Of a DNA stretch of 64,000 nt, positions 1 through 64,000 are shown piece by piece; within the stretch, counting starts at the first letter, position 1, and every line of letters starts with the position of its first letter. The position numbers were made by a program, and so were the translations under genes. Source of the DNA: Patescibacteria group bacterium (lineage in GTDB: Bacteria; Patescibacteriota; Gracilibacteria; Absconditabacterales; Absconditicoccaceae). The notes beneath the pieces were generated by a model that ran no database searches, was not told where the DNA came from, and was given only the letters and a program-made list of their open reading frames with translations. The DNA lies in NCBI GenBank assembly GCA_017992195.1, contig JAGOPC010000002.1:1-64000 (forward strand). Direction: 5' to 3'.

Positions 1-298
1 CCGTTTTTCAAACTTTTCCCATAAAAAAAACTTTGCTTGATTTTTCTTGATAACTATTGCTTATCGTTACACACCCTTTCCGCTTGATTATGATGGCTTC
101 TCTCCTATAAGAAACTGAGCATATAGCGCATTTGACTTATATTGTTTAATGTGTATAATATGTAGTGTGCGTTCCATTTAGGTTGAACACACAGTATTTT
201 AACAGCTTACTCTTAAGGATAAAAGCCGGCAAGCTTTTTCCTATTAACAAAAAAATTGAAATAATATTAACTTAAACCAAACCAAATATAAAATATTT
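1..298. other. AT-rich upstream region, no gene seen
   Basis: AT-rich leader before the T9SS-type protease, with no open frame I can support. The last 60 bases are very A/T rich and carry no clear Shine-Dalgarno sequence before the ATG at 299, which is common in Bacteroidota. The promoter is not identified. Confidence 0.4.
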
Positions 299-3200
299 AT
301 GAAAAAGATCATTCGAATACTAATTTTAATCCTACTGCTTTCTTCCACAAGAAGTGGAGCGGAAGACAGAGATGTTTTCTATCAGCAGTTGTATCAGAAA
401 TGGCTTTACAATAAAGCATTTCCTGATTATGCGGGCTTTGTGAATCACATCAGGTTAACAGAGAATACGTTTAACAAGATAATAACTGTAGCTGCCCAAG
501 ACAGTATGGATGCGCATAGGTTGACGATAGTTATTTATGGTGGGGCAGAATATAGTCCTGCTCAAAAAACTATTAATATTATGCCTGCATTAGAACTGCC
601 ACTTGGTTCTGTGGTAGAGAGGTGTATTGACGCAAGTCTTTATGACACTATATCTACTAGGGGGACTGTGTGGGGTACTGCCTTCACCATTATGCTGCCT
701 ATGGATACCTATGCGTGGGACTTTATGGCCGGAAAGTTTGGTCATTTTACCTCATATGGATATATTCATATGGATCCTTTAGCCTATTGTTTTTCATCTG
801 CAATACCCGGTGCAAATGATTTTCGCTTTAATGGCTACCAAGGTCAGCTAAATGGTAATATCTCTGGAGTTCTTGGTAACTTCAATATGGGATGGGGAAT
901 CTTCAGGGCGTTCGTGCCAAAAGGAGGTTATCATCAAATACTAGGTATATTTGATACTGGTGTAGATACTTTGCACGATGATGTTAATATTTATCGTATT
1001 GATACTGCTCGTAGCTATAATGTGCTTACTTCCAATCGTGATATTCGTGACTTTGACGGTCATGGTACACGTACATTCAGTTTGATGAGTGGTGAAGCAA
1101 ACAATACGAATGGTATTGTCGGTACGGATATTGTTGATACAGTGCAAGTATATAAAGTGATGGCAACCTCATCTGGCGGACCTATGTCTTTCGTAACAAC
1201 AGCAACTAATATGGCTCATAGTAATGGCGTGACGGATAAGAACTATTCGTTAGGAACCTTTACTTATGATCCTACTTTTGCTGTAGCTATTGCTATGGGT
1301 TATTCAACTTATAATTCTTGGAGCTACGCGGCTTCAGGCAATACAGGCTCTCTGTCTAATACTGTATATCCAGCATGTTTGCCTAAAGTATGGACGACTG
1401 TTGGAACTTTGTTGGGTGGAGGCGCATGGAGTGGAGGAACTACTACTGATAGTGCTTTTACGGGAGTTGTATCTTATCAAGTGTATGCTTCTGTACAGGG
1501 CACAACTACAAGCTGCACGCCTGCGAGTGGGACGTCTTTTGGTTGCCCACAGACTACAGGACAAGCCGCAATTACGCGTGCCCTGTTTCCTGATTTTACT
1601 TACGAGCAAACAAAGCAACTCTACATATCCTTTATGAATGGTGGTGGTTCTAGGACTCCTACCCATGGGAATGGAGTAGTAACTGATTCGTTGGTAAAAA
1701 GGGCGTTTCGAAAGTATATGTTGGCGAATGATACAATTACATTCGCTGCATGTACGGGTAAATACCGTATAGGCGCCTTACAACCTCGGTACGACTGGAT
1801 TGATAGTGGTTGGGCAGGCGCAAATCCTGTATTAGCCACGTTGAGCACTGATGACAGTGTTAACTCAAATTTAATCCCAGCAGGTACCTATGTTTGTAAG
1901 AGGGCTGTTGGATCAATGCCTCGAATTCTAGGTTGGACAACACCTTGGCGCGATACTATCAACCAGGTAGTTATTGTCAATCCAGGCAGTATGGTTACCC
2001 CTACCATTACAATTAACGCAACACCCGCAGGCTCTATTTGTGCAGGCACTTCAGTGTCTTACACAGCCACCCATACAAACGGTGGTACATCGCCAGCTTT
2101 CCAGTGGAAGGTTAACGGTGTGAGTGTTGGATCTTCGATTCCTACTCATAGCTATGCCCCTGCAAATGGGGATGTTGTTACTTGTACACTCACAAGCAGT
2201 CTTGCTTGTGTGACCACACCTACCGTGGTTGCTACTATGACGATGACAGTTAACCCTGTTGTTGTTCCAGCGGTGACTATTGTGGCTGCACCAGGATCTA
2301 CCATCTGTACAGGAAGTCCAGTCACCTTCACTCCAACGCCAGTTGGGGGAGGGACTCCTACCTATCAATGGTATAAGAACGGTGTCGTGGTAAGTACAAG
2401 TCCTACGTATGCAAGCTCTACGCTTGTTTCGGGAGATAATGTTTGGTGTGTGATGAGTAGCACTGCTCCTTGTGCAATGCCAGCTTCAGTTACTAGTAAT
2501 ACAGTAACAATGACGGTTGGTGCGCCTGTTACACCTACGATTAGCGTTTCAGCTAGCCCAAGTGGAACAGTATGTGCAGGTGCAAGTGTGACTTACACAG
2601 CTGCCATTACAAATGGTGGTTCATCGCCTACATATCAGTGGAAAGTGAATGGAGTGACAGTTGGTGGCTCTACAGCCGCTCATAGTTATGCGCCTGCAAA
2701 CGGCGACGTGATAACCTGTAAATTAACAAGTAGTCTTACTTGTGTTACAACAACAACTGTTACATCAACACCTATAACTGCTACTGTTAATCCTCTTACG
2801 CCTAACAGCGTGACGATTGCGGTGACGCCTAGTGCAACTATTTGTGCGGGCACAGCAGTTACCTTTACTCCAACACCAATTGGCGGAGGATCTACTCCTT
2901 CGTATCAGTGGAGGGTAAACGGCACAATCATGGGCACAGGCACGACCTATTCAAGTTCGTCGCTTGCGTCTAGTGATAATGTGTGGGTTACGATGATGAG
3001 TTCTGCTCCCTGTCCAACGCCGGCATCAGTTACCAGCAATACGGTGACAATGACGGTGAATCCAATTATAGTTCCTTCAGTTACTATTACCCCAACGCCA
3101 GGTTCTACAATCTGTGCTGGTACGCCGGTTACTTTTACTCTTGCATCAAGCGGAGGAGGGACGCCGAGTTACAGTTGGAAACTGAACGGGACAGCCGTAG

Positions 3201-4141
3201 GTACAGGTACGACCTATGCAAGTTCATCTCTCGTTACGGGAGACCTTGTATGGGTTGCAATGACGAGCACGGCAACGTGCGCGACGCCTGCTACGGTAAC
3301 AAGCAACACAGTTACTATGACTGTGAGTGCGCCTACAACACCAAGCTCAACTGCGACTCCTACATCAGGATCAATATGCAGCTTGAATTTGGATACCATA
3401 ACTGCTTCCTGCAGTGTTACCGGTACTACAGTACAATGGCAATCTTTCAGCGGAAGCTGGAGTAATATAAGCGGAGCGGTTGCTCCAATTTATTATACGC
3501 CTTTGTTGTCTCCGGGCACACATCAGTACAGAGCAGTGTTCACAATGCCTGCTGGATGTTTTACTCGTGCATACGATACCACACCTGTGGTGTCTATTAC
3601 GGTGATTGGCGCAGTGCCGGCACCTACGTGCACAGTGAGCTCCGGTATTCCATTCTGGACTGGTACTCATTACGATGTCATCTATACTGCAAGCCCTTCG
3701 GGTGGACCATATAGTTGGTATTGTAATGGTGCGTTCGCAGCTACGACACCCAGTAATACCTGGGTGCATACAATCAGTGCTTTGGGTGATACCGTCTTTG
3801 CGGTATATAAACCCGTTGGGTGCTTCGTGCCCGACACCAGCATTTCAAATGTCGTGCGTGTACCGAATCCTCTTGGTTTTGCCGAACCGGGGGTGCAAGT
3901 TAATGCATATGCTATATTTCCAAATCCTGTGAAGGATCTGTTGAGTATCAAAGGCGCGCATATAGATGATCAGGTGATCATTGAAAATGCGATAGGCCAA
4001 AACGTTTGGGATAGTAAGTTGGATGGTACAACATCTCAACAAATTAATCTAAGCACATTAACCCCTGGTATGTATATATTCAGGCTGTTTGATAAACAAC
4101 ATAACTTACTGGACGTGGAGAAATTCGTTAAAAAAGAGTAA
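299..4141 (+). CDS. Type IX-secreted subtilisin-like serine protease (S8) with Ig-like repeats
   Basis: Predicted secreted protease of 1280 residues. An N-terminal hydrophobic stretch (about residues 4-16) looks like a signal peptide. The subtilisin triad is visible: Asp219 in IFDTGVD, His255 in DGHGT and Ser413 in SGTSFGCP, with oxyanion Asn348 in SGNTG. From about residue 568 to 1110 there are five to six Ig/PKD-like repeats of roughly 89 residues, each with an ICAGT-type start and a YQWxxNG core. The last ~75 residues match a type A T9SS sorting domain (FPNPVKDLLSI, then TPGMYIFRL). T9SS is a Bacteroidota outer-membrane export system. The gene has no in-frame TGA and uses GGN for its many glycines, unlike the genes from 5.4 kb on. 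It is therefore probably foreign or a chimeric piece. Confidence 0.93.
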   Translation: MKKIIRILILILLLSSTRSGAEDRDVFYQQLYQKWLYNKAFPDYAGFVNHIRLTENTFNKIITVAAQDSMDAHRLTIVIYGGAEYSPAQKTINIMPALELPLGSVVERCIDASLYDTISTRGTVWGTAFTIMLPMDTYAWDFMAGKFGHFTSYGYIHMDPLAYCFSSAIPGANDFRFNGYQGQLNGNISGVLGNFNMGWGIFRAFVPKGGYHQILGIFDTGVDTLHDDVNIYRIDTARSYNVLTSNRDIRDFDGHGTRTFSLMSGEANNTNGIVGTDIVDTVQVYKVMATSSGGPMSFVTTATNMAHSNGVTDKNYSLGTFTYDPTFAVAIAMGYSTYNSWSYAASGNTGSLSNTVYPACLPKVWTTVGTLLGGGAWSGGTTTDSAFTGVVSYQVYASVQGTTTSCTPASGTSFGCPQTTGQAAITRALFPDFTYEQTKQLYISFMNGGGSRTPTHGNGVVTDSLVKRAFRKYMLANDTITFAACTGKYRIGALQPRYDWIDSGWAGANPVLATLSTDDSVNSNLIPAGTYVCKRAVGSMPRILGWTTPWRDTINQVVIVNPGSMVTPTITINATPAGSICAGTSVSYTATHTNGGTSPAFQWKVNGVSVGSSIPTHSYAPANGDVVTCTLTSSLACVTTPTVVATMTMTVNPVVVPAVTIVAAPGSTICTGSPVTFTPTPVGGGTPTYQWYKNGVVVSTSPTYASSTLVSGDNVWCVMSSTAPCAMPASVTSNTVTMTVGAPVTPTISVSASPSGTVCAGASVTYTAAITNGGSSPTYQWKVNGVTVGGSTAAHSYAPANGDVITCKLTSSLTCVTTTTVTSTPITATVNPLTPNSVTIAVTPSATICAGTAVTFTPTPIGGGSTPSYQWRVNGTIMGTGTTYSSSSLASSDNVWVTMMSSAPCPTPASVTSNTVTMTVNPIIVPSVTITPTPGSTICAGTPVTFTLASSGGGTPSYSWKLNGTAVGTGTTYASSSLVTGDLVWVAMTSTATCATPATVTSNTVTMTVSAPTTPSSTATPTSGSICSLNLDTITASCSVTGTTVQWQSFSGSWSNISGAVAPIYYTPLLSPGTHQYRAVFTMPAGCFTRAYDTTPVVSITVIGAVPAPTCTVSSGIPFWTGTHYDVIYTASPSGGPYSWYCNGAFAATTPSNTWVHTISALGDTVFAVYKPVGCFVPDTSISNVVRVPNPLGFAEPGVQVNAYAIFPNPVKDLLSIKGAHIDDQVIIENAIGQNVWDSKLDGTTSQQINLSTLTPGMYIFRLFDKQHNLLDVEKFVKKE

Positions 4142-4165
4142 GCTTCTATAACCTTATACTAATAG

Positions 4166-4196
4166 GCGCCCCGTTATTTGCGGGGCGCTTTTCTTT
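4166..4196 (+). terminator. Intrinsic terminator after the protease gene
   Basis: GCGCCCCG at 4166-4173 pairs with CGGGGCGC at 4181-4188 around a 7-base loop, followed by a T-rich stretch. It lies 25 bases after the stop codon. Confidence 0.9.
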
Positions 4197-4297
4197 ATGT
4201 TGGAATTGAATTTTAGCATCATTTCATTATATTGAATGCCTCACGCAAAAGAGGGCCCTATCGTATTGTTAATAAGTGTTAAAATCCAAAACAAACA

Positions 4298-5041
4298 ATG
4301 AAATATACGATTCAGCAAGTAAAAAGTGCCCTTCTGATAGCATTATGTGTTGTCGGCGTGGGGTGCAAAAAATCGCAGAACATATGCCCGGCGGAAGTTC
4401 GCAGTTTCCAGCAAGGCACGACATTATGTCTGCAAAAGAGTGGGCGCGTTTCGCGTCAATTACCCGAACCTGATCGCATTGCGATGGTGGGAGTTCAGGA
4501 ACTGAGTAGTGTTTCGCCTATAAGCGATCCATCTCTCGATCTTGAAGTCGTCGGCAGTATATTTAGTGATGTTAATTCTCAGGGCACAGTGCTTTGGGGA
4601 AAATACTTCACCGATGGGCAGTTTGCATATGCAAGTGCTATCCGAAGATATATTGAAGACAAATACCCACATATCCGCTGCGACAAGGCTTTTATGTTTG
4701 GTGAAATGACCGCTAATTCTCCTCGCTATGGATGTTCTGCTACGTGGAAATACGACGTGGTATGTATTATTCGAGGTAAAGAGGATTATGTCATCGATCC
4801 GAGGTTTTTCAGTAAAGTCGTAACAGTGAAAGAGTGGATGGCGGTGCATCATATGCATAAGCCGATTACCTCTCCGAAGCTAGAGATTGTGCCAGGCAGT
4901 TGTTTTGCGCCTCGTGATCTGTTTCCAAGTGCATATGTGGTAGATACAAGTTATGTGTATACCAATGTCATGCTGGACTACTATCGCGATAGTGTAGGAT
5001 GCGCCTACCAATCTCCCCAGCTATTAGCTGTTACGGAATAA
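4298..5041 (+). CDS. Putative lipoprotein, unknown function (Bacteroidota-like)
   Basis: 247 residues. The N-terminus is a lipoprotein signal: a hydrophobic segment ending VVGVGC, with Cys at residue 23 followed by KKSQ. A lysine right after the lipid-bearing Cys is common in Bacteroidota surface lipoproteins. The mature part has several cysteines, and the stretch ECF/TYVCK-like patterns seen in the neighbour are absent. I do not recognise a domain. No in-frame TGA is used and the stop is TAA. The gene sits between two terminators, so it is probably transcribed alone. It shares the standard-code character of the neighbouring protease and likely has the same origin. Confidence 0.75.
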   Translation: MKYTIQQVKSALLIALCVVGVGCKKSQNICPAEVRSFQQGTTLCLQKSGRVSRQLPEPDRIAMVGVQELSSVSPISDPSLDLEVVGSIFSDVNSQGTVLWGKYFTDGQFAYASAIRRYIEDKYPHIRCDKAFMFGEMTANSPRYGCSATWKYDVVCIIRGKEDYVIDPRFFSKVVTVKEWMAVHHMHKPITSPKLEIVPGSCFAPRDLFPSAYVVDTSYVYTNVMLDYYRDSVGCAYQSPQLLAVTE

Positions 5042-5068
5042 CCTGACCTATACTTCTTTTGCGTTGAA

Positions 5069-5098
5069 GGATCCCTACTTTTAGGGATCCGTTTTTTG
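5069..5098 (+). terminator. Intrinsic terminator after the lipoprotein gene
   Basis: GGATCCCT at 5069-5076 pairs with AGGGATCC at 5083-5090 around a 6-base loop, then six Ts. Confidence 0.9.
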
Positions 5099-5195
5099 TC
5101 TTGCAATTCAACATACAATCATTATATTGTTGAAGCTGAATTAAATATTCTCATTGACGTGTTTCCGACTGCGAATTGGGAACACAAACATATTG

Positions 5196-5229
5196 GTTAG
5201 CCACTGCATCCAGCGGCTAACTTTTTTTA
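5196..5229 (+). terminator. Terminator-like hairpin
   Basis: GTTAGCC at 5196-5202 pairs with GGCTAAC at 5215-5221 around a 12-base loop, followed by seven Ts. No gene is apparent between this and the preceding terminator. It may be the end of a small RNA or a second-line terminator. Confidence 0.6.
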
Positions 5230-5452
5230 TACTTGAAATCTTCTCGTGCTCGCCTCTCATACAGAAACCCATGTGTCTTCATGGGTAGGGATTTATAGGG
5301 TTTGGTCTGTTCTCAGGCCGACTTTTTCTTTTTTCTGATATTATCAGGTATGGTGATCAGCTTAGCTTTTCATCTATCTTTTCAGATTTTTCTCGTTTTT
5401 TTTCTTTTCACAGATCAGTAAGCAGGGGCATTTATTTTTTTACAAAAATAAA
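5230..5452. other. Non-coding stretch at the probable code or origin boundary
   Basis: No supported gene. It holds a third terminator-like hairpin (GGTCTG 5304-5309 with CAGGCC 5314-5319, then Ts) and a small palindrome near 5335-5347. To the left, genes use the standard code. To the right, the first gene already contains several in-frame TGAs. Any insertion or assembly junction is therefore most likely in or just before this stretch. Confidence 0.5.
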
Positions 5453-5950
5453 ATGACCTTTGGTTGATTTAATTGACTAGCGCCGAGACATGAAGCATTT
5501 GCTCATCTCGCCGAGCATTGTATTGATCCCGCTCAGCGGACCGATACCTGTAGGGTAGTCAAAGAGTGCATACTTCTATGAACTCATGAGTGAGTGGACC
5601 TGGACATCCTGCTGCCTGTCGCGCTTTTTCATAAGAGCAACAAGCCCATCGAAGAGCATCTTCACTTCGTCCAGAACATTCTCGAAAGCATTGAGTTCTA
5701 TACTGACAAAAAGATTCATCAGGTGATAGATGCTATCCAGCAAAACCTTGAAAATAATTATACTTCCTACGGTGCTGAACATATAATGCAAAAATATACA
5801 TCTCATGTTTCTCTTATATTGCACGATGCTATTATCCTGGCTTCACTTGAAAACCTAGGTACGGATACGGCAAAAAATCTCGTTAACAAAAAGGCGTGAC
5901 TGTTTCGTATCATCGCTCAGGAGGCGCGTAAAAAGCTCTTATTAAGGTAG
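5453..5950 (+). CDS. HD-domain-like protein, degenerate
   Basis: 165 residues with TGA read as Gly (five in-frame TGAs); ATG at 5453, stop TAG. The frame resembles small HD-superfamily hydrolases: an early His-rich helix (HEAFAHLAEHC), then DLDILLPVALFHK where the family normally has a metal-binding HD pair, and LILHDAIILASLENLG late in the protein. The first site reads HK and not HD, so metal binding may be altered or lost. This is the first recoded gene after the standard-code segment. The family assignment is by pattern only; the open frame with code 25 is clear. Confidence 0.55.
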
Positions 5951-6087
5951 ATCACGCCATGCTAGTATAATGATGCGTATAGGTAGTTCTTGATTTCAAA
6001 GGGGGAATAGGTATTATTCTAGGTGCTGAGCTACAACTCAGACAGGGGGATTCATACTCCTTTTTATATTGCTTCCGACAAGAACGC

Positions 6088-7173
6088 ATGAAAAAATTAT
6101 TGTACACACTTTTGACCTTCTATAAATTTGTTGATATCGATGATCCTCATACGGAAGTAAAGGAACATCTGACTTTCTGTAAAGATATTGGCATGAAGGG
6201 ACGTATATATATCGGTGAAGAATGAATTAGTGCTACGCTTACATGAAATGAGTGACAAATTAAAGCGTATAAGATGTATTTGTCTAATAGTAAATACTTT
6301 AAAGACATTCGCGATATAGACATAAAGTCGACAAAGGTAGACAGCTACTATTTTGATCGCATGGTCGTAAAATATCGTAAGGAGATCGTCGCTCTAGGAA
6401 CTACTGTCACACAGTGAGAGATCGAAAAATATCGCAAAGAAATGTCTGCGGAAGACTTTAAGAAACTTATAGATTCCGGAGATCTTGATGATCGGGTGAT
6501 TGTTGATATGCGTAATGATTACGAGTATAAGCTCGGGCATTTTAAAAATGCTATTCCGGCGTGAACGATTAATTTTCGTGAGGTTCCGGATCTGCTTGAT
6601 AAATATAAAGAACTGTTTGGTGATAAAAAAATTGTGTGGTATTGTACCGGAGGTGTTCGTTGTGAGAAGCTCTCTGCTATGGTGACGAAGGCTGGATTTA
6701 AAGATGTCTATGCGCTTGAAGGAGGTGTGGTGAAATACGTAAACAGTTATAACGATGGGAACCGGCTTGGTAACCTCTATACTTTTGACGGGCGTGTGTC
6801 GACCCGTGTGGGCGATGACGAGACTCATGTAACTATAGGTGAGTGTATCTACTCAGGATTGAAGACTGATAACTGCGAGAACTGTCGTTATAGTCCGTGT
6901 AATGCGCGCATTATTTGTCGTAAGAAACAATACAAGCGCTTCATGGGATTCTGTTCACAGGAGTGCTATGACAATGCTAAAAAAGATCTGATGATAAAAG
7001 ATCTTGAGCGAGATAGTTTTGACTATCAGGGCGCTCGTGATGCGATAAAAGATACCCCGTCACTCTATGAGGAAGTGCAGAAGAACATTGCAGCTCATCT
7101 TGATGAAAGCCTATGAAATGCTGTTTTCAATCATGCGGTGAGTCAGAAGGAAACGATTATTTTTCAAGATTAA
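6088..7173 (+). CDS. trhO: tRNA uridine(34) hydroxylase TrhO (rhodanese family)
   Basis: 361 residues. TrhO/YceA proteins install 5-hydroxyuridine at the wobble position of tRNAs. Visible are the N-terminal acylphosphatase-like part (YKFVDIDDPH and GRIYIGEEGISATL) and a rhodanese domain whose active loop WYCTGGVRCEK carries the catalytic Cys186. A C-terminal cysteine-rich segment follows (CENCRYSPC, then FCSQEC). Glycines in GEEGIS and other conserved spots are encoded by TGA, so a standard-code reading keeps only the C-terminal half. It is 30 bases upstream of hflX on the same strand. Confidence 0.92.
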
Positions 7174-7203
7174 TGTTGCGGTAATTTATCACTCAAGAAA
7201 TAG

Positions 7204-8406
7204 ATGTCACAAATAAATATAGAACAACTTAAAGTGTTTCTTGTCGATATCGTTCCGCCTAGCTTTCCGGCGGCTTTGATCGAACATCGTATGCAGGAGC
7301 TTGAGTCGCTTGTGACGACTTATCAATGAGTGGTTGTTGTTAAAAAGATCCAGAAACGTATGACGCCTGATTATCGTCTGTATATTTGATCGGGGAAACT
7401 CGAGGAAATCAAACAAGAGATGAAGACGATTGGCGCTAATCTTTTGGTGATCGGAAATATTCTTAAACCATCGCAGGTATTTAATGTTTCTGAGATTCTT
7501 CGCAAGGACAATATTCAGATCCGAGATAGAGTGGACTTAATTCTGAAGATATTTGAACGTCATGCGAGCAGCACGGAAGCGAGATTGCAGATAGAGCTGG
7601 CGGCGATAAAACATATGGGCCCGAGAATTTTTGGAATGGGTATGGAGCTCTCTCGTCAGGGTAGTAAGTGATCCGGCGGAGGTTCTGGAGCTTCGCGTGG
7701 ACTGGGTGAAACGAACACGGAACGTATGCGCAGACACTTGAGAGACAAAGAGCTTGCTATCAAGAAGAAGATCGAGCAGTATGAACATACGAGAGCGCTC
7801 CATCGTCAGTCGAGGAGCCGCCAGGGATTACAGACGGTCGGAATTGTCGGTTATACGAACGCGGGGAAGTCGCGTCTCATGAATGCGCTGACGCACAAAG
7901 ATATACTGGTGGAAAACAAATTGTTTGCAACACTCGGAACGTCGGTGGGCAAGATGTATGTGGCTCCAAGCGCGGAAAGGCTTCAAAGAGGAAACGATGA
8001 GAGTAAGGAAGAAAATAATGGACAAGATGGATATGAACATACAGGACGTGGAAAAGAGATTTTGATAAATGATACGATCGGTTTTATTCGTGATCTGCCG
8101 CCGGATCTGATAGAGGCGTTTTCGTCTACGCTGGAAGATAGTATTCATTCGGACTTGCTGCTGCATGTAGTGGATGCGTCGGATGCGCATATAGATGAGA
8201 AGATAGAAGTGGTTGATTCGATCCTGACAAAGATCGGGGCGACGCAGACGAAGTTGTATGTGTTCAATAAGATCGATCTCATTAGTGACTCTCAGCAAGA
8301 AAATCTTAGGAAAAAATACGAATATTTGCGTCCAATCTTTATCTCTGCGGAGAGGTGAAAAGGCTTGGAAGCTCTTAAGGAGAGTGTAGAAAAAGCTCTT
8401 GTTTAG
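7204..8406 (+). CDS. hflX: Ribosome-associated GTPase HflX
   Basis: 400 residues, a normal HflX length. HflX binds the 50S subunit and splits or rescues stalled ribosomes. The N-terminal domain leads to a glycine-rich linker and the conserved GETNTERMRR stretch. The GTPase domain has G1 GYTNAGKS (residues 216-223), G3 NDTIGFIRDLP and G4 NKID. An extra charged insert of about 30 residues lies between the effector region and G3 (ERLQRGNDESKEENNG and onward). Several Gly codons, including two in the linker, are TGA. The stop is TAG. Confidence 0.93.
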
Positions 8407-8419
8407 CCGTTTTCTGGTG

Positions 8420-8447
8420 TTGCTACTTTGGTGAAAATAGCTATACT
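8420..8447 (+). promoter_or_regulatory. Candidate sigma-70 type promoter
   Basis: TTGCTA (8420-8425), 16-base spacer, TATACT (8442-8447), 34 bases before the ATG of the L,D-transpeptidase lipoprotein. The same layout recurs before other genes in this window. Confidence 0.55.
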
Positions 8448-8481
8448 ATGAGAGCTTTAGTTTGGTGTAAGACCAAAGACA

Positions 8482-9702
8482 ATGAGTTTGAAAAAAACAA
8501 TAGCAATGGTATGACTTGCGGCGAGTCTAAGTGGTGGTGTGTCGTGTAATGACGAGCAGACTGATGAGACGCCAGCGACAACTACCGTGGACAGCGCAAG
8601 GAGAAGAAGAGATTCTGAAATCGTAGCAGTGGCGCAAGCGCTTACTGATAGTTTTAATAAACTGCCTCCTATAGATACAGCGCAGAGGTTTGCGCCCACA
8701 GATAGTATTGCTGCAGTAGTTTCGTCAACGCCTGCACCAGTAGCAATACAGATTCCAACGCCAACACCAGCGCCGGCGCAGCAAAAGTCTGTAGCAGCAA
8801 TGCCGTCACAGCCTGAAGAGCTTTATACGATCAATATGGATCGTGTGAGGAAGGGGCCGCTGGGGAAGATGAAAATAGAGCACTCATTGGGAATATTATT
8901 AGGAAGGAGAAATGTGGATAATTATATGTGGAAGTATAATAAAGAGATCGCAGAGAGTCTTATAGCTCATAACCCGCGTCTTAAGAGTGGATTTGGATGG
9001 CTTTGATATGAGAAGCTTCCAGATCTCAAAGTGCCTATGGTCAATCCGGAGTTAAAAGGATTTTTCTCTCCCTTTTTGGCAGACTTTATTGCTGATAAAG
9101 AAGAGATCAAAAAAGAAGTAGACACGTCTCAGGAGGTTGTCATCATTACGAGACAGCCAGTAATTACTCATAAGAAAACTAAGAAGGGTGTCGAGAAAAT
9201 AGACACGGTCAAAAAACATGTGATATGATATTATAAAAACGGAAAGCTTGTGTTGGCTGAGTATATGTCGGGAGGAGAAGGCGTGGATAAAATCGATTGG
9301 AATTATAAAAAGAAGGCATTTAAGCGTGTGCATGCCTTTACTCCAGAAGGAGTATTTAAGACGAATTATAAGAATGAGGTAGGAGATAGAAGAGATTCTG
9401 CTTATAAGTCAAAGGCGTTTAACGCTGCAATGCCATATGCTACGCCTTTTGAAAATGGGACTTATTTGCACACATGATTCATTGATGGTAATCCTCGCTC
9501 TCACGCATGTGCCCGTCAAACTGGACGCGTAGCTATGACTCTCTATGACCTTATTGGACCAAGAGAGGTGAAGGTCGTTGTAAGCGGTGTATATAATCCA
9601 TGACAAGCCGAGGCAGCAAGGAAAGCGCCCGCAAAACCTTATACAGGTCGTAAGAAAAAGTCCCATAAAAAGCCTGCTCAGCAGGTAAAGGAGGCCGAAT
9701 AA
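8482..9702 (+). CDS. L,D-transpeptidase (YkuD-like) lipoprotein
   Basis: 406 residues. The N-terminus has a signal-like segment ending GGVSC, probably lipid-modified. A Thr/Pro/Ala-rich linker follows (about residues 35-115). The C-terminal domain carries a YkuD-type active site: YLHTG with His330, then PRSHACARQ with Ser340, His341 and catalytic Cys343. The family pattern is SHGC.R, so Ala replaces the usual Gly before Cys. Such enzymes make 3-3 peptidoglycan cross-links or attach proteins to the wall. A Lys-rich tail ends the protein. Four or more TGAs are read as Gly. It lies just upstream of an ECF sigma/membrane-protein pair, which suggests envelope stress control, but that link is inference. 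Confidence 0.8.
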
Positions 9703-9751
9703 TCAACGCTTGTCTTGTACTTTCCCAGCAAATAGATACTACTACCATACC

Positions 9752-10327
9752 ATGCAAGATGATAATTTCCTAGTTCAGAAGATCCAAAATGGCGAGAAAG
9801 AGCTGTTTAGTGTGCTGTATGAAAAATACTGTCACAAAATTTTGAGTTTTCTGTTTTATAAGTGTGGTGATATGAGTCAGGCTGAGGATCTAGCCGGAGA
9901 GGCGTTTTTGAAGGCATTTGATGGGATAAAGTCTTTCCGTCCACAAAGGGAAAAGGCGTTCTCATCGTGGCTCTATACGATCGCTACGAATGTGTTCTTA
10001 GACAGCGTGAAGAGGAAGAAAGAGAGTTCATTGGATGACAAGGTGGAACTGATTCCTGATGAGAAGGTTGGCGACATGACGCATAATTTACAAGTTGGGC
10101 AGCAGGCAGAAGAAATCTTAGCATATCTGGACTCATTATGAACTGACAAGAAAGAGCTATTTGTAATGCGTATATGGCAGGATATGAGCCGGGAAGAAAT
10201 AGAATCGGTTATGTGAAAGTCGAGCGCTGCGTTAAGAAAAGAGTATAGCAGGTTGACACAAAAATTAATTGAAAGGTTTTGATATATGGCTGTTTTATGT
10301 GTTTTGTGCGGACGATGGATCAGATAG
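9752..10327 (+). CDS. ECF-type RNA polymerase sigma factor
   Basis: 191 residues. Region 2 is visible near the start (LFSVLYEKYCHKILSFLF, QAEDLAGEAFLKAF and FSSWLYTIATNVFLDSVKR). Region 4 is the helix-turn-helix LFVMRIWQDMSREEIESVM-GKSSAALRKEYSRL. TGA codes Gly at the start and inside the turn of region 4, so without recoding only region 2 would be annotated. The downstream gene starts inside its last codons (13-base overlap), the usual arrangement for an ECF sigma and its membrane anti-sigma. An upstream in-frame ATG at 9710 is possible, but the one at 9752 gives the usual family start. Confidence 0.88.
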
Positions 10328-11328
10328 ATAAAATCTATGAGGAGCTGATACAGTTTGATCCTTCTTTATGAAATAATAAAGAGGCTGTTTTGCAGATGAT
10401 CAAAAAGATGATTGCTGCGAAGCCGAATATTACTGTTAACCAAGCATGGAAGGAAGGCTTTGCTGAGAAGTTATCAGAGCATATTATGCAGGATAAAAAT
10501 TTCATTCCACGTAAAGATTCATTATTCAGTCGAGCTACGAAATGGAGTATATCGCTTTCTACATTCTTCATAGCAGTTGTTGTTGTAGGAGCTGGATATC
10601 GGGGAATCTATGTTCATAAAAAAGAGAGCGAGAAAGTGGTCGTTCCGAATATGGTTCAGGAGTATGCAGTAATGGATAGTAGTGTTGAAGTAGATTCAAA
10701 TGTGTCTGTTGAAACTATGGTGGCAGCTACCATAACCGAGGATAGCGTGAAAGGTGTTTCTGAAAATTTACAAGTTGCTGCCGATCAAAATATTGCGGCT
10801 GATAGTGTAGTTGAAGTTACAAAAGACCTTCCATTGGCTAAGATGTCGACACAAGTAGACAATCAGACCTCATGAGAAACTATGGCTTTGGCTGGGGTGA
10901 AACAGGAGGAAGAGTGAATGCTTGCGATGCCTCCAGTAGCTAATAGTTCCTTAGCTCCTGACCAAAGGAAAACTGTTGCGCTCTTATTTGTTGATGATCA
11001 GTGAAAAGCATTGCAGTCTGTTGCCGCTTCACTGATGCAGGATTCATCACTCGCTGCAACGTTCGTTGAAAGCAATTCGTGAGTGAGAGCAGCGCTCCAG
11101 AATATGGGCTATGAGACTTTAGAAAATGTTTGAATGAATGCATACTCATCGTATACTGAGCTTTCACTTTCTACAGAAAATAGCGTGCATGCTTCGTTGT
11201 CGGATCGTTCGATAATAGTGATGTGCATAGATGAGCTGATCAAACATCCGCAGTTATTGAAAAAGCTTGTAGCTAAGCTGCAAGCCGAAGGATATGTCTT
11301 TGTGCATCTTTCTGCTATGCGGAGATAA
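10315..11328 (+). CDS. Membrane protein, probable anti-sigma partner
   Basis: 337 residues. The first ~75 residues are cytoplasmic and charged, then one membrane helix at about residues 77-95 (IAVVVVGAG core), then an acidic, Val/Ser-rich external region and a compact C-terminal domain from about residue 225. The layout and the 13-base overlap with the ECF sigma gene fit an anti-sigma factor. I see no zinc-binding HxxxCxxC motif, so it is not a ZAS-type anti-sigma. The C-terminal domain is not recognised. Its 3' end overlaps the convergent sufS gene by 14 bases. Confidence 0.65.
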
Positions 11329-12517
11329 TTTCTGTGAGTGCGTTGAAAAACGTATCAATATCTTCTTTCGTATTATACAGATAAAGACTCATCCTGCATG
11401 AGCCTTTTTTTTCTATCTGCTTGAAAAACGGATGAGTGCAATGGCCGCCCGTGCGGATGCAGATATTCTTTTGTGCAAGCAGTTCGCCGATTTGCACATT
11501 GTTTGGAAAGCTAGACACAACGAATGAGAACACTCCGATTCTGTCTTTGCTTGTTGATGGTCAGATGAGGGTGATCTTGTCTCAGAGTGTGGCAAATTTT
11601 TCCAGCGTGTAGCTTATTAATTCTTGTTCATGTTTTTGAATAGCCTCATATCAGCCTATCGCATCCATGTATTCGATGGCCATCAAAAGCGACACAGCTC
11701 CAATGATGTGTGGCGTTCCTGGCTCGAACTTTTCTACCGTATTCTTCAGTGTAAAATTGCTAGTAGAAACATCTTCGATGCTGCCGCCTCCTCAGATTGC
11801 AGGTGTCAGTTCCTGCAGTAAATCTTTGTCCATATACATCATGCCCAGACCAGTGTCGGCCATCATCTTATGAGCTGTTCCGATAAGCACGTCGCAGCGA
11901 AGTTCCTGAACATCTATTTGCAGATGAGGCAGAGCCTGTGAGGCGTCTATGACAAAAAGAGTGTCGTCACGAAGGAGCGAACTAATTTTTTTCACATCGT
12001 AGATCTTTCACGTCACATTGGATGCAGCGCTGAGCGAGACTATTTTCACATTGCTTGTATACTTTTTTTCAAAATCGACTATGTCGATATCATAATTCTC
12101 ATCTATATTAACCCGCTCTATTTCCACTCATCAAAATTTTGAAGTGATTTGTCGGGGGATAATGTTCGCGTGATGTTCGGCAATTCATAATAATATTTTA
12201 CTTCATGATGGGAGTTTTCATGAGATGGTAAGTGCTTGCACCAAAATGTTGAAGGCGTAAGTCGCGTTATACGTGTAGATAATTTCCGATGCATGGGCAT
12301 TGATCAACTTTGCAAATACTGCTTTTGATTGATCGTAAAGATCCTCAGACTGTTCACTGAGAGAGTAGAATCCGCGGTGAATATTCGCATAACTATTTTC
12401 CATAAATTTTTTCACCCCATCTATTACCAATGCTGGTTTTTGAGCCGTTGCTGCACTGTCGAGATAGGTTAATTCAGGATGGTTCGCGAAGATGGGAAAG
12501 TGTTTTTTATAGGTCAT
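11315..12517 (-). CDS. sufS: Cysteine desulfurase SufS
   Basis: 400 residues. PLP enzyme that takes sulfur from cysteine for Fe-S cluster assembly. N-terminal ELTYLDSAATAQKP and NIHRGFYSLS are family hallmarks. The PLP lysine is Lys217 in GTAHKMM and the catalytic Cys360 is in RTGGHCTHP. Glycines encoded by TGA are spread through the middle, where a standard reading breaks the gene into five pieces. No sufE, sufU or sufBCD gene is in this window. The start MTYKKHFPIF is the normal N-terminus. It is divergent from folD. Confidence 0.93.
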
Positions 12518-12600
12518 ATATGTGAGAGGATATCTGTATAAATAAGTTATGGTTTTTGGTGAGCATTTGAGTACTATCGGAAAGTGTATTTTATTCGCTC

Positions 12601-13440
12601 ATGATTTCAATGCTTCGATATGGAAAGCCGGTGGCGGAAAAGTTAGAGAAGGAGGTTGAGGATTTTATCGCTGCGCAAAATTTGCAGAATAGATATGTCG
12701 CGATCATCATGATCGGAGCAGAACATCCGTGAGCTGCATATGTTCGTAGTAAGCAAAACTTTGCTGAGCGCGTGTGACTGAGTGTAAAGATTTTCTGAAA
12801 TGAAGATAAAGAGTTGACAGAAGTAGACATCCTGAAGATAATCAACACTTGTAACGAAGATGATGCATGTGTGGGGACTATCTTGCAGTTGCCATTGCCT
12901 GCTAATCTTGAAGATTCGAAACAAACTCTCCTTGATGCAATCCATCCAAAGAAGGATATAGACGCGCTTTGTTCAATACATCAACAAGAAAAATATCTCT
13001 TGCCGGCAACGCCTATGGCGGTGCTGCAGATGATCAACTATTACAAATATGATCTACAGGGCAAAACAGTTGCAATGCTCTGAAATAGCAACCTTATCTG
13101 AAAGCCTTTAGCTTTTGCGTTGGAATACAAAGGCGCGATCGTCCAAGTGTTTACTATAGAAAGTGATCAGGAAGAGATGAAGAGATTCTGCAGAGAGAAG
13201 GCAGATATTATCATCAGCGCAACAGGACATATTCATTTAGTCGACGAGTCGTTCGTACGTGACGACAAATCACAAGTGGTGATCGATGTGGGTCGAGGGT
13301 ATAAAGATGGGAAAGCTGTGGGAGATGTGCAGCGGGAAACATTAATAGATAAGGTCGCAGCTGTCACGCCTGTTCCATGAGGAGTTTGACCTGTAACCGT
13401 AGCCTCTCTCTTTACAAATATAATGACACTGCAAAAATAA
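12601..13440 (+). CDS. folD: Bifunctional methylenetetrahydrofolate dehydrogenase/cyclohydrolase FolD
   Basis: 279 residues, the normal length. Interconverts one-carbon folates. Motifs are YVRSKQ (with the catalytic Lys), GTILQLPLP, KKDIDAL, the dinucleotide-binding GNSNLIGKPLA and the C-terminal TPVPGGVGPVT. Seven in-frame TGAs fall on conserved glycines, including two in the dinucleotide-binding motif and two in the PGGVGP motif. This makes the gene one of the clearest demonstrations of recoding here. The next gene, rnhB, starts two bases after its stop. Confidence 0.95.
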
Positions 13441-13442
13441 TA

Positions 13443-14111
13443 ATGCATTACATTTATGTCGATGAAGCAGGAAGATGACCAATAGCATGACCGGTCTATG
13501 TCGGGATCACTATTGTGCATGTGAAAAAGAATGTGATGCGTTGGGTAGGAGATATAGCGTCGTTACCTGGGATATGAGATGAATGTTTTGGATGGTATGA
13601 TGATAGTAAGATTGTTGCAGAGGAGAAAAGGGAAGAGTTGTACGAGAGGCTTATTAAAGATAAGCGCATTGTCTATAGCTCAGGATCGGCGAGTTCGAAA
13701 GAGATAGACAAATATGGTATCGTACGGGGGATTCGTACGTCGATCGCGAGGGCGCTGTGGAAGCATTTTTCAGAAGGGAGATTCTCATTGAAAGTATTTG
13801 ATCTGTGGATGAAAAAGCATGCGAAAGAACTCACTATCGTCGTTGATGGGAAGACGGATTTTCATATGAGGAAGCTGTGGGGAGTGACAGTAGAACCGAT
13901 TGTCGATGGCGATGCAAAAGTGCCGATGATCAGTGCAGCGAGTATCGTGGCGAAGGTGGAGCGTGACAGAGAGATGAGGAAATATCATAAAAAGTTTCCG
14001 AACTACGGGTTTGATCAGCATAAGGGCTATGGAACGAAGGGGCATTATAAAGCGATCAAGAAGTGGGGGATGAACACTCTTCATAGAAAAAGCTTTCTCT
14101 CAAATATATAA
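13443..14111 (+). CDS. rnhB: Ribonuclease HII
   Basis: 222 residues. Cleaves RNA in RNA-DNA hybrids and removes misincorporated ribonucleotides. The N-terminal active site YVDEAGRGPIAGPV carries the Asp-Glu pair, and both GRG/IAG second glycines are TGA. Later motifs are TIVVDGKTDF, PMISAASIVAKVERDR and the GYGTKGH segment. The start ATG follows the folD stop directly, so the two are co-transcribed. Confidence 0.94.
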
Positions 14112-14139
14112 TTATTGTAAGCTGCTCTATAGTTGATTG

Positions 14140-14412
14140 TCGTTCCTGTCAACATATCAGCCGTCATTTCCGGCTTTATTGGGCTAACGGACGGTTGGCG
14201 GAAAATCGTATCTGGACTTGTAATTTCTGAAAACCCGACTATAAGTGCGACAGAAAGTCTAAGGTGAAAGTATGACTCCTTATCTCCTTCCCATCGCCAG
14301 TATTCAGGGGGCCGAATATCGTACAGATGTTAGATCTGTGCTGAGCCTACCACTTATACCTTATGGGGTCCGAGAATCGCCGGTCTACGTTATCTTGGAT
14401 TTTTTTTGTTGT
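14140..14412 (+). ncRNA. Candidate structured RNA, possibly RNase P RNA-like
   Basis: This 366-base gap between rnhB and the RNHCP gene has no open frame I can support but shows helices. TATAAGTG (about 14241) pairs with CACTTATA (about 14353). ACAGAT/ATCTGT forms a hairpin near 14320-14336, and TAAGG/CCTTA encloses GTGAAAGTATGACT. AAGTGCGACAGAAAG and AAGGTGAAAG resemble conserved pieces of bacterial RNase P RNA, but I cannot align the P4 helix strands, so the assignment is weak. A T8 run at about 14400-14407 could end the transcript. Confidence 0.3.
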
Positions 14413-14477
14413 TTGAAGCTATGTCTGCTTACTTTCTTTTCTCTTTATTTCTGAATGGTGTTACATATAAGCGTAGT

Positions 14478-14798
14478 ATGAAGAAAATTAACGAATCATT
14501 CACTTGTTTAGAGTGCTGAAAGACGGTTCCGACTGCGGAAAAGACGTGTAGAAATCACTGTCCGTGGTGTTTCGCGTCGCAACATGTTGATGGTGACATG
14601 CCGGGTGATAGAAAGGGCGTAGTGTGTGGTGGAGCCATGTATCCGAGGGCTTATGAGATCAGGAATGGAGTGACGAAAATACTGCTGCAATGCGCGAAAT
14701 GTGGCAAAGAGCATCGAAATAAGGTGGCGACAGACGACAATCTCATGACACTTGACGAAAAGATTGTGCAGTATAGGCTTAAATTTGCAATGCTGTAG
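14478..14798 (+). CDS. RNHCP-domain zinc-ribbon protein
   Basis: 106 residues. It contains the signature CRNHCPWC that names the RNHCP family, preceded by CLECGKTV and followed by CGGAMYPRAYEIRNG and CAKCGKEHRN. The four Cys pairs suggest one or two zinc ribbons. The family's function is not established. One TGA encodes the Gly in CLECGK. The upstream stretch is the candidate structured RNA. Confidence 0.85.
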
Positions 14799-14813
14799 CC
14801 AATTTCATATACT
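14785..14813 (+). promoter_or_regulatory. Candidate promoter for the VirD4-like gene
   Basis: TTGCAA (14785-14790), 17-base spacer, TATACT (14808-14813), 28 bases before the ATG at 14841. The -35 part overlaps the end of the RNHCP gene. Confidence 0.5.
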
Positions 14814-14840
14814 TTAGGTATGTAGTTTTTCTCTCACGAT

Positions 14841-17288
14841 ATGCAAAATTTTATACTCATAGTTGTAGGTGTCGTCGCCATCCGGTTGTTGGGTGTTGGG
14901 ATGTATAGATCCTTCATTTTGCAGTGGAAGAAAAAATTTGCTTTGAAAAGGGCTGATGAGCTCAAATTTCTGCAGGTAAAGATACCGCAGAAGACCTCAG
15001 ACATGGATCAGAAAAATGACAATACGCAAAATATGAAACAGAACCTTGAGATCATGAATCAGGTTCTCAAGAACTTCTATGCGGTCTATTCGAACAAATG
15101 GAAAGCTAATTTTCTCATCCAAAATTATGTGAGTCTTGAGATGCTCGTGGAGAAGGAGCAAATCAAGTTTATGATCGGCGTACCGAAGGATTTTGTGGCG
15201 ACGATAGAAAAGAATATATCGTCGTTCTATCCGGGAGCGGTTATTGACTATGTCGATCAGCCCAAATTGCTCGACGCCGGGAAGTATGTCGGCGGCGGGA
15301 CGTTCACGCTTTCGAAGAAAGACGTGTTTCCTATCAAGACTTACGAGTCGTTTGAGGCAGATCCTATGGATTCTATTCTGTCTGCATTTTCGCGTGTCGA
15401 TAACGAGGAGAAGCTTTCTCTCCAAATATTGCTTGCGCCGGTCTCTGAAAAGGAGCAGGAGAAAATGAGAAAGTCGATAGACGATATTAAAGAGTGAAAG
15501 AAGAAGGAGACTTTCCGATCGATGTTTAAGGACATCATCCCAAAGAGCGAGAAGTCGAAGGAGAACAAACCTGAAAAAAAGAATACGAAATATTCGTCAC
15601 AACAGATGGGCGACCTCGACAAAAAGACCGAGGACGAACTTTATAATGTGACAATCAAGGCGCTTGCACTCTCTCCGCATCCGCATCGTATCGACATCAT
15701 TCTCAATGACTTGGGGCGCAGTATGAGCCAGTACGGTTATGTTGGTCTGAATTCTCTTAATTTCAGTAAAGTAAAAGCTGATCGTATCGGTGAGTTTACT
15801 AGTTCATTCGTAAATAGACTTTTTGATAACGGAACAAGCGTCACAAAATTTACTAAACGTCAACTTCTCAATATCAAAGAGCTGTCATCTATATTTCATT
15901 TTCCACACTATCGCTTCAATCGTTCCCCACGTATCAAGTGGCAAACGTATAAGATAGTGCCAGCGCCAGATGGCATCCCGCAAGACGGGATAGATCTGGG
16001 ATACAATCTGTTCGCCGGTGTGAAAAGAGTTATTAAGTTAAAAGATAAAGATAGATTCCGTCATTTCTATATTATTGGTCAGACGGGTACGGGTAAGTCA
16101 TCTATCATGGTGACGATGTTGAAACAGGATATCGAGCAGGGTCGTGGATGTATGGTGATCGATCCGCATGGAGAGCTCTGTGAGACAGTGATGAAATACT
16201 TTCCGAAGGAACGTATCGATGATCTCATCTATTTTGATGCATCGAATTTTGAGTATCCGTTGGGTGTTAATATTTTCACTGCGCAGACGGAAGATGAAAG
16301 AAATCTCATTGTGTCCGATCTGGTCGACATGTTTATCGGTATGTATGGTCATGAGATATTTGGGCCGCGTATTCAGGACTACTTTTCGAATGCAGCGTTA
16401 ACGCTTATGGAGCAGCCGGAAGGTGGAACGTTGACGGAGATCGTACGTATGTTTACCGATCCAGCATTTCAGAAAATTAAACTGAAAAATGTGACGAATC
16501 CGGTAGTGCGTAACCGGTGGGAGAAGACCTATGCATCGATGGGTGATCGTGAAAAAGGTGAGATGATACCGTTCTTCCAGGCGAAGTTTGGGCCGTTCAT
16601 CACAAACTCGATGATTCGTAATATCATCGGTCAGCCGAAGTCGTCATTTGACGTGAGCGAGGCGATGCAACATAACAAGGTGATTCTCGTGAATCTTTCG
16701 AAGGGTCTGCTCGGTGAGTTTAACTCGCAGCTCCTTGGACGTATGATGGTGACGCAGGTAAAGGTCGCTGCGCTTCGTCGTGCAGGTATGGCAGAGCATG
16801 AGCGCGTACCGTTCTATCTGTATATCGACGAGATGCAAAATTATGTATCGAAGTCTATCGAGTCTGTTTTGTCAGAAGCTCGTAAATATAAGCTGGGCAT
16901 GATCATGGCGCATCAGTACATTGATCAGCTTAAGCAGTCAAACCTTTGAGGTAACAACGACCTTTCACAGGCTATTTTTGGTAACGTCGGTAATATCCTT
17001 TCGTATCGTGTTGGTCCTACAGACGCCGAGTTCCTCGAGAAGCAATTCTCACCAGTCTTTAGTCAGCAAGATCTTATGAATCTCGACCAGTTCAAGTGCT
17101 GTTTCAAGATGGAGGTAGACGGTCAGTCGATCTCGCCATTCAGCATGAACTGTATCAAATACTTCCAGGAGTATGTAGCTCTCAACACAGCCGAAAAGGT
17201 TGCGGTGATGAAACAGATCTCTGCATTGAAATGGGGTAGAAAGAGAGAGTTGGTGGAGAAGGAGATTTATTATAGGGTGGGAGTGTAA
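14841..17288 (+). CDS. VirD4/TraG-like type IV secretion coupling ATPase
   Basis: 815 residues across two in-frame TGAs. An N-terminal membrane helix (about residues 4-25) is followed by a polar domain and then an AAA-type motor. Walker A is GQTGTGKS (413-420) and the Walker B-like YIDEMQNY has Asp663-Glu664. Between them is MVIDPHGELCETVM, typical of conjugative DNA-transfer ATPases, and near the end SYRVGPTDAEFLEKQF. Such proteins dock DNA or protein substrates to a T4SS or work in CPR pilus/DNA-uptake machinery. PrgI-like, VirB2-like and VirB6-like proteins occur elsewhere in the window; VirB4 does not. Confidence 0.88.
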
Positions 17289-17315
17289 ACGAGATTGTAG
17301 ATAAATTAATGAGAG

Positions 17316-17338
17316 GTCGCCTGAGAGGGTGGCTTTTC
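17316..17338 (+). terminator. Terminator after the VirD4-like gene
   Basis: GTCGCC (17316-17321) pairs with GGTGGC (17328-17333) using two G-U pairs, then TTTT. Modest strength. Confidence 0.5.
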
Positions 17339-17343
17339 TAAAA

Positions 17344-17370
17344 ACAAAAAAACACCCCTTATGCGGGGTG
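17344..17370 (-). terminator. Terminator for the minus-strand gene 17395-18015
   Basis: CACCCC (17353-17358) pairs with GGGGTG (17365-17370). Read on the minus strand the hairpin is followed by seven Ts. It lies 25 bases past the stop of the minus-strand gene. Confidence 0.85.
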
Positions 17371-17394
17371 AATGTTGTGATAGTAGGACTCTGT

Positions 17395-18015
17395 CTACGC
17401 TGCTTCGAGAGTACATTCGTGCAGTGCGAGTGTAATCAGCTCGGGTAGGGTTTTAAAAGGCTCTTCAGATTTTGATAATGCTGTAAAGAGCGTCGTGAAT
17501 CTTTCGCCGTACTGATCTAGTGTTTTGGGGAATCCCAACGAATGAAACTCTCCGAATTCTTTGACCATGGTCTCATAAATGAGCTCTCCATAGCCTTCAA
17601 ATAAGGGAATACCAAGTGTCGGTATAGCCAATTCAGTGCATCTTTCGAAGATCTGCATGCTGTGGTCGTCATAGCCACCTATACAGAGGGCTATGTCTGG
17701 TTTCTTATGTTGAAACATGCTGTTTATGCGTTTCGTCATAAGTGTGTCGTAGGAGGCGTCAGACATTATAAAATTCTTTCGTAGCTTTGTGTAGTGACGA
17801 ACGAAGCTGTCTTCGCTTGCTTGAATGCATGGAGCATAACAAGCGGTCGCTGTCTCTACATAACTGGCCAGATAGTCACCGGTCGCATTGATCAGGATGA
17901 CGTCATTTTTGGTCAATATCTCTTGTATGCCGCCTATAAGAGCCATCCATCTGTCAGTCATAATGGGGGCGGAGATGTTACCAAAGATCAGTAGTGTCTT
18001 TTTGTGATTACTCAT
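17395..18015 (-). CDS. Hypothetical protein, Rossmann-like
   Basis: 206 residues with no in-frame TGA. The N-terminus KKTLLIFGNISAP looks like the first strand and loop of a Rossmann-type fold, and IALCIGGYDDHSM with a following IPTLGIPLFEGYGEL resembles nucleotide or nucleoside-binding loops of LOG/TIR-like folds. The resemblance is loose and I do not assign a family. It has its own terminator and starts opposite a long gap, so it is probably a single-gene transcript. Confidence 0.7.
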   Translation of the reverse strand: MSNHKKTLLIFGNISAPIMTDRWMALIGGIQEILTKNDVILINATGDYLASYVETATACYAPCIQASEDSFVRHYTKLRKNFIMSDASYDTLMTKRINSMFQHKKPDIALCIGGYDDHSMQIFERCTELAIPTLGIPLFEGYGELIYETMVKEFGEFHSLGFPKTLDQYGERFTTLFTALSKSEEPFKTLPELITLALHECTLEAA

Positions 18016-18407
18016 AAGGATGATTTTTTTGTTTGAATTTCAATGTTAATGATGAAAACCCAGATTTCAAGTAATATCTACTCATTTGGCTAAAATCCGG
18101 GGTTTTGTCCGGCTTTTTTAGTAAACTTTAAGTACCGTCTTTGCATAATAATCGGCATGTAATAAGGCGCGTCTTCTTTCTATGCCAACTTATACCAAGC
18201 GCCTTTAGAATAACAAAAAAAGACCCGTATGGTCTATGGTCGTTTTTAAGGGAAGATCGATATGATACTACATTTATGTATAAAAGTCAACAGAAGAACA
18301 CAATATAGGATAACCTTAGGTAGGCTAAGATACTATATATTGTTGTTGACGATTATTCTGCGTTTCGTAATATACGGGAATAATGATTTAGATTGTAAAT
18401 CATTCTC
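18016..18407. other. Intergenic region before the arginine island
   Basis: 392 bases with no supported gene. A small open frame from 18262 overlaps the M20 peptidase in another frame and looks random. Two hairpin-like elements are present: one around 18096-18119 (CCGG repeats followed by six Ts) and one around 18221-18246 (GACC and GGTC followed by five Ts). They may be a leader with attenuators or terminators. The promoter of the downstream run of genes should lie here, but I could not pick one with confidence. Confidence 0.4.
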
Positions 18408-19775
18408 ATGTTATCTACTTATAAAAACAACCTCAATAATTTTATATCGTATAAGTCTGTTTCGACTGGTGAAGGTCATGAACAGGATATTGAGGACACA
18501 GTGAATTATCTTTCTGGCCTACTTTCTTGATGAGGATTTTCTGTGGACATCGTAAGAGGATATGGTAATCCAATAGTGCTCGCAGAGTATATGCATGATA
18601 GCTCTTTTCCTATATGTATCGTATACGGACATTATGATGTACAGCCTTCTGGCGATGCTGATAAATGGATAACTTGAAAGCCCTTTGAGCTTGTAGAAGT
18701 AGACGATAGACTCTACGCAAGATGAGCTGTAGATAATAAATGACAGATTATGATTCACATCACTACTATCTTGGAACTTGCGAAAAACAACAATCTGAAA
18801 TATAATATCAAATTTTTCATAGAATGAGATGAAGAGACTGGGGCGGCTGATATGGATAAGTTCACTGCAGACTACAAACAGCAACTTGCTGCTGATATAG
18901 CCTTAGTTTCTGATGGCGAAATTATCGGTGACAATATACCTACGATGGTAAAATCATTTAGAGGATGAGCAAATTTAGCTGTAAGTATAACAACAGCCAC
19001 CAATGATGCTCATGCGTGACTGTTATGAAACATCCTTCCAAATGCAGCATATCAGCTTATAAGCGTATTGGGAAAGATATACGATAAAAATAATATAATT
19101 ACAGTGCCCGGATTCTACGAGTGAGTGAATATAGATGCTAACATTAGAGAGAATAATGAGAAAATTCCTCTCGATATGCTCAAGATAAAAGAGATGTATG
19201 GAGCTAAGTGAACAGTTGTTCCCAAAGGATATGATTTCGCTACTGCGAATGGGCTCCTACCTACGATACAGATAAGCTGATTTGAAAGCTGATTTGTGAG
19301 TAACTACACATATGATTCACAAAAAGATCTGATAATGAAGACTGATGGAGGCTTCAACAATATTATTCCTGGGTCGGCAATAGCAAAAATGAACTTACGT
19401 TTTGCGCCATGACAGGATCCTGAGAGACTTACTAAGTGTTTTGAGAAATGGTTTGCAGCTCAGATGCCTTCATATGTAGAACGAAAGACGGTCTTTGATT
19501 CACCTTATCCTGCTACTGTTATCAATACTGATAACCAGTTGACGCTTGATACGATGCAACTTTTGGAGAACATATATCATCATAAACCAGTCTTGAGGTA
19601 CTGTGGCGCATCGGTGCCTATCACATGACTTCTGCAGGATTTTCTCTGACAGGAGGTTGTCGTTGTAGACCTTGGTAATGAAGACTGTAATATGCATGGT
19701 ATCAATGAGAACTTCAAACTTAATTGTGTGGAAAATGGGCTGCAGTTCAGTAAGCGCTTTTTTAGTAAAGAGTAA
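18408..19775 (+). CDS. M20 family metallopeptidase (dipeptidase-like)
   Basis: 455 residues. Di-zinc exopeptidase family that releases amino acids from short peptides. Metal ligands are seen in VYGHYDVQP (His75, Asp77), LYARGAVDNKG, FIEGDEETG, LVSDGE and a C-terminal His in CNMHG. The substrate loop RYCGASVPITG is also family-like. About fifteen TGAs encode Gly, so in a standard reading it nearly disappears. ATG 18408 opens the only frame that joins the N-terminal MLSTYKNNL to the conserved core. It is the first gene of the same-strand arginine island. Confidence 0.9.
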
Positions 19776-19899
19776 CCATATTATCCATTTATTATATATG
19801 CATAACTATGAAAATTATATCTCATTGCTTTGTATGGTCGGGAGAGTCGTAAGTAGATCGTAGCAAAATACACCCATCTTGCTATTCTTTATTTTTCTT

Positions 19900-21006
19900 A
19901 TGCATCCTCTCATGAATCGTATCGTAAAATTTGTAGAAGTGAAATCAGGTATCTGCGCGCCATGTGCTCGTTGAAAGTTAGGTGCCGAACTTGGAATCGA
20001 TGCTATTAAGAACGCTGCTATCACCAACGACTCATATCTTTTTGTAAAAGACTTTCCAGACAATGTTGTTGCGGTTGACATAGAAGATCAATGGAATTAC
20101 GCAAAAAATAATTTTGAAACATATAAAGCAGATCTACATTATAATGCGAAAAATGATCGTTTTGCTAGACATATCGCGTATCTCATAAATTCATGCACAA
20201 AAATCGCGAGCGCCGTAAAACAGACTCTCGATGAAAACAAGTTTCCTTTTGTGCTCGCCGGCGATCATTCAACAGCAGCGGGAACTATAGCCTGAATCAA
20301 AAAAAAATATCCAGATAAGCGTCTTGGTGTAATATGGATAGATGCGCACGCAGATTTACATTCACCTTATACGACGCCATCAGGAAATATGCATGGTATG
20401 CCTGTGGCTGTGGCTATGGGATTTGATAAGACAACAGCAGAGGAAGTACAGAAAGGTCTTGCTGCACAAAACCTTCATGGTAATGTCAACACATTAACTG
20501 ATAGTGAAGCTGCGCAGTGGGATGAACTTTGTCATCTTGGTGGAGTCTATCCTATGATCAAAAAAGAAGATATGGTATATATCGATATCCGTGATATCGA
20601 AAATGAAGAGAAATGGTATATCGACACATATGTAAAGCATTTCGATGGCGAATATCTGCAGGACCATGGTATAGATCATGTCGTAGAGCATACTCTGCAA
20701 CATCTCAATAACTGTGATATGATCTATGTGTCATTTGATATAGATTCAATTGATGGAAGAATAGTGCGTGGGACAGGAACTCCAGTGAAAGACGGACTCA
20801 CACAATATCAGGCGCAGGAACTCTTAAAAGCGCTTTATAAGTCAGAGAAGCTTGTGTCTCTGGAGATTGTCGAAATTAATCCGTTGCTTGATGACGTGCC
20901 TGGAAACAGCGTTGATGTCGACGGAGTAAGTAAGGCTTGTCAGTTCCAGACGCGCAATGGTACTGCAGAAATAGCGTTCAATATTATCAAATATATACTA
21001 CAATAA
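19900..21006 (+). CDS. Arginase/agmatinase/formiminoglutamase (ureohydrolase) family, probable arginase
   Basis: 368 residues. Binuclear manganese enzymes of this family hydrolyse arginine to ornithine and urea, or related guanidino compounds. Motifs are LAGDHS, WIDAHADLHSP (metal-binding DAHAD), SGNMHGMP and VSFDIDSIDG. The length and MHGMP motif favour arginase over agmatinase, but substrate cannot be proven from sequence. Two in-frame TGAs. The start could also be the ATG at 19912. It lies 24 bases before argS and within a cluster of arginine genes. Confidence 0.9.
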
Positions 21007-21030
21007 TTTTACTCAATTACCGCGCGAAGA

Positions 21031-23193
21031 ATGAATGATATTATAAAGCTCCCTGAAGATGACCATAAAATCAATGGTTCTCCATCTTTCCCTGTCACTA
21101 TCAATGAGATAGATTCACTTTTTCAGTGAACAAACAATATACAGGAGTATAACGACAGTCTCGATTTTTACATAAAGAAAAAGATCGCATTTCTCGATAA
21201 GAAGAATGCTGCGAAGCAGCACATAGAGAGGGCAATCTATCTGAAAAATGAACTTGTAGATAGGCTCAAGAATGATGTGATTAACTATGCAACTATTCTG
21301 TGAATAAACGATCTTACCGCTGATGATATACTCGTAGAGTTCATTGATCGTGCAAATTTTGGTACAGATATGACAATTAGAATGACATCTCTGATTAAAA
21401 AACTAGGTAAAGAATATAACAGTATGTTTCTTCCCGGATTGGTCAGTTACATGAAGGAAAACAACAGTGATGCGCAGGATGTTCAGTATAAAGGCATCTA
21501 TCTCAATATTCGTCTCAGTGATGAGCAATTGCTTTCTATGCTCGATCAGTCTATAAAGATGGGAGAACAGTATGGAGAAAGTGATATTCATGCGGGTCAG
21601 ACTATGATAGCAGAATACTCAAGTCCTAATGCCGCTAAGCATCTTCATGCGGGACATATCAGATCGACAGTGATCGGACAAATTCTTGCGAATATTTATG
21701 AAAAAACCGGCTACGGCGTTCATAGACTCAACCATATCAACGACCGAGGAGGGTTTGGAGAACTGATTGAATGATATGATCGTTGGTGAGCAAAGCTACA
21801 GGCGGAGTGATATACAGGTAATGACTTGTCATTTATGATATATTCCATCTATAGAAAAGCGGAAAAGGCGGTTGATGTTATTCAAGAGCAATGAGTGGAT
21901 TCCGTGAGCGAAGACGATAAAACATTCCTTAAAGATTATTTTGACTTTAGTGATGGAACATCGCTCGTGGCGGCTTTCGAGGACTACAAGACCAATTCAA
22001 CAGAAAGATTTCGTAGCCTCGAAGATGCGTGACAGCATGAGTTCGAAGGATGGAAGAAAATCTTTGGTTGGAGCCTAGAGGAGTTCAATAAATTTTATAA
22101 GGCATTGGATATCACACACGATTTTGTGATAGGTGAAAGTTTCTATGAGAAAATGGGTAAAAATATTGTGCAGGAGTGAATGGATAAATGAATTATCGTT
22201 CATTTCACTAAGGATATAGCTGATGACTACTATGCGAAATACCTTGAGGAGAATAAGGACCAAGGTGAGAATGTAAAAGAACAGAAGTCTAAAGAGATCT
22301 ATGAAGATGTGGGTTCATATGTGGCGTTGTTGGATAAGTATGAAAGATATGTGGTGATGAGATCGGATGGTGCTAGTATTTATGCGACAAGAGATCTTGG
22401 ATGTTTGTATTACAGATGCATGAACCGGGATCCTGAAACAGTAATGTATGAAGTATGACAGGAACAAACAGATCACTTCAACAAGCTTTTTGAAACAGCC
22501 AGAAAGTTCGGATGGGATAAGATGAATGATGGGAATACAAGAAAATTCCTGCATATCTATCACTGATTTTACGTAAATGCAAAAGATAAGAAGAAACTTT
22601 CTTCAAGAGAGTGAGCAAGTAATGTACACAATCTTATCAAAGAATCAGAAAAGTACTTCCATGAGAAATACGCATCAAAAAACAATTTTGAGGATGAGGA
22701 GATTAGTAACATCTCGAAGACTCTTGGGAAGGCGAGCATCATTATCAATGACATAAGAAAGGCAAGAACCAGTCCTGTATATGTAGATAGCGACCTTCAG
22801 AAAGCGCTAGCAGGCTTTGAAGAATCGGGTGGTCCATATCTGATGTATACTCTCTGCAGAGCAAAAAGTTTGCTTAAGAGAGCAGAAACGGATAAATTGT
22901 CACAGAATGTCGAAGAAGACTTGTCGCAAGAAAATGGCTTGGATAATATAGAGTCTGAGATCATAAAGAAGATAGCGATGCTTTCTGATATGATGATCAA
23001 GGCGAATGAAGAACACGAACCTTCTATACTGGTTGATTATGTTTATGCGCTTACGCAGCACTTCAATACCCTCTACAGTACTAAAAAATACCTCAGCTCA
23101 AGTAAGCTCGGTGTACGCATAACTAAGGGGTATATAAATGTTATGGCAAATGTCCTTAAGGTGTTTAACATCCAACCTTTGGAAAGAATGTAG
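21031..23193 (+). CDS. argS: Arginyl-tRNA synthetase
   Basis: 720 residues, longer than the usual 550-590. Class I synthetase that charges tRNA-Arg. Visible are EYSSPNAAKHLHAGHIRST (HIGH-type site HAGH), NHINDRGGFG, the KMSKS-like KKLSSREGAS and the C-terminal anticodon-binding DALR-like domain (SILVDYVYALTQHFNTLY). An insert between about residues 250 and 400 explains much of the extra length. There are many TGA glycines, including SREG next to the signature loop. Placement between arginase and the PEP-synthase-like gene is unusual. Confidence 0.95.
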
Positions 23194-23218
23194 TTTTTAC
23201 TATTATTATTCGTAAAAG

Positions 23219-26179
23219 ATGTCAGGCGAAATAATAAATGATGAATCTCTCGGTTTTACTATAACAGCATATGGGCATAAGAAAGAAAATGCTCCCAATG
23301 GTTCTGTAAGTGCTGGGAAATATCTTCCTATGTGAGGGAAAACTTTAAATCTTATGGAACTTGCTGAGTTTGCAAATAAGCGGTGATTTACTATCCCAGC
23401 AGGATATGGGCTCGGTTATGATGCTCATATGCATTACATCGAACACAATAATCTTCCTAGTCGCCTTATCGAAATTGTACTATTGATGAAGGAGCGCCTT
23501 GGAGGTAATATAGCTATCAGAAGTTCAGGAAATGTGGAAGATGGTAGTAAGGCAAGTGCTGCAGGAGTCTTTGAATCTCTTTATATTAGGGGTACTAAAG
23601 TAAAATTAGAGCATGGATGGGAAGACTTTGGGAGCGATCAGGCAGCAGTGGAATATGTTGTAAGGAAGATATATGATACGACTAGAAGCGATGGAGCTAT
23701 AGAATATTTTGCTAAAAATGATGTGAAGCCGGAGGATATAAAGATGTGACTTAGTGTGCAGAGACTTCTTGAAACGCCTATAGTTGCGTGAGTGATATTG
23801 GCTTCTCATGGCGAGGAGGGTAAAAGAGAAGTCTACGCAAATTACGTCGTTAATGATTTTGGCAATGTGATTGCTGACGGACATACGCCAGGAAGTTCTA
23901 TTTTTTTAAAAGAAGGTGTTGTACTTAGTCATGTGCAGAATTTTGACTCTCGTCAACGCGAGACTATGAGCGAACTGGCAAGTCATATAACAGAAGGCGT
24001 CGTGGATATCCTTGCCGGTAGTATTATGGACTCATATGAGTATTCAAATGGTGATATAGAATTCGCTATAGATAAAAATGCTTTCATCGAATTTATGGAT
24101 GCATTTGAGACAGAACATAAAGATGAGATATTGTCGTTATTTCAGGATATGGTAAGCGTTGATCAGTCGTTCGAACCTCATGTAAATAAACTTTTTGATG
24201 GATTGATGTATATTGCTGATGTTAGAAAGAATGAAACAGCGGAGCCAATCGTGGTTTATTTAAAAGTTACTAGAAGGGTCGCAGATCTAATCGATGGCTT
24301 GAAAAATATGCATGCGCTAATACAGGCGATGCCAGATAATCATGAACTAAAGACTCAGTACGGAAAAATTCTAATGAAGTTGATATCCGTACTTCAGTAC
24401 AGAAATCTTGTAAGACCTATGCCAAAGTATAATCCTAATGCAAGAGGTTCTCTCTCAAGCATTTATAACCCAGACGATACAGATAAACAAGAAATAGATG
24501 GTGTGGTAGTGAGAGTTGAAGATTTCAAAAGCGTGCATGAGATCGAGGCGGCTATAAAGGAATATAAAGCTGAAGGGCTGAAGGTGATTTTTGTCGGTAA
24601 GTCTCCTGCCATCGAGCATGAACATGCGCTTGCCTTGTCGCATGCAACGTTATTGGAGCGCTCAGGATCATGATCTCACATAGCGCTGAGAGCATGAGAA
24701 TGGAAGAAGCCTGCAATCGGTGGATGTAAGACAGATCACCTTCATTCCGGCCTGCATCTTGTTCTCGATTCTGATAAAATGACGCTTATAAATCAAGAAG
24801 GACACGATATACTTGAACCGCTCTTTACGGGAGAAAATATTAATCAGGAGTATATCAACGAACATCTTGCATTCACAGAGCAATATATCTTTACGAATGA
24901 ACCAACTGTAGATGAAGCAAAGAAATGGCTTCATGAGAAAATAGCAAAAGCCTGTGATAAAGAAGACGCTGATATCTTATCATCTATCCTTGAAGATAAT
25001 TGCGGCGCAATTCAACAAGCTACAAAAGAGGACTATGAAGAGTTGTGATTTGATTCGTGTCAGACGAATAGAAAGTTGTCTAAAATCATTGCACAAGTGA
25101 TGCTTATCGGTGGATATATATATGAGTCAGAAGTGCTCTGATATGCTGTATCGGTAGATGAAGCCATTACATATCTGAAAACGGATGTCTCTATTAGACC
25201 CGAATATCATACTCAGATAATAGATATCGCAAAGAAGTATGGTTCTAATCAGGAGTTTCTTTATCCTGGTGTAACGCCGTCAACGTCTGATACTAAGCCC
25301 TTAAAAGAGTATATTGATGATGTACTTATGTGAAAACCATCGGTGTCAGTAAGGGCTGTAACATGAGTTGGAGGTATAAGAAATGATAAGCTTTGGAATG
25401 AGGCTGTAGACTTTCAAAGTTTCCTTTCGCTCAAGATATGAGAAGATAAAAGATATTATCCTGGTGTAGTGCTGATCCGCCAGCTTTGTGAGAATGAACC
25501 GGCCAATATTCCTGCAATACAGTCTGTAAAAAATGATAATCTATATCTTTATGAAAAACTTATAGAGTTGAGAAGATCTATATTATCACAAAAAGAAAAC
25601 GTCGTAAGAGATGTAGCTATGCTTTGTTCGGCATATTTGCCATGAAAACTAAAGGGGGAGGTATATGCTGCAGCAGAGCCAAAAAGCATAGACAATATGT
25701 CGCTTCGCCTTTTGCAAGCATACCATTCACCAAGATCTGAATTAGATGCATTCCTTAAAATGCTTGAGCAGTTCGTGCAATGAGAAGAGATAGACAGTAA
25801 GAAGATAGATATTGTGTTTCATGAACTGGATATACAGATAAAATCTATGCAGACATTCAACTCTACGCTTCACATTCCATGGGCTTCATGACTTGCAAGT
25901 ATAGCAAATGGTATGATAGGAAACCTGAGGAATAGAGCTGGAAATTCGGCTATAAGATATGGGGTTGGTCGTGAAGATAAAAGCTTTGAGATCGTTCAGT
26001 ACGATTTGGCAAATGGTAAAACAAGCTATGTTGCTAAGATATATAACAATAAGTTATTTGGAGGGAAGCCAGTTGAAAGCTTTGTTATAAATGCAGAGCA
26101 TCCTATCAGAAAAGAGATAGAAGAAATGGGGTTTCTGCAGACAGCTATTAATTATCTGGGAAATTATTCGTCAATGTAA
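23219..26179 (+). CDS. PEP synthase/PPDK-like protein with unrecognised C-terminal half
   Basis: 986 residues in one frame over many TGAs. The N-terminal part resembles the ATP-grasp domain of PEP synthase/pyruvate phosphate dikinase: AIRSSGNVEDGSKASAAGVF (about residues 100-120) matches the family AVRSSA.xED..xSFAG. A swivelling phospho-histidine-like domain follows: ERSGSGSHIALRAGEWKKP with His487 in the place of the phosphorylated His. The PEP-binding TIM barrel expected next is not recognisable; the last ~430 residues are unknown. The canonical TSH reads GSH. It could be a diverged dikinase or phosphotransferase. It lies 33 bases upstream of arginine kinase. Confidence 0.7.
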
Positions 26180-26212
26180 ATTTCTTTATTTTATTCTTAT
26201 ATTTTAACAAAA

Positions 26213-27316
26213 ATGAATAGCATATTCCAAATCTCAGACTCTCTTACTGCCAAAGAAATACTTGCTCGCCTTGCTGAATGATCTTCACTGACTTACAAGG
26301 TGCTGGAAAGCGCATGAGAAGAGTATGTGCAAAAATTACTTGATCGAAAAACTCCATATGGTAAAAGTTTCATTCATCTCATCTCTTCAGGTCTTCATAA
26401 TCCTTCTAGCGAGATAGGTGTGTATGCAGATGGTGCTAAAACATATGAGGATGAACTATTTGGAGATTTTTTCTCAAAAATCATCCACTTATATCATGGG
26501 TTCGATAGAACTACGCAGAAACATACAGAGAACTTTGATATAGATGATATCGCCGTGGAAGATCTGAATGCGCATGCTACTGACTCATGTAAAGCACTTT
26601 CGGTTCGTGTCAGATATGCCTTCGCTTTAGACAACTTTCCATTCCAGTCGGCTATGACGCGCGAGCAAAGGAAAGATGCAGAATCAGCAATATGTGCAGC
26701 ACTTGATAACTTGCCGGAAGTTCTGCATGGCACCTATGAGTATTTGGAAAATATGAGCGCGGAGCGCAGGCAGCAGCTTATAACTGAGCACTTCCTGTCG
26801 CCTACTGAAGAGGATCCGTTCCTTGTAAATGCAGGTATGACCACTGACTGGCCTATAGGAAGAGGAATATATCTTTCAAACGATAAGACCTTTTTCACGC
26901 TTGTTAATGACGAAGATAATCGTGTCGGAGTGCTGGAGCAAGGATGAGATATAAAGAAAATATTTCAAAAGCTGGCGTCTGCAAATCATATATTCAATAG
27001 CTATCTTCGTATAGCGCGTAATGCTACTTATGGGAAGCTCGTGAGTTGTCCTACGAATATAGGAACAGGAATGCGTCTGAGTGTCATGTTGACGCTTCCT
27101 AAGCTGGCTCAGGATATGGATGCGCTTAAGAAGAAGGCAAAAGCTCTTTGACTGTCTGTCCGTGGCCACTATGGTGAACACTCAGGAGTATGATCTAGAT
27201 GAGAAGTGGACATCTCAAACAAGGCGCGTCTTGGTATATCAGAAAGAGAGATAGCGCAACTTGTCTATAACGGCGCACGTGAACTTATGAAAATGGAAAT
27301 AACATATACCTCATAG
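26213..27316 (+). CDS. Arginine kinase (phosphagen kinase), full length
   Basis: 367 residues, the size of animal arginine kinases (about 357). Transfers phosphate between ATP and a guanidino substrate. The N-terminal phosphagen kinase domain is present: LDRKTPYGKSFIHLISSGL and SEIGVYADGAKTYED, aligning with the substrate loop SGVGIYAPDAE. The catalytic domain has VRVRYAFALDNFPF, WPIGRGIYLSND, VNDEDN (Glu234), SCPTNIGTGMRLSVML (reactive Cys279), RGHYGEHSG (Glu322) and DISNKARLGISE. RGHYGEH and DISNKARLG are arginine/creatine kinase-like and unlike McsB. Six in-frame TGAs show it has been in this recoded lineage a long time. The usual NEEDH reads NDEDN, with a one-residue deletion after it. 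Confidence 0.93.
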
Positions 27317-27409
27317 TTTATGTTTTATTTTCGACATAGACGATCACTTTACATAAATATACTTCACTCAATGCAGAGTGGTTTTATCTGTAACATCTAA
27401 CTTTGAGAT

Positions 27410-28432
27410 ATGAATATTATAGACCTGCATGAGGATCGATCTGACAATGCCCTTTGTACAACGCATAAGGATTTTTTCGCCACAAATCATACTGACTGAT
27501 GGAACGCCGAAAAGATGGATGCTCTTAATCAGGTAGACCTTAAGAGGCTGCAGAAAAGTAAGGTTTCGGCTGTGATCGGAGCGATTTTCATAGACCCTGA
27601 TGCTATGATAACCACAAAAAATGATACACTGTGTTATCCTATCGATGCTGCTAGTTTTGAACTATGACGCCACTTGAAATACTATGATTGGGTGATCGAA
27701 AAATCAGCATGAGCTATCTATCAGATACTTTCGGGATTAGACTTGTCTGCTGAGGTGATGGCCTCATGAAAGATAGGGCTGCTCAAACATCTTGAAGGTT
27801 TTTACTTTGCTCGCCCGTTGGACAAAAACTTTGATATTCTGGATGATGTCTATGCGAAGTGAGTGAGATCAGTTGCCATGACCTGGTGAACAAGCTCTAA
27901 TATGGCAGGCGGGAATGATAAAAATGAGAGAGGCCTCAATGATATGTGAAAAAGATTTATAGAAAAACTTGCATCGAAAAAAATGCTTATAGATCTTGCG
28001 CATGCAAGCCAGAAGTCTTTCGAGGATATTATGCAGATAGTGAAAAAACCTGTGATGGTGTCGCATACGAAAATTACAGATAGGAGAGATAAAGCAAGAT
28101 TTCTGACAGTTGATCAGGCTAAAAAAGTGGCTGATGGGGGCGGAATCATAGGTATTATGACTATGAAATCTGAAGATGATCAGTTCTCTCTCGTAGATCT
28201 CGAAAGTTATGTTAAGCACATCAAACAGGCTATGATAATAGCGTGAGAGGATCATGTCGCGATGTGAACAGATTTTGACGGACTTACTAAAGAACATAGT
28301 ATAGAAGGCTTCATTGATATATGAAAAGTAGATCTCCTTATTATAGAGATGAAAAAACAAAATCTGAGTGATGCGCAGATAGAAAAATTCCTTGGAAATA
28401 ATGCATTGAGATTTATACAGGAAAACATATAG
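27410..28432 (+). CDS. M19 family membrane-dipeptidase-like peptidase
   Basis: 340 residues. Zinc dipeptidase family (renal dipeptidase type). Metal-site motifs are IDLHEDRSDN near the start, LIDLAHASQKSFEDI, KPVMVSHTK and GTDFDGLT near the end. Ten TGAs encode Gly, including the Gly of GTDFDG. No signal peptide is seen, so it is probably cytoplasmic and acts on imported or intracellular dipeptides. It lies 93 bases after arginine kinase. Confidence 0.88.
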
Positions 28433-28470
28433 ATACATCGTTTTTATCTTATTCCCACCTTTATGGTTCT

Positions 28471-29865
28471 ATGGCAAAATCAAAATTTATAGACCTTATG
28501 AAACAAACCTATGATTTCCCTTCAAAAGGTTTTGACCTTCACAGAGGCGCACTCACTTTCCAATGACTCGATCTTATGAAGCTTGTAAAGAAGTATGGAT
28601 CACCATTAAAGATAACCTATCTTCCTAAGGTGGCTCACCAGATTAAATACGCAAAAGATCTTTTTGACAAAGCAATTCACAAGCACAACTATCATGGAAA
28701 ATATACATATACGTATTGTACAAAAAGCTCTCATTTTAGCTTTATTCTCAATAAGGCTATAGATTCTGGTGCGCAACTTGAGATATCTTCAGCGTATGAT
28801 ATTTTGCTTATTAGAAAACTTTACAGTGAGAAAAGAATAGATAAGTCGATCCTTGTCATCTGTAATGGTTATAAGAGTCTGAACTATCTTGAAAATATTG
28901 TTTCATTGTGGAAAGAGGGATTTAAAAATATCGTCGTTGTGTTAGACAACCAGGATGAGATAGACAAGCTCGAAAAACTTGTAGATGAAGGAATATTTAA
29001 AATTGGTATAAGAATTGCCACAGAAGAAGAGCCAAAGTTTGAACAATATACTTCAAGACTTGGGATGAGCGCAAAGGATGTCGTGAAATTCTACAAGACA
29101 CACATCAAGAAAAAGAAGAAATTTCAGCTTGTTATGATGCACTTTTTCATAAACTCTAAAGTGAAAGATAATGCGTATTACCGGAGTGAACTTTCAAGGC
29201 TAGTAGAAGTATATTGTGATCTTAAATATGAGTGCAAAACTCTAGAGTTTCTTGATATTGGAGGAGGATTCCCGATTTGTACGGCTTTAGATATGGAGTA
29301 TGATTATGAGTATATGATAGATCAGATAGTTTGGTCTATCCAGCATATCTGTGATGCGAATGATATAGATACTCCAAATATTATTTCTGAATTCTGATCG
29401 TATACAGTAGGTGAAAGCTGAGCTATCATCTATAAGGTTATCGGAACAAAGCAGCAAAATGAAAAAGAAAAATGGTATATGATCAATAGCAGTTTCATTA
29501 CGACCCTTCCAGATACTCGGTGAATAGGGCAAAAGTTTATCATGCTCCCGCTCAATCTCTGGAATAAACCATATGGAAATGTAAATCTTGGTTGAATCAC
29601 TTGTGATAGCGATGACTACTATGATAAGGATAATAAATGAAATCAGATCATCCTTCCGGAGTATGGTAAAGAAGAGGACCTCTATATCGGGTTTTTCCAT
29701 ACAGGTGCATATCAGGAATCTATTGGAGGATACGGAGGAATACAGCATTGTCTTATACCAGCACCAAAGCATGTTATCATAGATGAAATTGGTGGAAAAC
29801 AGACTATCCATGAATTTGCTCCTGAACAGGACGCTGAACAAATGCTTAAGATATTATGATATTAA
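28471..29865 (+). CDS. PLP-dependent arginine decarboxylase-like protein (SpeA/fold III)
   Basis: 464 residues. Alanine-racemase-fold decarboxylase. YTYCTKSSHF holds the likely PLP lysine. Further motifs are GIRIATEEEP, TSRLGMS, MMHFFINSKV, FLDIGGGFPI (PLP phosphate loop), ISEFGSYTVGESGAI and HTGAYQESIGGYGG. These patterns follow biosynthetic arginine decarboxylase (SpeA), which makes agmatine for polyamines. SpeA is normally ~630 residues, so this is a shorter form. Diaminopimelate or ornithine decarboxylase activity is the alternative. Seven TGAs, one of them three codons before the stop. Confidence 0.8.
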
Positions 29866-29874
29866 TTTCTTTCT

Positions 29875-30372
29875 ATGTCGAACGATAAAATTGTGTTTTT
29901 GGACTGTGATGAAACATTGTGGACTTCTCCTAATAAGGATCGAATATGATCCGTGCCGGGCTCATTTGAAGTGATCGACAATAATGCAATTGTAAGATCA
30001 GATAGCGCTGTTTTTACACTAAAAAAAGACGTAAGACAAGCTTTGGGTGTTCTCAGGGATAGGTGATTCTGCTTATGAATCATAAGTGATAATATAGCGC
30101 AGCAAGTGGCTGAGGTGCTAAATCTTTTTCATCTTAGTGATTTTTTTGATCAAAGATTTATCTCTGTTGAACTCCGGGAGTCGGAAAAGCAACGCTGTCC
30201 TAAAGAGCAGATGATTAAAAAGCTTTTGGAAAAACATGAGTGAAACTCATTTAAAGAGGTCTATCTTGTGGATGATAAAGACTACAGACAGGCGATGCTT
30301 GATAATGGATATAAGTTTATCCACTCACAATATCCTTCGTTGCTGTCTGATATAGAGGAACTTGTGAAGTAA
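29875..30372 (+). CDS. HAD-superfamily phosphatase-like protein
   Basis: 165 residues. Motif I FLDCDETLWTS carries the nucleophile Asp, motif II is ISDN, and motif IV is YLVDDKDYR. The DCDETLW form is close to magnesium-dependent phosphatase-1/HAD III types. Four TGAs. It starts nine bases after the decarboxylase stop and is the last gene of the island before the terminator at 30441. The substrate is unknown. Confidence 0.85.
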
Positions 30373-30440
30373 CTCGTTGTAAATGGCTGTATTGAAAAAT
30401 AGCTGTTATTTTGTAATAAATTCTTGCATTTTCCCAGCTA

Positions 30441-30468
30441 AAACCTAGTATCTAACTCTAGGTTTTTT
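30441..30468 (+). terminator. Terminator at the end of the arginine island
   Basis: AACCTAG (30442-30448) pairs with CTAGGTT (30458-30464), then Ts. It lies 20 bases before alaS, so it separates alaS from the preceding run of genes. Confidence 0.85.
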
Positions 30469-30487
30469 ACATTCCGAAGGCTCATAG

Positions 30488-32347
30488 ATGACACTTAACT
30501 CCGATCAGATCAGACAGAAATATGTCGAATATTTCACTAAAAACGGACATGCACATATCGAGGCGGCGAGACTTTTGCCACAAGGTGATAGCTCATTACT
30601 TTTCGTGAACTCGGGGATGTTTCCACTTGTGCCATATTTATTTGGAGCAGATCATCCTGCAGGTACAAGGCTCGTAGATTATCAGCGCTGTTTTAGAACA
30701 GTAGATATTAACGAAGTTGGTGACCACAGACACACGACATCTTTTGAGATGCTTGGAAACTGGAGTCTCGGAGATTATTTTAAGAAGGAACAAATAGAGT
30801 TTTTGTTCACGTTTCTTTTTGACGAACTAAGTATAGATCCTTCAAAGATTTATCAGACTGTTTTCGGTGGAAGCGAAGAAGTCCCTGCTGATGCAGAAGC
30901 AATAGCTTTTATTAAAGAACAGTTCGCTAAGCGTAATGTCTCTGCAGAGCTATGACCCAAGACAACAGGTATCGGTGAAGATGGTCCATGAGTAGAGTGT
31001 GATTTTACGACACAAAGAATATTTGAATATTGAGATGACAAGAATCGGTGGCAGAGAGAAAAAGCTATCGGCGAACTTGGTGGTCCAGATAGTGAAACAT
31101 TTTATGATTCGGGTAAAGAGCATAATCCTGCATTTTGACCCTACTGTCATCCAAACTGTGATTGTGGTCGTTTCATCGAAATTGGAAATAGCGTCTTTAT
31201 GACCTATGTTCTCAGAGAAAGCGGTTGGGTTAAACTTGATCGTCAAAATGTAGACTTTGGTGGAGGACTTGAAAGAATAACTATGGCGGTTCAGTGATTG
31301 GGTAATGTCTTTAAGACAGATATATTCTCTTCATATATTCAGATATTGGAAGATCAGTATGGTGTCAAATACGAGGATCACGCAAAAGATGTCGAGGTGA
31401 TTGTTGATCATATTAGAGCTATCGCATGGTTGATCATGGACGGAGCATTGCCGTCTAATAAAGACCAAGGTTACTACCTCAGACGTTTGATCAGAAGAGT
31501 AGCTTCAAAGTTACAATTGCTTGGTGTAGATATGCAGGCGATCAATGTGTTGCTCGAGGCTGTGATAGAGAAACTTGGAAACACTTATACTGAGATGAAA
31601 GAGAAGAAAGAAGAGATCATGGCGGTCGTGGGTAAAGAAGTAAAAGCGTTTTCACAGAATCTGAAAAGTGGGTTACAGCATTTTGAAAAAGTTGTTGTAC
31701 GTGAAAATGGGATCAGTGCGGATGATGCATTTTTGTTGCAGACGTCGTATGGTTTCCCGATAGAGCTCATTATAGAGATCGCGAATGATAGAGGTTTGAA
31801 TGTGGATGTTGATGGATACAAGGCGAAGATCGAAGAGCATAAAAATATTTCTCGTCAGGGTATGGAGAAGAAGTTCAAGAGTGGGCTTGGAGATACGGGT
31901 GAGCAGACGGTGAAGTATCATACTGCGACGCATCTGTTACATCAGACCCTCCGTGATGTGCTTGGCGAACACGTGCAGCAGAAGGGATCGAATCTGACCG
32001 CTGAGAGACTGAGATTTGACTTCTCTCATCCGACTGCGATGACGAAGGAGCAAGTTGCTGAGGTGGAGCAGAGAGTTAATAATTTGATCAAAGATGGTTT
32101 CGCGGTAAGTGTGGAAACGATGAAGACTGATGACGCATTTGCAAGTGGCGCGCTCGGATTTTTCGGTGATAAGTATGGGCCAGAAGTGACTGTCTACACG
32201 ATGACAAATCCGCATGGTATTGTTATCAGCAAAGAAATTTGTACTGGTCCGCACGTGCAGAATCTCGATGGATTCGGTAACTTTAGAATTACTGAAGAAG
32301 CGAGTGTCGCGGCTGGAGTGAGACGTATCAAGGCTATTTTAGAATAA
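30488..32347 (+). CDS. alaS: Alanyl-tRNA synthetase, lacking the C-terminal domain
   Basis: 619 residues; typical AlaRS is about 870. Class II core motifs are present (FVNSGMFPLVPYLFG, RLVDYQRCFRTVDINEVG and FGGGLERITMAV), followed by the editing domain with HTATHLLHQTLRDVLG and the Cys/His site CTGPHVQN. The protein ends at ASVAAGVRRIKAILE, directly after the SAD/editing module, so the C-Ala (DHHA1-like) domain is missing. Five TGAs, one within the motif region. The stop is TAA and the next gene is 105 bases away, so this is an evolved short form and not a broken gene. Confidence 0.95.
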
Positions 32348-32379
32348 TATCACACCATCATATATTGTCGAGAAAAAAG

Positions 32380-32401
32380 CAGGCCTAAGGCTTGTTTTTT
32401 G
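32380..32401 (+). terminator. Terminator after alaS
   Basis: CAGGCC (32380-32385) pairs with GGCTTG (32389-32394) over a 3-base loop, followed by six Ts. Confidence 0.75.
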
Positions 32402-32452
32402 TTATGTGTTTCGTATCTTTGGGAAGATTTATTTGCATAATTTTTCGTCTTC

Positions 32453-33715
32453 ATGAAAAAGGGAAACTATAAGAAATTAGTGCTGTTAGCTGTTGCCGGA
32501 GCTGGTATAGCGCTTGCTGGTTGTGGAAACTCAGCGACAAACATGTCATTTGATAATACGTATACTGCTTTCTGGGACGGTCATACGAGTAAGGCTCTGA
32601 AGATGTTTAACAATCTTGCAAAAGCGCCAGCACTCCGTGAAAAGGGAAATTACACACTAAGCGGTTCAGTAAGCGGCGGCGTGTCTGTTAATCTTGCTAT
32701 TGATGCTACGTCAAGTGTTTCAAATCAAGGGCTAGATACTGATAGCTCTATTACTATCAAGTGAGATGCAAATCAGGAAGGTCTTGATGACAAGATCTCG
32801 CTTGATGCGGGCATCTTGTTTAAGATGATCGCTGGTCAGTCGTATATCAATCTTTCAAAGTTGTCACTGAACTCAGCAAAAGGAAATCCACAGATCAGCA
32901 TGATCGGAGCGTTCTCATCAGTGCTGACAAACAAGTGGATATCGCTTACAAGCTCAGGTGTAGATACCTCAGCTGCTATCAAAGGACTTAATCTTTCAAA
33001 TCTCTACACGCTTCCTGCTGTCGCTGTGCAGTCGATAAAAGACCATCCTATTTTCAAAGAGACAAGCAAAGAGACGATTGACGGTAATCCTGTCTACCAT
33101 ATAGCACTTGATGCAACAGGTTTATATCTCGTAGCTAAAGATGTTATTTCTAACGACGCAATCAAAGCATTCTTACAGGGGCAGACATTCACTGATGCGG
33201 AACTTATGGATCGGGCAGTTGAGTTCGTCGCAAACTCTGCTTTCAAGGGTACGCTTACTGCACATAGTAAAGACAATATTGTGCTTGCTATCACTAACAT
33301 GAATCTCGATGAGACAGAAGGATTGAAAGGAATCGTAGAAGAAGATAAATCTCATTTTGACATCGTTGATCTTGCTCCAAATGGAAGCGGAATCATGGCT
33401 ACTATCGATATGACAGAGAAGGGAGACATGACGACATTTGCTATAGCGGCTCCTATGGAATCGTTCTCACTACAGGGAGCGATCGATATAAATAAGGCGA
33501 CTGCTGAAAAGATTGCGTACGCTCTTACGATTCTTGTTATGCATCCTAATTTCGGTGTTGATCTTCGCGGAGATGTAAATATCGAAAAGGCTGCTGCGAC
33601 AACTATAGAGGCGCCTGCGTCATTCCAGACCATAGATGATCTTCTTTGAGGGTTTAGTTCGCTCATTGGTTCAGGTGCAGCCGGGATAGCGGATATGAGC
33701 GATAGTGTAAAATAA
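32453..33715 (+). CDS. Lipoprotein of unknown function
   Basis: 420 residues. A clear lipobox ends the signal peptide (IALAGC, Cys at about residue 24). The mature protein is rich in Ser, Asp and Leu with alternating hydrophobic strands, reminiscent of large beta-sheet lipid or ligand-binding lipoproteins, but I recognise no named family. Two TGAs: after SSITIK and near the C-terminus (DDLLGGFSS). The LCP wall protein begins 42 bases later. Confidence 0.8.
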
Positions 33716-33757
33716 TAATAAAAAAAGAATTTATCTTTGTGAGGTAGTATATTTTTC

Positions 33758-35218
33758 ATGGCATTTCAAAAAAAGAAGATACGTTCGTATGATGACGATG
33801 GTAATTTGACCGAGTACTCTCTTGATCAGTGAGGGAAGGGGAGAAAGATCGTTATCGCACTTATCGCGATAGCAGTCTGTTTTGGTGTCGTACTTTTCGC
33901 ATGGGGAGCTATGAGACCATATCTGCAAAATAGCATCAATCGGGTAGGTCGCGGCGCCGTGACAGTGATCAGCAAAACTGTTGGTACCGAGCCGAAGACT
34001 GACGATCAGGGACATATCAACGCGTTGATCTTAGGCTACGGTGGCGAACAACACGCGGGCGGATATCTGTCTGATTCGATGATGATCGCATCGTTCAATC
34101 CGAAACGTGGTGGCGTGGCGTTTGTCTCTGTTCCAAGAGATCTCTACATCGCGAAAACGTTATGAGGTTATGGAAAAATCAATGGTGACTTCGCATCGCT
34201 TTACTATTCGTACGAGAAAAACTTCATCGCAGCGGCGAGTGGGTTTGCGGAGAAGATTACAGAAATCACAGGAGTGCCTATCCAGTACTATTTCATGATT
34301 GATTTTCTTGGATTCGAATTGCTCATTGATAAACTTGGGGGAGTCGATATTGACGTCCCATATAATATTCATGATACGACTTATCCTGGGCCAAATAACA
34401 GCTATCAGACATTTTCTATCACCATGGGTATGCAGCATATGAGTGGCTCGACCGCACTGAAATATGCGAGAAGCAGGCATACCACTTCTGACTTTGCGCG
34501 CAGTCTCAGACAGCAGCAGATCATCAAAGCGGTCATGGAAAAGATATTCTCATTTGACAATGTTACTACACCAGGCAGGATAAAATCTCTCTATGCTGAC
34601 TTCCAGCATGTCGTGCATACAAATATGACCGTTGATGAGATGATCGGAAGTATGCAATACGCATATAAGATCAAAAAATTCTCATCGTTCCAATATTCAG
34701 TCTGTACGAACTATCGCCGGGAGACGACTGTTCCGGGCTGTCTTCTCTTCAATCCGCCGCTAGACGCATTTGGCTCATCGGTCGAACTCCCTATCGAAGC
34801 GACGCCGTCAAATGTCTCAGAGTACAAACTGCTCCGCTCATTTGCACAACAGGTAGTCTACAACGACGGCTATCTGGTCGAAGACGCAACGATCCGTATT
34901 CTCAATGGGCTCGATACCGGTCATGCCAGAATGCTTACCGAAAGAAGCATCGCGAGCACTACGGCTATGGCTTTCATGAAGATGGGCATGAAGGTCTTTG
35001 ATGTTGGCAACAATCCAGCACCATACGAGCAAACAACTCTCCTTATCAACGGCACAGGAGAGTATACTGATACCATTAACCAGATGAAAAAAATTATTTC
35101 TATCCCGCTTGTCACGACAGGTACATACACACCGGATGGCCCATCCCTCACGCTTGTATTAGGTAATGACTACATAACCTCTCCAAAACCGGAGAGACCA
35201 TTATTCTTGAACTATTAA
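33758..35218 (+). CDS. LytR-CpsA-Psr (LCP) family protein
   Basis: 486 residues. One N-terminal membrane helix (VIALIAIAVCFGVVLFAWG region), then the extracellular LCP domain: ALILGYGG, LSDSMMIASFNP, SVPRDLYI and ALKYARSRHTTSDFARSLRQ. The Arg and Asp residues of these motifs bind the pyrophosphate lipid. LCP enzymes attach polymers such as teichoic acids or capsule to peptidoglycan. A LytR C-terminal-like domain follows from about residue 370. Two TGAs near the start and one after AKTL. Confidence 0.92.
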
Positions 35219-35286
35219 TTGTTGTTGTAGTAGAGCTTATTTTACATATATACTGCTTATCTCTTATTCTTAATTAATTTTCTGTA

Positions 35287-35751
35287 ATGAAAGTTTTTGT
35301 TCCCAGAAATATACAGAAAGGGTGGTTCAGGATGAATTTTCAGATGTGACCACTCAATGTGTCACTTATCCAGCTGATCATCCTTGCTGTTGGTATGGCG
35401 CTTGCGCTGGTGATCCGAAATGCGATGGTGAGAAGCGGTGCTTGAAAGGCAACAGCTGCGGTTTTCGCGATACCCGTGTTTATTATCTTTGTGGTGATAG
35501 CGTTTTTCAATGTGTCTGAAATGGGGTTGACTGCTTTCATCGCAAAGATCGTCAGAACCAATATGCTTGATACGCCAAGGAAATTTCAGGATGATTATGA
35601 ACGTATTGATCCGGTGGATATCGCATTGAAGAAGGCAAGAGCTGATGACGATCAGAAAAAGGTAAATGTAGTAAAGGCGGATGATGTGGATGCGGATAAG
35701 TTGAAGAAGCTTGAGAAGGACAATATATTCAATTATAAGGTTAAAAATTAA
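35287..35751 (+). CDS. PrgI-like membrane protein (T4SS-associated)
   Basis: 154 residues. N-terminal KVFVPRNIQK and MGPLNVSLIQL lead into two membrane helices (about residues 30-48 and 60-80), followed by a charged, Lys/Asp-rich cytoplasmic tail. This matches the layout of PrgI-family proteins that accompany VirB4 in CPR and Gram-positive T4SS loci. Two TGAs, one right before the first helix. No VirB4 is adjacent; the neighbouring genes are LCP and vWA. Confidence 0.65.
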
Positions 35752-35769
35752 AATATTTCGATTTTCCCT

Positions 35770-36741
35770 ATGAGTTTCAACAGCCGAGGAGGCCTAGTCG
35801 TTGCATTAGTCATAGCACTTTGTGTTCTTTTCGTGCGTCGTCCGCGAAAAATAATTTTTGTGTATCCGTTTCAGAGTAGCAAGGGAAAAATCTTTGTATT
35901 ACGTTCTATCGTTCGAGGTGCGGCTGTGGTGATGGCAGTGCTTTGGGCATGTAATATTAGCCGAATAGATGGCTCTGCACCTCAGCGTATTTCGAAGCGC
36001 CACGTAGCTATCTTGCTGGATGGCTCGTTGTCGATGAGTGCGACTGATGTGGCGCCGAACAGATTTCAGCGTGCGAAGGAGCTGATAGCAGATATTGTGC
36101 GTGCGGACAGCTGAGCTGACTATGAACTGATTATATTTTCCGGAATCCCTCTCGTGCGTATTCCATGGACGCACGATCTGACAGGTGTGCAGACCGTCGT
36201 GTCGGGTATGAGTTTGGGAGATTTTCCGCCGACGGACACATTTCTTGGTACAGCGCTTGGCGATGCTTTATTGCTTTCTCTCCATCAGTTTTCTCAGATC
36301 CCCATCAAGAGTGATCGTACTATGATCATCATCAGTGATGGCGATAGCAATAAGTGATATGATCCTCAACAGACCCTGACATTACTCAAACAGGAGAGTA
36401 TCCCTGTCTACTTTATCGCCCTTGGTGAAGACGGTTATGAAGTTGGCAAAGATGCGACGGGGCTTCCGGTGATAACAACATTTGATACAGAGCTCATGCA
36501 ACAGTTCACCAACGAGACCGCCGGAAAACTTTATCGCAATCCAGATGAGGCAGCTATCAGCGAGTTAACAACAGCTATTACAAATAATGCGAGCTCCGCT
36601 CAGCCCCATAACACTGTAGTCTATCTGCCTCAGCGCATCTCGCTCAATGAGTATCTCGCTCCGTGGCTTCTCCTTGCCCTTGTGCTTTTACTCCTTGCCA
36701 ATGGCTACGAACTTAGCTATACTTCTCGTCATGAAAGATAA
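35770..36741 (+). CDS. BatA-like membrane protein with von Willebrand factor A domain
   Basis: 323 residues. Two N-terminal membrane helices, a vWA domain whose MIDAS motif reads DGSLSMSATD, and a C-terminal membrane helix (PWLLLALVLLLLANG). This is the BatA/BatB layout, usually found with MoxR ATPase and DUF58 proteins; a DUF58 protein is encoded at 49973. The holA gene starts 11 bases before its stop, so the two are translationally coupled. Two TGAs. Confidence 0.87.
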
Positions 36742-37717
36742 CATTTTTCTCTTTACCTGAAACAGTCCCTACTTGCTCCGGCAGGAGTTAAAGAAGTGGA
36801 AAAAATCTTTTGCTGATAAGTATGGCGAACAGCATATTTTTTCGTTTTCGTCAGATAATTTTGATATCCCTGCGATGATCGACACGATCTATTCGTGAGG
36901 ATTGTTTGTGACGAAGAAGCTCGTTATTGTATTTGGTGTTCCGTGAGATAAGGTGGCTGACAATAAAATTTCTGCTTCGAAGCTTGAACTTTTCGATCAG
37001 TGATTCACGTCGCGTCTTGACTACCTCTCAGCCGATACGGTGATTGTTTTTGTTTCGTACGATCCTGATAAAAGATTGAAGATGTATAAGTCATTATCAG
37101 AAACAGTGCAGCTCAAAGAGTTCAATACGCCCAATATCATTGGTCTCAGAAAGTTCGTAAAAACCCTATTAGGCGAGCTCGTAAGCGAGCAGGACATTGA
37201 CTACATGATCGCTCAGATCGGCGAAGATATGTTCCGTCTGGCGCACGAGGCCGATAAACTGGTGACGTATGCAAAATATCATAGCCTTGCAAGCGTCGAC
37301 AGAAAGCTTATAGATACTGTGATCTATACTGAGACCGATGCGAATAATTTTGCTGTGCTCGACACATTGCTCGGTGACAAGCAACAAACACTCGACACGA
37401 TTGATATCATTTCTGACAATATGGTCGACCGGAACGAGTTTCTCGGGATGCTCTATCGAGGCCTCAAACATATGCTCCAGACGCTCGATCTTTACGAGCA
37501 GGGCGAGAAAGACAGCAAGCAAATTGCATCAAAACTCGGCATTCACTTTTTTCCTATTATCAAAGATCTTAAAATCATCGATACTATTTCCGCAAAAAAA
37601 TCCAGGCTCATCCGAATGTACGACGAACTTATTAATCTCGACATGTCTATCAAAAGCGGGCAGTTTCCAGCAGAAGGTTTCTATGGGGAGATCAAGAAAA
37701 TAGTGGTGAAATTATAA
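36731..37717 (+). CDS. holA: DNA polymerase III delta subunit
   Basis: 328 residues. The clamp-loader delta subunit opens the sliding clamp. It starts with IFLFTGNSPYLLRQELKKW (the family's GxExxL region), followed by a degenerate AAA-like domain (VIVFVSYDPDKR) and the C-terminal collar domain (NEFLGMLYRGLKHMLQTL). There is no Walker A lysine motif, as expected for delta. Five TGAs in the first third. It overlaps the vWA gene by 11 bases and converges on the small minus-strand gene. Confidence 0.85.
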
Positions 37718-37740
37718 TAAGTAATTCTTATTTCTCATAC

Positions 37741-38028
37741 TTACTTTCCAATAATATCCTTCATCGTATAACGTAACGCAAATTTCTGCAGCTCCTGGTT
37801 GATATCGCCGAGGAGTTGTTTTTTGTCTCTGAAAAGGGAAATGCCGATCTCTCTCGGGAGTCATTTGACAAAGAGAATATTATGTCTGATGTAGCCATCG
37901 ATCTCGGCATCGCTCATCTTATAGTGCTGTTTGATAATGCGAAAACAGACGCTGATGATGGTGACAGAGGTCCCCATATTTTTAGCGATAGAACTTTTTT
38001 TGAGAAGCTTTTTGATGTCGGTGAACAT
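37741..38028 (-). CDS. Small DciA/DUF721-like protein
   Basis: 95 residues with one TGA-Gly, so it is missed under the standard code. It begins MFTDIKKLLKKSSIAKNMG and has the DUF721-like pattern of a hydrophobic segment (HNILFVKGLPREIGISLFRD) followed by an amphipathic helix (LLGDINQELQKFALR). DciA proteins load or support the replicative helicase. The convergent neighbour is holA. The assignment is by pattern in a short protein. Confidence 0.55.
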
Positions 38029-38120
38029 TATGAATAGGTGCGTGGGGTGATAAGAGTGTTTGACAATGAGATACGATCTCGGTATATATAGCGATAATAT
38101 TTATTTTTCGTGGAAAAGAT

Positions 38121-38576
38121 ATGAAAAAGTTTTTGCTGGGAGTGGCTGTATTGTGAATGAGTTTTGCGCCGCTCATGACATTCGCGGTTGATAATAATTT
38201 TGAGATCATCCCGAAGTCTACGGTCGATGTATCGAAAGATGTGAGTGATGTGGGCAAGGCCGGATGAAGTGTCTGGGATGCGCTCAATAAGAAGGCCGCC
38301 GACTATGAGGACAAGGGCGATGTCGGTGCGCAATTTGCCAGCGGAGCGTTCACGCGAAATACGCTGCTGAACTATGTGGTCTACCTGGTAAGATTTCTTT
38401 CGCAGATGGCACTTGTGGTCGGTGCAGTGATGATCATCTACGCGGGGTATAAGTATGCCGCTTCTGCATTTGGTCAGAAGCCCGATCCGGCGCTGATTAA
38501 GAATGCCATCATTGGTGTGCTGATCGTTATTTTCTCGTATGCACTGATCAAGATCCTTACGTCGGCGTTCCTGTAA
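38121..38576 (+). CDS. VirB2/TrbC-like pilin subunit
   Basis: 151 residues. Signal peptide (KKFLLGVAVLGMSFAPLMTFA), a ~50-residue polar region and two closely spaced membrane helices near the C-terminus (LVVGAVMIIYAGYKYAAS and NAIIGVLIVIFSYALIK). This is the common CPR T4SS pilin layout. Two TGAs are used. It probably works with the VirD4-like, PrgI-like and VirB6-like proteins in this window. Confidence 0.75.
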
Positions 38577-38627
38577 AAACACCTATTATTAACGAATAAT
38601 TGCTCATCGAATACTGAGAATTTAGCA

Positions 38628-38655
38628 TTGAGAATCAGCCTCTCTTTGCTATACT
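38628..38655 (+). promoter_or_regulatory. Candidate promoter for efp
   Basis: TTGAGA (38628-38633), 16-base spacer, TATACT (38650-38655), 44 bases before the EF-P ATG. Confidence 0.55.
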
Positions 38656-38698
38656 TTCCCAGTTATACATTTAATTTATTATATTATACGCGAATACC

Positions 38699-39259
38699 AT
38701 GGTAAAGATCGATACGAAAGAGATCAAGAAGGGGACGATCCTCGATATTGACGGAAATCTTATGAAGGTTCTTGATACAAGTTTTATGCAGATGCAGCAG
38801 AGGCAAGGCTCATATACATACAAGGTGCAGAATATCGTTACAGGCAACGTGCAAAATGTTACCTATAAGTCGGGTTCAGTACTTGATATCGCTGACGTGA
38901 CCAGAAAGAACGCAACATTTCTCTACAAGGCTGGTGATACCTATAGTTTCATGGAGGCTGACAGCGGTGAGATGTATGATCTTCCTATTTCTATCGTGGG
39001 CGCGGAAGTTGCTCCATATCTCAAAGAAAACATGGAACTCTATCTTGAAATACATGGTGAAAACAACGTCCTCAATGTTCTCTTGCCTATCACGGTAGCC
39101 TACAAGATCGTTGAAACTGTTCCTGGTGTCAGAGGTGACAGAGCGCAGGCGGGTAAAAAACCTGCGACACTCGAAACAGGTCTTGAGGTCCAGGTTCCAC
39201 TTCACAAGAACGAAGGAGACGAGGTCACTATCAATACTACTACAGGAGAGATCGCATAA
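38699..39259 (+). CDS. efp: Translation elongation factor P
   Basis: 186 residues, three-domain EF-P that relieves stalling at proline stretches. KIDTKEIKKGTILDIDGNL and the C-terminal VPLHKNEGDEVTINTTTGE are typical. The modification loop reads SFMQMQQRQGSYTY: the usual PGKG/PGRG turn is absent, with Gln at the aligned position 34 and Arg at 35. No TGA is used although Gly is common, in line with other likely highly expressed genes here. The stop TAA overlaps the next ATG (TAATG). Confidence 0.93.
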   Translation: MVKIDTKEIKKGTILDIDGNLMKVLDTSFMQMQQRQGSYTYKVQNIVTGNVQNVTYKSGSVLDIADVTRKNATFLYKAGDTYSFMEADSGEMYDLPISIVGAEVAPYLKENMELYLEIHGENNVLNVLLPITVAYKIVETVPGVRGDRAQAGKKPATLETGLEVQVPLHKNEGDEVTINTTTGEIA

Positions 39260-40845
39260 TGAGAAAGCAGAATAGTAAGAAGCTAAAGATAATGACGAAC
39301 GTGACGATCGAGAAGATCGGATACGGTGGCGTGGGTATCGCGAAACATGCTGATGGTCGCAAGATTATCGTCACGGGAGGAGTGCTGCCAGGCATGACGG
39401 CGGACATTTTAGTGACCAAGCAGAAGAAAGATTTCACTGAGGGTAAGCTCTACCATGTTCATTCGTACGACAAGAGTTTCACTCTGGACCCAAGCGCAGT
39501 CAAATGTCCGCACTACGTCTTTCACTCGGAAGACTGACTGCAGCACGACGGTATGGGCGAACACAAAGTGGGCTGCGGCTGATGCAAGTGGCAGATTTTG
39601 ACCTATGAAAAACAGCTGCTACTCAAGCAGCAGATCGTCACCGACAGCTTCAGGCATATCAGAGATCTGGTCAATGCGGTTGGTATACAGGAGTTTGTTC
39701 CGGCGCCTGAGGTTTTTGGTTACAGAAATAAGATCGAATATAGTTTCGGGAAGTATATTACCAATGAGTGAAACGATAATCAGCACCGGCAATTAGGTTT
39801 TCACAAACAGTGACTGTTTTCAAAAGTGATCGATGTCGATCAGTGTTATCTCGTTTCTGATGAGGCGAAAAAACTCTATCGTACACTAAAGGCGTTGCTC
39901 ATCAACTCAGGGCTTCCGGTCTACGACCAGAAAACTCATGAGTGATTTTTTCGTCATCTCGTGGTTCGCGAAGGAAGGAACACCTGACATTTTTTGGTCA
40001 ATCTCAGCGTCTCTGAAGAGCAACTCAGCACATTGTGAGTGGCTGACAAATGGGAGTCGCTCAAATCCCAGTTACAAAATGATGACTATCTAAAAAAGAC
40101 TATCACCTCATTTGTCATCACGGTTAATAACTGACTCGCAGATATTGTAAAATGAGAAAACGTCTCAACATATATCTTGTGGGGAGATGGAGTGATGTAT
40201 GAAAAGCTTCTTTTCAACTCACAGAACACAGAGCGTAATTCACAATCAACGGAGGAGAGTGCTAATGAGGCGCCATTGACTGAGGTAAGTTTTCGCGTAT
40301 CGCCATTCTCATTTTTTCAGACGAATACATTTGGTGCGCAAAGATTATTTCAGACGGCGATGGATGCGGTGGGTGAAGTAGAGGGACATATTCTGGATTT
40401 GTATTGTGGTACAGGAAGTATTGGTTTAAGTTTTTTGAAAACAGGAAGAGGTGATAAGGTGTTTGGTATTGAGATCGTGCCTGATGCGATCGTTGATGCC
40501 GTGCGGAATGCGAAGATCAATGGGCTGGAGAACGACTCTTATTTCGTCTCATGAAAAGCAGAAGATCTCATCAAACGCGATGAGTATATTTCACAGCACC
40601 TGGGAAAAGTGTCGCTCGTGATTGTCGATCCGCCGCGTGATGGTTTACATAAAGATGTGGTGGAGTTTTTGATAGAGTTGAAGAAGAAGTATGATTTTAA
40701 GCTTTTATATATCTCATGTAATCCGGTGACGATGGCTCGTGATATGCAGATGTTGATGGGTGGAAACTACGCTCTTCGCTCGCTCCAACCGGTTGATATG
40801 TTTCCTCATACACACCACGTAGAGATGGTGGGAGTACTAGTCTAA
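39259..40845 (+). CDS. RlmD/TrmA-like RNA m5U methyltransferase
   Basis: 528 residues. TRAM-like N-terminus (VTIEKIGYGGVGIAKH), a Cys cluster CPHYVFH then VGCGGCKWQ for a 4Fe-4S site, the SAM site LDLYCGTGSIGLSF, VDPPRDGLHKDVV and the catalytic YISCNPVTMARD. The third Gly-Cys step of CGGC is encoded by TGA, an invariant position. Over ten TGAs in total. The sequence cannot tell whether the target is 23S rRNA (RlmD or RlmCD) or tRNA U54. It is coupled to efp through a TAATG overlap. Confidence 0.92.
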
Positions 40846-41004
40846 ATAGTTCTTATTGTTTCTTGTCAATATTATTACACATAGCAAAGTAATTTTGTTT
40901 CGCATAAGCATGTATAATTATGCGTTTTGCTATTGCATATTGTGCTATCTTATCTATACAGACTTGTATGAAATTAAATTTTATTCATTAATTTATATGG
41001 TTTT

Positions 41005-41580
41005 ATGAAAGCAACAAAAAAAGCATTTACGCTTATCGAAATGCTGATAGTGATTGTGATCATTGGTATCCTTGCTGCGGCATTAGTACCAAGACTTATT
41101 TCCGTACAAGGAAGAGCAAGAGATACAAAGCGTAAAGCAGATATTTCACAGATCGGTTCTGCGCTTGCGATCTATAAGACAGATAATTCTACTTTCCCTG
41201 CTACTTCAGGTAGTTCATTTGCCGTTCTCGCCCCATTGCTTAGTGGGTACCTTACAACCACACCTACTGATCCAGTAAGTACTGCAAGTGTTTCTCCTGA
41301 TATCGCTGGTGGTTATTCAACGGGGTATGGCTATATCTCTATCGTAAGAAATGGAGTAGCAAGTAATGCGGCTGTGCTGATGGCACAAACAGAAAGTGAC
41401 GGAGCAAGTTCAAACTTTATGAGTAGTGGAACTCTTATCTCTCATAGTGCAGATGCAGGAGCTCTCGATAGTTTGCTCGCCGGATGTAATGGTAGAGTAG
41501 CAAAGAGTACAGCATGGTCATGGACTGCTGGTTCATGTACCGGACCGATGACAGGTATGAGATACTACTATACTGAATAA
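41005..41580 (+). CDS. Type IV pilin-like protein, copy 1
   Basis: 191 residues. Class III signal MKATKKA then FTLIEMLIVIVIIGILAAALVPR; cleavage would be after Ala, where Gly is usual. The mature part has a DTKRKADISQIG helix and a C-terminal pair of Cys (LLAGCNGR and AGSCTGP) that could form a D-region disulfide. No TGA is used. A near-identical second copy follows after a terminator. It is likely a major pilin of a CPR type IV pilus used for attachment or DNA uptake. Confidence 0.93.
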   Translation: MKATKKAFTLIEMLIVIVIIGILAAALVPRLISVQGRARDTKRKADISQIGSALAIYKTDNSTFPATSGSSFAVLAPLLSGYLTTTPTDPVSTASVSPDIAGGYSTGYGYISIVRNGVASNAAVLMAQTESDGASSNFMSSGTLISHSADAGALDSLLAGCNGRVAKSTAWSWTAGSCTGPMTGMRYYYTE

Positions 41581-41612
41581 TTATATTTCTTCATCTAACA
41601 TCATATAAAGAG

Positions 41613-41645
41613 GATAAGGATAATATACGTCCTTATCTTTTTTCT
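41613..41645 (+). terminator. Terminator between the two pilin genes
   Basis: GATAAGGA (41613-41620) pairs with TCCTTATC (41630-41637), followed by a T-rich stretch. Confidence 0.85.
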
Positions 41646-41748
41646 ATTTTCGAGAAAAGATCTTTCCCTTGCAAAGGTGATGATGCTTTTTTATAACCTC
41701 TGTATCGAAAACAGAGAAAAGGTTTTATCCTTTGATTCCGTTGGTTTT

Positions 41749-42324
41749 ATGAAAGCAACAAAAAAAGCATTTACGCTTATCGAAATGCTGATAGTGATTG
41801 TGATCATTGGTATCCTTGCTGCAGCATTAGTACCAAGACTTATCTCGGTGCAGGGAAGGGCAAGAGACACGAAACGTAAGGCCGATTTTTCACAAATAGG
41901 TACTGCGCTTGCGATATATAAAACAGACTATTCTACCTTCCCTGCAACCTCTGGTAGTGCATTTACTGTGTTAGCTCCTTTGTTAAGCGGGTATCTGACT
42001 ACCACGCCAAACGATCCACTGGAGACGTCGACCGTCTCTCCTGATATTGCCGGCAGTTACACGACAGGATATGGCTATATCTCTATCGTAAGAAATGGAG
42101 TAGCAAGTAATGCGGCGATCTTGCTCTCTCAGACAGAAAGTGACGGAGCAAGTTCAAACTTCATGAGCAGCGGTATACTTATCACCCATGCCACTGATGC
42201 AACGACGCTTGATGGTATCGTCGCCGGATGTAATAGTAGAGTAGCAAAGAGTACAACATGGTCATGGACTGCTGGTTCATGTAGCGGACCGATGACAGGC
42301 ATGAGGTACTATTACACGCAGTAA
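41749..42324 (+). CDS. Type IV pilin-like protein, copy 2
   Basis: 191 residues, a tandem duplicate of copy 1. The first ~50 residues and the last ~25 are almost unchanged, while the middle differs (DFSQIGTALAIYKTDYS and PLETSTVSPDIAGSY). The two Cys are conserved. I start it at ATG 41749, which matches copy 1; an in-frame ATG at 41677 would add 24 unrelated residues. The bases just before the ATG (GGTTTTATG) are shared with copy 1. No TGA is used. Confidence 0.92.
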   Translation: MKATKKAFTLIEMLIVIVIIGILAAALVPRLISVQGRARDTKRKADFSQIGTALAIYKTDYSTFPATSGSAFTVLAPLLSGYLTTTPNDPLETSTVSPDIAGSYTTGYGYISIVRNGVASNAAILLSQTESDGASSNFMSSGILITHATDATTLDGIVAGCNSRVAKSTTWSWTAGSCSGPMTGMRYYYTQ

Positions 42325-42354
42325 TGTGTATTCTTCATATATCATTTCTTAACT

Positions 42355-42382
42355 AAAAAGCTCCCCGCAGGGAGCTTTTTCT
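42355..42382. terminator. Bidirectional terminator
   Basis: AAAAAGCTCCC pairs with GGGAGCTTTTT around a short GCA-type loop. It can serve the pilin gene on the plus strand and the convergent minus-strand gene ending at 42409. Confidence 0.9.
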
Positions 42383-42408
42383 TATAGTATTTTTGTCTAA
42401 ATATCTGA

Positions 42409-42954
42409 CTACTTATCAATAAGTGCTTCGATCGCTGCAGCTGAATTTTCCTCAGCTGAGTTGACGATGATAGAGAGCTCATTACCGATAGTTCCTTTGA
42501 AGAATGTGACCGCTGCCTGATTGAGCGAGTAGGTCTTTCCTTCCTCGGTGAGGGCGATAAACTTCCCTTCTTCCGTCTTCGAAAGCTTTGCTTTGACGAA
42601 TTTTCTTGGAGCAGGAGCGATCAGCTTATAGACAAGCTTTCCGTCTTCCATGATGCGCAGCTTAAGCATATCACCAGGGATAAGCTTAGTCTTGCTTGCA
42701 TAGTTCATAGGAACTGGATAGATCTTCCCGTCGTTTCCTTGCATAAAGTTACCATCGAAGCTTCCTTCGATCACTTTGATGTTTGCATCGTCATCTGATG
42801 TGTCAACTGCTGCCTTAGGAGCCGCCGCTTCAGTGATACTTATGCCCTGGTCTCCATACATTTTTTGGATAAGAACTCTCGCCTTGATAGCATCGTTCTC
42901 GATCTTACTCAATAAATGAAGAAGAGTTGTAAGTGACTCGTTTTGTTTGTCCAT
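42409..42954 (-). CDS. Conserved-looking hypothetical protein
   Basis: 181 residues with no TGA. An N-terminal amphipathic helix (about residues 1-35) and an Ala/Asp linker lead into a beta-rich domain: KVIEGSFDGNFMQGNDGKIY, then NYASKTKLIPGDMLKLRI. This reads like an OB- or barrel-type fold. The family is not recognised. The lack of TGA and a strong terminator suggest good expression. It converges on the second pilin gene. Confidence 0.8.
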   Translation of the reverse strand: MDKQNESLTTLLHLLSKIENDAIKARVLIQKMYGDQGISITEAAAPKAAVDTSDDDANIKVIEGSFDGNFMQGNDGKIYPVPMNYASKTKLIPGDMLKLRIMEDGKLVYKLIAPAPRKFVKAKLSKTEEGKFIALTEEGKTYSLNQAAVTFFKGTIGNELSIIVNSAEENSAAAIEALIDK

Positions 42955-43100
42955 CGTTTTGTATTTCTAGAAGATAAATTTCTATGCTTCCATTATAAAG
43001 ATTTTCTTATAAAAAAGCAAAAATACTTTTCCCGCCGATTGGTATTGCAATCTAGGCTCTGTTCCATACATTTTTATCATATTTACCCTTATTTCGACTC

Positions 43101-43577
43101 ATGGCTCTCTACTTTATTCTCGTTTTTCTTCTCGGCGGTGGACTCGGATATCTGATCTTCTTTTTGAGATATGAACATAGAGGTCTGATAGACGATCTCA
43201 GAGACAACTTCAATGAGTGTAAAAGACAGCTTGAGAATGTGCAGCACGATGCTCAGGAGCATCTCCAGCAGAATGTGATCCTCAAGGAGAAGACTACGGA
43301 GCTTATGACAAAGAATGATGATCTTTCGAGAATCGTTTCTGAGCTCAGCAGGTACTACTATCATATCAAGATGGGTGCTGAAAAAGCTGCAGAACTCGAA
43401 AAGATATTGCACATTACTGACAAGGACATAGAAGAAAAGATGAAATATACACTTGGTGAGAAGATTCTCGAATCTCTCAACGACGGCAAGAAAGAGACCT
43501 CTAGTCCAGCTCCATCGTTGCCTCCACAAGGAGACAAGAACCGTGTGATGGTTGTAGGAGGAGGGAAGAAACGATAA
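43101..43577 (+). CDS. Membrane-anchored coiled-coil protein
   Basis: 158 residues. One N-terminal membrane helix with a glycine-rich face (FILVFLLGGGLGYLIFF), then about 85 residues of charged coiled coil (DLRDNFNECKRQLENVQH and onward) and a Pro/Ser linker to a basic tail ending VVGGGKKR. This resembles RmuC/YhcB-like or T4P accessory proteins only in layout. Unknown function. No TGA. Confidence 0.72.
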   Translation: MALYFILVFLLGGGLGYLIFFLRYEHRGLIDDLRDNFNECKRQLENVQHDAQEHLQQNVILKEKTTELMTKNDDLSRIVSELSRYYYHIKMGAEKAAELEKILHITDKDIEEKMKYTLGEKILESLNDGKKETSSPAPSLPPQGDKNRVMVVGGGKKR

Positions 43578-43630
43578 GGCTCCCTCATAACTCATTTATG
43601 ATTTGTGATTTATATTGATAAGAATCTGTG

Positions 43631-44242
43631 ATGAGCTATAGAAAGACGAAGATCGCAGTTGTGAGTAGTAAGGAAGGATATAATGACGCCGCGGCGCTCT
43701 ATAAGACGTTTCATCAGTGATTGACAACTTACGATAAGTGATTGTTTCAAAGATTTCTTCCCAGAGAGATCACAGGGAGTGTTGTTCTCGATATCGGTGC
43801 TGGCGATGCCAGAATGTATAAGTATTTTCAGGACAAGAAGGTTCGTTATGTTGCAATGGATGTTGCGGAAAAACTCCTCAAGCGCGGTCCGGCACGTATA
43901 GAGAAAGTTGTTGCCGATATAGAAGAAGTATGGCCGTTTGCCGATGGTGAGTTTGATATTGCACTTTGTTTTTTTGTGCTGCTGCACCTGAGTGACTTAG
44001 GACATTTCTTTGAGGAGGCCTATAGGGTCCTGAAGCCGGGGTGAAAGCTTGTCGTGCTGCAGAACTATCAAAGACGTAGTTATGAGTACAATATCCATGG
44101 AAATAATTACAGGATCAAAGACCGATCACATAGTCATAAAGATATTGTTGAGAGCGGTGAACATGCATTCTTTTCGGTCGAACAGATAGAGCTGATCGAA
44201 AAGGATACGCCTATCGGCATGCTCTACTGTTTCACGAAATAA
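43631..44242 (+). CDS. Class I SAM-dependent methyltransferase
   Basis: 203 residues. VVLDIGAGDARMYKYF is the SAM-binding motif I, then VAMDVAEKLL, FDIALCFFVLLHL and AYRVLKPGGKLVVLQ, the standard Methyltransf_11 order. Three TGAs, including the second Gly of KPGGK. The substrate is unknown. Confidence 0.85.
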
Positions 44243-44320
44243 TGTCACAGATAGTTGTAATGATCGTTATTATAACTATAGGTGAGAATAACTCTCTACT
44301 AGTATTTCCGCAGAGTAAAT

Positions 44321-44881
44321 ATGAAATCATACGATACCAGTTTTCTAAAGAGATTGCAGCAGCGCGAAGAAGCTGCCTTTACTATATTATACAACGATAC
44401 TGTTGATATATTTTTCCGTTATCTCAAGGTAACCTATTTTCTCGATAATGCAGAGATCGACGACATACTTTCTACTTACTATGTGAAGCTGCGGGAGAAT
44501 CTGAAGCGCCTTGATGTGAAGACGGGGCTGAGTTCGTGGATGCGAACCATCTTCAAAAATCTGGTGAAAGATAACTTCAAGGCGCACAGTTCGATTCACT
44601 TCAGTCAGATGCGTGCCTGACGCGATGATGATGCAGAAGGATATGAAGATACGCTTGGATGAAAAGATGATGTGGAGCAGACACTTTCAACCAATCGAGA
44701 GTATGACGCTATCATCGCTGCGATAGAAAAACTCGAATGAGACTATAAAGAAGTGATCTATATGAAATTTGTGGAGGAGTACTCATACGAAGAAATTGCA
44801 AAAATTTTGAAGAGTTCAGAACAGACGATCAGACAAAAAGTTTCGAGATGATTGAAAAAACTCAAGAGCCTGCTTCCGTAG
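44321..44881 (+). CDS. ECF-type RNA polymerase sigma factor, second copy
   Basis: 186 residues. Region 2 covers FTILYNDTVDIFFRYLKV and LSSWMRTIFKNLVKDNFK; region 4 is EVIYMKFVEEYSYEEIAKIL with SEQTIRQKVSRGLKKL as the recognition helix. A four-TGA stretch connects the regions, and TGA encodes the Gly in SRGLKKL. Standard annotation would stop after region 2. No anti-sigma gene is adjacent. Confidence 0.87.
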
Positions 44882-44954
44882 CGGCATCCGATGGCATGAG
44901 GATTCTTCGATTTGTCAACACCAACTTTATTTCTCTGGCCGTCCAAATTCGCCT

Positions 44955-44976
44955 AAATGGCTTAATATAGCCATTT
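44955..44976 (+). terminator. Hairpin after the sigma gene, possible terminator
   Basis: AAATGGCT (44955-44962) pairs with AGCCATTT (44969-44976) over a 6-base loop, followed by a short T/A tail. It lies 73 bases past the sigma stop and before the HU promoter. Confidence 0.5.
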
Positions 44977-45016
44977 TAGTCTCTGTGGCGCAAAGACGGG
45001 AAATAGTACGAATCCC

Positions 45017-45044
45017 TTGAAAAGCGCCTACTAACGTCTATATT
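45017..45044 (+). promoter_or_regulatory. Candidate promoter for the HU gene
   Basis: TTGAAA (45017-45022), 16-base spacer, TATATT (45039-45044), 36 bases before the ATG at 45080. Confidence 0.6.
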
Positions 45045-45079
45045 CCTAGGGTCTTTATTTCTTATTGTTATATAACATC

Positions 45080-45355
45080 ATGACTAAGACTCAACTGATC
45101 GCATTCCTCGCTTCTAAGCTTGGTATCTCTAAAAGACTCGCTAACGACACTCTTAACGTTCTTATCGAAGGAATCATCGCTTCTGTAAAGAAGGGTAATG
45201 AAGTAAGAATCCAGGGTTTCGGAACTTTCAAGTCTTCTAAGAGAGCTGCTAGAACTGGTGTTAATCCAAGAAATCCAAAGGAAAAGATCAAGATCCCTGC
45301 AATGAAAGTTGTTTCTTTCAAGGCTGGTGCAGACTTCAAAAAAGCTGTTAGATAA
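45080..45355 (+). CDS. HU/IHF family DNA-binding protein
   Basis: 91 residues, the normal HU size. MTKTQLIAFLASKLGISKR, then VRIQGFGTFKSSKRAARTGV and NPRNPKEKIKIPAMKVVSFK. The beta-arm RTGVNPRNP with its intercalating Pro is complete. No TGA is used although Gly is common, and codon choice looks uniform as expected for an abundant protein. ATG 45080 gives the family N-terminus; an upstream in-frame start at 45065 is unlikely. It has its own promoter and terminator. Confidence 0.97.
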   Translation: MTKTQLIAFLASKLGISKRLANDTLNVLIEGIIASVKKGNEVRIQGFGTFKSSKRAARTGVNPRNPKEKIKIPAMKVVSFKAGADFKKAVR

Positions 45356-45384
45356 TACTCACATAAATTTTTGTGTGTGCGCTT

Positions 45385-45420
45385 TCTCTCTCTCGTAGCA
45401 ATACGGGGGAGAGTTTTTTT
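45385..45420 (+). terminator. Terminator after the HU gene
   Basis: CTCTCTC with an inner CGTA pairs with TACG and GGGAGAG around GCAA, followed by seven Ts. It also sits between the convergent HU and TrmB-like genes. Confidence 0.85.
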
Positions 45421-45430
45421 ATGTGAAAAA

Positions 45431-46186
45431 TTATATTCTTTCCCATATCGTGTTAAATAAGAGTAGATTCGTTTCATAATATATCGTATTTTCTATCTCT
45501 ACTGCTGATATGATCTCTCAAAACGTTGTATGGTAGTAAAATCAATCCACGAGAGCTATATCTGAAGCATATTTCACCTGTTCTTTTACTGGTAAGAGCT
45601 TAACGATATGTCATTTCTTGCTCATTAACTGGGCATATTTTCTTCCTACAGGGGAGTCAAAAATGATTTCTTTTACGGTGTTTTTCTTTCATAAGAAGAA
45701 CTCATCTGCCAATTTTTGTAATGATCGATTGGTGTATTTTATTATTGCATCAATATTTGAGATAAAATATCCTGCTCCTGATCTTTTTATCTTTGAGTGA
45801 ATCACTCTAAAAACCTCTCCTCATTCATAAAACTTCACTTTTGGCAGAAGAGTGTGATAAGCTCCTATTTCTTCTCGAGCTACTTTGTTAGCTTCTATTT
45901 GTTTAATAAGCTCCGTATTTTGCTGGTTCGTTGCGAGAAGCTTGCTTATTAGGTCGTTAGGACTAGCTGCGCTAAACTTATGCCCTTTGCTTGCTTTTTG
46001 CTGTATGAGGATATTTTCATGTGCCAACTTCTCTACACGATCGTTTATCGATGTTCTCGGGAGGCGTAATAACCTTGCGATAGTCGTAATGCCTAAAAAC
46101 CCATGCTGTAGGCATAGTCGATAAATATCCTTTTCTATGTCATTTAATCCGATCTGAGATAGGATTCTGGAAATATCTTTATTCAT
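45431..46186 (-). CDS. TrmB-like transcriptional regulator
   Basis: 251 residues. The N-terminal winged helix is clear: LSQIGLNDIEKDIYRLCLQH, then TTIARLLRLPRTSINDRVEKL, followed by a coiled-coil segment (TNQQNTELIKQIEANK) and a PLD-like C-terminal domain (EIIFDSPVGRKYAQLMSKKG). This order matches TrmB/Sugar-type regulators. Five TGAs in the C-terminal half, where standard reading leaves only the DNA-binding half. It is divergent from the methyltransferase at 46351, which it may regulate; that is inference. Confidence 0.8.
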
Positions 46187-46292
46187 GAATATGTTATAAT
46201 AAGAGCTTAAATGCTTTAATCTAAGTATATATAAAATATGTCTTTTTGCTAGTAATCGACGAAAAAATCCGATTATATCTTTGTTCTCGCAA

Positions 46293-46320
46293 TTGACTTG
46301 TCTGAAATAGGAATTATGAT
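46293..46320 (+). promoter_or_regulatory. Candidate promoter for the methyltransferase gene
   Basis: TTGACT (46293-46298), 16-base spacer, TATGAT (46315-46320), 30 bases before the ATG at 46351. Confidence 0.6.
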
Positions 46321-46350
46321 CTAGATCATTTATTCCTAACTTTTCTCTTC

Positions 46351-47130
46351 ATGAAAAACTCGAAAGATGCTATAGAAGCCGGGTCTTTTGACACCCAATG
46401 ACACAAAGAAGATCTTATTAATAATACGCAAAGCTCTCTGTGACAGGCGATGTCGTATGCTGCTATAGCAGGTGATTATAGTAGCTTCTGGAAAAAATCT
46501 AATCAAACTCAACTGCTCGGTTATAATAAACTTACAGAGCTTCTAGGAGATTTACAAAATAAAAAGATACTGGATTATGGATGCGGTACTTGAGAATTCA
46601 CGAATATCCTTCATCAGAAATGAGCGAATATAATAGGCGTTGATCTCTCTGCGAATATGATCCAGGTCGCACAACAGAATGATTCTGGCTGAGATTACAG
46701 GGTAGTCGAGTCTGAAGCTGACCTAAAAGATATACAAGACGTTGATGCCGTTTTAATAAATTATGTGTTTTGCACCTTCGACACAAAAGAAAAGATACAG
46801 AAGACTCTTCATTCACTTTACAAACTAGTAAAGAGTTGATGAAAGATCTATATCCAAAATGGAAATCGGGAGGAGGCTAACTGATTGGATTTTATTTCCT
46901 TTTGATTAGAAAAAAAAGAGAATCTTCAGGAGGGAGACGAAATATATGCCATCCTTAAGTGAGTTGGCTGAATGAACGATCTTCGCGTAAAAGACTTCTT
47001 CTACTCTCAGAAAACATACATGGAGTTATTAATGCAAGCTGGTTTCATAGATATAAGGGCATATGAAATGCAGGAACTGCAGACTTCTCTTATTTCCCCT
47101 GTATATATTATTGAGGGCAGTAGACCATAA
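46351..47130 (+). CDS. Class I SAM-dependent methyltransferase
   Basis: 259 residues. SAM motif I is ILDYGCGTGEFTNIL, with the last Gly encoded by TGA; then GVDLSANMIQVAQQ, and AVLINYVFCTFD and KLVKSGGKIYIQN. The N-terminus (MSYAAIAGDYSSFWKKS) fits small-molecule methyltransferases such as UbiE-like or toxin/antibiotic types. The substrate is unknown. About ten TGAs. It has its own promoter and lies opposite a TrmB-like regulator. Confidence 0.87.
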
Positions 47131-47163
47131 CAAAAAAATCCCCGCATTTTTAGCTTATTCTTT

Positions 47164-48528
47164 CTATCTGTCAAATTTTCCTTCGTTTGATATTTTCTTT
47201 TGCCTAATCACATCGTCGCTATCTCCTAACTCGTACGGCACAATAGGCAACGTCGTATTTCCTTTCAACTTACACATCTCCAGATAATACTGATTCACTA
47301 ACTTCCTAAAGTGAGGATCGTCGTGAGTAATATTATTTGCCAACGCAGTGAAATCTAATGCCTGGAAGAGATGTGGGTGTTTTATGAGCAATGCGATCTT
47401 CTCCTGAAATTTTGCGTCGATCCGACCATCGTTTCCCGGGATAAAAGGCTTTGATATATGTGGACGAGGGACGGCTCAAAACTGATCTACCATGTTTTCG
47501 ACGAAGGTAAGATCTCTTTTCAGGGTCTCTTCATTATCAACTCCTACATGACCAAAGACCATGAGTAACTCCGGCGTGATTCAGTACTCTTTCCTAGAAA
47601 TTTCAATCGCATCGAGAATGTTCTTTTCGTTGTTTTGAGGTTTTTTGATACCTTTTCGGACCTCTTCTCCGATACCATCTACGCCATATCCGGCGTTATC
47701 AAAGCCTGCTTCTACGATCTTTCTGACGATATGCGGGTAGTGATTATGAATTTTTACGAAGAATGATGTGCCTGCGAGTCCACGCATTGTAAATGAAAAT
47801 CCAGGATGAGCGTCCTTTACGCTTTTTACTGTATCTGCAAAAACTCATAAGAGGGAAGGCGTTTGCCATACATCGAGATTTGATATGTACATAGAAATAT
47901 TGTGAATCCCCAGCTTTTCAAGCCTGGTAGCGATATATGAAAGATCGTCATGGATGATATTCATGTCTCTATATTTCTCAGGAGTTCCTTTGACTGCTGC
48001 ACAAAATGAGCACCCTTGGCTGCATCCCTGAGAGACAAAAAATGAGATTTCGCCACTGAAATACTTTTTGAACTCGTCATCTGAGAGCTTGTCGTACATC
48101 GGGATAAGAGAGGTCTGATGCTCACTCTTGAGGTGGTCAACTCCTACAAGCGTTTCCAATATTCCGGGCTTCATACCATTGAATACATTGTCTCCAAAGA
48201 GCGCGTGGAATTGCTGATCGCTTAATCATCTATTTGTTGTCATCGCCTGTCATCCTAGTACGACCTGTAACTCTTCTCCATGGTCTTCTCTGAGTTTTTT
48301 AATTCTCTCGATAACAACTGGAATATATGGAGCACCCAATAAATTCATTCATACAATAGTACTTTTTATCTCGGCTTGCTTAATATTCTCATCGTGCAGA
48401 GAAACATCCACGCCTGCATCCTGGAGTTTTGCTCCAACAGATCGTAGGGAAGTATTCGTGTAGACATGTCACTTTCACTGCTCAGGAGCATAGGAGTGTC
48501 TGGGCTGAATAAGGTCGATGGATTTCAT
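47164..48528 (-). CDS. Radical SAM protein with B12-binding-like N-terminus
   Basis: 454 residues. The 4Fe-4S motif is VSQGCSQGCSFCAAVKG (CxxxCxxC), about 155 residues in, followed by a TIM-barrel-like core (SMYISNLDVW and AGYGVDGIGEEVRKG). The first ~120 residues (IDLIQPRHSYAPEQG, GAKLQDAGVDVSLHDENI and VVLGGQAMT) resemble the Rossmann domain of B12-binding radical SAM enzymes, but the cobalamin DxHxxG motif is not seen. Substrate unknown. About eight TGAs. The convergent neighbour is the methyltransferase. Confidence 0.85.
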
Positions 48529-48625
48529 AGGAGAAATTGTAATCCCAGGGGTGTGTTTGTCAAGTAGAATCGAATAGTAGAAAGAGTTCTTCTGAATGTC
48601 TTGCAACACGTAAAAAAAATGATAC

Positions 48626-48655
48626 AACCAGATGTCTTTATTATCTGGTTTTTTG
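48626..48655 (+). terminator. Terminator-like hairpin touching the murE start
   Basis: AACCAGAT (48626-48633) pairs with ATCTGGTT (48643-48650) over a 9-base loop, with Ts to 48654. The murE ATG is at 48657. It could act as an attenuator or as a block on read-through, with murE transcribed from a start inside or after the hairpin. Confidence 0.55.
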
Positions 48656-48656
48656 G

Positions 48657-49964
48657 ATGAAAAATTTATTGAAAAAGGTGATACTTTACAATCTTTGGTT
48701 CCCGTATTTTTCGGAGACCTACGTCTATAGGATGATCAAGACCCTTGCTGCGAAGCGGGCAGTTTTGAAGTACGGCAATCCGGCACAGGGGATGTTTATC
48801 ATCGGTGTGACGGGGACAGACGGGAAGACGACGACGTGCAATCTGATCCATAAAGTAGTCAATGATAATCTCGGAAAGGCGCTGCTGATCTCGACAGCGA
48901 ATATTAAGATAGGCGATAGAGAGATGCCAAATCGTTATCATTTTACGTCGCTGGAGCCGGCACAGTTGCAGTCAATTTTGGCAACCGCAAAACATGAAGG
49001 ATGTACCTATGCGGTGCTGGAGGTTGCGTCGCACGGTATTGCGCAGAACAGATTTGCAGGCGTAGATTTCGATATGGCGATATTGACGAATATCACAAAT
49101 GAGCACCTCGATTATCACAAGACCTTTGAAGCGTATGCGAACACGAAAAAGAAATTTTTCCAGAGCGTATTGAAAAATAAGAAGCCAGTGAAATATGCGG
49201 TCTTTCCTAAGGACGACGAGAGTGGTCGCCAGTGGGAGGAGGAGATGAATTTTGATAAGTTTCTCAGTTATTCGATCGCTGCCTCTGCTGCACTCAAATG
49301 AGAAAATATTATTTTGAAGAGTGACAGTACGACATTTACTGTTTCATACCTTGGGTCGACCTATACGACGACGATGCCGTTACTCGGAAGATACAATGTC
49401 TACAATGCGCTTGCGGCCTTTGGTGCCGGTATCTTGCTGGGTATCGATGCAGAGAAGATCGCGAAGTCGATCGGTTCTGTCCAGGTGGTCAGCGGGCGTA
49501 TGCAGAAGATAGAGCATGGCGGAGTGAACTATTTTGTTGACTTTGCTCATACGCCAAACGCGTTGGATAGTGCGCTGACATTTGTGAAGGCGATCACATC
49601 AGGCAGGGTGATTCTCGTGTTTGGCACAACCGGTAAAAGAGATTTCTACAAGCGTCCACAGATGGGTCGTATCGCGCACGAGAAAGCTGATATCGTGATC
49701 GTGACTGATGATGACACCTATGATGAAGATCGCGTGAGCATCATCGCGCAGATTAAAACCGGCATCCCGAGAGAAGAGTGAGAGACGTTCTTCATCCTTC
49801 CGGAAAGAGAGTTTGCCATTCGCATGGCTGTCGATCTCGCTCAGCCTGGCGACAACGTTCTTATCGCAGGAAAGTGACACGAACTTATGCAATACACCAA
49901 ATACGGGAATAGAAAGCGGAATGACGCGCTGAAATTGAAAGAGATTTTGGCTAAAAAGTCATAA
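48657..49964 (+). CDS. murE: UDP-N-acetylmuramyl-tripeptide synthetase MurE
   Basis: 435 residues. Adds the third amino acid to the peptidoglycan stem peptide. ATP loop is GVTGTDGKTTTCN, then LEVASHGIAQNRF, TNITNEHLDYHKTF, FVDFAHTPNALDSAL, VFGTTGKRDFYKRPQMG and GHELMQYT near the end. The third residue (mDAP or Lys) cannot be told from what I see. The N-terminal UDP-binding domain is short, as in other CPR MurE proteins. Three TGAs, one in the GHE motif. Confidence 0.94.
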
Positions 49965-49972
49965 ATCTATAA

Positions 49973-50635
49973 ATGCAAAAATTTATAAATAAAAACGTGA
50001 TGCTCGACTATTTTCTCAAGCTAAAAAAAAAGATCGGCCATCGCGGAAGCGGTAATTTTTCGTCACTCATGCACGGCGCCGGTATCGACCTTGCCGAGAA
50101 CAGGCAGTACACGCCTGGTGATGAAAAGCGCAGCATCAACCGGAAGATGTCTGCTAAGTATGACAAACTTTTCGTGAACTTATTTCATGATGAAAAAGCA
50201 TTGGACATACACCTTTGCTGCGACATAAACTACAATCGGAAAGGAGATAATACTAAACTTTTTCTCCAATTTTTTGTGGAGCTCACGTCTTATTTCGGGT
50301 CGAGAAAAGCTCACATCACCGGGCGGATTAATGATGGTCAATCATTTCTGGGTCTTGAAAAACTTCCTTACCAGAAGTTTTTTTTGGATGCGTTTACCGA
50401 GAAGACTGGGTCGCTGTTTCCTCGTTACAAGTCGTCGCTGCATGAGCTGCTTGCGGAGCAGGCGAAGTTGCCAAAGAGGAGGCTTATTATTGTTGTCTCG
50501 GATTTTCTTGAGTACGGAGATGAGGAAAAACGTTTGATGAATGTGTTGAGAGAAAAGAATGAGGTGTTGCTATTTAGCATGCCCACAAATGCGAGGTTGA
50601 TGGAAGCTGAAATAATTTCTCTGGAGGTTATGTAA
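49973..50635 (+). CDS. DUF58 family protein
   Basis: 220 residues with no TGA. The DUF58 signature region GIDLAENRQYTPGDEKRSIN (family: xDFxxxRxYxPGDxxRxIdW) is followed by a vWA-like fold with LDIHLCCDINY and RLIIVVSDFLEYGDE. DUF58 proteins usually pair with MoxR and vWA proteins; a BatA-like protein is at 35770. The gene begins 8 bases after murE, so the two are co-transcribed, and ends at a strong terminator. Confidence 0.85.
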   Translation: MQKFINKNVMLDYFLKLKKKIGHRGSGNFSSLMHGAGIDLAENRQYTPGDEKRSINRKMSAKYDKLFVNLFHDEKALDIHLCCDINYNRKGDNTKLFLQFFVELTSYFGSRKAHITGRINDGQSFLGLEKLPYQKFFLDAFTEKTGSLFPRYKSSLHELLAEQAKLPKRRLIIVVSDFLEYGDEEKRLMNVLREKNEVLLFSMPTNARLMEAEIISLEVM

Positions 50636-50650
50636 GAAAAAACCTCTTTC

Positions 50651-50692
50651 AAAAAAGGTATTACTATTTCGCTATTGGTAATACCTTTTTTG
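50651..50692 (+). terminator. Strong terminator after murE-DUF58
   Basis: AAAAAAGGTATTAC pairs with GTAATACCTTTTTT over a 13-base loop, a perfect 14-bp stem with A/T tails on both sides, so it can work in both directions. Confidence 0.92.
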
Positions 50693-50809
50693 AGTGAACA
50701 CAAAATTGATACTCTGTCTCATCTTCTTCCATAATAAAAAAATCCGAACGTTTTGTCCGGATTTCTCTGTTATGATGGATATATAGCTAATATCAATTGA
50801 CATTAAACA

Positions 50810-50893
50810 TGCCTGGAGGGGGACTCGAACCCCCACTTCCTTGCAGAAACCAGATTTTGAGTCTAGCGTGTCTACCAGTTCCACCATCCAGGC
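50810..50893 (-). tRNA. tRNA-Leu (anticodon CAA)
   Basis: On the minus strand the acceptor GCCTGGA pairs with TCCAGGC, D stem is GTG/CAC, anticodon stem CTAGA/TCTGG holds loop CTCAAAA (anticodon CAA, reads UUG), a long variable arm marks it as class II, and T stem GGGGG/CCCCC holds TTCGAGT. Discriminator base is A. The 3' CCA is not encoded. A small frame overlapping it is an artefact. Confidence 0.96.
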
Positions 50894-51032
50894 GTGCTGA
50901 GGATAGTACATATTTTATTTGGTTTTTCAATGTGAGCTGGGGCCTGTCCGTTGGAGTGCCTGAGAAAGAGAGTACGGATTGACATCTCTATAAAGAGGAC
51001 TATAATGACGACTTAAACAAAACGTGAAACTC

Positions 51033-51413
51033 ATGCGAAATAAAAAATTATTGCCCGTTGTTTTTTCGTGGCTTGCTTCTGCCTTTTCTCTTATTTTAGC
51101 TATTTCAATAGGGATACAAAACCATAGTTGGTTCGTGTTCTATTGTGGATTAGCATTGGCCACATTTTTTGCAGAGACAGCTCTCTTTATAATGGGCGCA
51201 TCTCTCAGGAACTGCACCGCGACAACATCCTTTGGTTATTTTGTCGGGGTATCGTGTATATGCTTGGCTTGTGTTAGCTTCGCATTAGCGATAGCATTTA
51301 AGCTTCAATATGACTCATGGAGTTGGTTTTATAGCTTTTTTACCGGTAGTATCATCCTGGTCGTAACAGGCATTATCGCCTATCAAAGAAGTTCTGACCT
51401 TGTAGACTCCTAA
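51033..51413 (+). CDS. Small multi-pass membrane protein
   Basis: 126 residues from the ATG at 51033 (a GTG at 51024 is in frame). Four predicted membrane helices: VVFSWLASAFSLILAISIG, WFVFYCGLALATFFAET, FVGVSCICLACVSFALAIA and FTGSIILVVTGIIAY. Unknown family. No TGA. It ends shortly before a terminator. Confidence 0.65.
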   Translation: MRNKKLLPVVFSWLASAFSLILAISIGIQNHSWFVFYCGLALATFFAETALFIMGASLRNCTATTSFGYFVGVSCICLACVSFALAIAFKLQYDSWSWFYSFFTGSIILVVTGIIAYQRSSDLVDS

Positions 51414-51434
51414 AAGGCGCTCTGCAGAATATTG

Positions 51435-51469
51435 ATCCCCTGTTTACGGGGGATTTTTTGATTGAAGAA
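51435..51469 (+). terminator. Terminator after the small membrane protein
   Basis: ATCCCC (51435-51440) pairs with GGGGAT-type bases at 51457-51463 over a loop, followed by six Ts. Confidence 0.8.
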
Positions 51470-51605
51470 AACGTTAGATGGATAGTTTTGATTATCATAA
51501 GTTGATAACGGGGTTTTTGGGAAAAATGGATTGATTTTAGGGCGGTGATGGATATAGAGTTGGTATAGTCTGTAAGAATTTGCTTTATTACCTAACTATG
51601 GTAGG

Positions 51606-52019
51606 ATGACATTGGATCTGAATAGAGTAACGATTATCGGAAGATGTGCGAGTGATCTGGAGGTGAAGAAGATCGAAAGTACCGGTGCTTCTGTGGTGAA
51701 CTTCACTGTTGCAACCAACAGAAAGTACAAAAACAAAGACGGAAACCTTTTAGAGGAGGCTGAGTATCACAGATGTGTTGCGTACGGTAACAGTGCTGAT
51801 GTGCTTGGAAAGTATCTTGTGAAAGGAAAGAAGGTCTATGTTGAGGGAAGACTGAAGACAAGAAAGTGGCAAGACAGCAATGGAAATGACAGGTATTCGA
51901 CAGAGATTATTGTTGAGAACTTCATCTTCCTCGATGCGAGAGGTCCGCAGGGAGAAGAGCATGAACATGCTGCTCACGTCGATCATGATTCTCTCGGATC
52001 AGACGATCTGCCATTCTAA
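51606..52019 (+). CDS. ssb: Single-stranded DNA-binding protein
   Basis: 137 residues. OB-fold signature LNRVTIIGRCASDLEVK, VNFTVATNRKYKNKDG, EYHRCVAYGNSADVLGKYL, KVYVEGRLKTRKWQD, then an acidic linker and the conserved tip SDDLPF that binds partner proteins. No TGA is used. Start ATG 51606 is the family start. Confidence 0.97.
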   Translation: MTLDLNRVTIIGRCASDLEVKKIESTGASVVNFTVATNRKYKNKDGNLLEEAEYHRCVAYGNSADVLGKYLVKGKKVYVEGRLKTRKWQDSNGNDRYSTEIIVENFIFLDARGPQGEEHEHAAHVDHDSLGSDDLPF

Positions 52020-52077
52020 CCGCCCTCCGCTGAGTAGAATATTATAAGTTTTGTATTATTAAAATACGTATTATATT

Positions 52078-52716
52078 ATGTGAATTTTCGCTAACCGTAA
52101 AGAGTCCATCGTGGGACAGCCAAGATGATGGAAAAAATTTATGTTGGATTTTTTCGATGTAATAGCATTTGTTATCTTTGTAACAGGTGTGATTGCGGTT
52201 ATCAGAATATATGTCTTCCAGCCATTCGCAGTCGTGGGAAGTAGTATGGTGCCGACATTTCATGAAGATGATTTTGTGATCGTTGATAAGATAAGCCAGG
52301 TGAAGAGAGGCGATGTGGTGGTGTTTGTGCCGCATGGTCAGAAGCTACCGTACATCAAGCGTGTGGTTGGTTTGCCTGGTGATACGGTGAAACTGGAGAA
52401 CGGAGGTGTTGCTATCTGTAAGACAGGTGAGGCTAATTCGTGCCAGAAATATGCAGAGCCGTACCTGCCAGAAGGCGCGTTGACAGAAGCAAGATGCGGT
52501 ATTACGTCGTTTGATGTAACGACGGGAGGAGTTTTTGTACTGGGAGATAACAGAGGATTTAGTACAGACAGCCGCTGCTGCTTTGGGCTTTGATGTTACT
52601 CTGGAAGTAACTATCTGGTGACTCCGCAGGACATGATCGGTAAGGTCTTCATGAGAATATTTCCGAATTCGCAACTTTTCAATAAGGAGCAATCAAAACG
52701 AAAGATAGCGCAGTAG
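52078..52716 (+). CDS. lepB: Signal peptidase I
   Basis: 212 residues. Membrane protease that removes signal peptides. One N-terminal membrane helix (VIAFVIFVTGVIAVI), catalytic Ser in VVGSSMVPTF, catalytic Lys in YIKRVVGLPGD, then LGDNRGFSTDSR. The second codon is TGA: the start is ATG-TGA at 52078, which adds a 20-residue cytoplasmic stretch (IFANRKESIVGQPRG) that standard callers drop. The last part (DSRCCFGLGCYSGSN) also crosses a TGA. Confidence 0.93.
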
Positions 52717-52746
52717 TTTTATTACCTATCCATTGGACGGTCAAGA

Positions 52747-53520
52747 ATGTGGGCGATAGCATGGTATACAGGCAAAGAATTTCTGAGAAAGAAGATTGTC
52801 TATGTGGTGCTTTTTATCGCATTTCTTCTCTTGCTGAGTACGACGATCGCCGGTTCGCTGGCTCTTTCTGAGCAGGGTAAAATCGTGCAGGATATGGGAT
52901 TCGCAGTGATAGAGATCTGCGGGCTGATCATGACGTTGTTTTTTTGATCGTATCTGATCGCAAATGAGATCTCACAGTGAACCATCTTTTTGCTGCTGTC
53001 TAAAAATATTAAGAGAGTGAACATCATCTGGGGAAAATATGTGGGATTTGCCTTAGTGCTATTTTTACTACGGATTGTCTTGAGTGCTGCATTCGCGGGA
53101 GTAGGAGCATTGTATCATATACCACGAAATCCGCTCTATCCGTTAGTGCTGGTTGGTATTTTGTTTTCCCGGTTATTAACCTTGGCCGTGGTCGTCTTCT
53201 TTTCAACGTTTGTCTCGCCGTTTGTTGCGTTATTTGCCACGCTGATCATCTATCTGCTCGGGCATATGATGAGCTTTGTCGTCTACTATGTGACCACGCT
53301 GAAGGCAACGGTCTTTGCACCCGCATTTGGTTTCCTGGTAAAGTGAATTTACTATGTCATCCCAAACTATACCATTATTAGCTTGCAGGAGTTTCTCGAT
53401 GTGCCCAATATCTCTCAGGTCGCCGGCGCACAATTTCTCAGCGCAATAGGTGTCACCTGTGTCTACATTGTATTGTTGTTGACTTTGGGAGCGCTTATCT
53501 TTAGAAAAAAGGAACTTTAA
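52747..53520 (+). CDS. ABC-2 type membrane permease-like protein
   Basis: 257 residues with six membrane helices. The N-terminus WAIAWYTGKEFLRKKIVYVV and FFGSYLIANEISQGTIFLLL are typical of ABC-2 permeases (the EISQGT-type turn before the second helix pair). No ATPase gene is adjacent, so the partner must be elsewhere. Three TGAs, one of them the Gly of SQGT. The next gene starts 18 bases later. Confidence 0.8.
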
Positions 53521-53537
53521 TAGCTCACCGAGGACCG

Positions 53538-54119
53538 ATGAAAATTTTCTCTAATTTCGACACGCGCGCCCCGCTTGAAGCTTACCAGAAAGCTCTTGCC
53601 GAGTATGGTGCAGATCAGATCATGTTCTTTCGCAGATACAGGATCTATCTGATATTTTTCGTCGTGCTCCCGGCGCTCGCGACTATTCTGGGAATCATTG
53701 GTTCTATACTGCTTTGGCAGATGCTCTTTGCGAACAGCAGCGTCTCTGCCGGTTCCACCTTCGGTGTTGTGCTGATCATATTCATTACACTGATCGTTAT
53801 CATGGTTGGTATAACCATTCTCTTCAGCTATATTAACTACCTGCTTGACTACACTATCGTGACGCCACATCTTATCACCTCGTGGAATCAAAAATGACTT
53901 TTCAGTAGAGAGATCAAAACACTCGATACCGATAAAATAAAGGCGATCACCGCAAGCGCCAGTACTATCCTGCAAAGTTTATTTAACTACGGGTCTATTA
54001 TCTTTCTTTCTGAAGGAGATGAAGAGGATCACGGCGATATTCGCTTACACTATCTGCACGACGTAGCGGATCTAAAAGATGAAGTGGTTCGTATCGTAAA
54101 TATGGCAAGGGACTCGTAA
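53538..54119 (+). CDS. Membrane protein with bacterial PH-like domain
   Basis: 193 residues. Two membrane helices (IFFVVLPALATILGIIG and VLIIFITLIVIMVGITI) then a PH-like C-terminal part: DYTIVTPHLITSWNQKG and LFSREIKTLDTDKIKAIT, like the bPH_2 pattern where a TxxRL strand follows the second helix. One TGA. Likely a small envelope protein of unknown role. Confidence 0.7.
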
Positions 54120-54131
54120 ACTACATTAAAA

Positions 54132-54500
54132 ATGCATAATAAATTTTATATTTTAGATTACAGTATGACAGGCGTTCAGATACCTATGGATGTGTATGAG
54201 TCTCCAAGAGAGATCGTGATTATTATCCCGCTCGGTGGAGTACAGAAGAAAAGTGTGGAGATGTATTTTGAAGATTATAAATTAATTATCACCGGTAAGA
54301 GAACTCAGCCGAAGATCAAGGAGGATCTGCTTCCGCTGCAGCAGGATTGCTACCGGGGCGACTTCCAGCAGGAGGTGCAACTTCCGCCACATATCTATTT
54401 TGATCGCATCCAGTCGTCGATCTCGACAGAAAACATATTGCAAATCATTGTGCCGAAATCTTTGATACCGGAGAAGATGAAGGTGAATGTAGATTATTAA
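54132..54500 (+). CDS. Hsp20/alpha-crystallin-like small heat shock protein
   Basis: 122 residues. The alpha-crystallin core is visible: MDVYESPREIVIIIPLGGV, then LIITGKRTQPKIKEDLL, GDFQQEVQLPP and ENILQIIVPKS. The usual AxxxxGVL hydrophobic motif appears as SSISTENILQIIVP. No TGA. It lies 12 bases after the PH-like gene and 7 bases before tsaD. Confidence 0.82.
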   Translation: MHNKFYILDYSMTGVQIPMDVYESPREIVIIIPLGGVQKKSVEMYFEDYKLIITGKRTQPKIKEDLLPLQQDCYRGDFQQEVQLPPHIYFDRIQSSISTENILQIIVPKSLIPEKMKVNVDY

Positions 54501-54506
54501 TTTCTT

Positions 54507-55598
54507 ATGATGAAAAAGACATTTGCGATAGAGACAAGTTGTGATGATACATCGGTGGGAATCATCTCCTATGCCGATGGTGTTTTTTCAGTGGAGAAAT
54601 TGGTCGCGTACTCGCAGGTGCAGGATCATCAGAAGTTCGGGGGAGTTGTTCCAGAAATTGCATATAGATTGCACTCGGAGAAGATTATTCGCTTGATCGA
54701 AGAGGTCGGACTTGAGTCGATTTCTGCAGCTGATCAAATATGCGTTACTGTGAACCCAGGACTCGGCGGATCGCTCTTAGTGGGGAAGACGGCTGCACAC
54801 ATGCTCGGCGACCATCTCCAGAAAAAAGTCCTAGGTGTGAACCACATTTACGGGCATATTTTTTCCATATTACTGGAGAGAAACGTTGCTGAACTTCCAT
54901 TTCCGCGGGTTGTGCTGACTGCATCGGGGGGACATAATGAAATATACCTAATAAATAACAAGTCAGTTGCGAATGACGAGTTACTAATTACGAATGGGCC
55001 GAAACTGGAAGACATGGAAATTACGAAGCTGGGTCAGACGTTGGACGATGCAGCCGGGGAGTGTTTCGATAAAGTTGCACGTATGCTTGGGTGACCATAC
55101 CCCGGCGGCGTACGAGTCGGGCAAAAAGCACTGCTATGAAAACCAAATGAGAGAGTACAGTTCAAGCGTATCTTTCTCGATCACGACAAATACGAGTTCT
55201 CATTTTCAGGGATGAAATCTCAGGTGCATTACTTATTAAGTAGCTTAGAAAAAGAAGGCACTCCATTAGACGAACAACTGATCTGCGACATAGCGTATGA
55301 GTTCCAGGAGGCCGTTGTCGAGGTGCTCGCGAAGAAACTCATCCAGGCTGCGCACCAGCATGGTGCAAAGTCTATCGGTATCGTCGGCTGAGTCTCGGCC
55401 AATGACAGACTCTTCGAATACGCCGGCGAGTTCGCACAAAAAAGATTTTCAGCTAAGGAACTCATGAAGACGAACGAAAACTCAGTCATCATTTCAGAAG
55501 CCTTTGATAGGCAATCTATCCCGCTCGTGCGCCCTATGAAAAAGGTCTATTCGACCGATAATGCAGCGATGATAGGGGTTGTGGGACTGATGTCGTAA
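54507..55598 (+). CDS. tsaD: tRNA N6-adenosine threonylcarbamoyltransferase TsaD
   Basis: 363 residues. Makes t6A37 in ANN-decoding tRNAs. Motifs are AIETSCDDTSVGI, QDHQKFGGVVPEIA, metal site NHIYGHIFS, LTASGGHNEI, LGQTLDDAAGECFDKVARMLG, YPGG and IGIVGGVSANDRL. Three TGAs, one the second Gly of GGVSAN and another in RMLGGPYPG, both nearly invariant. A short insert follows EIYLINNKS. The stop is TAA. Confidence 0.95.
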
Positions 55599-55790
55599 TA
55601 TGTATCTCAATGTTTTTTTATTCGCCGATTTTTTTGTCGAATATATGGCGTGGAAATATCGAGTCTGTCCTTGATAGTTTATAATACCGTTAGCATCGAC
55701 ACTGGGCCCCACGTGTGGGTGTGGAGATGCTTCGTAGACGCATAAAGAATGTCTATATATACGGAACGCTATATTCGGCTAGCCGTTTTT

Positions 55791-55824
55791 GGTTACTTTT
55801 TGAGGCGATGACCAAAAAGTAACC
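55791..55824. repeat. 12-bp perfect inverted repeat
   Basis: GGTTACTTTTTG (55791-55802) and CAAAAAGTAACC (55813-55824) with a 10-base loop, flanked by CTAG on both sides. There is no T tract in the usual terminator position. It may be a convergent-terminator-type structure between tsaD and the minus-strand cluster. The surrounding 285 bases (55599-55883) hold no gene. Confidence 0.6.
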
Positions 55825-55883
55825 CCTAGCGGGGAGCGTAAAAGAAAACGTTAGATGAATCATTTATAAAGAGAAAAAGCATA

Positions 55884-57488
55884 TTATCTCACCTTCGTCG
55901 TCACATTAAATTTCTTCATTGGCTTGCCAAGCATCAATGCAATTTGTGTATGGAGTGCGGGAACTCATGAGAAGAAGAGCAGCGTTGGGCCGACTAATAT
56001 CGCGAATGCGAAGAGGAGTTTGAAAAGCTCTCGCACTTTTCTTGGTCGTGATTTGAGTTGCTTTCGCGGGCAGAAGACGATCTGGAAAGCGATGATCAGG
56101 ATCATCAGGACCATAGAGAACTTTGCGAAGAGTGAGATAGCGGCTCCGAGACTGACGTAGTTACTGAGCTGGATATCTTTGAAAAAGGTGAAGAAGAGTC
56201 CAGCGAGGAGAACAACGTGGAATGTTGATCGGAGTACTATCGATTCAAACAGTCTGATACACTCAAAAAGAGTCGTTCATCTGGGAATCGTTTTCCGCTG
56301 ATCGGCCATCTGACAAAAGCTATACGCGACGTCCTCAGCTCCATGCGACCATCTTCTCATCTGCTTGTATTGCGCATCAGCAGTTTTTGCTACTGAGGTG
56401 TTCAGATTACAATCCTGGTAGACTTTTGCGTAGACAGGCACACATTCGTATCTTCCTTTCATTGCAAAATAACTTCTCCGGTATTGGTGACCATCTTCTA
56501 CTATTGTCTGCTTCGACCGGAAATGCGTCTCTATCAAGCCATCCAGAGGCTGGGCATGGGTTGAGAAATTTCTCGTTCAGCGAGTCTTCGTGAAATTAAA
56601 GAGGATCCAAAAACTATTAAACAGACTGATGATCTTTGAGAAAAAAGGTGCCTGCCAAAAATTATTAAAGAAGAAAATAATAGGCTGATAGGCTTTGTGT
56701 TTTCTGTCGGGCGTTATCAAATACGTATAGGTAAGAACCGAGAAATACTCTTTGTCGACGTTGGTGTCCGCGTCGAGTGTGGTGACCAAGATGTTGTCCG
56801 GAGTTGTCTTGAAATGAGTGAGAATTTTTTGGTAAAGTTTTTCTGCTGCAGTAGTGATATTGGCTCATTTGCCTATCATCTCGTCGGCTGCAAGTTCGTG
56901 CAGGGTATAATCAAAATATCAAAATATTCATCCAAACTTCTTTTCCAATTTTTCCCGGACAGCGAGAAAGTGTTCTTTTTTTGCAGCTTCCCCATTGACG
57001 GTGATGGCAAGTTTCCCGGGGTTATAATTGCTTTTTGTAAGCGCATATAGAGTGTCGTGGAGGATCTCATAACTTTCGTTAACCATCGGGATCATACATC
57101 GATGAATCACATCCTCTGCGTTTTTGTCTTTTGGAAGTGCCTGTTTCAATCTTTTATCTTTTTGAGAAAGTCATTGCGGAGCGAAGAGTACGTTATGGTA
57201 GTTGTGGTTGTTGGCTTGATGGAGTTGGAAGACGGCGATGATCATAAAAGTCGCATACTCAAATCATCTGATAAGCCATCGTATATAGTAGACGAGTATG
57301 AAGGTTGCTATAACGAATGATGTGGTCTCATGCTTTGCAGCGTCACCGAAAATGAAAAGAGAGTAACCGAAAATGATGATGCAGATGATCAGTAGAGCCA
57401 GGATGCCCGGCAGGACAGTTAAAAGCTTATAGGAAAACGGATGCTTTCTCTTTGTTTCATTTATTTCAATATGTCGCATATCGTTCAA
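55884..57488 (-). CDS. Membrane glycosyltransferase, family 2-like (cellulose-synthase type)
   Basis: 534 residues. Two N-terminal membrane helices (LLTVLPGILALLIICIII and FVIATFILVYYI), a GT-A domain with VTTLDADTNVDKEYF (catalytic DxD) and the processive-type signature QMRRWSHGAED, then C-terminal membrane helices (SLGAAISLFAKFSMVLMILII). The QxxRW motif is characteristic of cellulose/hyaluronan/chitin synthase-like enzymes. About seven TGAs. Probably builds a surface polysaccharide. It is first or last in a minus-strand run with the genes at 57534 and 58770. Confidence 0.85.
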
Positions 57489-57533
57489 TGAAAAATTAGC
57501 AATGTAAGAATTGATAATTATACGAGAATCGGA

Positions 57534-58727
57534 CTAAAATACGATCGCAAAATCAGAACTGCTATCGTTTTCTATCACTGGCTTATTGAGCCTGATATGG
57601 ACGTTATACTCGCCGATCTTTGATGAGGCATCGATGCGGAAGTATCTGTCAGAGACAGGAATGTTACAGGCAACTCATGTTTCACATATTTTGATCTGAT
57701 ATTCGAGGAACGGGAAGACCTGGTCGATTGTCGATGAGAGTTTATTGACGAGATTGAAACTGAGTGTTGGTTCTCCCAGATTGCTGTCATTGAGAATGAT
57801 GCTGAATCCTGTTGTCGAGTCGATTACCGTATTTTGTGCAGGGATGGCATTGTGTCAGGTAACAAGTGACATCGCGATCGTAGGTTGCGTGATCACATTA
57901 AACTCATAGTCGCCGCTAGGATCTCCAATGAAAAAATTTGGTGTATTTGTTCCGACAGAGTCACTTACATTGTTTATATGGCTTTCTCTGATAGCGTTTT
58001 CAAAATCGTAGATAGGTTGTTCGATATCATAATCTACTTTGATGTGGGGGATAATAGATCGTCATTGATTTAGTGCAATATTTTTGCCCTGAAATCATCG
58101 ATTGACCATAATATCATCTTTGACGTTGTCGCCATCTTCGTCATTGCTGGTGTCGAGCTTGTAGAGTCCCCCTCATCCAAATCCGCCTAGTACTTTTGGT
58201 GGTAGTCTGAGTGTTGTTTCTATGTATATGCCATTAGTTGCTGTGATCGTAGCAACATTCCCATCGGTGTATCTTTCGGTAGGAAGCAGAGAGCTATCAA
58301 GATAAAGAGGAATTCTTGTAAGACCGTCGTATCAGAGCATGTTGAAATCACTGCTTCATGTGCCCTCGAGTAGTGCCTCGACATTCCCTCCTGATCATGC
58401 GGGGATGGTACCGTTGGTGAGAGAGGTGACAGCTCGTTTCATGCCATTCGTTCATCTTGTCGCTATGCCAAAACCACCAGTAATTAAGTCCGTGATCACA
58501 CCGGAGATCGCGTCTGCTCAACTGAATCCACCTCGTCACTCGTATCATGCCTTATGATGCCTGAGCGAAACTAGAGCCCTTTCTGTGCTTCCGATAGCGC
58601 CGTAATATGCGATATTGTAATTCGCTGTATCGCTGACGATCGAAAAAAATGGAATGATCGACGAATAGAGCGCTCCCACTATGAGGGCGCCTGTCACGAT
58701 GATTGTAATGATGATAATCAGCAGCAT
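57534..58727 (-). CDS. Surface-anchored or pilin-like protein with N-terminal membrane helix
   Basis: 397 residues. It begins MLLIIIITIIVTGALIVGAL, a long membrane helix without a typical signal-peptide cleavage site, then FSIVSDTANYNIAYYGAIGS, an alpha-helical stretch seen in minor pilin-like proteins. The rest is a Gly-rich and beta-rich external domain (IPLYLDSSLLPTERYTDGN and KIGEYNVHIRLNKPVIEN). No named family recognised. About twelve TGAs; in the standard code it fully fragments. Confidence 0.7.
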
Positions 58728-58769
58728 GAAAATCAGAGTAATGATTTATCCGCTATTCGCAAATAGAAA

Positions 58770-59759
58770 TTAATATCCTCTCGTGGTATCTCGCGGTCTC
58801 ATATCAAGGCTGTCCTTTATCTGTGCCGTCGTTGCGGTGTCAGCCTGCAGATACTTTTTATTGAATAATTTTTCCATGAAAAGAAATTTTTTCTTTAGCT
58901 CGCTATCTTTCGTGGAAAGAAGAGCAAACACATTATGATGATTGAGATACATATTGAAACTTTCCGCAAAATCTTCAAACGGATCGCTCATCGCATAACC
59001 TCCGACAAATCCCATCGCTGTCGCACTGGCTTTTCTGGTAGTGTTGTCGAGCCGGCTTATGTCATAAAATCTGAGCGAAGCATCATCAATCGCGAAGAGA
59101 CGACGATCGGTACTCCGAAATGCTCTTTGATTGACATATCTGCTTCCCTTCAGTATTCCTAAGTCAACAATATGCCCGAGCTCATGGGTGATGATCTCTA
59201 TCAGTTCCTGTTGTGAGGGAATATTCCCAAGATAGAGCGTGATCGTCGAACTGCCTGCTCGTCATCTGCGACTTCATTTGGAAGAGTCGAGCGTGATAGA
59301 GTAGAGCACGTCCGTAAGAGTAGTCGATCTATCAAGAGCAGCATCAATATCTTTTATAAGTTTTATGATGAGTGCCTGATGCTTTCTTTTGTCAGCAGCG
59401 GAAAATGTTCAAACGAATTTTATCTTATCGCAGAGTACTCTCTCCGCATCGCAGGTATTGTTCGTCGGAAGGCGATATGCTGGACGAGGAGTTACTTTGG
59501 GGGTAGTCAGCTGATTTTTAGTGACTGGACTCTGTTGCCTTGAAGGTATGAGCGTACCTGTCATGATAGAAACAGGAATGTCGAGCGGTGTTGTCGCTGA
59601 TCATTGTATGTCGACTGCTATATAAGCGCTGTTATTCGATCAGAAGTCTGCCTCCTTCCCAACTATAGGGATGTTTCGTTGATAGATGAAAGCTGCTACG
59701 ACCAGTAAGGAAAGTAGGTAAACGAAGGAAATTTTGTTACGAAATACTGGTAGCGCCAT
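58770..59759 (-). CDS. Secreted zinc metallopeptidase-like protein
   Basis: 329 residues. An N-terminal membrane helix (ISFVYLLSLLVVAAFIYQ), a Thr/Pro/Ser-rich linker, then a gluzincin-like core: ELIEIITHELGHIVDLGIL holds the zinc site HELGH, and about 70 residues on AMSDPFEDFAESFNMYL gives the third ligand Glu within a family-like PxEDFAExF. Two cysteines (NTCDAERVLCDK) could form a disulfide. Six or seven TGAs. The protein is likely membrane-tethered outside. It lies 42 bases upstream of the pilin-like gene. Confidence 0.82.
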
Positions 59760-59868
59760 AATAGAGCAGATCGGCAGAAATAATATGTTGCAATGGTCCA
59801 TTTATACACAAAGTATAAACTTTGTCAATTGCTATTTTCTGTGAAATACATTGCAGAAAAAAATCATA

Positions 59869-61869
59869 TCAGCCGAGAATGATGTTATAAGGTGATCCTT
59901 TTATCGCAAAGATGTTTTTCCCCTTCCCTCCCGTGATGTTTTCTCCATGTACTTTATGCTTTAGGGGCTTGTGACTATGGAGCCAAACAAGCACCTCCTG
60001 CGACATCTGTTTATTGTTCGAAAATATGTAGATATTCTTGTGTTCGTAGTCGATCTTCTCTTTGCCTGGCCGGTCAGAGATCTCAGGAATTCTCATTCAG
60101 GTCGGATCAACGGGCGCAGGCAGAGCCGGCCAGTCTTTTTTGAGAACAGAAAAGAAGATAGTCTGATATGTATCAAACAACTGCTGGAATTCGCTGTAGT
60201 CAAGAAAGCTGTGAAGCGGTCTGACTACGAAATGAACTTCTTCGCCCTGTAGCTTTGTTGCGATCGAAGAGGAATTACTCACGATCTGTATAAATCTGTT
60301 CCGCTTCTCTTCAAGTAGAGCGAAATCGTCGTGCTCAGTTTCTGATTTGAGAGCCTGTAGAGCATCGGTGATCTGCGTAATCAAGAGCGCTGACTTATAA
60401 AAGTAGGTGTTATCTACGATGCTGTCTACTTCTACATTGCTATTGCTGACATCTTTAAGCAGAGCAGCAACTTCTGTTTGCCGTACACCGATAAAGATCA
60501 CAAGCTTTGTATGGAATGCCTCCCATGGAGACGTTTTTTTTGGATTGAGTAGACCGTCTCTATAGATCAATGAGTCAGTAATCTGTAACAGCGAGTAAAG
60601 ATCGAAAGGTTTTTGTTCTCGCTTCATGTGAGTGTCGTACCATCGATCCTGGTCGAAGAAAAAAATAGTTGTATATGGCATGATCGACTGGTCGCGCATC
60701 TTTTCATAGAGGTATTCGTGTGTCAAAATCTCTGCTGACTTTGTTGTTGCTTTTTGCGTCTCTTTGAGTGCGTGATAGATCTTTCGATCTCACTGACTGT
60801 TGAGATCTACTGTGCTGTGTCACATCGTTGCATGAAAATAATATTTCAGTGCAAAGTAGAGTTCGTATTGTTCAAAGTTTGTTTTTGCGAAGAACGAATC
60901 TAAAAGTTTCTTGTCGAAGATGTAATGTCAACCTATGTCTATGTGTGTCAATCCGATCTCATGTAGAAGATTTTTTGCGAGTTGCGTTTTGTGTCTTTGT
61001 GAGAATACATACATAACATTTTCTTTGGGCAGCGCTTTCAAAACTGACTTCAATGATTTATCTCCGATGAAATATTTTCCTTTATCAGCAAACTCATCTT
61101 TATCAAGTTCGCTTTCTGAAATTAATTTCTTGTCGCTTGTGTAAACCTTCGTAAGGATAGGAGTAGTGGTTCTTAATATATGCTCTGATGAACCAGTATC
61201 AATTATTTTTGCCAGGGGAGCTTCACTTTGAGAAAGATAGATCATCACCTCAGGATACTTTTTTACGATAGTCGTCAGACGATCGATACAACCGAAGAAT
61301 AACCTTTGCGTCGCATAAGCGTCGTAGAGAGCGTCGTGATGCGAAGTGACTTTGGTGCTGCTCTCTGCTGTGGTAGTCTCGGTTGCTGGCTTCGCATTCT
61401 TGCTATTCGCAGCGGTGAGAGACTTGTCGAGCACCTCCAGCGCGTAACTTGGAGTAAAAGGGATCAGCGCTTGCGCTAATGGGAACGTGTCTATCACGCT
61501 ATAGGGCTGGACGTCCATATGCTGTTTCAATACACGCATATCGAACTGCACATTGTGTCAGACGACGACGGTCTTCTCGTGGAAGAACGGGCGGACTGAT
61601 GCGGCGATCTCAGCAAAGTACGGAGCGGCCAGCAGATTGTCTATGCTGAGGCCGGTGACGACGCGCACCATATCTTTGAGCTCATTAAGAGATTTCTGAG
61701 GCTTTATGTAACTTGAAAAAGTGTCGATCGTTTTTCCGGTATGATCAAAAGAGACGATACCGATCTGGATCGCTTCATCGTGTTCGGCATCGAGACCTGT
61801 CGTTTCAAAGTCTATACACACATATGTCAAATCGGGACGTAACATCAAAAGGGGGTTTCTACAAGACAA
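59869..61869 (-). CDS. DnaQ-like 3'-5' exonuclease fused to a large unknown region
   Basis: 666 residues. DEDDh exonuclease motifs are split by an insert: Exo I CIDFETTGLD (Asp20, Glu22), Exo II GHNVQFD (Asp110; the Gly is TGA) and Exo III HHDALYDAYAT (His178, Asp183). From about residue 210 a ~450-residue region follows. AEILTHEYLYEKM resembles the NHALL/THEYL stretch in DinG-type helicases, but no helicase Walker A was found. It is either a degenerate DnaQ-DinG fusion or a new domain. The start may be MLRPDLTYV (61845). It is divergent from the next gene by 3 bases. Confidence 0.75.
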
Positions 61870-61872
61870 AAT

Positions 61873-63258
61873 ATGCTATTTTGGGCGTCTACCGACTATA
61901 GTCATGCACTGTTGCAAATCAAATCAAGTTTCATTATATTACCTTTATCTATTTGTTTTCTCATTTTTGGCATGGCGATACTGCTATGGCTTTTTCTTCT
62001 ATTTGCCTCTCTCTATCATGTGCTTGTAACGGTATTGGTCTATGGCACAGGCCGACTACACCCGGAAACGGTTGTTATTTTGAGGGACGGAATACGGCTT
62101 GTATTACTTCTCGTTTTCGCGCTCATAAATCGGAGGCAGATTGTGCCGTATCTGAAACGTACGCGAATTTTACGGGTAGTCTTCATTGTTATCTGCGCCG
62201 TAGGCGTAGTGGTTTCCCAGGTGAATGGGAAATCAATGAGTGACATGCTCGTCGGTGCCAAGTATGGGCTCCAGTTTTGTTCGCTCTTTTTGACCGCGAT
62301 ATTTGTTGGTAGTGTGTTTGCGCGTTATCCGAATTATAAGTTACAGAAGTTATTGCGTTGGCTATTTTGGTTGCTTGTATCGATTGTTATCTTCGGATTG
62401 ATCCGACAGGTGGCGAAGATGGCTTGGCCAGATATTTTTTACACTATAGGCTACGGCCCTTTTGGTGATCGGATGTTTGGACGTAATCCGCCCCTGTACT
62501 ATCTTACTGGCCCTGGTGGCTATGCGAGACTCAGCGGTATTTTCTCAGGGCCCAATAATTATGGCTACCTGTTCGTAGGACTATTTGGATTTTGGCGGTG
62601 GTATAGCAGAAATTATATTCGTCGTCCGTGGGTGAAAACGCTATTACGAATTGTCTTTACAGTGAGTGTGTTACGGACCTTATCGAGAGGAGCGATCCTC
62701 GGAATTTTCTTACAACTGATCGCACTCGCGTTCGTTCTTTTCCATGCGAAGCGTAAATATATCCGGTGATTAATAATTGGTGGAGTAGTTGTCGTCTGAG
62801 CGCTGAGTTTATTTAAGCGGTGATCGACGCTTGCGCATGTCAGTGCAAAATTTGGCAGCCTTTCATATGTCATAGCTAACCCGCTCTGATATTGACTTGG
62901 CTCAGCAGGACCAAGCATCCACACCTGACATGGAACGATTCTGCCGGAAAATTTCTTCGTCGAGATACTTATCGACATAGGCATACCGGGCATGATTCTA
63001 CGGCTTCTTTTCCGATACCTTGTCCTGAGAAACGTCCGAAAAAATAACTCTATCCGTGATCATGGATCGCCTTACAAGGTGCTGCTGGTCTGTCTCTCAT
63101 TTGGTTTTCTTGGCCTTCTTCTTGAATGAATGTTTTTGCATGTCTTTGAAGATAGCATGGTGAACTACTGGTTCTTCGCGCTGCGGGGTATCGTTTATGG
63201 GTATGTATTATCAAAAAATGAGCACCCATCGACGGGTACTCACTCTCATATGAAATAA
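61873..63258 (+). CDS. O-antigen ligase/Wzy-like polysaccharide membrane protein
   Basis: 461 residues with about ten membrane helices. The ligase-type pattern LSGIFSGPNNYGYLFVGLFG (family: rxxGxxxxPNxxG) is present, as are SRGAILGIFLQLIALAF, and a large external loop with GYGLGSAGPSIHTGHGTIL and ENFFVEILIDIGIPG. This order matches the Wzy_C/O-antigen ligase family, which joins polysaccharide units. Many TGAs in the loop. The start at 61873 may be too early; ATG 61972 is an alternative. It pairs functionally with the glycosyltransferase at 55884. Confidence 0.82.
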
Positions 63259-63270
63259 GGAGATGCTTTC

Positions 63271-63999
63271 TTACTGTAAAACCACAAAGTTAGTCACCAC
63301 ATATGCGGTACCGATGATCAGGATACCGATGATGATATACATGAAATTTCTTTTGATCTTTTCGATCTGCTTCTCATCGGTTGGGTTTCTAAGGAGATCA
63401 ACAGCTTCGATGATGATGAGGACAAGGATAACAAAACCTGCGATTCCCATCACCCGGTTGAGCACGACGTAGAGCCAGCCAAATGACTTGTCAGCAAGGA
63501 TTCCTGTACCTATGTCTGCAAGCGATGTCGCACTCGGATTGATCACATCTTCCTGCTTTCCATAAATGGTCTCGGCAAGCCCTTTTGCAAAAATGATCGT
63601 CAGGATACCGATGGCATTCCATATCATGATAGTCTTTGCATGCTGCTTAATCTTCTCATCCGGATTCATCAAAAACCTATACATATGGAGGATCAAAATC
63701 AGAAAGAGTACACCGATCACGACGAACATAATCATCTTTAGGAATGGGAAAATGATCGTACTGTAGAGCTTCCGCGCAGCCGTATTTCCCTGGAACGCGC
63801 TGAAGTCCAACACACCTCATGATCATACGAGTCTGTTCGCGATGAACGAGGCTGAAAGCATGATAAGGATACCAACTACACCCCACAATATATAACGAAA
63901 TCCCTTTTTCTGGTCGTCTTCTTTTTCCGAACTCATGATCTCATAAAACCCTACAATTGCCATCAAAACACCGATAATAATAATCGCGGGCACGATCAC
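63271..63999 (-). CDS. Multi-helix membrane protein, VirB6/TrbL-like, runs off the window
   Basis: At least 243 residues; the N-terminus lies beyond the right edge. It has six or so membrane helices (AIIIIGVLMAIVGFYEIM, GVVGILIMLSASFIANRL, IIFPFLKMIMFVVIGVL, ILTIIFAKGLAETIYG, VMGIAGFVILVLIIIEAV and IIIGILIIGTAYVVTNF) with short charged loops. The pattern fits CPR VirB6-like or TrbL-like T4SS channel proteins, though generic membrane proteins look alike. TGAs occur in RLVGSGG. It converges on the ligase gene, ending 12 bases from it. Confidence 0.6.
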
Positions 64000-64000
64000 T

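What the first reader, a model, noticed from the sequence alone, without database searches (positions are those of the whole stretch)
18408..30372. Arginine island with a possible phosphagen system
Eight same-strand genes with mostly short gaps (9-124 bases) end at one terminator: M20 peptidase, arginase, ArgRS, PEP-synthase-like protein, arginine kinase, M19 dipeptidase, arginine-decarboxylase-like enzyme, HAD phosphatase. Four act on arginine or are expected to. Together they suggest: peptides to free arginine, then translation, catabolism (urea/ornithine or agmatine), or storage of phosphate as phosphoarginine. I know of no description of this gene set as one unit in a CPR bacterium. The linked function is inference.
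Basis: partly seen in the sequence, partly recalled or inferred. Interest (0 to 1): 0.9.

Follow-up and report, generated by a model that had tools for sequence, protein, structure and literature searches.

The report
Arginine gene island with extra ArgRS
A tiny host-dependent bacterium carries, in one run of eight genes, enzymes that would free arginine from small peptides and then split, decarboxylate, phosphorylate or load it onto tRNA, and rarer versions of the same arginine-centred cluster, built around the same second arginyl-tRNA synthetase, turn up in a few distant relatives.

Summary
Read with UGA=Gly, window 18408-30372 holds eight intact same-strand genes: M20 peptidase, arginase, a second arginyl-tRNA synthetase (ArgRS2), a PEP-synthase-like protein, a phosphagen kinase, M19 dipeptidase, SpeA-like arginine decarboxylase (ADC) and a HAD phosphatase. 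A hairpin with a T run follows at 30440-30470.

The kinase is a true arginine-kinase (AK) relative, not McsB. It has both phosphagen-kinase domains and nearly all ATP, guanidino and catalytic residues.

The full set is not conserved. The ADC, arginase and PEP-synthase-like genes have no close counterpart in the 48 other genomes of the family. AK occurs in 2 of 288 class genomes, and the second is a different lineage beside pyruvate kinase.

The arginine theme does recur. ArgRS2 sits directly before a homologous ADC, after argG-argH, in G569 (another family). It sits with homologous M19 and with arginine-deiminase-fold and CtlX enzymes in G540 and G544. The genome also has a housekeeping ArgRS.

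Best reading: a horizontally assembled arginine island. The phosphagen role is plausible but unproven. Arginase and ADC score below equivalog cut-offs, so substrates need testing. A second, known oddity: CGG, probably also CGA, reads as Trp here.

The parts
18408..19775 (+). M20 family dipeptidase-type metallopeptidase, 455 aa (16 TGA=Gly)
   Evidence: PF01546, PF07687; best NCBIfam model is a dipeptidase (PRK08201), below its cut-off. Metal-ligand motifs (HYDVQP, ARGAVDNKG, EGDEETG, SDGE, MHGIN) read by eye.
19879..21006 (+). Arginase-family ureohydrolase, up to 375 aa (TTG 19879 or ATG 19900 start)
   Evidence: PF00491; TIGR01229 arginase 220.8 bits (cut-off 227.6), agmatinase model 73 bits. 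Metal ligands and SGNMHGMP kept, but the substrate-contact Asn is His and the Asp is Glu against solved arginases.
21031..23193 (+). Second arginyl-tRNA synthetase (ArgRS2), 720 aa
   Evidence: PF00750 + PF05746; HAGH and SSREG motifs kept; 20% identical to the genome's other ArgRS on C14; 36-41% identical to ArgRS2 of G446, G540, G544.
23219..26179 (+). PEP-synthase-like protein, 986 aa: ATP-grasp part, mobile His domain, about 430 aa of unknown C-terminus
   Evidence: PF01326 55 bits; PF00391 19.9 bits (sub-threshold); no PDB match; no close relative in family or class, only partial distant ones. Single-sequence fold was uninformative, pLDDT 39.
26213..27316 (+). Phosphagen (arginine-type) kinase, 367 aa
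   Evidence: PF02807 + PF00217; 204-206 bits to Limulus AK chains against at most 67 bits to McsB chains. S63, Y68, R124, R126, H185, E225, R229, C271, R280, R309, E314, H315 kept; D62/R193 pair lost; G64 is E.
27364..27381 (+). Weak terminator-like hairpin between AK and M19
   Evidence: Consensus scan; folding z = -0.99 for the whole gap.
27410..28432 (+). M19 (membrane-dipeptidase family) dipeptidase, 340 aa
   Evidence: PF01244 178 bits; 43-45% identical homologues on the ArgRS2 contigs of G540 (two copies) and G544.
28471..29865 (+). SpeA-like PLP fold-III arginine decarboxylase (ADC), 464 aa
   Evidence: PF02784; SpeA models 168-174 bits, below cut-offs; LysA 97 bits; PDB best hits are biosynthetic ADCs. 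44% identical to the gene directly after ArgRS2 in G569.
29875..30372 (+). HAD-IIIC / MDP-1-like phosphatase, 165 aa
   Evidence: TIGR01681 54.6 bits (above cut-off); TIGR01685 MDP-1 47.1 bits (below cut-off 53.75). DCDET, SDN, K, DD motifs read by eye.
30440..30470 (+). Putative intrinsic terminator closing the run
   Evidence: Sequence AAAACCTAG-9 nt loop-CTAGGTTTTTTA; the helix is in the MFE structure of the gap. alaS starts at 30488.

Best explanation
The run is a horizontally assembled arginine island, probably one or two transcripts. The M20 and M19 dipeptidases release amino acids, arginine among them, from host- or environment-derived peptides (inferred). Free arginine is then drawn on by four enzymes: the arginase-family enzyme (to ornithine and urea), the ADC (to agmatine), the phosphagen kinase (to phosphoarginine, a reversible ATP buffer) and ArgRS2, which keeps charging tRNA from the same pool. 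Shown here: the eight intact genes, the family of each, catalytic residues of AK and ArgRS2, ArgRS2 being a second copy, and recurrence of ArgRS2 beside other arginine enzymes in three relatives. Inferred: substrates, direction of flow, co-transcription, the phosphagen function and the reason for a second ArgRS. The roles of the PEP-synthase-like and HAD proteins are unknown; a phosphoryl-transfer role linked to the kinase is a guess.
For: Families and active sites. ArgRS2 immediately precedes a 44%-identical ADC homologue in G569 (family f160) in a cluster with argG and argH (above NCBIfam cut-offs), a GNAT and an AstE/AspA-type deacylase. In G540 and G544 ArgRS2 lies with homologous M19, arginine-deiminase/DDAH-fold proteins, CtlX-type citrulline hydrolase, GNAT and an S-Me-THD/DUF917 protein; deiminase plus CtlX would also give ornithine, as arginase does. 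Window ArgRS2 groups with G540/G544 ArgRS2 (80/81 support). GC of the island is 38.2% against 42.6% for the window flanks, the second lowest of 123 12-kb genome windows, yet it uses TGA for Gly like its host: acquired, probably from another UGA=Gly bacterium. An independent kinase of the family in G456 lies next to pyruvate kinase, which fits an energy role.
Against: The full gene set is found in no other genome examined. Arginase and ADC score below equivalog cut-offs; the arginase has His and Glu where solved arginases have the substrate-binding Asn and Asp. The AK has a very long branch, lost the D62-R193 pair and has a one-residue gap beside the NEED motif. No agmatinase or agmatine deiminase was recognised in the assembly (motif search only, genome 59% complete). 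ArgRS2 in the six f164 genomes and in G446 and G598 shows none of the shared arginine families nearby, so the link is not universal.
Confidence: 0.6

Rival explanations
1. Biosynthetic or detoxification cluster for an arginine-derived compound (antimetabolite or small peptide), with ArgRS2 as the self-resistant synthetase or as supplier of arginyl-tRNA, and AK, ADC, ureohydrolase, HAD and dipeptidases as tailoring or resistance enzymes.
For: A duplicate aminoacyl-tRNA synthetase inside a metabolic cluster is a known self-resistance pattern (general knowledge). Relatives add GNAT, ATP-grasp, AstE/AspA deacylase, argG-argH and PLP decarboxylases around ArgRS2. The altered substrate-contact residues of the arginase would fit a modified substrate.
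Against: No recognised assembly enzyme (NRPS, tRNA-dependent ligase, RiPP enzyme) in the window island; the shared enzymes are mostly catabolic types; ArgRS2-type synthetase is apparently the only ArgRS in several f164 genomes (one candidate each), so it is not intrinsically a resistance form.
Confidence: 0.15
2. Arginine-depletion or competition island: several enzymes remove free arginine (arginase, ADC, AK; deiminase-type plus CtlX in relatives) while a second ArgRS keeps the cell translating at low arginine.
For: Three arginine-consuming enzyme types here and non-orthologous arginine-consuming enzymes in G540/G544, each with ArgRS2 and, in G000, G540 and G544, a separate housekeeping ArgRS.
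Against: G569 pairs ArgRS2 with argG-argH, which make arginine. No affinity data.
Confidence: 0.1
3. Chance neighbourhood: unrelated peptidase, translation and kinase genes brought together by transfer, without joint function.
For: No relative keeps the full set; M20, PEP-synthase-like and HAD genes have no partner evidence; CPR genomes are dense with same-strand genes.
Against: Four arginine-type enzymes in eight genes, and repeated ArgRS2-ADC and ArgRS2-M19 association plus other arginine enzymes in three other genomes.
Confidence: 0.15

Closest known systems
Bacterial arginine kinases (Desulfotalea psychrophila, Myxococcus xanthus, Sulfurovum, Moritella; listed in PMC6429109)
   Same: Two-domain phosphagen kinase; 37-41% identity to Campylobacterota and Deferribacterota AKs
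   Different: Lies in an arginine-gene run; long branch; D62/R193 pair and G64 changed. No paper joining arginine kinase with Gracilibacteria, or phosphagen with CPR, was found in the held library.
SpeA-type ADC polyamine loci (ADC with agmatinase and deoxyhypusine-synthase-like gene), seen here in other genomes of the class
   Same: ADC of similar length and family
   Different: Window, G569 and G506 ADCs form a separate subgroup (EFGSYTVGES instead of EWG-Y-AAPAQ), and the two island copies (window, G569) are linked to ArgRS2 without agmatinase.
Arginine deiminase / CtlX citrulline-hydrolase loci
   Same: Arginine to ornithine without ATP gain; present with ArgRS2 in G540 and G544
   Different: Window island uses an arginase-family enzyme instead.
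PEP synthase / rifampin phosphotransferase (dikinase) family
   Same: ATP-grasp N-domain and mobile His motif
   Different: No PEP/pyruvate barrel recognised; C-terminal half unlike anything in Pfam or PDB.
Duplicated aminoacyl-tRNA synthetases in self-resistance gene clusters (general knowledge)
   Same: Second synthetase encoded among small-molecule enzymes
   Different: No antimetabolite pathway recognised.

Membership tests
Phosphagen kinase, arginine kinase type | N-terminal PF02807 and C-terminal PF00217 domains | tested here: met
   40.6 and 171.6 bits, both above cut-off
Phosphagen kinase, arginine kinase type | ATP-binding arginines, E225, C271, E314 and AK-type guanidino loop with Y68 | tested here: met
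   All present; loop length as in AK; these Arg codons are CGT or AGA, so CGA/CGG recoding does not touch them
Phosphagen kinase, arginine kinase type | D62-R193 closure pair of monomeric AKs | tested here: not met
   Ser and Pro; this pair is not strictly required for membership in the superfamily (general knowledge)
Phosphagen kinase, arginine kinase type | Reversible phosphorylation of free L-arginine | not testable with these tools
   Needs enzyme assay
McsB protein-arginine kinase | Best match to McsB models and no PF02807 domain | tested here: not met
   McsB models 118 bits at best with cut-offs 381-679; PF02807 present; AK chains score 204-206 bits against 67 for McsB chains
Arginase (RocF) | TIGR01229 equivalog cut-off | tested here: not met
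   220.8 bits against 227.6
Arginase (RocF) | Metal ligands and SGN-HG catalytic motif | tested here: met
   GDHS, DAHAD, SGNMHG, DID, E in EIVEINP
Arginase (RocF) | Substrate-contact Asn and Asp as in solved arginases | tested here: not met
   His and Glu at these positions in the alignment; the assignment of their role is from general knowledge
Biosynthetic arginine decarboxylase (SpeA) | Equivalog cut-off | tested here: not met
   168-174 bits against 369 and 624; still the best model and best PDB family
Biosynthetic arginine decarboxylase (SpeA) | PLP lysine, C-terminal CDSD and GAYQE motifs | tested here: met
   YCTK85, TCDSD (TCDKD in G569), GAYQE in P0007 and G569
Arginyl-tRNA synthetase | Class I catalytic and DALR domains with HIGH- and KMSKS-type motifs | tested here: met
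   PF00750, PF05746; HAGH, SSREG. TIGR00456 240.6 bits, slightly under 261.65
PEP synthase | PEP/pyruvate-binding C-terminal barrel | tested here: not met
   No such hit in Pfam or NCBIfam over the C-terminal half
Conserved operon | Same gene order in relatives | tested here: not met
   Full order in none; partial ArgRS2-ADC and ArgRS2...M19 only

The most novel reading that the evidence does not exclude
In UGA=Gly CPR bacteria a second, transferable arginyl-tRNA synthetase is the anchor of an exchangeable set of arginine-acting enzymes, forming an unrecognised kind of arginine-control or arginine-antimetabolite island; in this genome it has taken in a phosphagen system.
Probability: 0.2. Interest if true: 0.8.

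Novelty: new variant of a known kind. Interest (0 to 1): 0.55.

Why it matters
CPR bacteria are thought to live on others with little energy metabolism of their own. A phosphagen kinase in such a genome would be a first handle on how they buffer ATP taken in bursts, and it is directly testable with one purified enzyme. The recurrence of a second ArgRS with varying arginine enzymes points to arginine as a node these cells manage actively, in a lineage that has also given up arginine codons.

Tried and rejected
McsB identity for the kinase: rejected by domain content and scores. Agmatinase identity for the ureohydrolase: rejected (73 against 221 bits). Cyanophycin metabolism as the source of arginine dipeptides: a motif search for cyanophycinase found nothing in the held stretches. 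Guanidine riboswitch, T-box or other RNA regulator: only a tRNA-Leu in the window. Anti-phage defence: no PADLOC hit. Viral carriage: no AK or PEP-synthase-like relative and only one short ArgRS match in viral contigs. Fold of the PEP-synthase-like protein: single-sequence AlphaFold failed, pLDDT 39. Origin of the AK by tree: unresolved, long branch. Flank test of insertion: alaS is too divergent in the family to locate the empty site. AK neighbourhoods in Campylobacterota and other bacteria: no relative of the other seven island genes. A link between ArgRS2 and arginine-codon reassignment was considered; ArgRS2 is in only 4 of 49 family genomes, which gives no support.
Full report
OBSERVATION. 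Under code 25 (UGA=Gly) the eight genes lie on the + strand at the coordinates given, with short gaps; under the standard code they are broken. The window is bases 1-64000 of contig C22 (103,594 bases) of a 1.01-Mb, 47-contig, 59%-complete genome. The run is followed by a hairpin and T run at 30440-30470 before alaS. A weaker hairpin follows AK, so two transcripts are possible.

WHAT THE GENES ARE. Pfam and NCBIfam support every label in family terms. The kinase carries both phosphagen-kinase domains and matches arginine kinases (204-206 bits to Limulus chains) far better than McsB (67 bits). Mapped on Limulus AK it keeps S63, Y68, R124, R126, H185, E225, R229, C271, R280, R309, E314 and H315, and lacks the D62-R193 pair. 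The ATP-site arginines are coded by CGT or AGA. The ureohydrolase fits arginase much better than agmatinase but falls just short of the arginase cut-off. Its alignment to solved arginases shows His for the substrate-contact Asn and Glu for the Asp, so free arginine as its substrate is likely, not certain. The decarboxylase is nearest to SpeA but below cut-off. The 986-aa protein has an ATP-grasp part and a His-bearing mobile domain but no PEP barrel.

THE ArgRS IS A SECOND COPY. The genome has another ArgRS on C14 (L038:16632-18554), 20% identical and of a different subgroup. The island copy keeps both class I signature motifs.

CONSERVATION. Kinase: only this genome among 380 sampled over the phylum, and two of 288 in the class. 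The second (G456) is 28% identical, lacks some ATP-site residues (R280 is K, H315 is S) and lies next to pyruvate kinase. Within the family (49 genomes, 22 genera) ADC and the PEP-synthase-like gene are found only here, and arginase only here apart from a weak ureohydrolase in G512. In the class the PEP-synthase-like gene has only partial, distant matches.

THE RECURRING PART. ArgRS2 relatives in the family are G446, G540 and G544. M19 homologues lie on the same contigs in G540 and G544. Reading those loci: G540 has ArgRS2 - GNAT - deiminase/DDAH-fold protein - CtlX-type hydrolase - S-Me-THD/DUF917 protein - M19. G544 has ArgRS2 - deiminase-fold - GNAT - deiminase-fold - DUF917 - M19 - CtlX. 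A class-wide profile search (353 genomes) adds eight genomes in two other families. In G569 the order is ATP-grasp - AstE/AspA deacylase - argG - argH - GNAT - ArgRS2 - ADC, the last 44% identical to the window ADC. G446, G598 and the six f164 genomes show none of the shared families at ArgRS2. Most f164 genomes showed a single ArgRS candidate (G457 two, G509 several), so ArgRS2 type may be their ordinary enzyme. The ArgRS tree groups the window with G540/G544 (80/81), and G446 with G598 of f160 (96/96), so the gene has moved between families.

ORIGIN. The island has 38.2% GC against 42.6% for the flanks, second lowest of 123 12-kb windows, while Gly is written TGA at 8-57% per gene. This fits transfer from another UGA=Gly bacterium, not from a standard-code donor recently.

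GENETIC CODE. In this genome CGG aligns with Trp in standard-code homologues almost as often as TGG does (18% against 26%) and with Arg in only 4%, where CGT gives 55% Arg; CGA is also poor in Arg (9%) but less clear. In the island, CGG350 of ADC, CGA239 of ArgRS2 and CGA10 of M19 face Trp in relatives. PMC8629427 reports CGA and CGG as Trp in Absconditabacteria and, for CGG, in some Gracilibacteria. The translations above read them as Arg and are wrong by zero to two residues per gene.

MECHANISM. Committed reading: dipeptides to arginine by M20 and M19, then competing use by ureohydrolase, ADC, kinase and ArgRS2. Arginase here and deiminase plus CtlX in G540/G544 would reach the same product, ornithine, by different enzymes; this is inference from family knowledge. 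A phosphagen buffer would suit a cell that takes ATP from a host in bursts; this is inference, helped by the independent G456 kinase beside pyruvate kinase. Why a second ArgRS belongs there is the open question: protection of translation from arginine drain, self-resistance to an arginine analogue, or hitch-hiking.

LIMITS. Genomes are incomplete and unnamed. Four short contigs of the own genome read as N. The neighbour association rests on four loci. The literature search covers only an open library, so novelty is stated with reserve.

Noticed in passing
window and whole genome; e.g. 29518-29520 (ADC codon 350): CGG, and probably CGA, read as tryptophan in this genome besides UGA=Gly; reported for Absconditabacteria in PMC8629427. 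tRNAs with anticodons CCG (L079:6896) and UCG (L052:6322) end in a G73-like discriminator; a second UCG tRNA (L028:3921) ends in A.
   Followed up: partly
L012:3534-6224 (G456): A second, divergent phosphagen kinase in the family, directly downstream of pyruvate kinase on the same strand.
   Followed up: partly
L142:1340-10888 (G569): Arginine cluster with ATP-grasp, AstE/AspA-type deacylase, argG, argH, GNAT, ArgRS2 and ADC in another family of the class.
   Followed up: partly
L124-L126 (G540 contig C38): About 45 kb rich in amino-acid enzymes: DapDC-like and glutamate/tyrosine-decarboxylase-like PLP enzymes, three aspartoacylase-like proteins, two M19, two DUF917 proteins, a Glu/Leu-dehydrogenase-like protein, deiminase-fold proteins.
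   Followed up: no
L128:623-9539 (G446): ArgRS2 followed by a PanP-like PLP decarboxylase, a nucleotidyltransferase-domain protein, a 788-aa protein without Pfam hit, a small kinase-like protein and a radical-SAM-like protein; looks like a small-molecule cluster.
   Followed up: no
299-4141: 1280-aa subtilase-like protein with a Por secretion (type IX) C-terminal tail and Ig/PKD-like repeats; 117 Gly codons and no TGA, unlike neighbours, suggesting recent acquisition.
   Followed up: no
L060:2743-3321 and L060:17989-18945 (own contig C37): A weak paralogue of the divergent gene upstream of the island (17395-18015, no Pfam hit) and a second M19 dipeptidase lie on the same other contig.
   Followed up: no
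L023:9878-10972: AK in an unclassified MAG ('bacterium isolate WY3.bin161') whose nearby ABC-F protein is 51% identical to one of this genome; it may be another CPR phosphagen kinase.
   Followed up: partly

Follow-up and report, generated by a model that had tools for sequence, protein, structure and literature searches.

The window analysed here is a stretch of 64,000 nucleotides from a TGA-recoded bacterium of the Gracilibacteria. It contains a gene for a phosphagen (ATP:guanidino) kinase at 26213..27316 (+), which is read from ATG to TAG under code 25 as a protein of 367 aa. The gene is one of eight co-directional genes that extend from 18408 to 30372 (+) with gaps of 10-104 bases, alaS being next. 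The first of them encodes an M20 family dipeptidase (18408..19775, +; PF01546, E = 2.7e-24; NF006053, 266 bits against a cut-off of 441). It is followed by an arginase with the motif TTPSGNMHGMP (19879..21006, +; TIGR01229, E = 2.5e-65, 220.8 bits against a cut-off of 227.6), a second, divergent arginyl-tRNA synthetase (ArgRS; 21031..23193, +; TIGR00456, 240.6 bits) and a 986-aa ATP-grasp (PPDK_N)/phosphohistidine protein (23219..26179, +; PF01326, E = 7.8e-15; PF00391 sub-threshold). Downstream of the kinase are genes for an M19 dipeptidase (27410..28432, +; PF01244, E = 3.9e-52), a SpeA-like, PLP-type arginine decarboxylase (28471..29865, +; NF003763, E = 3.8e-51, below the cut-off) and a HAD-IIIC phosphatase (29875..30372, +; TIGR01681, 54.6 bits, over the cut-off). 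The alanyl-tRNA synthetase gene alaS (30488..32347, +; NF002436, 592 bits), which gave a single clear copy in a search of the bacterium's own genome, is probably a native gene downstream of the block. The preliminary description of this DNA had missed the arginine cluster; the position of the kinase within these eight genes is the new observation here, and it is the strongest clue to function.

A search of the same genome also revealed a canonical ArgRS on another contig (C14, L106:2633-4555; 321 bits), to which the cluster ArgRS is 21-27% identical, in pieces. This one reduced genome hence encodes two ArgRS, one canonical and one divergent, and it belongs to a group in which the meaning of some arginine codons has changed. 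Over 692 residues, the cluster enzyme shared 38% identity with the ArgRS of G116, a further TGA-recoded genome from the class, in which TGA makes up 75-96% of the glycine codons. In the arginine cluster of G116 (L121:1340-10891), the ArgRS gene is followed by a SpeA-like gene and preceded by argG, argH and genes for an N-acetylglutamate-synthase-like GNAT protein, an AstE-like deacylase and an ATP-grasp dipeptide-ligase-like protein. As the ArgRS-SpeA adjacency is repeated in G116, the association with arginine genes is present in a second lineage; a phosphagen kinase is absent from the G116 cluster. The other cluster genes were not found alongside a phosphagen kinase in the other genomes examined, and an arginine deiminase was not found in the kinase-bearing genome itself (59% complete).

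Domains, catalytic residues and predicted structure

The kinase had been described as full-length with both phosphagen kinase domains, and the Pfam searches bore this out. The N-terminal domain, which includes the specificity loop (26213..26485, +), matched PF02807 (ATP-gua_PtransN) at residues 26-91 (E = 3.7e-10, 40.6 bits against a gathering threshold of 25.7), and the C-terminal catalytic domain (26681..27298, +) matched PF00217 (ATP-gua_Ptrans) at residues 157-362 (E = 1.9e-50, 171.6 bits against 22.4). The sequence matches in the PDB were arginine kinases, with E values down to 5e-106.

From the alignment to the Limulus enzyme, we observed that the catalytic glutamates E225 and E314 correspond to E234 and E322 of the kinase, the reactive cysteine C271 to C279, and the nucleotide-binding arginines R124, R126, R229, R280 and R309 to R132, R134, R237, R288 and R317, respectively. 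The tail motif DISNKARLG is present as well, so that the residues listed in the preliminary description (Cys279, Glu234, Glu322 and this tail) are all in place. Also as described there, the motif NEEDHLR is changed to NDEDN-R (residues 232-237), with one residue deleted between the equivalents of E225 and R229, just before R237. In Daphnia arginine kinase, the H227A substitution costs just 18% of the activity (PMC8839106), so the change of H to N at this site need not kill the enzyme.

Structure prediction, which had been suggested as a check, was performed with AlphaFold2 from an alignment with 39 bacterial relatives. The resulting model (pLDDT 88.8, pTM 0.87; less confident at residues about 190-220 and in the loop near 321-330) had as its top Foldseek match 1bg0, the transition-state complex of Limulus arginine kinase in its closed state; the nucleotide-binding residues are kept in the sequence. 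In the VIA-align comparison, the model superposed on 1bg0 with Z 42.3 and 2.2 A over 349 residues, a score that creatine kinases tie, and on the shrimp arginine kinase 4bg4 with Z 42.0. A common predicted fold with arginine kinases does not by itself prove function. The altered NEEDHLR motif, the loss of a residue pair at the substrate site (D62/R193, see below) and a long branch of 3-4 changes per column in the tree could mark a decaying or non-catalytic remnant; against this stand a frame that is open over 367 codons, the retention of every catalytic residue and the confident fold, and we consider a remnant very improbable. On the sequence and the model, it is very likely that the protein has working phosphagen kinase activity.

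TGA recoding and composition of the block

Translation of the kinase (P0001) with code 25 places six TGA codons at G23, G35, G245, G313, G327 and G330. Two of these fall at columns conserved as glycine, namely 245 (Gly in 84 of 92 rows of the alignment) and 330 (79 of 92), as expected where TGA means glycine; the columns of the other four are mostly non-Gly in relatives. TGA accounts for 6 of the 26 glycine codons, a share for which no difference from other tested genes was seen (p = 0.62), and for 18% of the glycine codons in the longest ORFs of the window as a whole. The unremarkable share together with the TGA codons at glycine columns makes it probable that the gene has long been translated with TGA as glycine, and the proposed adaptation to code 25 is supported in this sense. 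Absconditabacteria have reassigned the arginine codons CGA and CGG, and some Gracilibacteria have reassigned CGG (PMC8629427); neither codon was found at the catalytic arginines of the kinase.

The nine genes from 18408 to 32347 are the run of nine with the lowest GC3 in the window (permutation p = 0.003), and TGA makes up 23% of their glycine codons, compared with 18% (p = 0.04). Low GC3 and increased TGA fit an arrival from, or an exchange with, a lower-GC TGA-recoded genome, and this 14-kb block may have come from such a genome. The earlier statement that the kinase was not acquired very recently fits its TGA use, but has to be set beside this possible origin of the block in another TGA-recoded genome. 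Repeats of at least 20 bases that could mark island ends were not seen in 16000-35000, nor was a tRNA gene found near the block, the only one of the window being at 50810.

Two other regions of the window were noted for their codon use. At 299-4141 (+), the gene for a subtilase of 1280 aa that carries PKD/Ig domains and a Por_Secre_tail has 0 TGA among 117 glycines; the gene after it (4298-5041, +) has 0 TGA among 14 glycines. Por_Secre_tail is a sorting domain for type IX secretion and is typical of Bacteroidota. The subtilase gene lies at the very start of the contig, where the contig end may be chimeric or DNA from a Bacteroidota cell may have been transferred recently. Further along, two type IV pilin-like genes next to each other (41005-41580 and 41677-42324), with the same mature start (MKATKKAFTLIEMLIVIVIIGILAAALVPRLISVQGRARDTK...), have no TGA and are probably a recent duplication.

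Substrate site and function

The specificity loop of the kinase, S66-E67-I68-G69-V70-Y71, aligned with S63-Y68 of Limulus without a gap. It has the length typical of arginine kinases and keeps the Limulus residues S63, G66 and Y68; G64 is replaced by E67, and glutamate occurs here in one of the 80 bacterial relatives listed. At the sites of the D62/R193 pair typical of arginine kinases, this protein has S65/P202. The D62/R193 pair is found in all sampled animal arginine kinases and in 79 of the 80 bacterial relatives listed (E/R in the remaining one), and creatine and taurocyamine kinases are likewise without it. It controls the synergism of substrate binding and is not known to control specificity itself, and it is a strong correlate of arginine kinase (EC 2.7.3.3) that lies outside the definition of that activity. 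Its conservation has been remarked on before, and in the spider enzyme the carboxylate and the amino group of arginine are held by the G64-G66 backbone and Y68 (PMC5598448).

Gene context and loop length favour L-arginine as the main substrate and the missing D62/R193 pair disfavours it; judged from these sequence features, L-arginine is probably the main substrate, and the earlier name "arginine" kinase is likely to be right with this reservation about the pair. Taken together, we are inclined to regard the protein as a working phosphagen kinase that most likely catalyses ATP + L-arginine <-> ADP + phospho-L-arginine in a TGA-recoded CPR bacterium of the Gracilibacteria/Absconditabacteria type, and this whole reading appears reasonably probable from the sequence. 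The kinase would then buffer ATP reversibly in a cell that can make little ATP itself, a role to which we give an even chance. The dipeptidases of the cluster would free arginine from peptides and thereby feed the kinase, and the arginase, the decarboxylase, the ArgRS and the kinase would draw on one arginine pool as alternative outlets.

The kinase could instead act on another guanidine, above all agmatine, which would be the product formed from arginine by the neighbouring SpeA-like decarboxylase encoded two genes downstream. The absence of D62/R193, as in creatine and taurocyamine kinases, would suit such a substrate, and agmatine kinase activity (EC 2.7.3.10) has a reported precedent in the protists Euglena and Ochromonas (PMC6429109). 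However, the positions that contact the amino-acid end of arginine, Y68 and the G66 backbone, are retained in a loop of arginine-kinase length, and the decarboxylase, scoring below the SpeA cut-off, could use another substrate. We regard a guanidine other than arginine as unlikely.

The abundance of arginine-consuming and peptide-cleaving enzymes in the cluster would also suit a kinase that works mainly in reverse, converting phosphoarginine taken up from the cytoplasm of a host or prey into ATP and arginine, the latter to be degraded by the cluster. Relatives live as epibionts or predators, which agrees with such a use. But no phosphoarginine importer was identified and, to our knowledge, most bacteria have no phosphoarginine, so that mainly reversed use seems very improbable.

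The 986-aa protein encoded next to the kinase brings in a further reading, in which the cluster yields a P-N arginine product. This protein and the kinase would each form N-phosphates, and the second ArgRS (present in addition to the canonical one) would serve self-protection or Arg-tRNA supply. The protein has a PEP-synthase-like ATP-grasp plus phosphohistidine layout and weakly matches NF004508. Campylobacter L-glutamine kinase has a PEP-synthase-like layout too. That enzyme N-phosphorylates an amide (PMC6429109) and provides a precedent. Against a P-N product, no export, ligase or tailoring genes were seen in the block, this type of ArgRS also accompanies plain arginine metabolism in G116, and the single-sequence structure model of the 986-aa protein was unusable (pLDDT 38.9); the chance of such a product appears very small. 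The C-terminal ~470 residues of the 986-aa protein match no family, and a search for homologues in 49 genomes of the family and 117 of the class gave one marginal match in the class and none else in the family. In a related and highly doubtful reading, the block 18408-30372 would be an arginine module that is mobile among TGA-recoded CPR. Its guanidino kinase, whose specificity site is non-canonical, and its PEP-synthase-like ATP-grasp/phosphohistidine enzyme, both of them unusual phosphotransferases, would make an N-phosphorylated arginine or agmatine compound for a use other than as a classical phosphagen, e.g. as an exported or stored product.

Distribution and relatives of the kinase

The phosphagen kinase domain was present in two of the 353 genomes of the class, namely the source genome and G005, which belongs to the same family; 379 genomes spread over the phylum gave no further carriers. 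The G005 kinase (L088:3534-4676, -; also L002) is full-length and lies on a TGA-recoded contig directly downstream of pyruvate kinase. With so few carriers, lateral gain, perhaps twice, would be simpler than more than 350 losses. We propose that lateral transfer probably brought in the kinase gene, either by itself or together with the cluster, at a time remote enough for TGA-Gly codons to have become established. A viral carrier was considered and rejected: viral contigs, searched with the kinase and with its 986-aa neighbour, and a phage collection gave no full-length relative, the phage matches being McsB-like pieces. In the plasmid search, only a plasmid of Candidatus Bandiella woodruffii carried a near full-length relative. 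On this plasmid (L084:3854-4951), the phosphagen kinase is annotated as a hypothetical protein and has transposase genes downstream; the bacterium is a Rickettsiales symbiont of the ciliate Euplotes.

A search of GTDB contigs with two patterns found 173 bacterial relatives, 80 of which were listed, mostly MAGs of Campylobacterota. Bacterial phosphagen kinases had been called known but rare; with 173 in GTDB this is too strong for bacteria in general, and it holds for this class, where they are very rare. The kinase is about 39% (37-41%) identical to the 80 listed relatives, 36-39% to animal arginine kinases, with 39% to that of Limulus, and 31% to human creatine kinase. The Desulfuromusa MAG G696 encodes, in addition to a normal phosphagen kinase, a second, divergent one with NEGD for NEED (L085:3022-4254).

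In the tree, the kinase falls outside the group of animal and Campylobacterota kinases (SH-aLRT 92; 93/89 in another tree), and constraining it to the main bacterial clade was nearly rejected (p-AU 0.055). The term "animal-type" used earlier is valid for the architecture alone, since the trees place the kinase outside this clade: the Campylobacterota kinases are closest in sequence (about 39%) and there is no nesting among the animal enzymes. When constrained with the G005 kinase, the p-AU was 0.525, by which common ancestry is neither shown nor rejected. A grouping with the Bandiella kinase had weak support (52/77), which rose to 90/94 for the branch separating these two from all other rows when other long rows were removed; the two have in common 18 residues that are rare elsewhere, compared with at most 10 for any other row. 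This grouping may be long-branch attraction.

Placement within the McsB protein-arginine kinases was rejected on architecture and curated scores: the N-terminal PF02807 is present, the protein ends where the extra C-terminal domain of McsB would begin, and the McsB equivalog scores are 115-118 against cut-offs of 385-500. McsB formed its own clade (100/100). In the catalytic-domain tree, joining the kinase with McsB is allowed (p-AU 0.617) because the tree cannot order the long-branched rows near the root, which took no stable order, and for this reason the exclusion rests on the former evidence.

The phosphagen kinase is genuine and intact, and it is divergent. It belongs to a known family and is not a categorically new enzyme; its host is unexpected, and the arginine cluster around it is informative. 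Phosphagen systems belong to the textbook physiology of animals and protists, and the bacterial cases are limited in number. In the literature searched, no previous account joins arginine kinase with Gracilibacteria, nor arginine kinase or a phosphagen with CPR/Patescibacteria among the top ten of 342 matching papers, an absence that is not proof, and the phosphagen energy store may extend into this group. Two very different phosphagen kinases in one minimal, TGA-recoded family suggest that an ATP buffer can be gained by lateral transfer. Whether a phosphagen store sustains bacteria that have hardly any pathways for making ATP becomes a testable question, and the kinase, with S/P for D62/R193, offers a natural specificity-site variant for the study of substrate choice in the family.

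Compared with known systems, the kinase has the fold, loop length, E225, C271, E314 and R124/126/229/280/309 in common with the animal arginine kinases (Limulus 1bg0 and shrimp 4bg4; 38-39% identity), and differs from them by D62->S, R193->P, G64->E and NEEDHLR->NDEDN-R. The arginine kinases of Campylobacterota and other bacteria (Sulfurovum, Desulfotalea, Moritella and Myxococcus) are, like the kinase, single chains of two domains, and those listed, mostly from Campylobacterota, have the same catalytic residues. However, NEED(Q/E/H)LR and D62/R193 are both retained in the listed bacterial relatives, which form a clade close to the animal enzymes, whereas the kinase differs at these sites, lies outside that clade and, unlike them, is encoded within an arginine cluster in the genome of a TGA-recoded CPR bacterium. 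The Bandiella plasmid kinase is 34% identical and keeps NEEDHMR. The G005 kinase, also from a TGA-recoded genome of the same family, is 27% identical and has R280->K. McsB resembles the kinase in the chemistry of the catalytic domain (26% identity over 247 columns), but it is without the N-terminal PF02807 and has an extra C-terminal domain.
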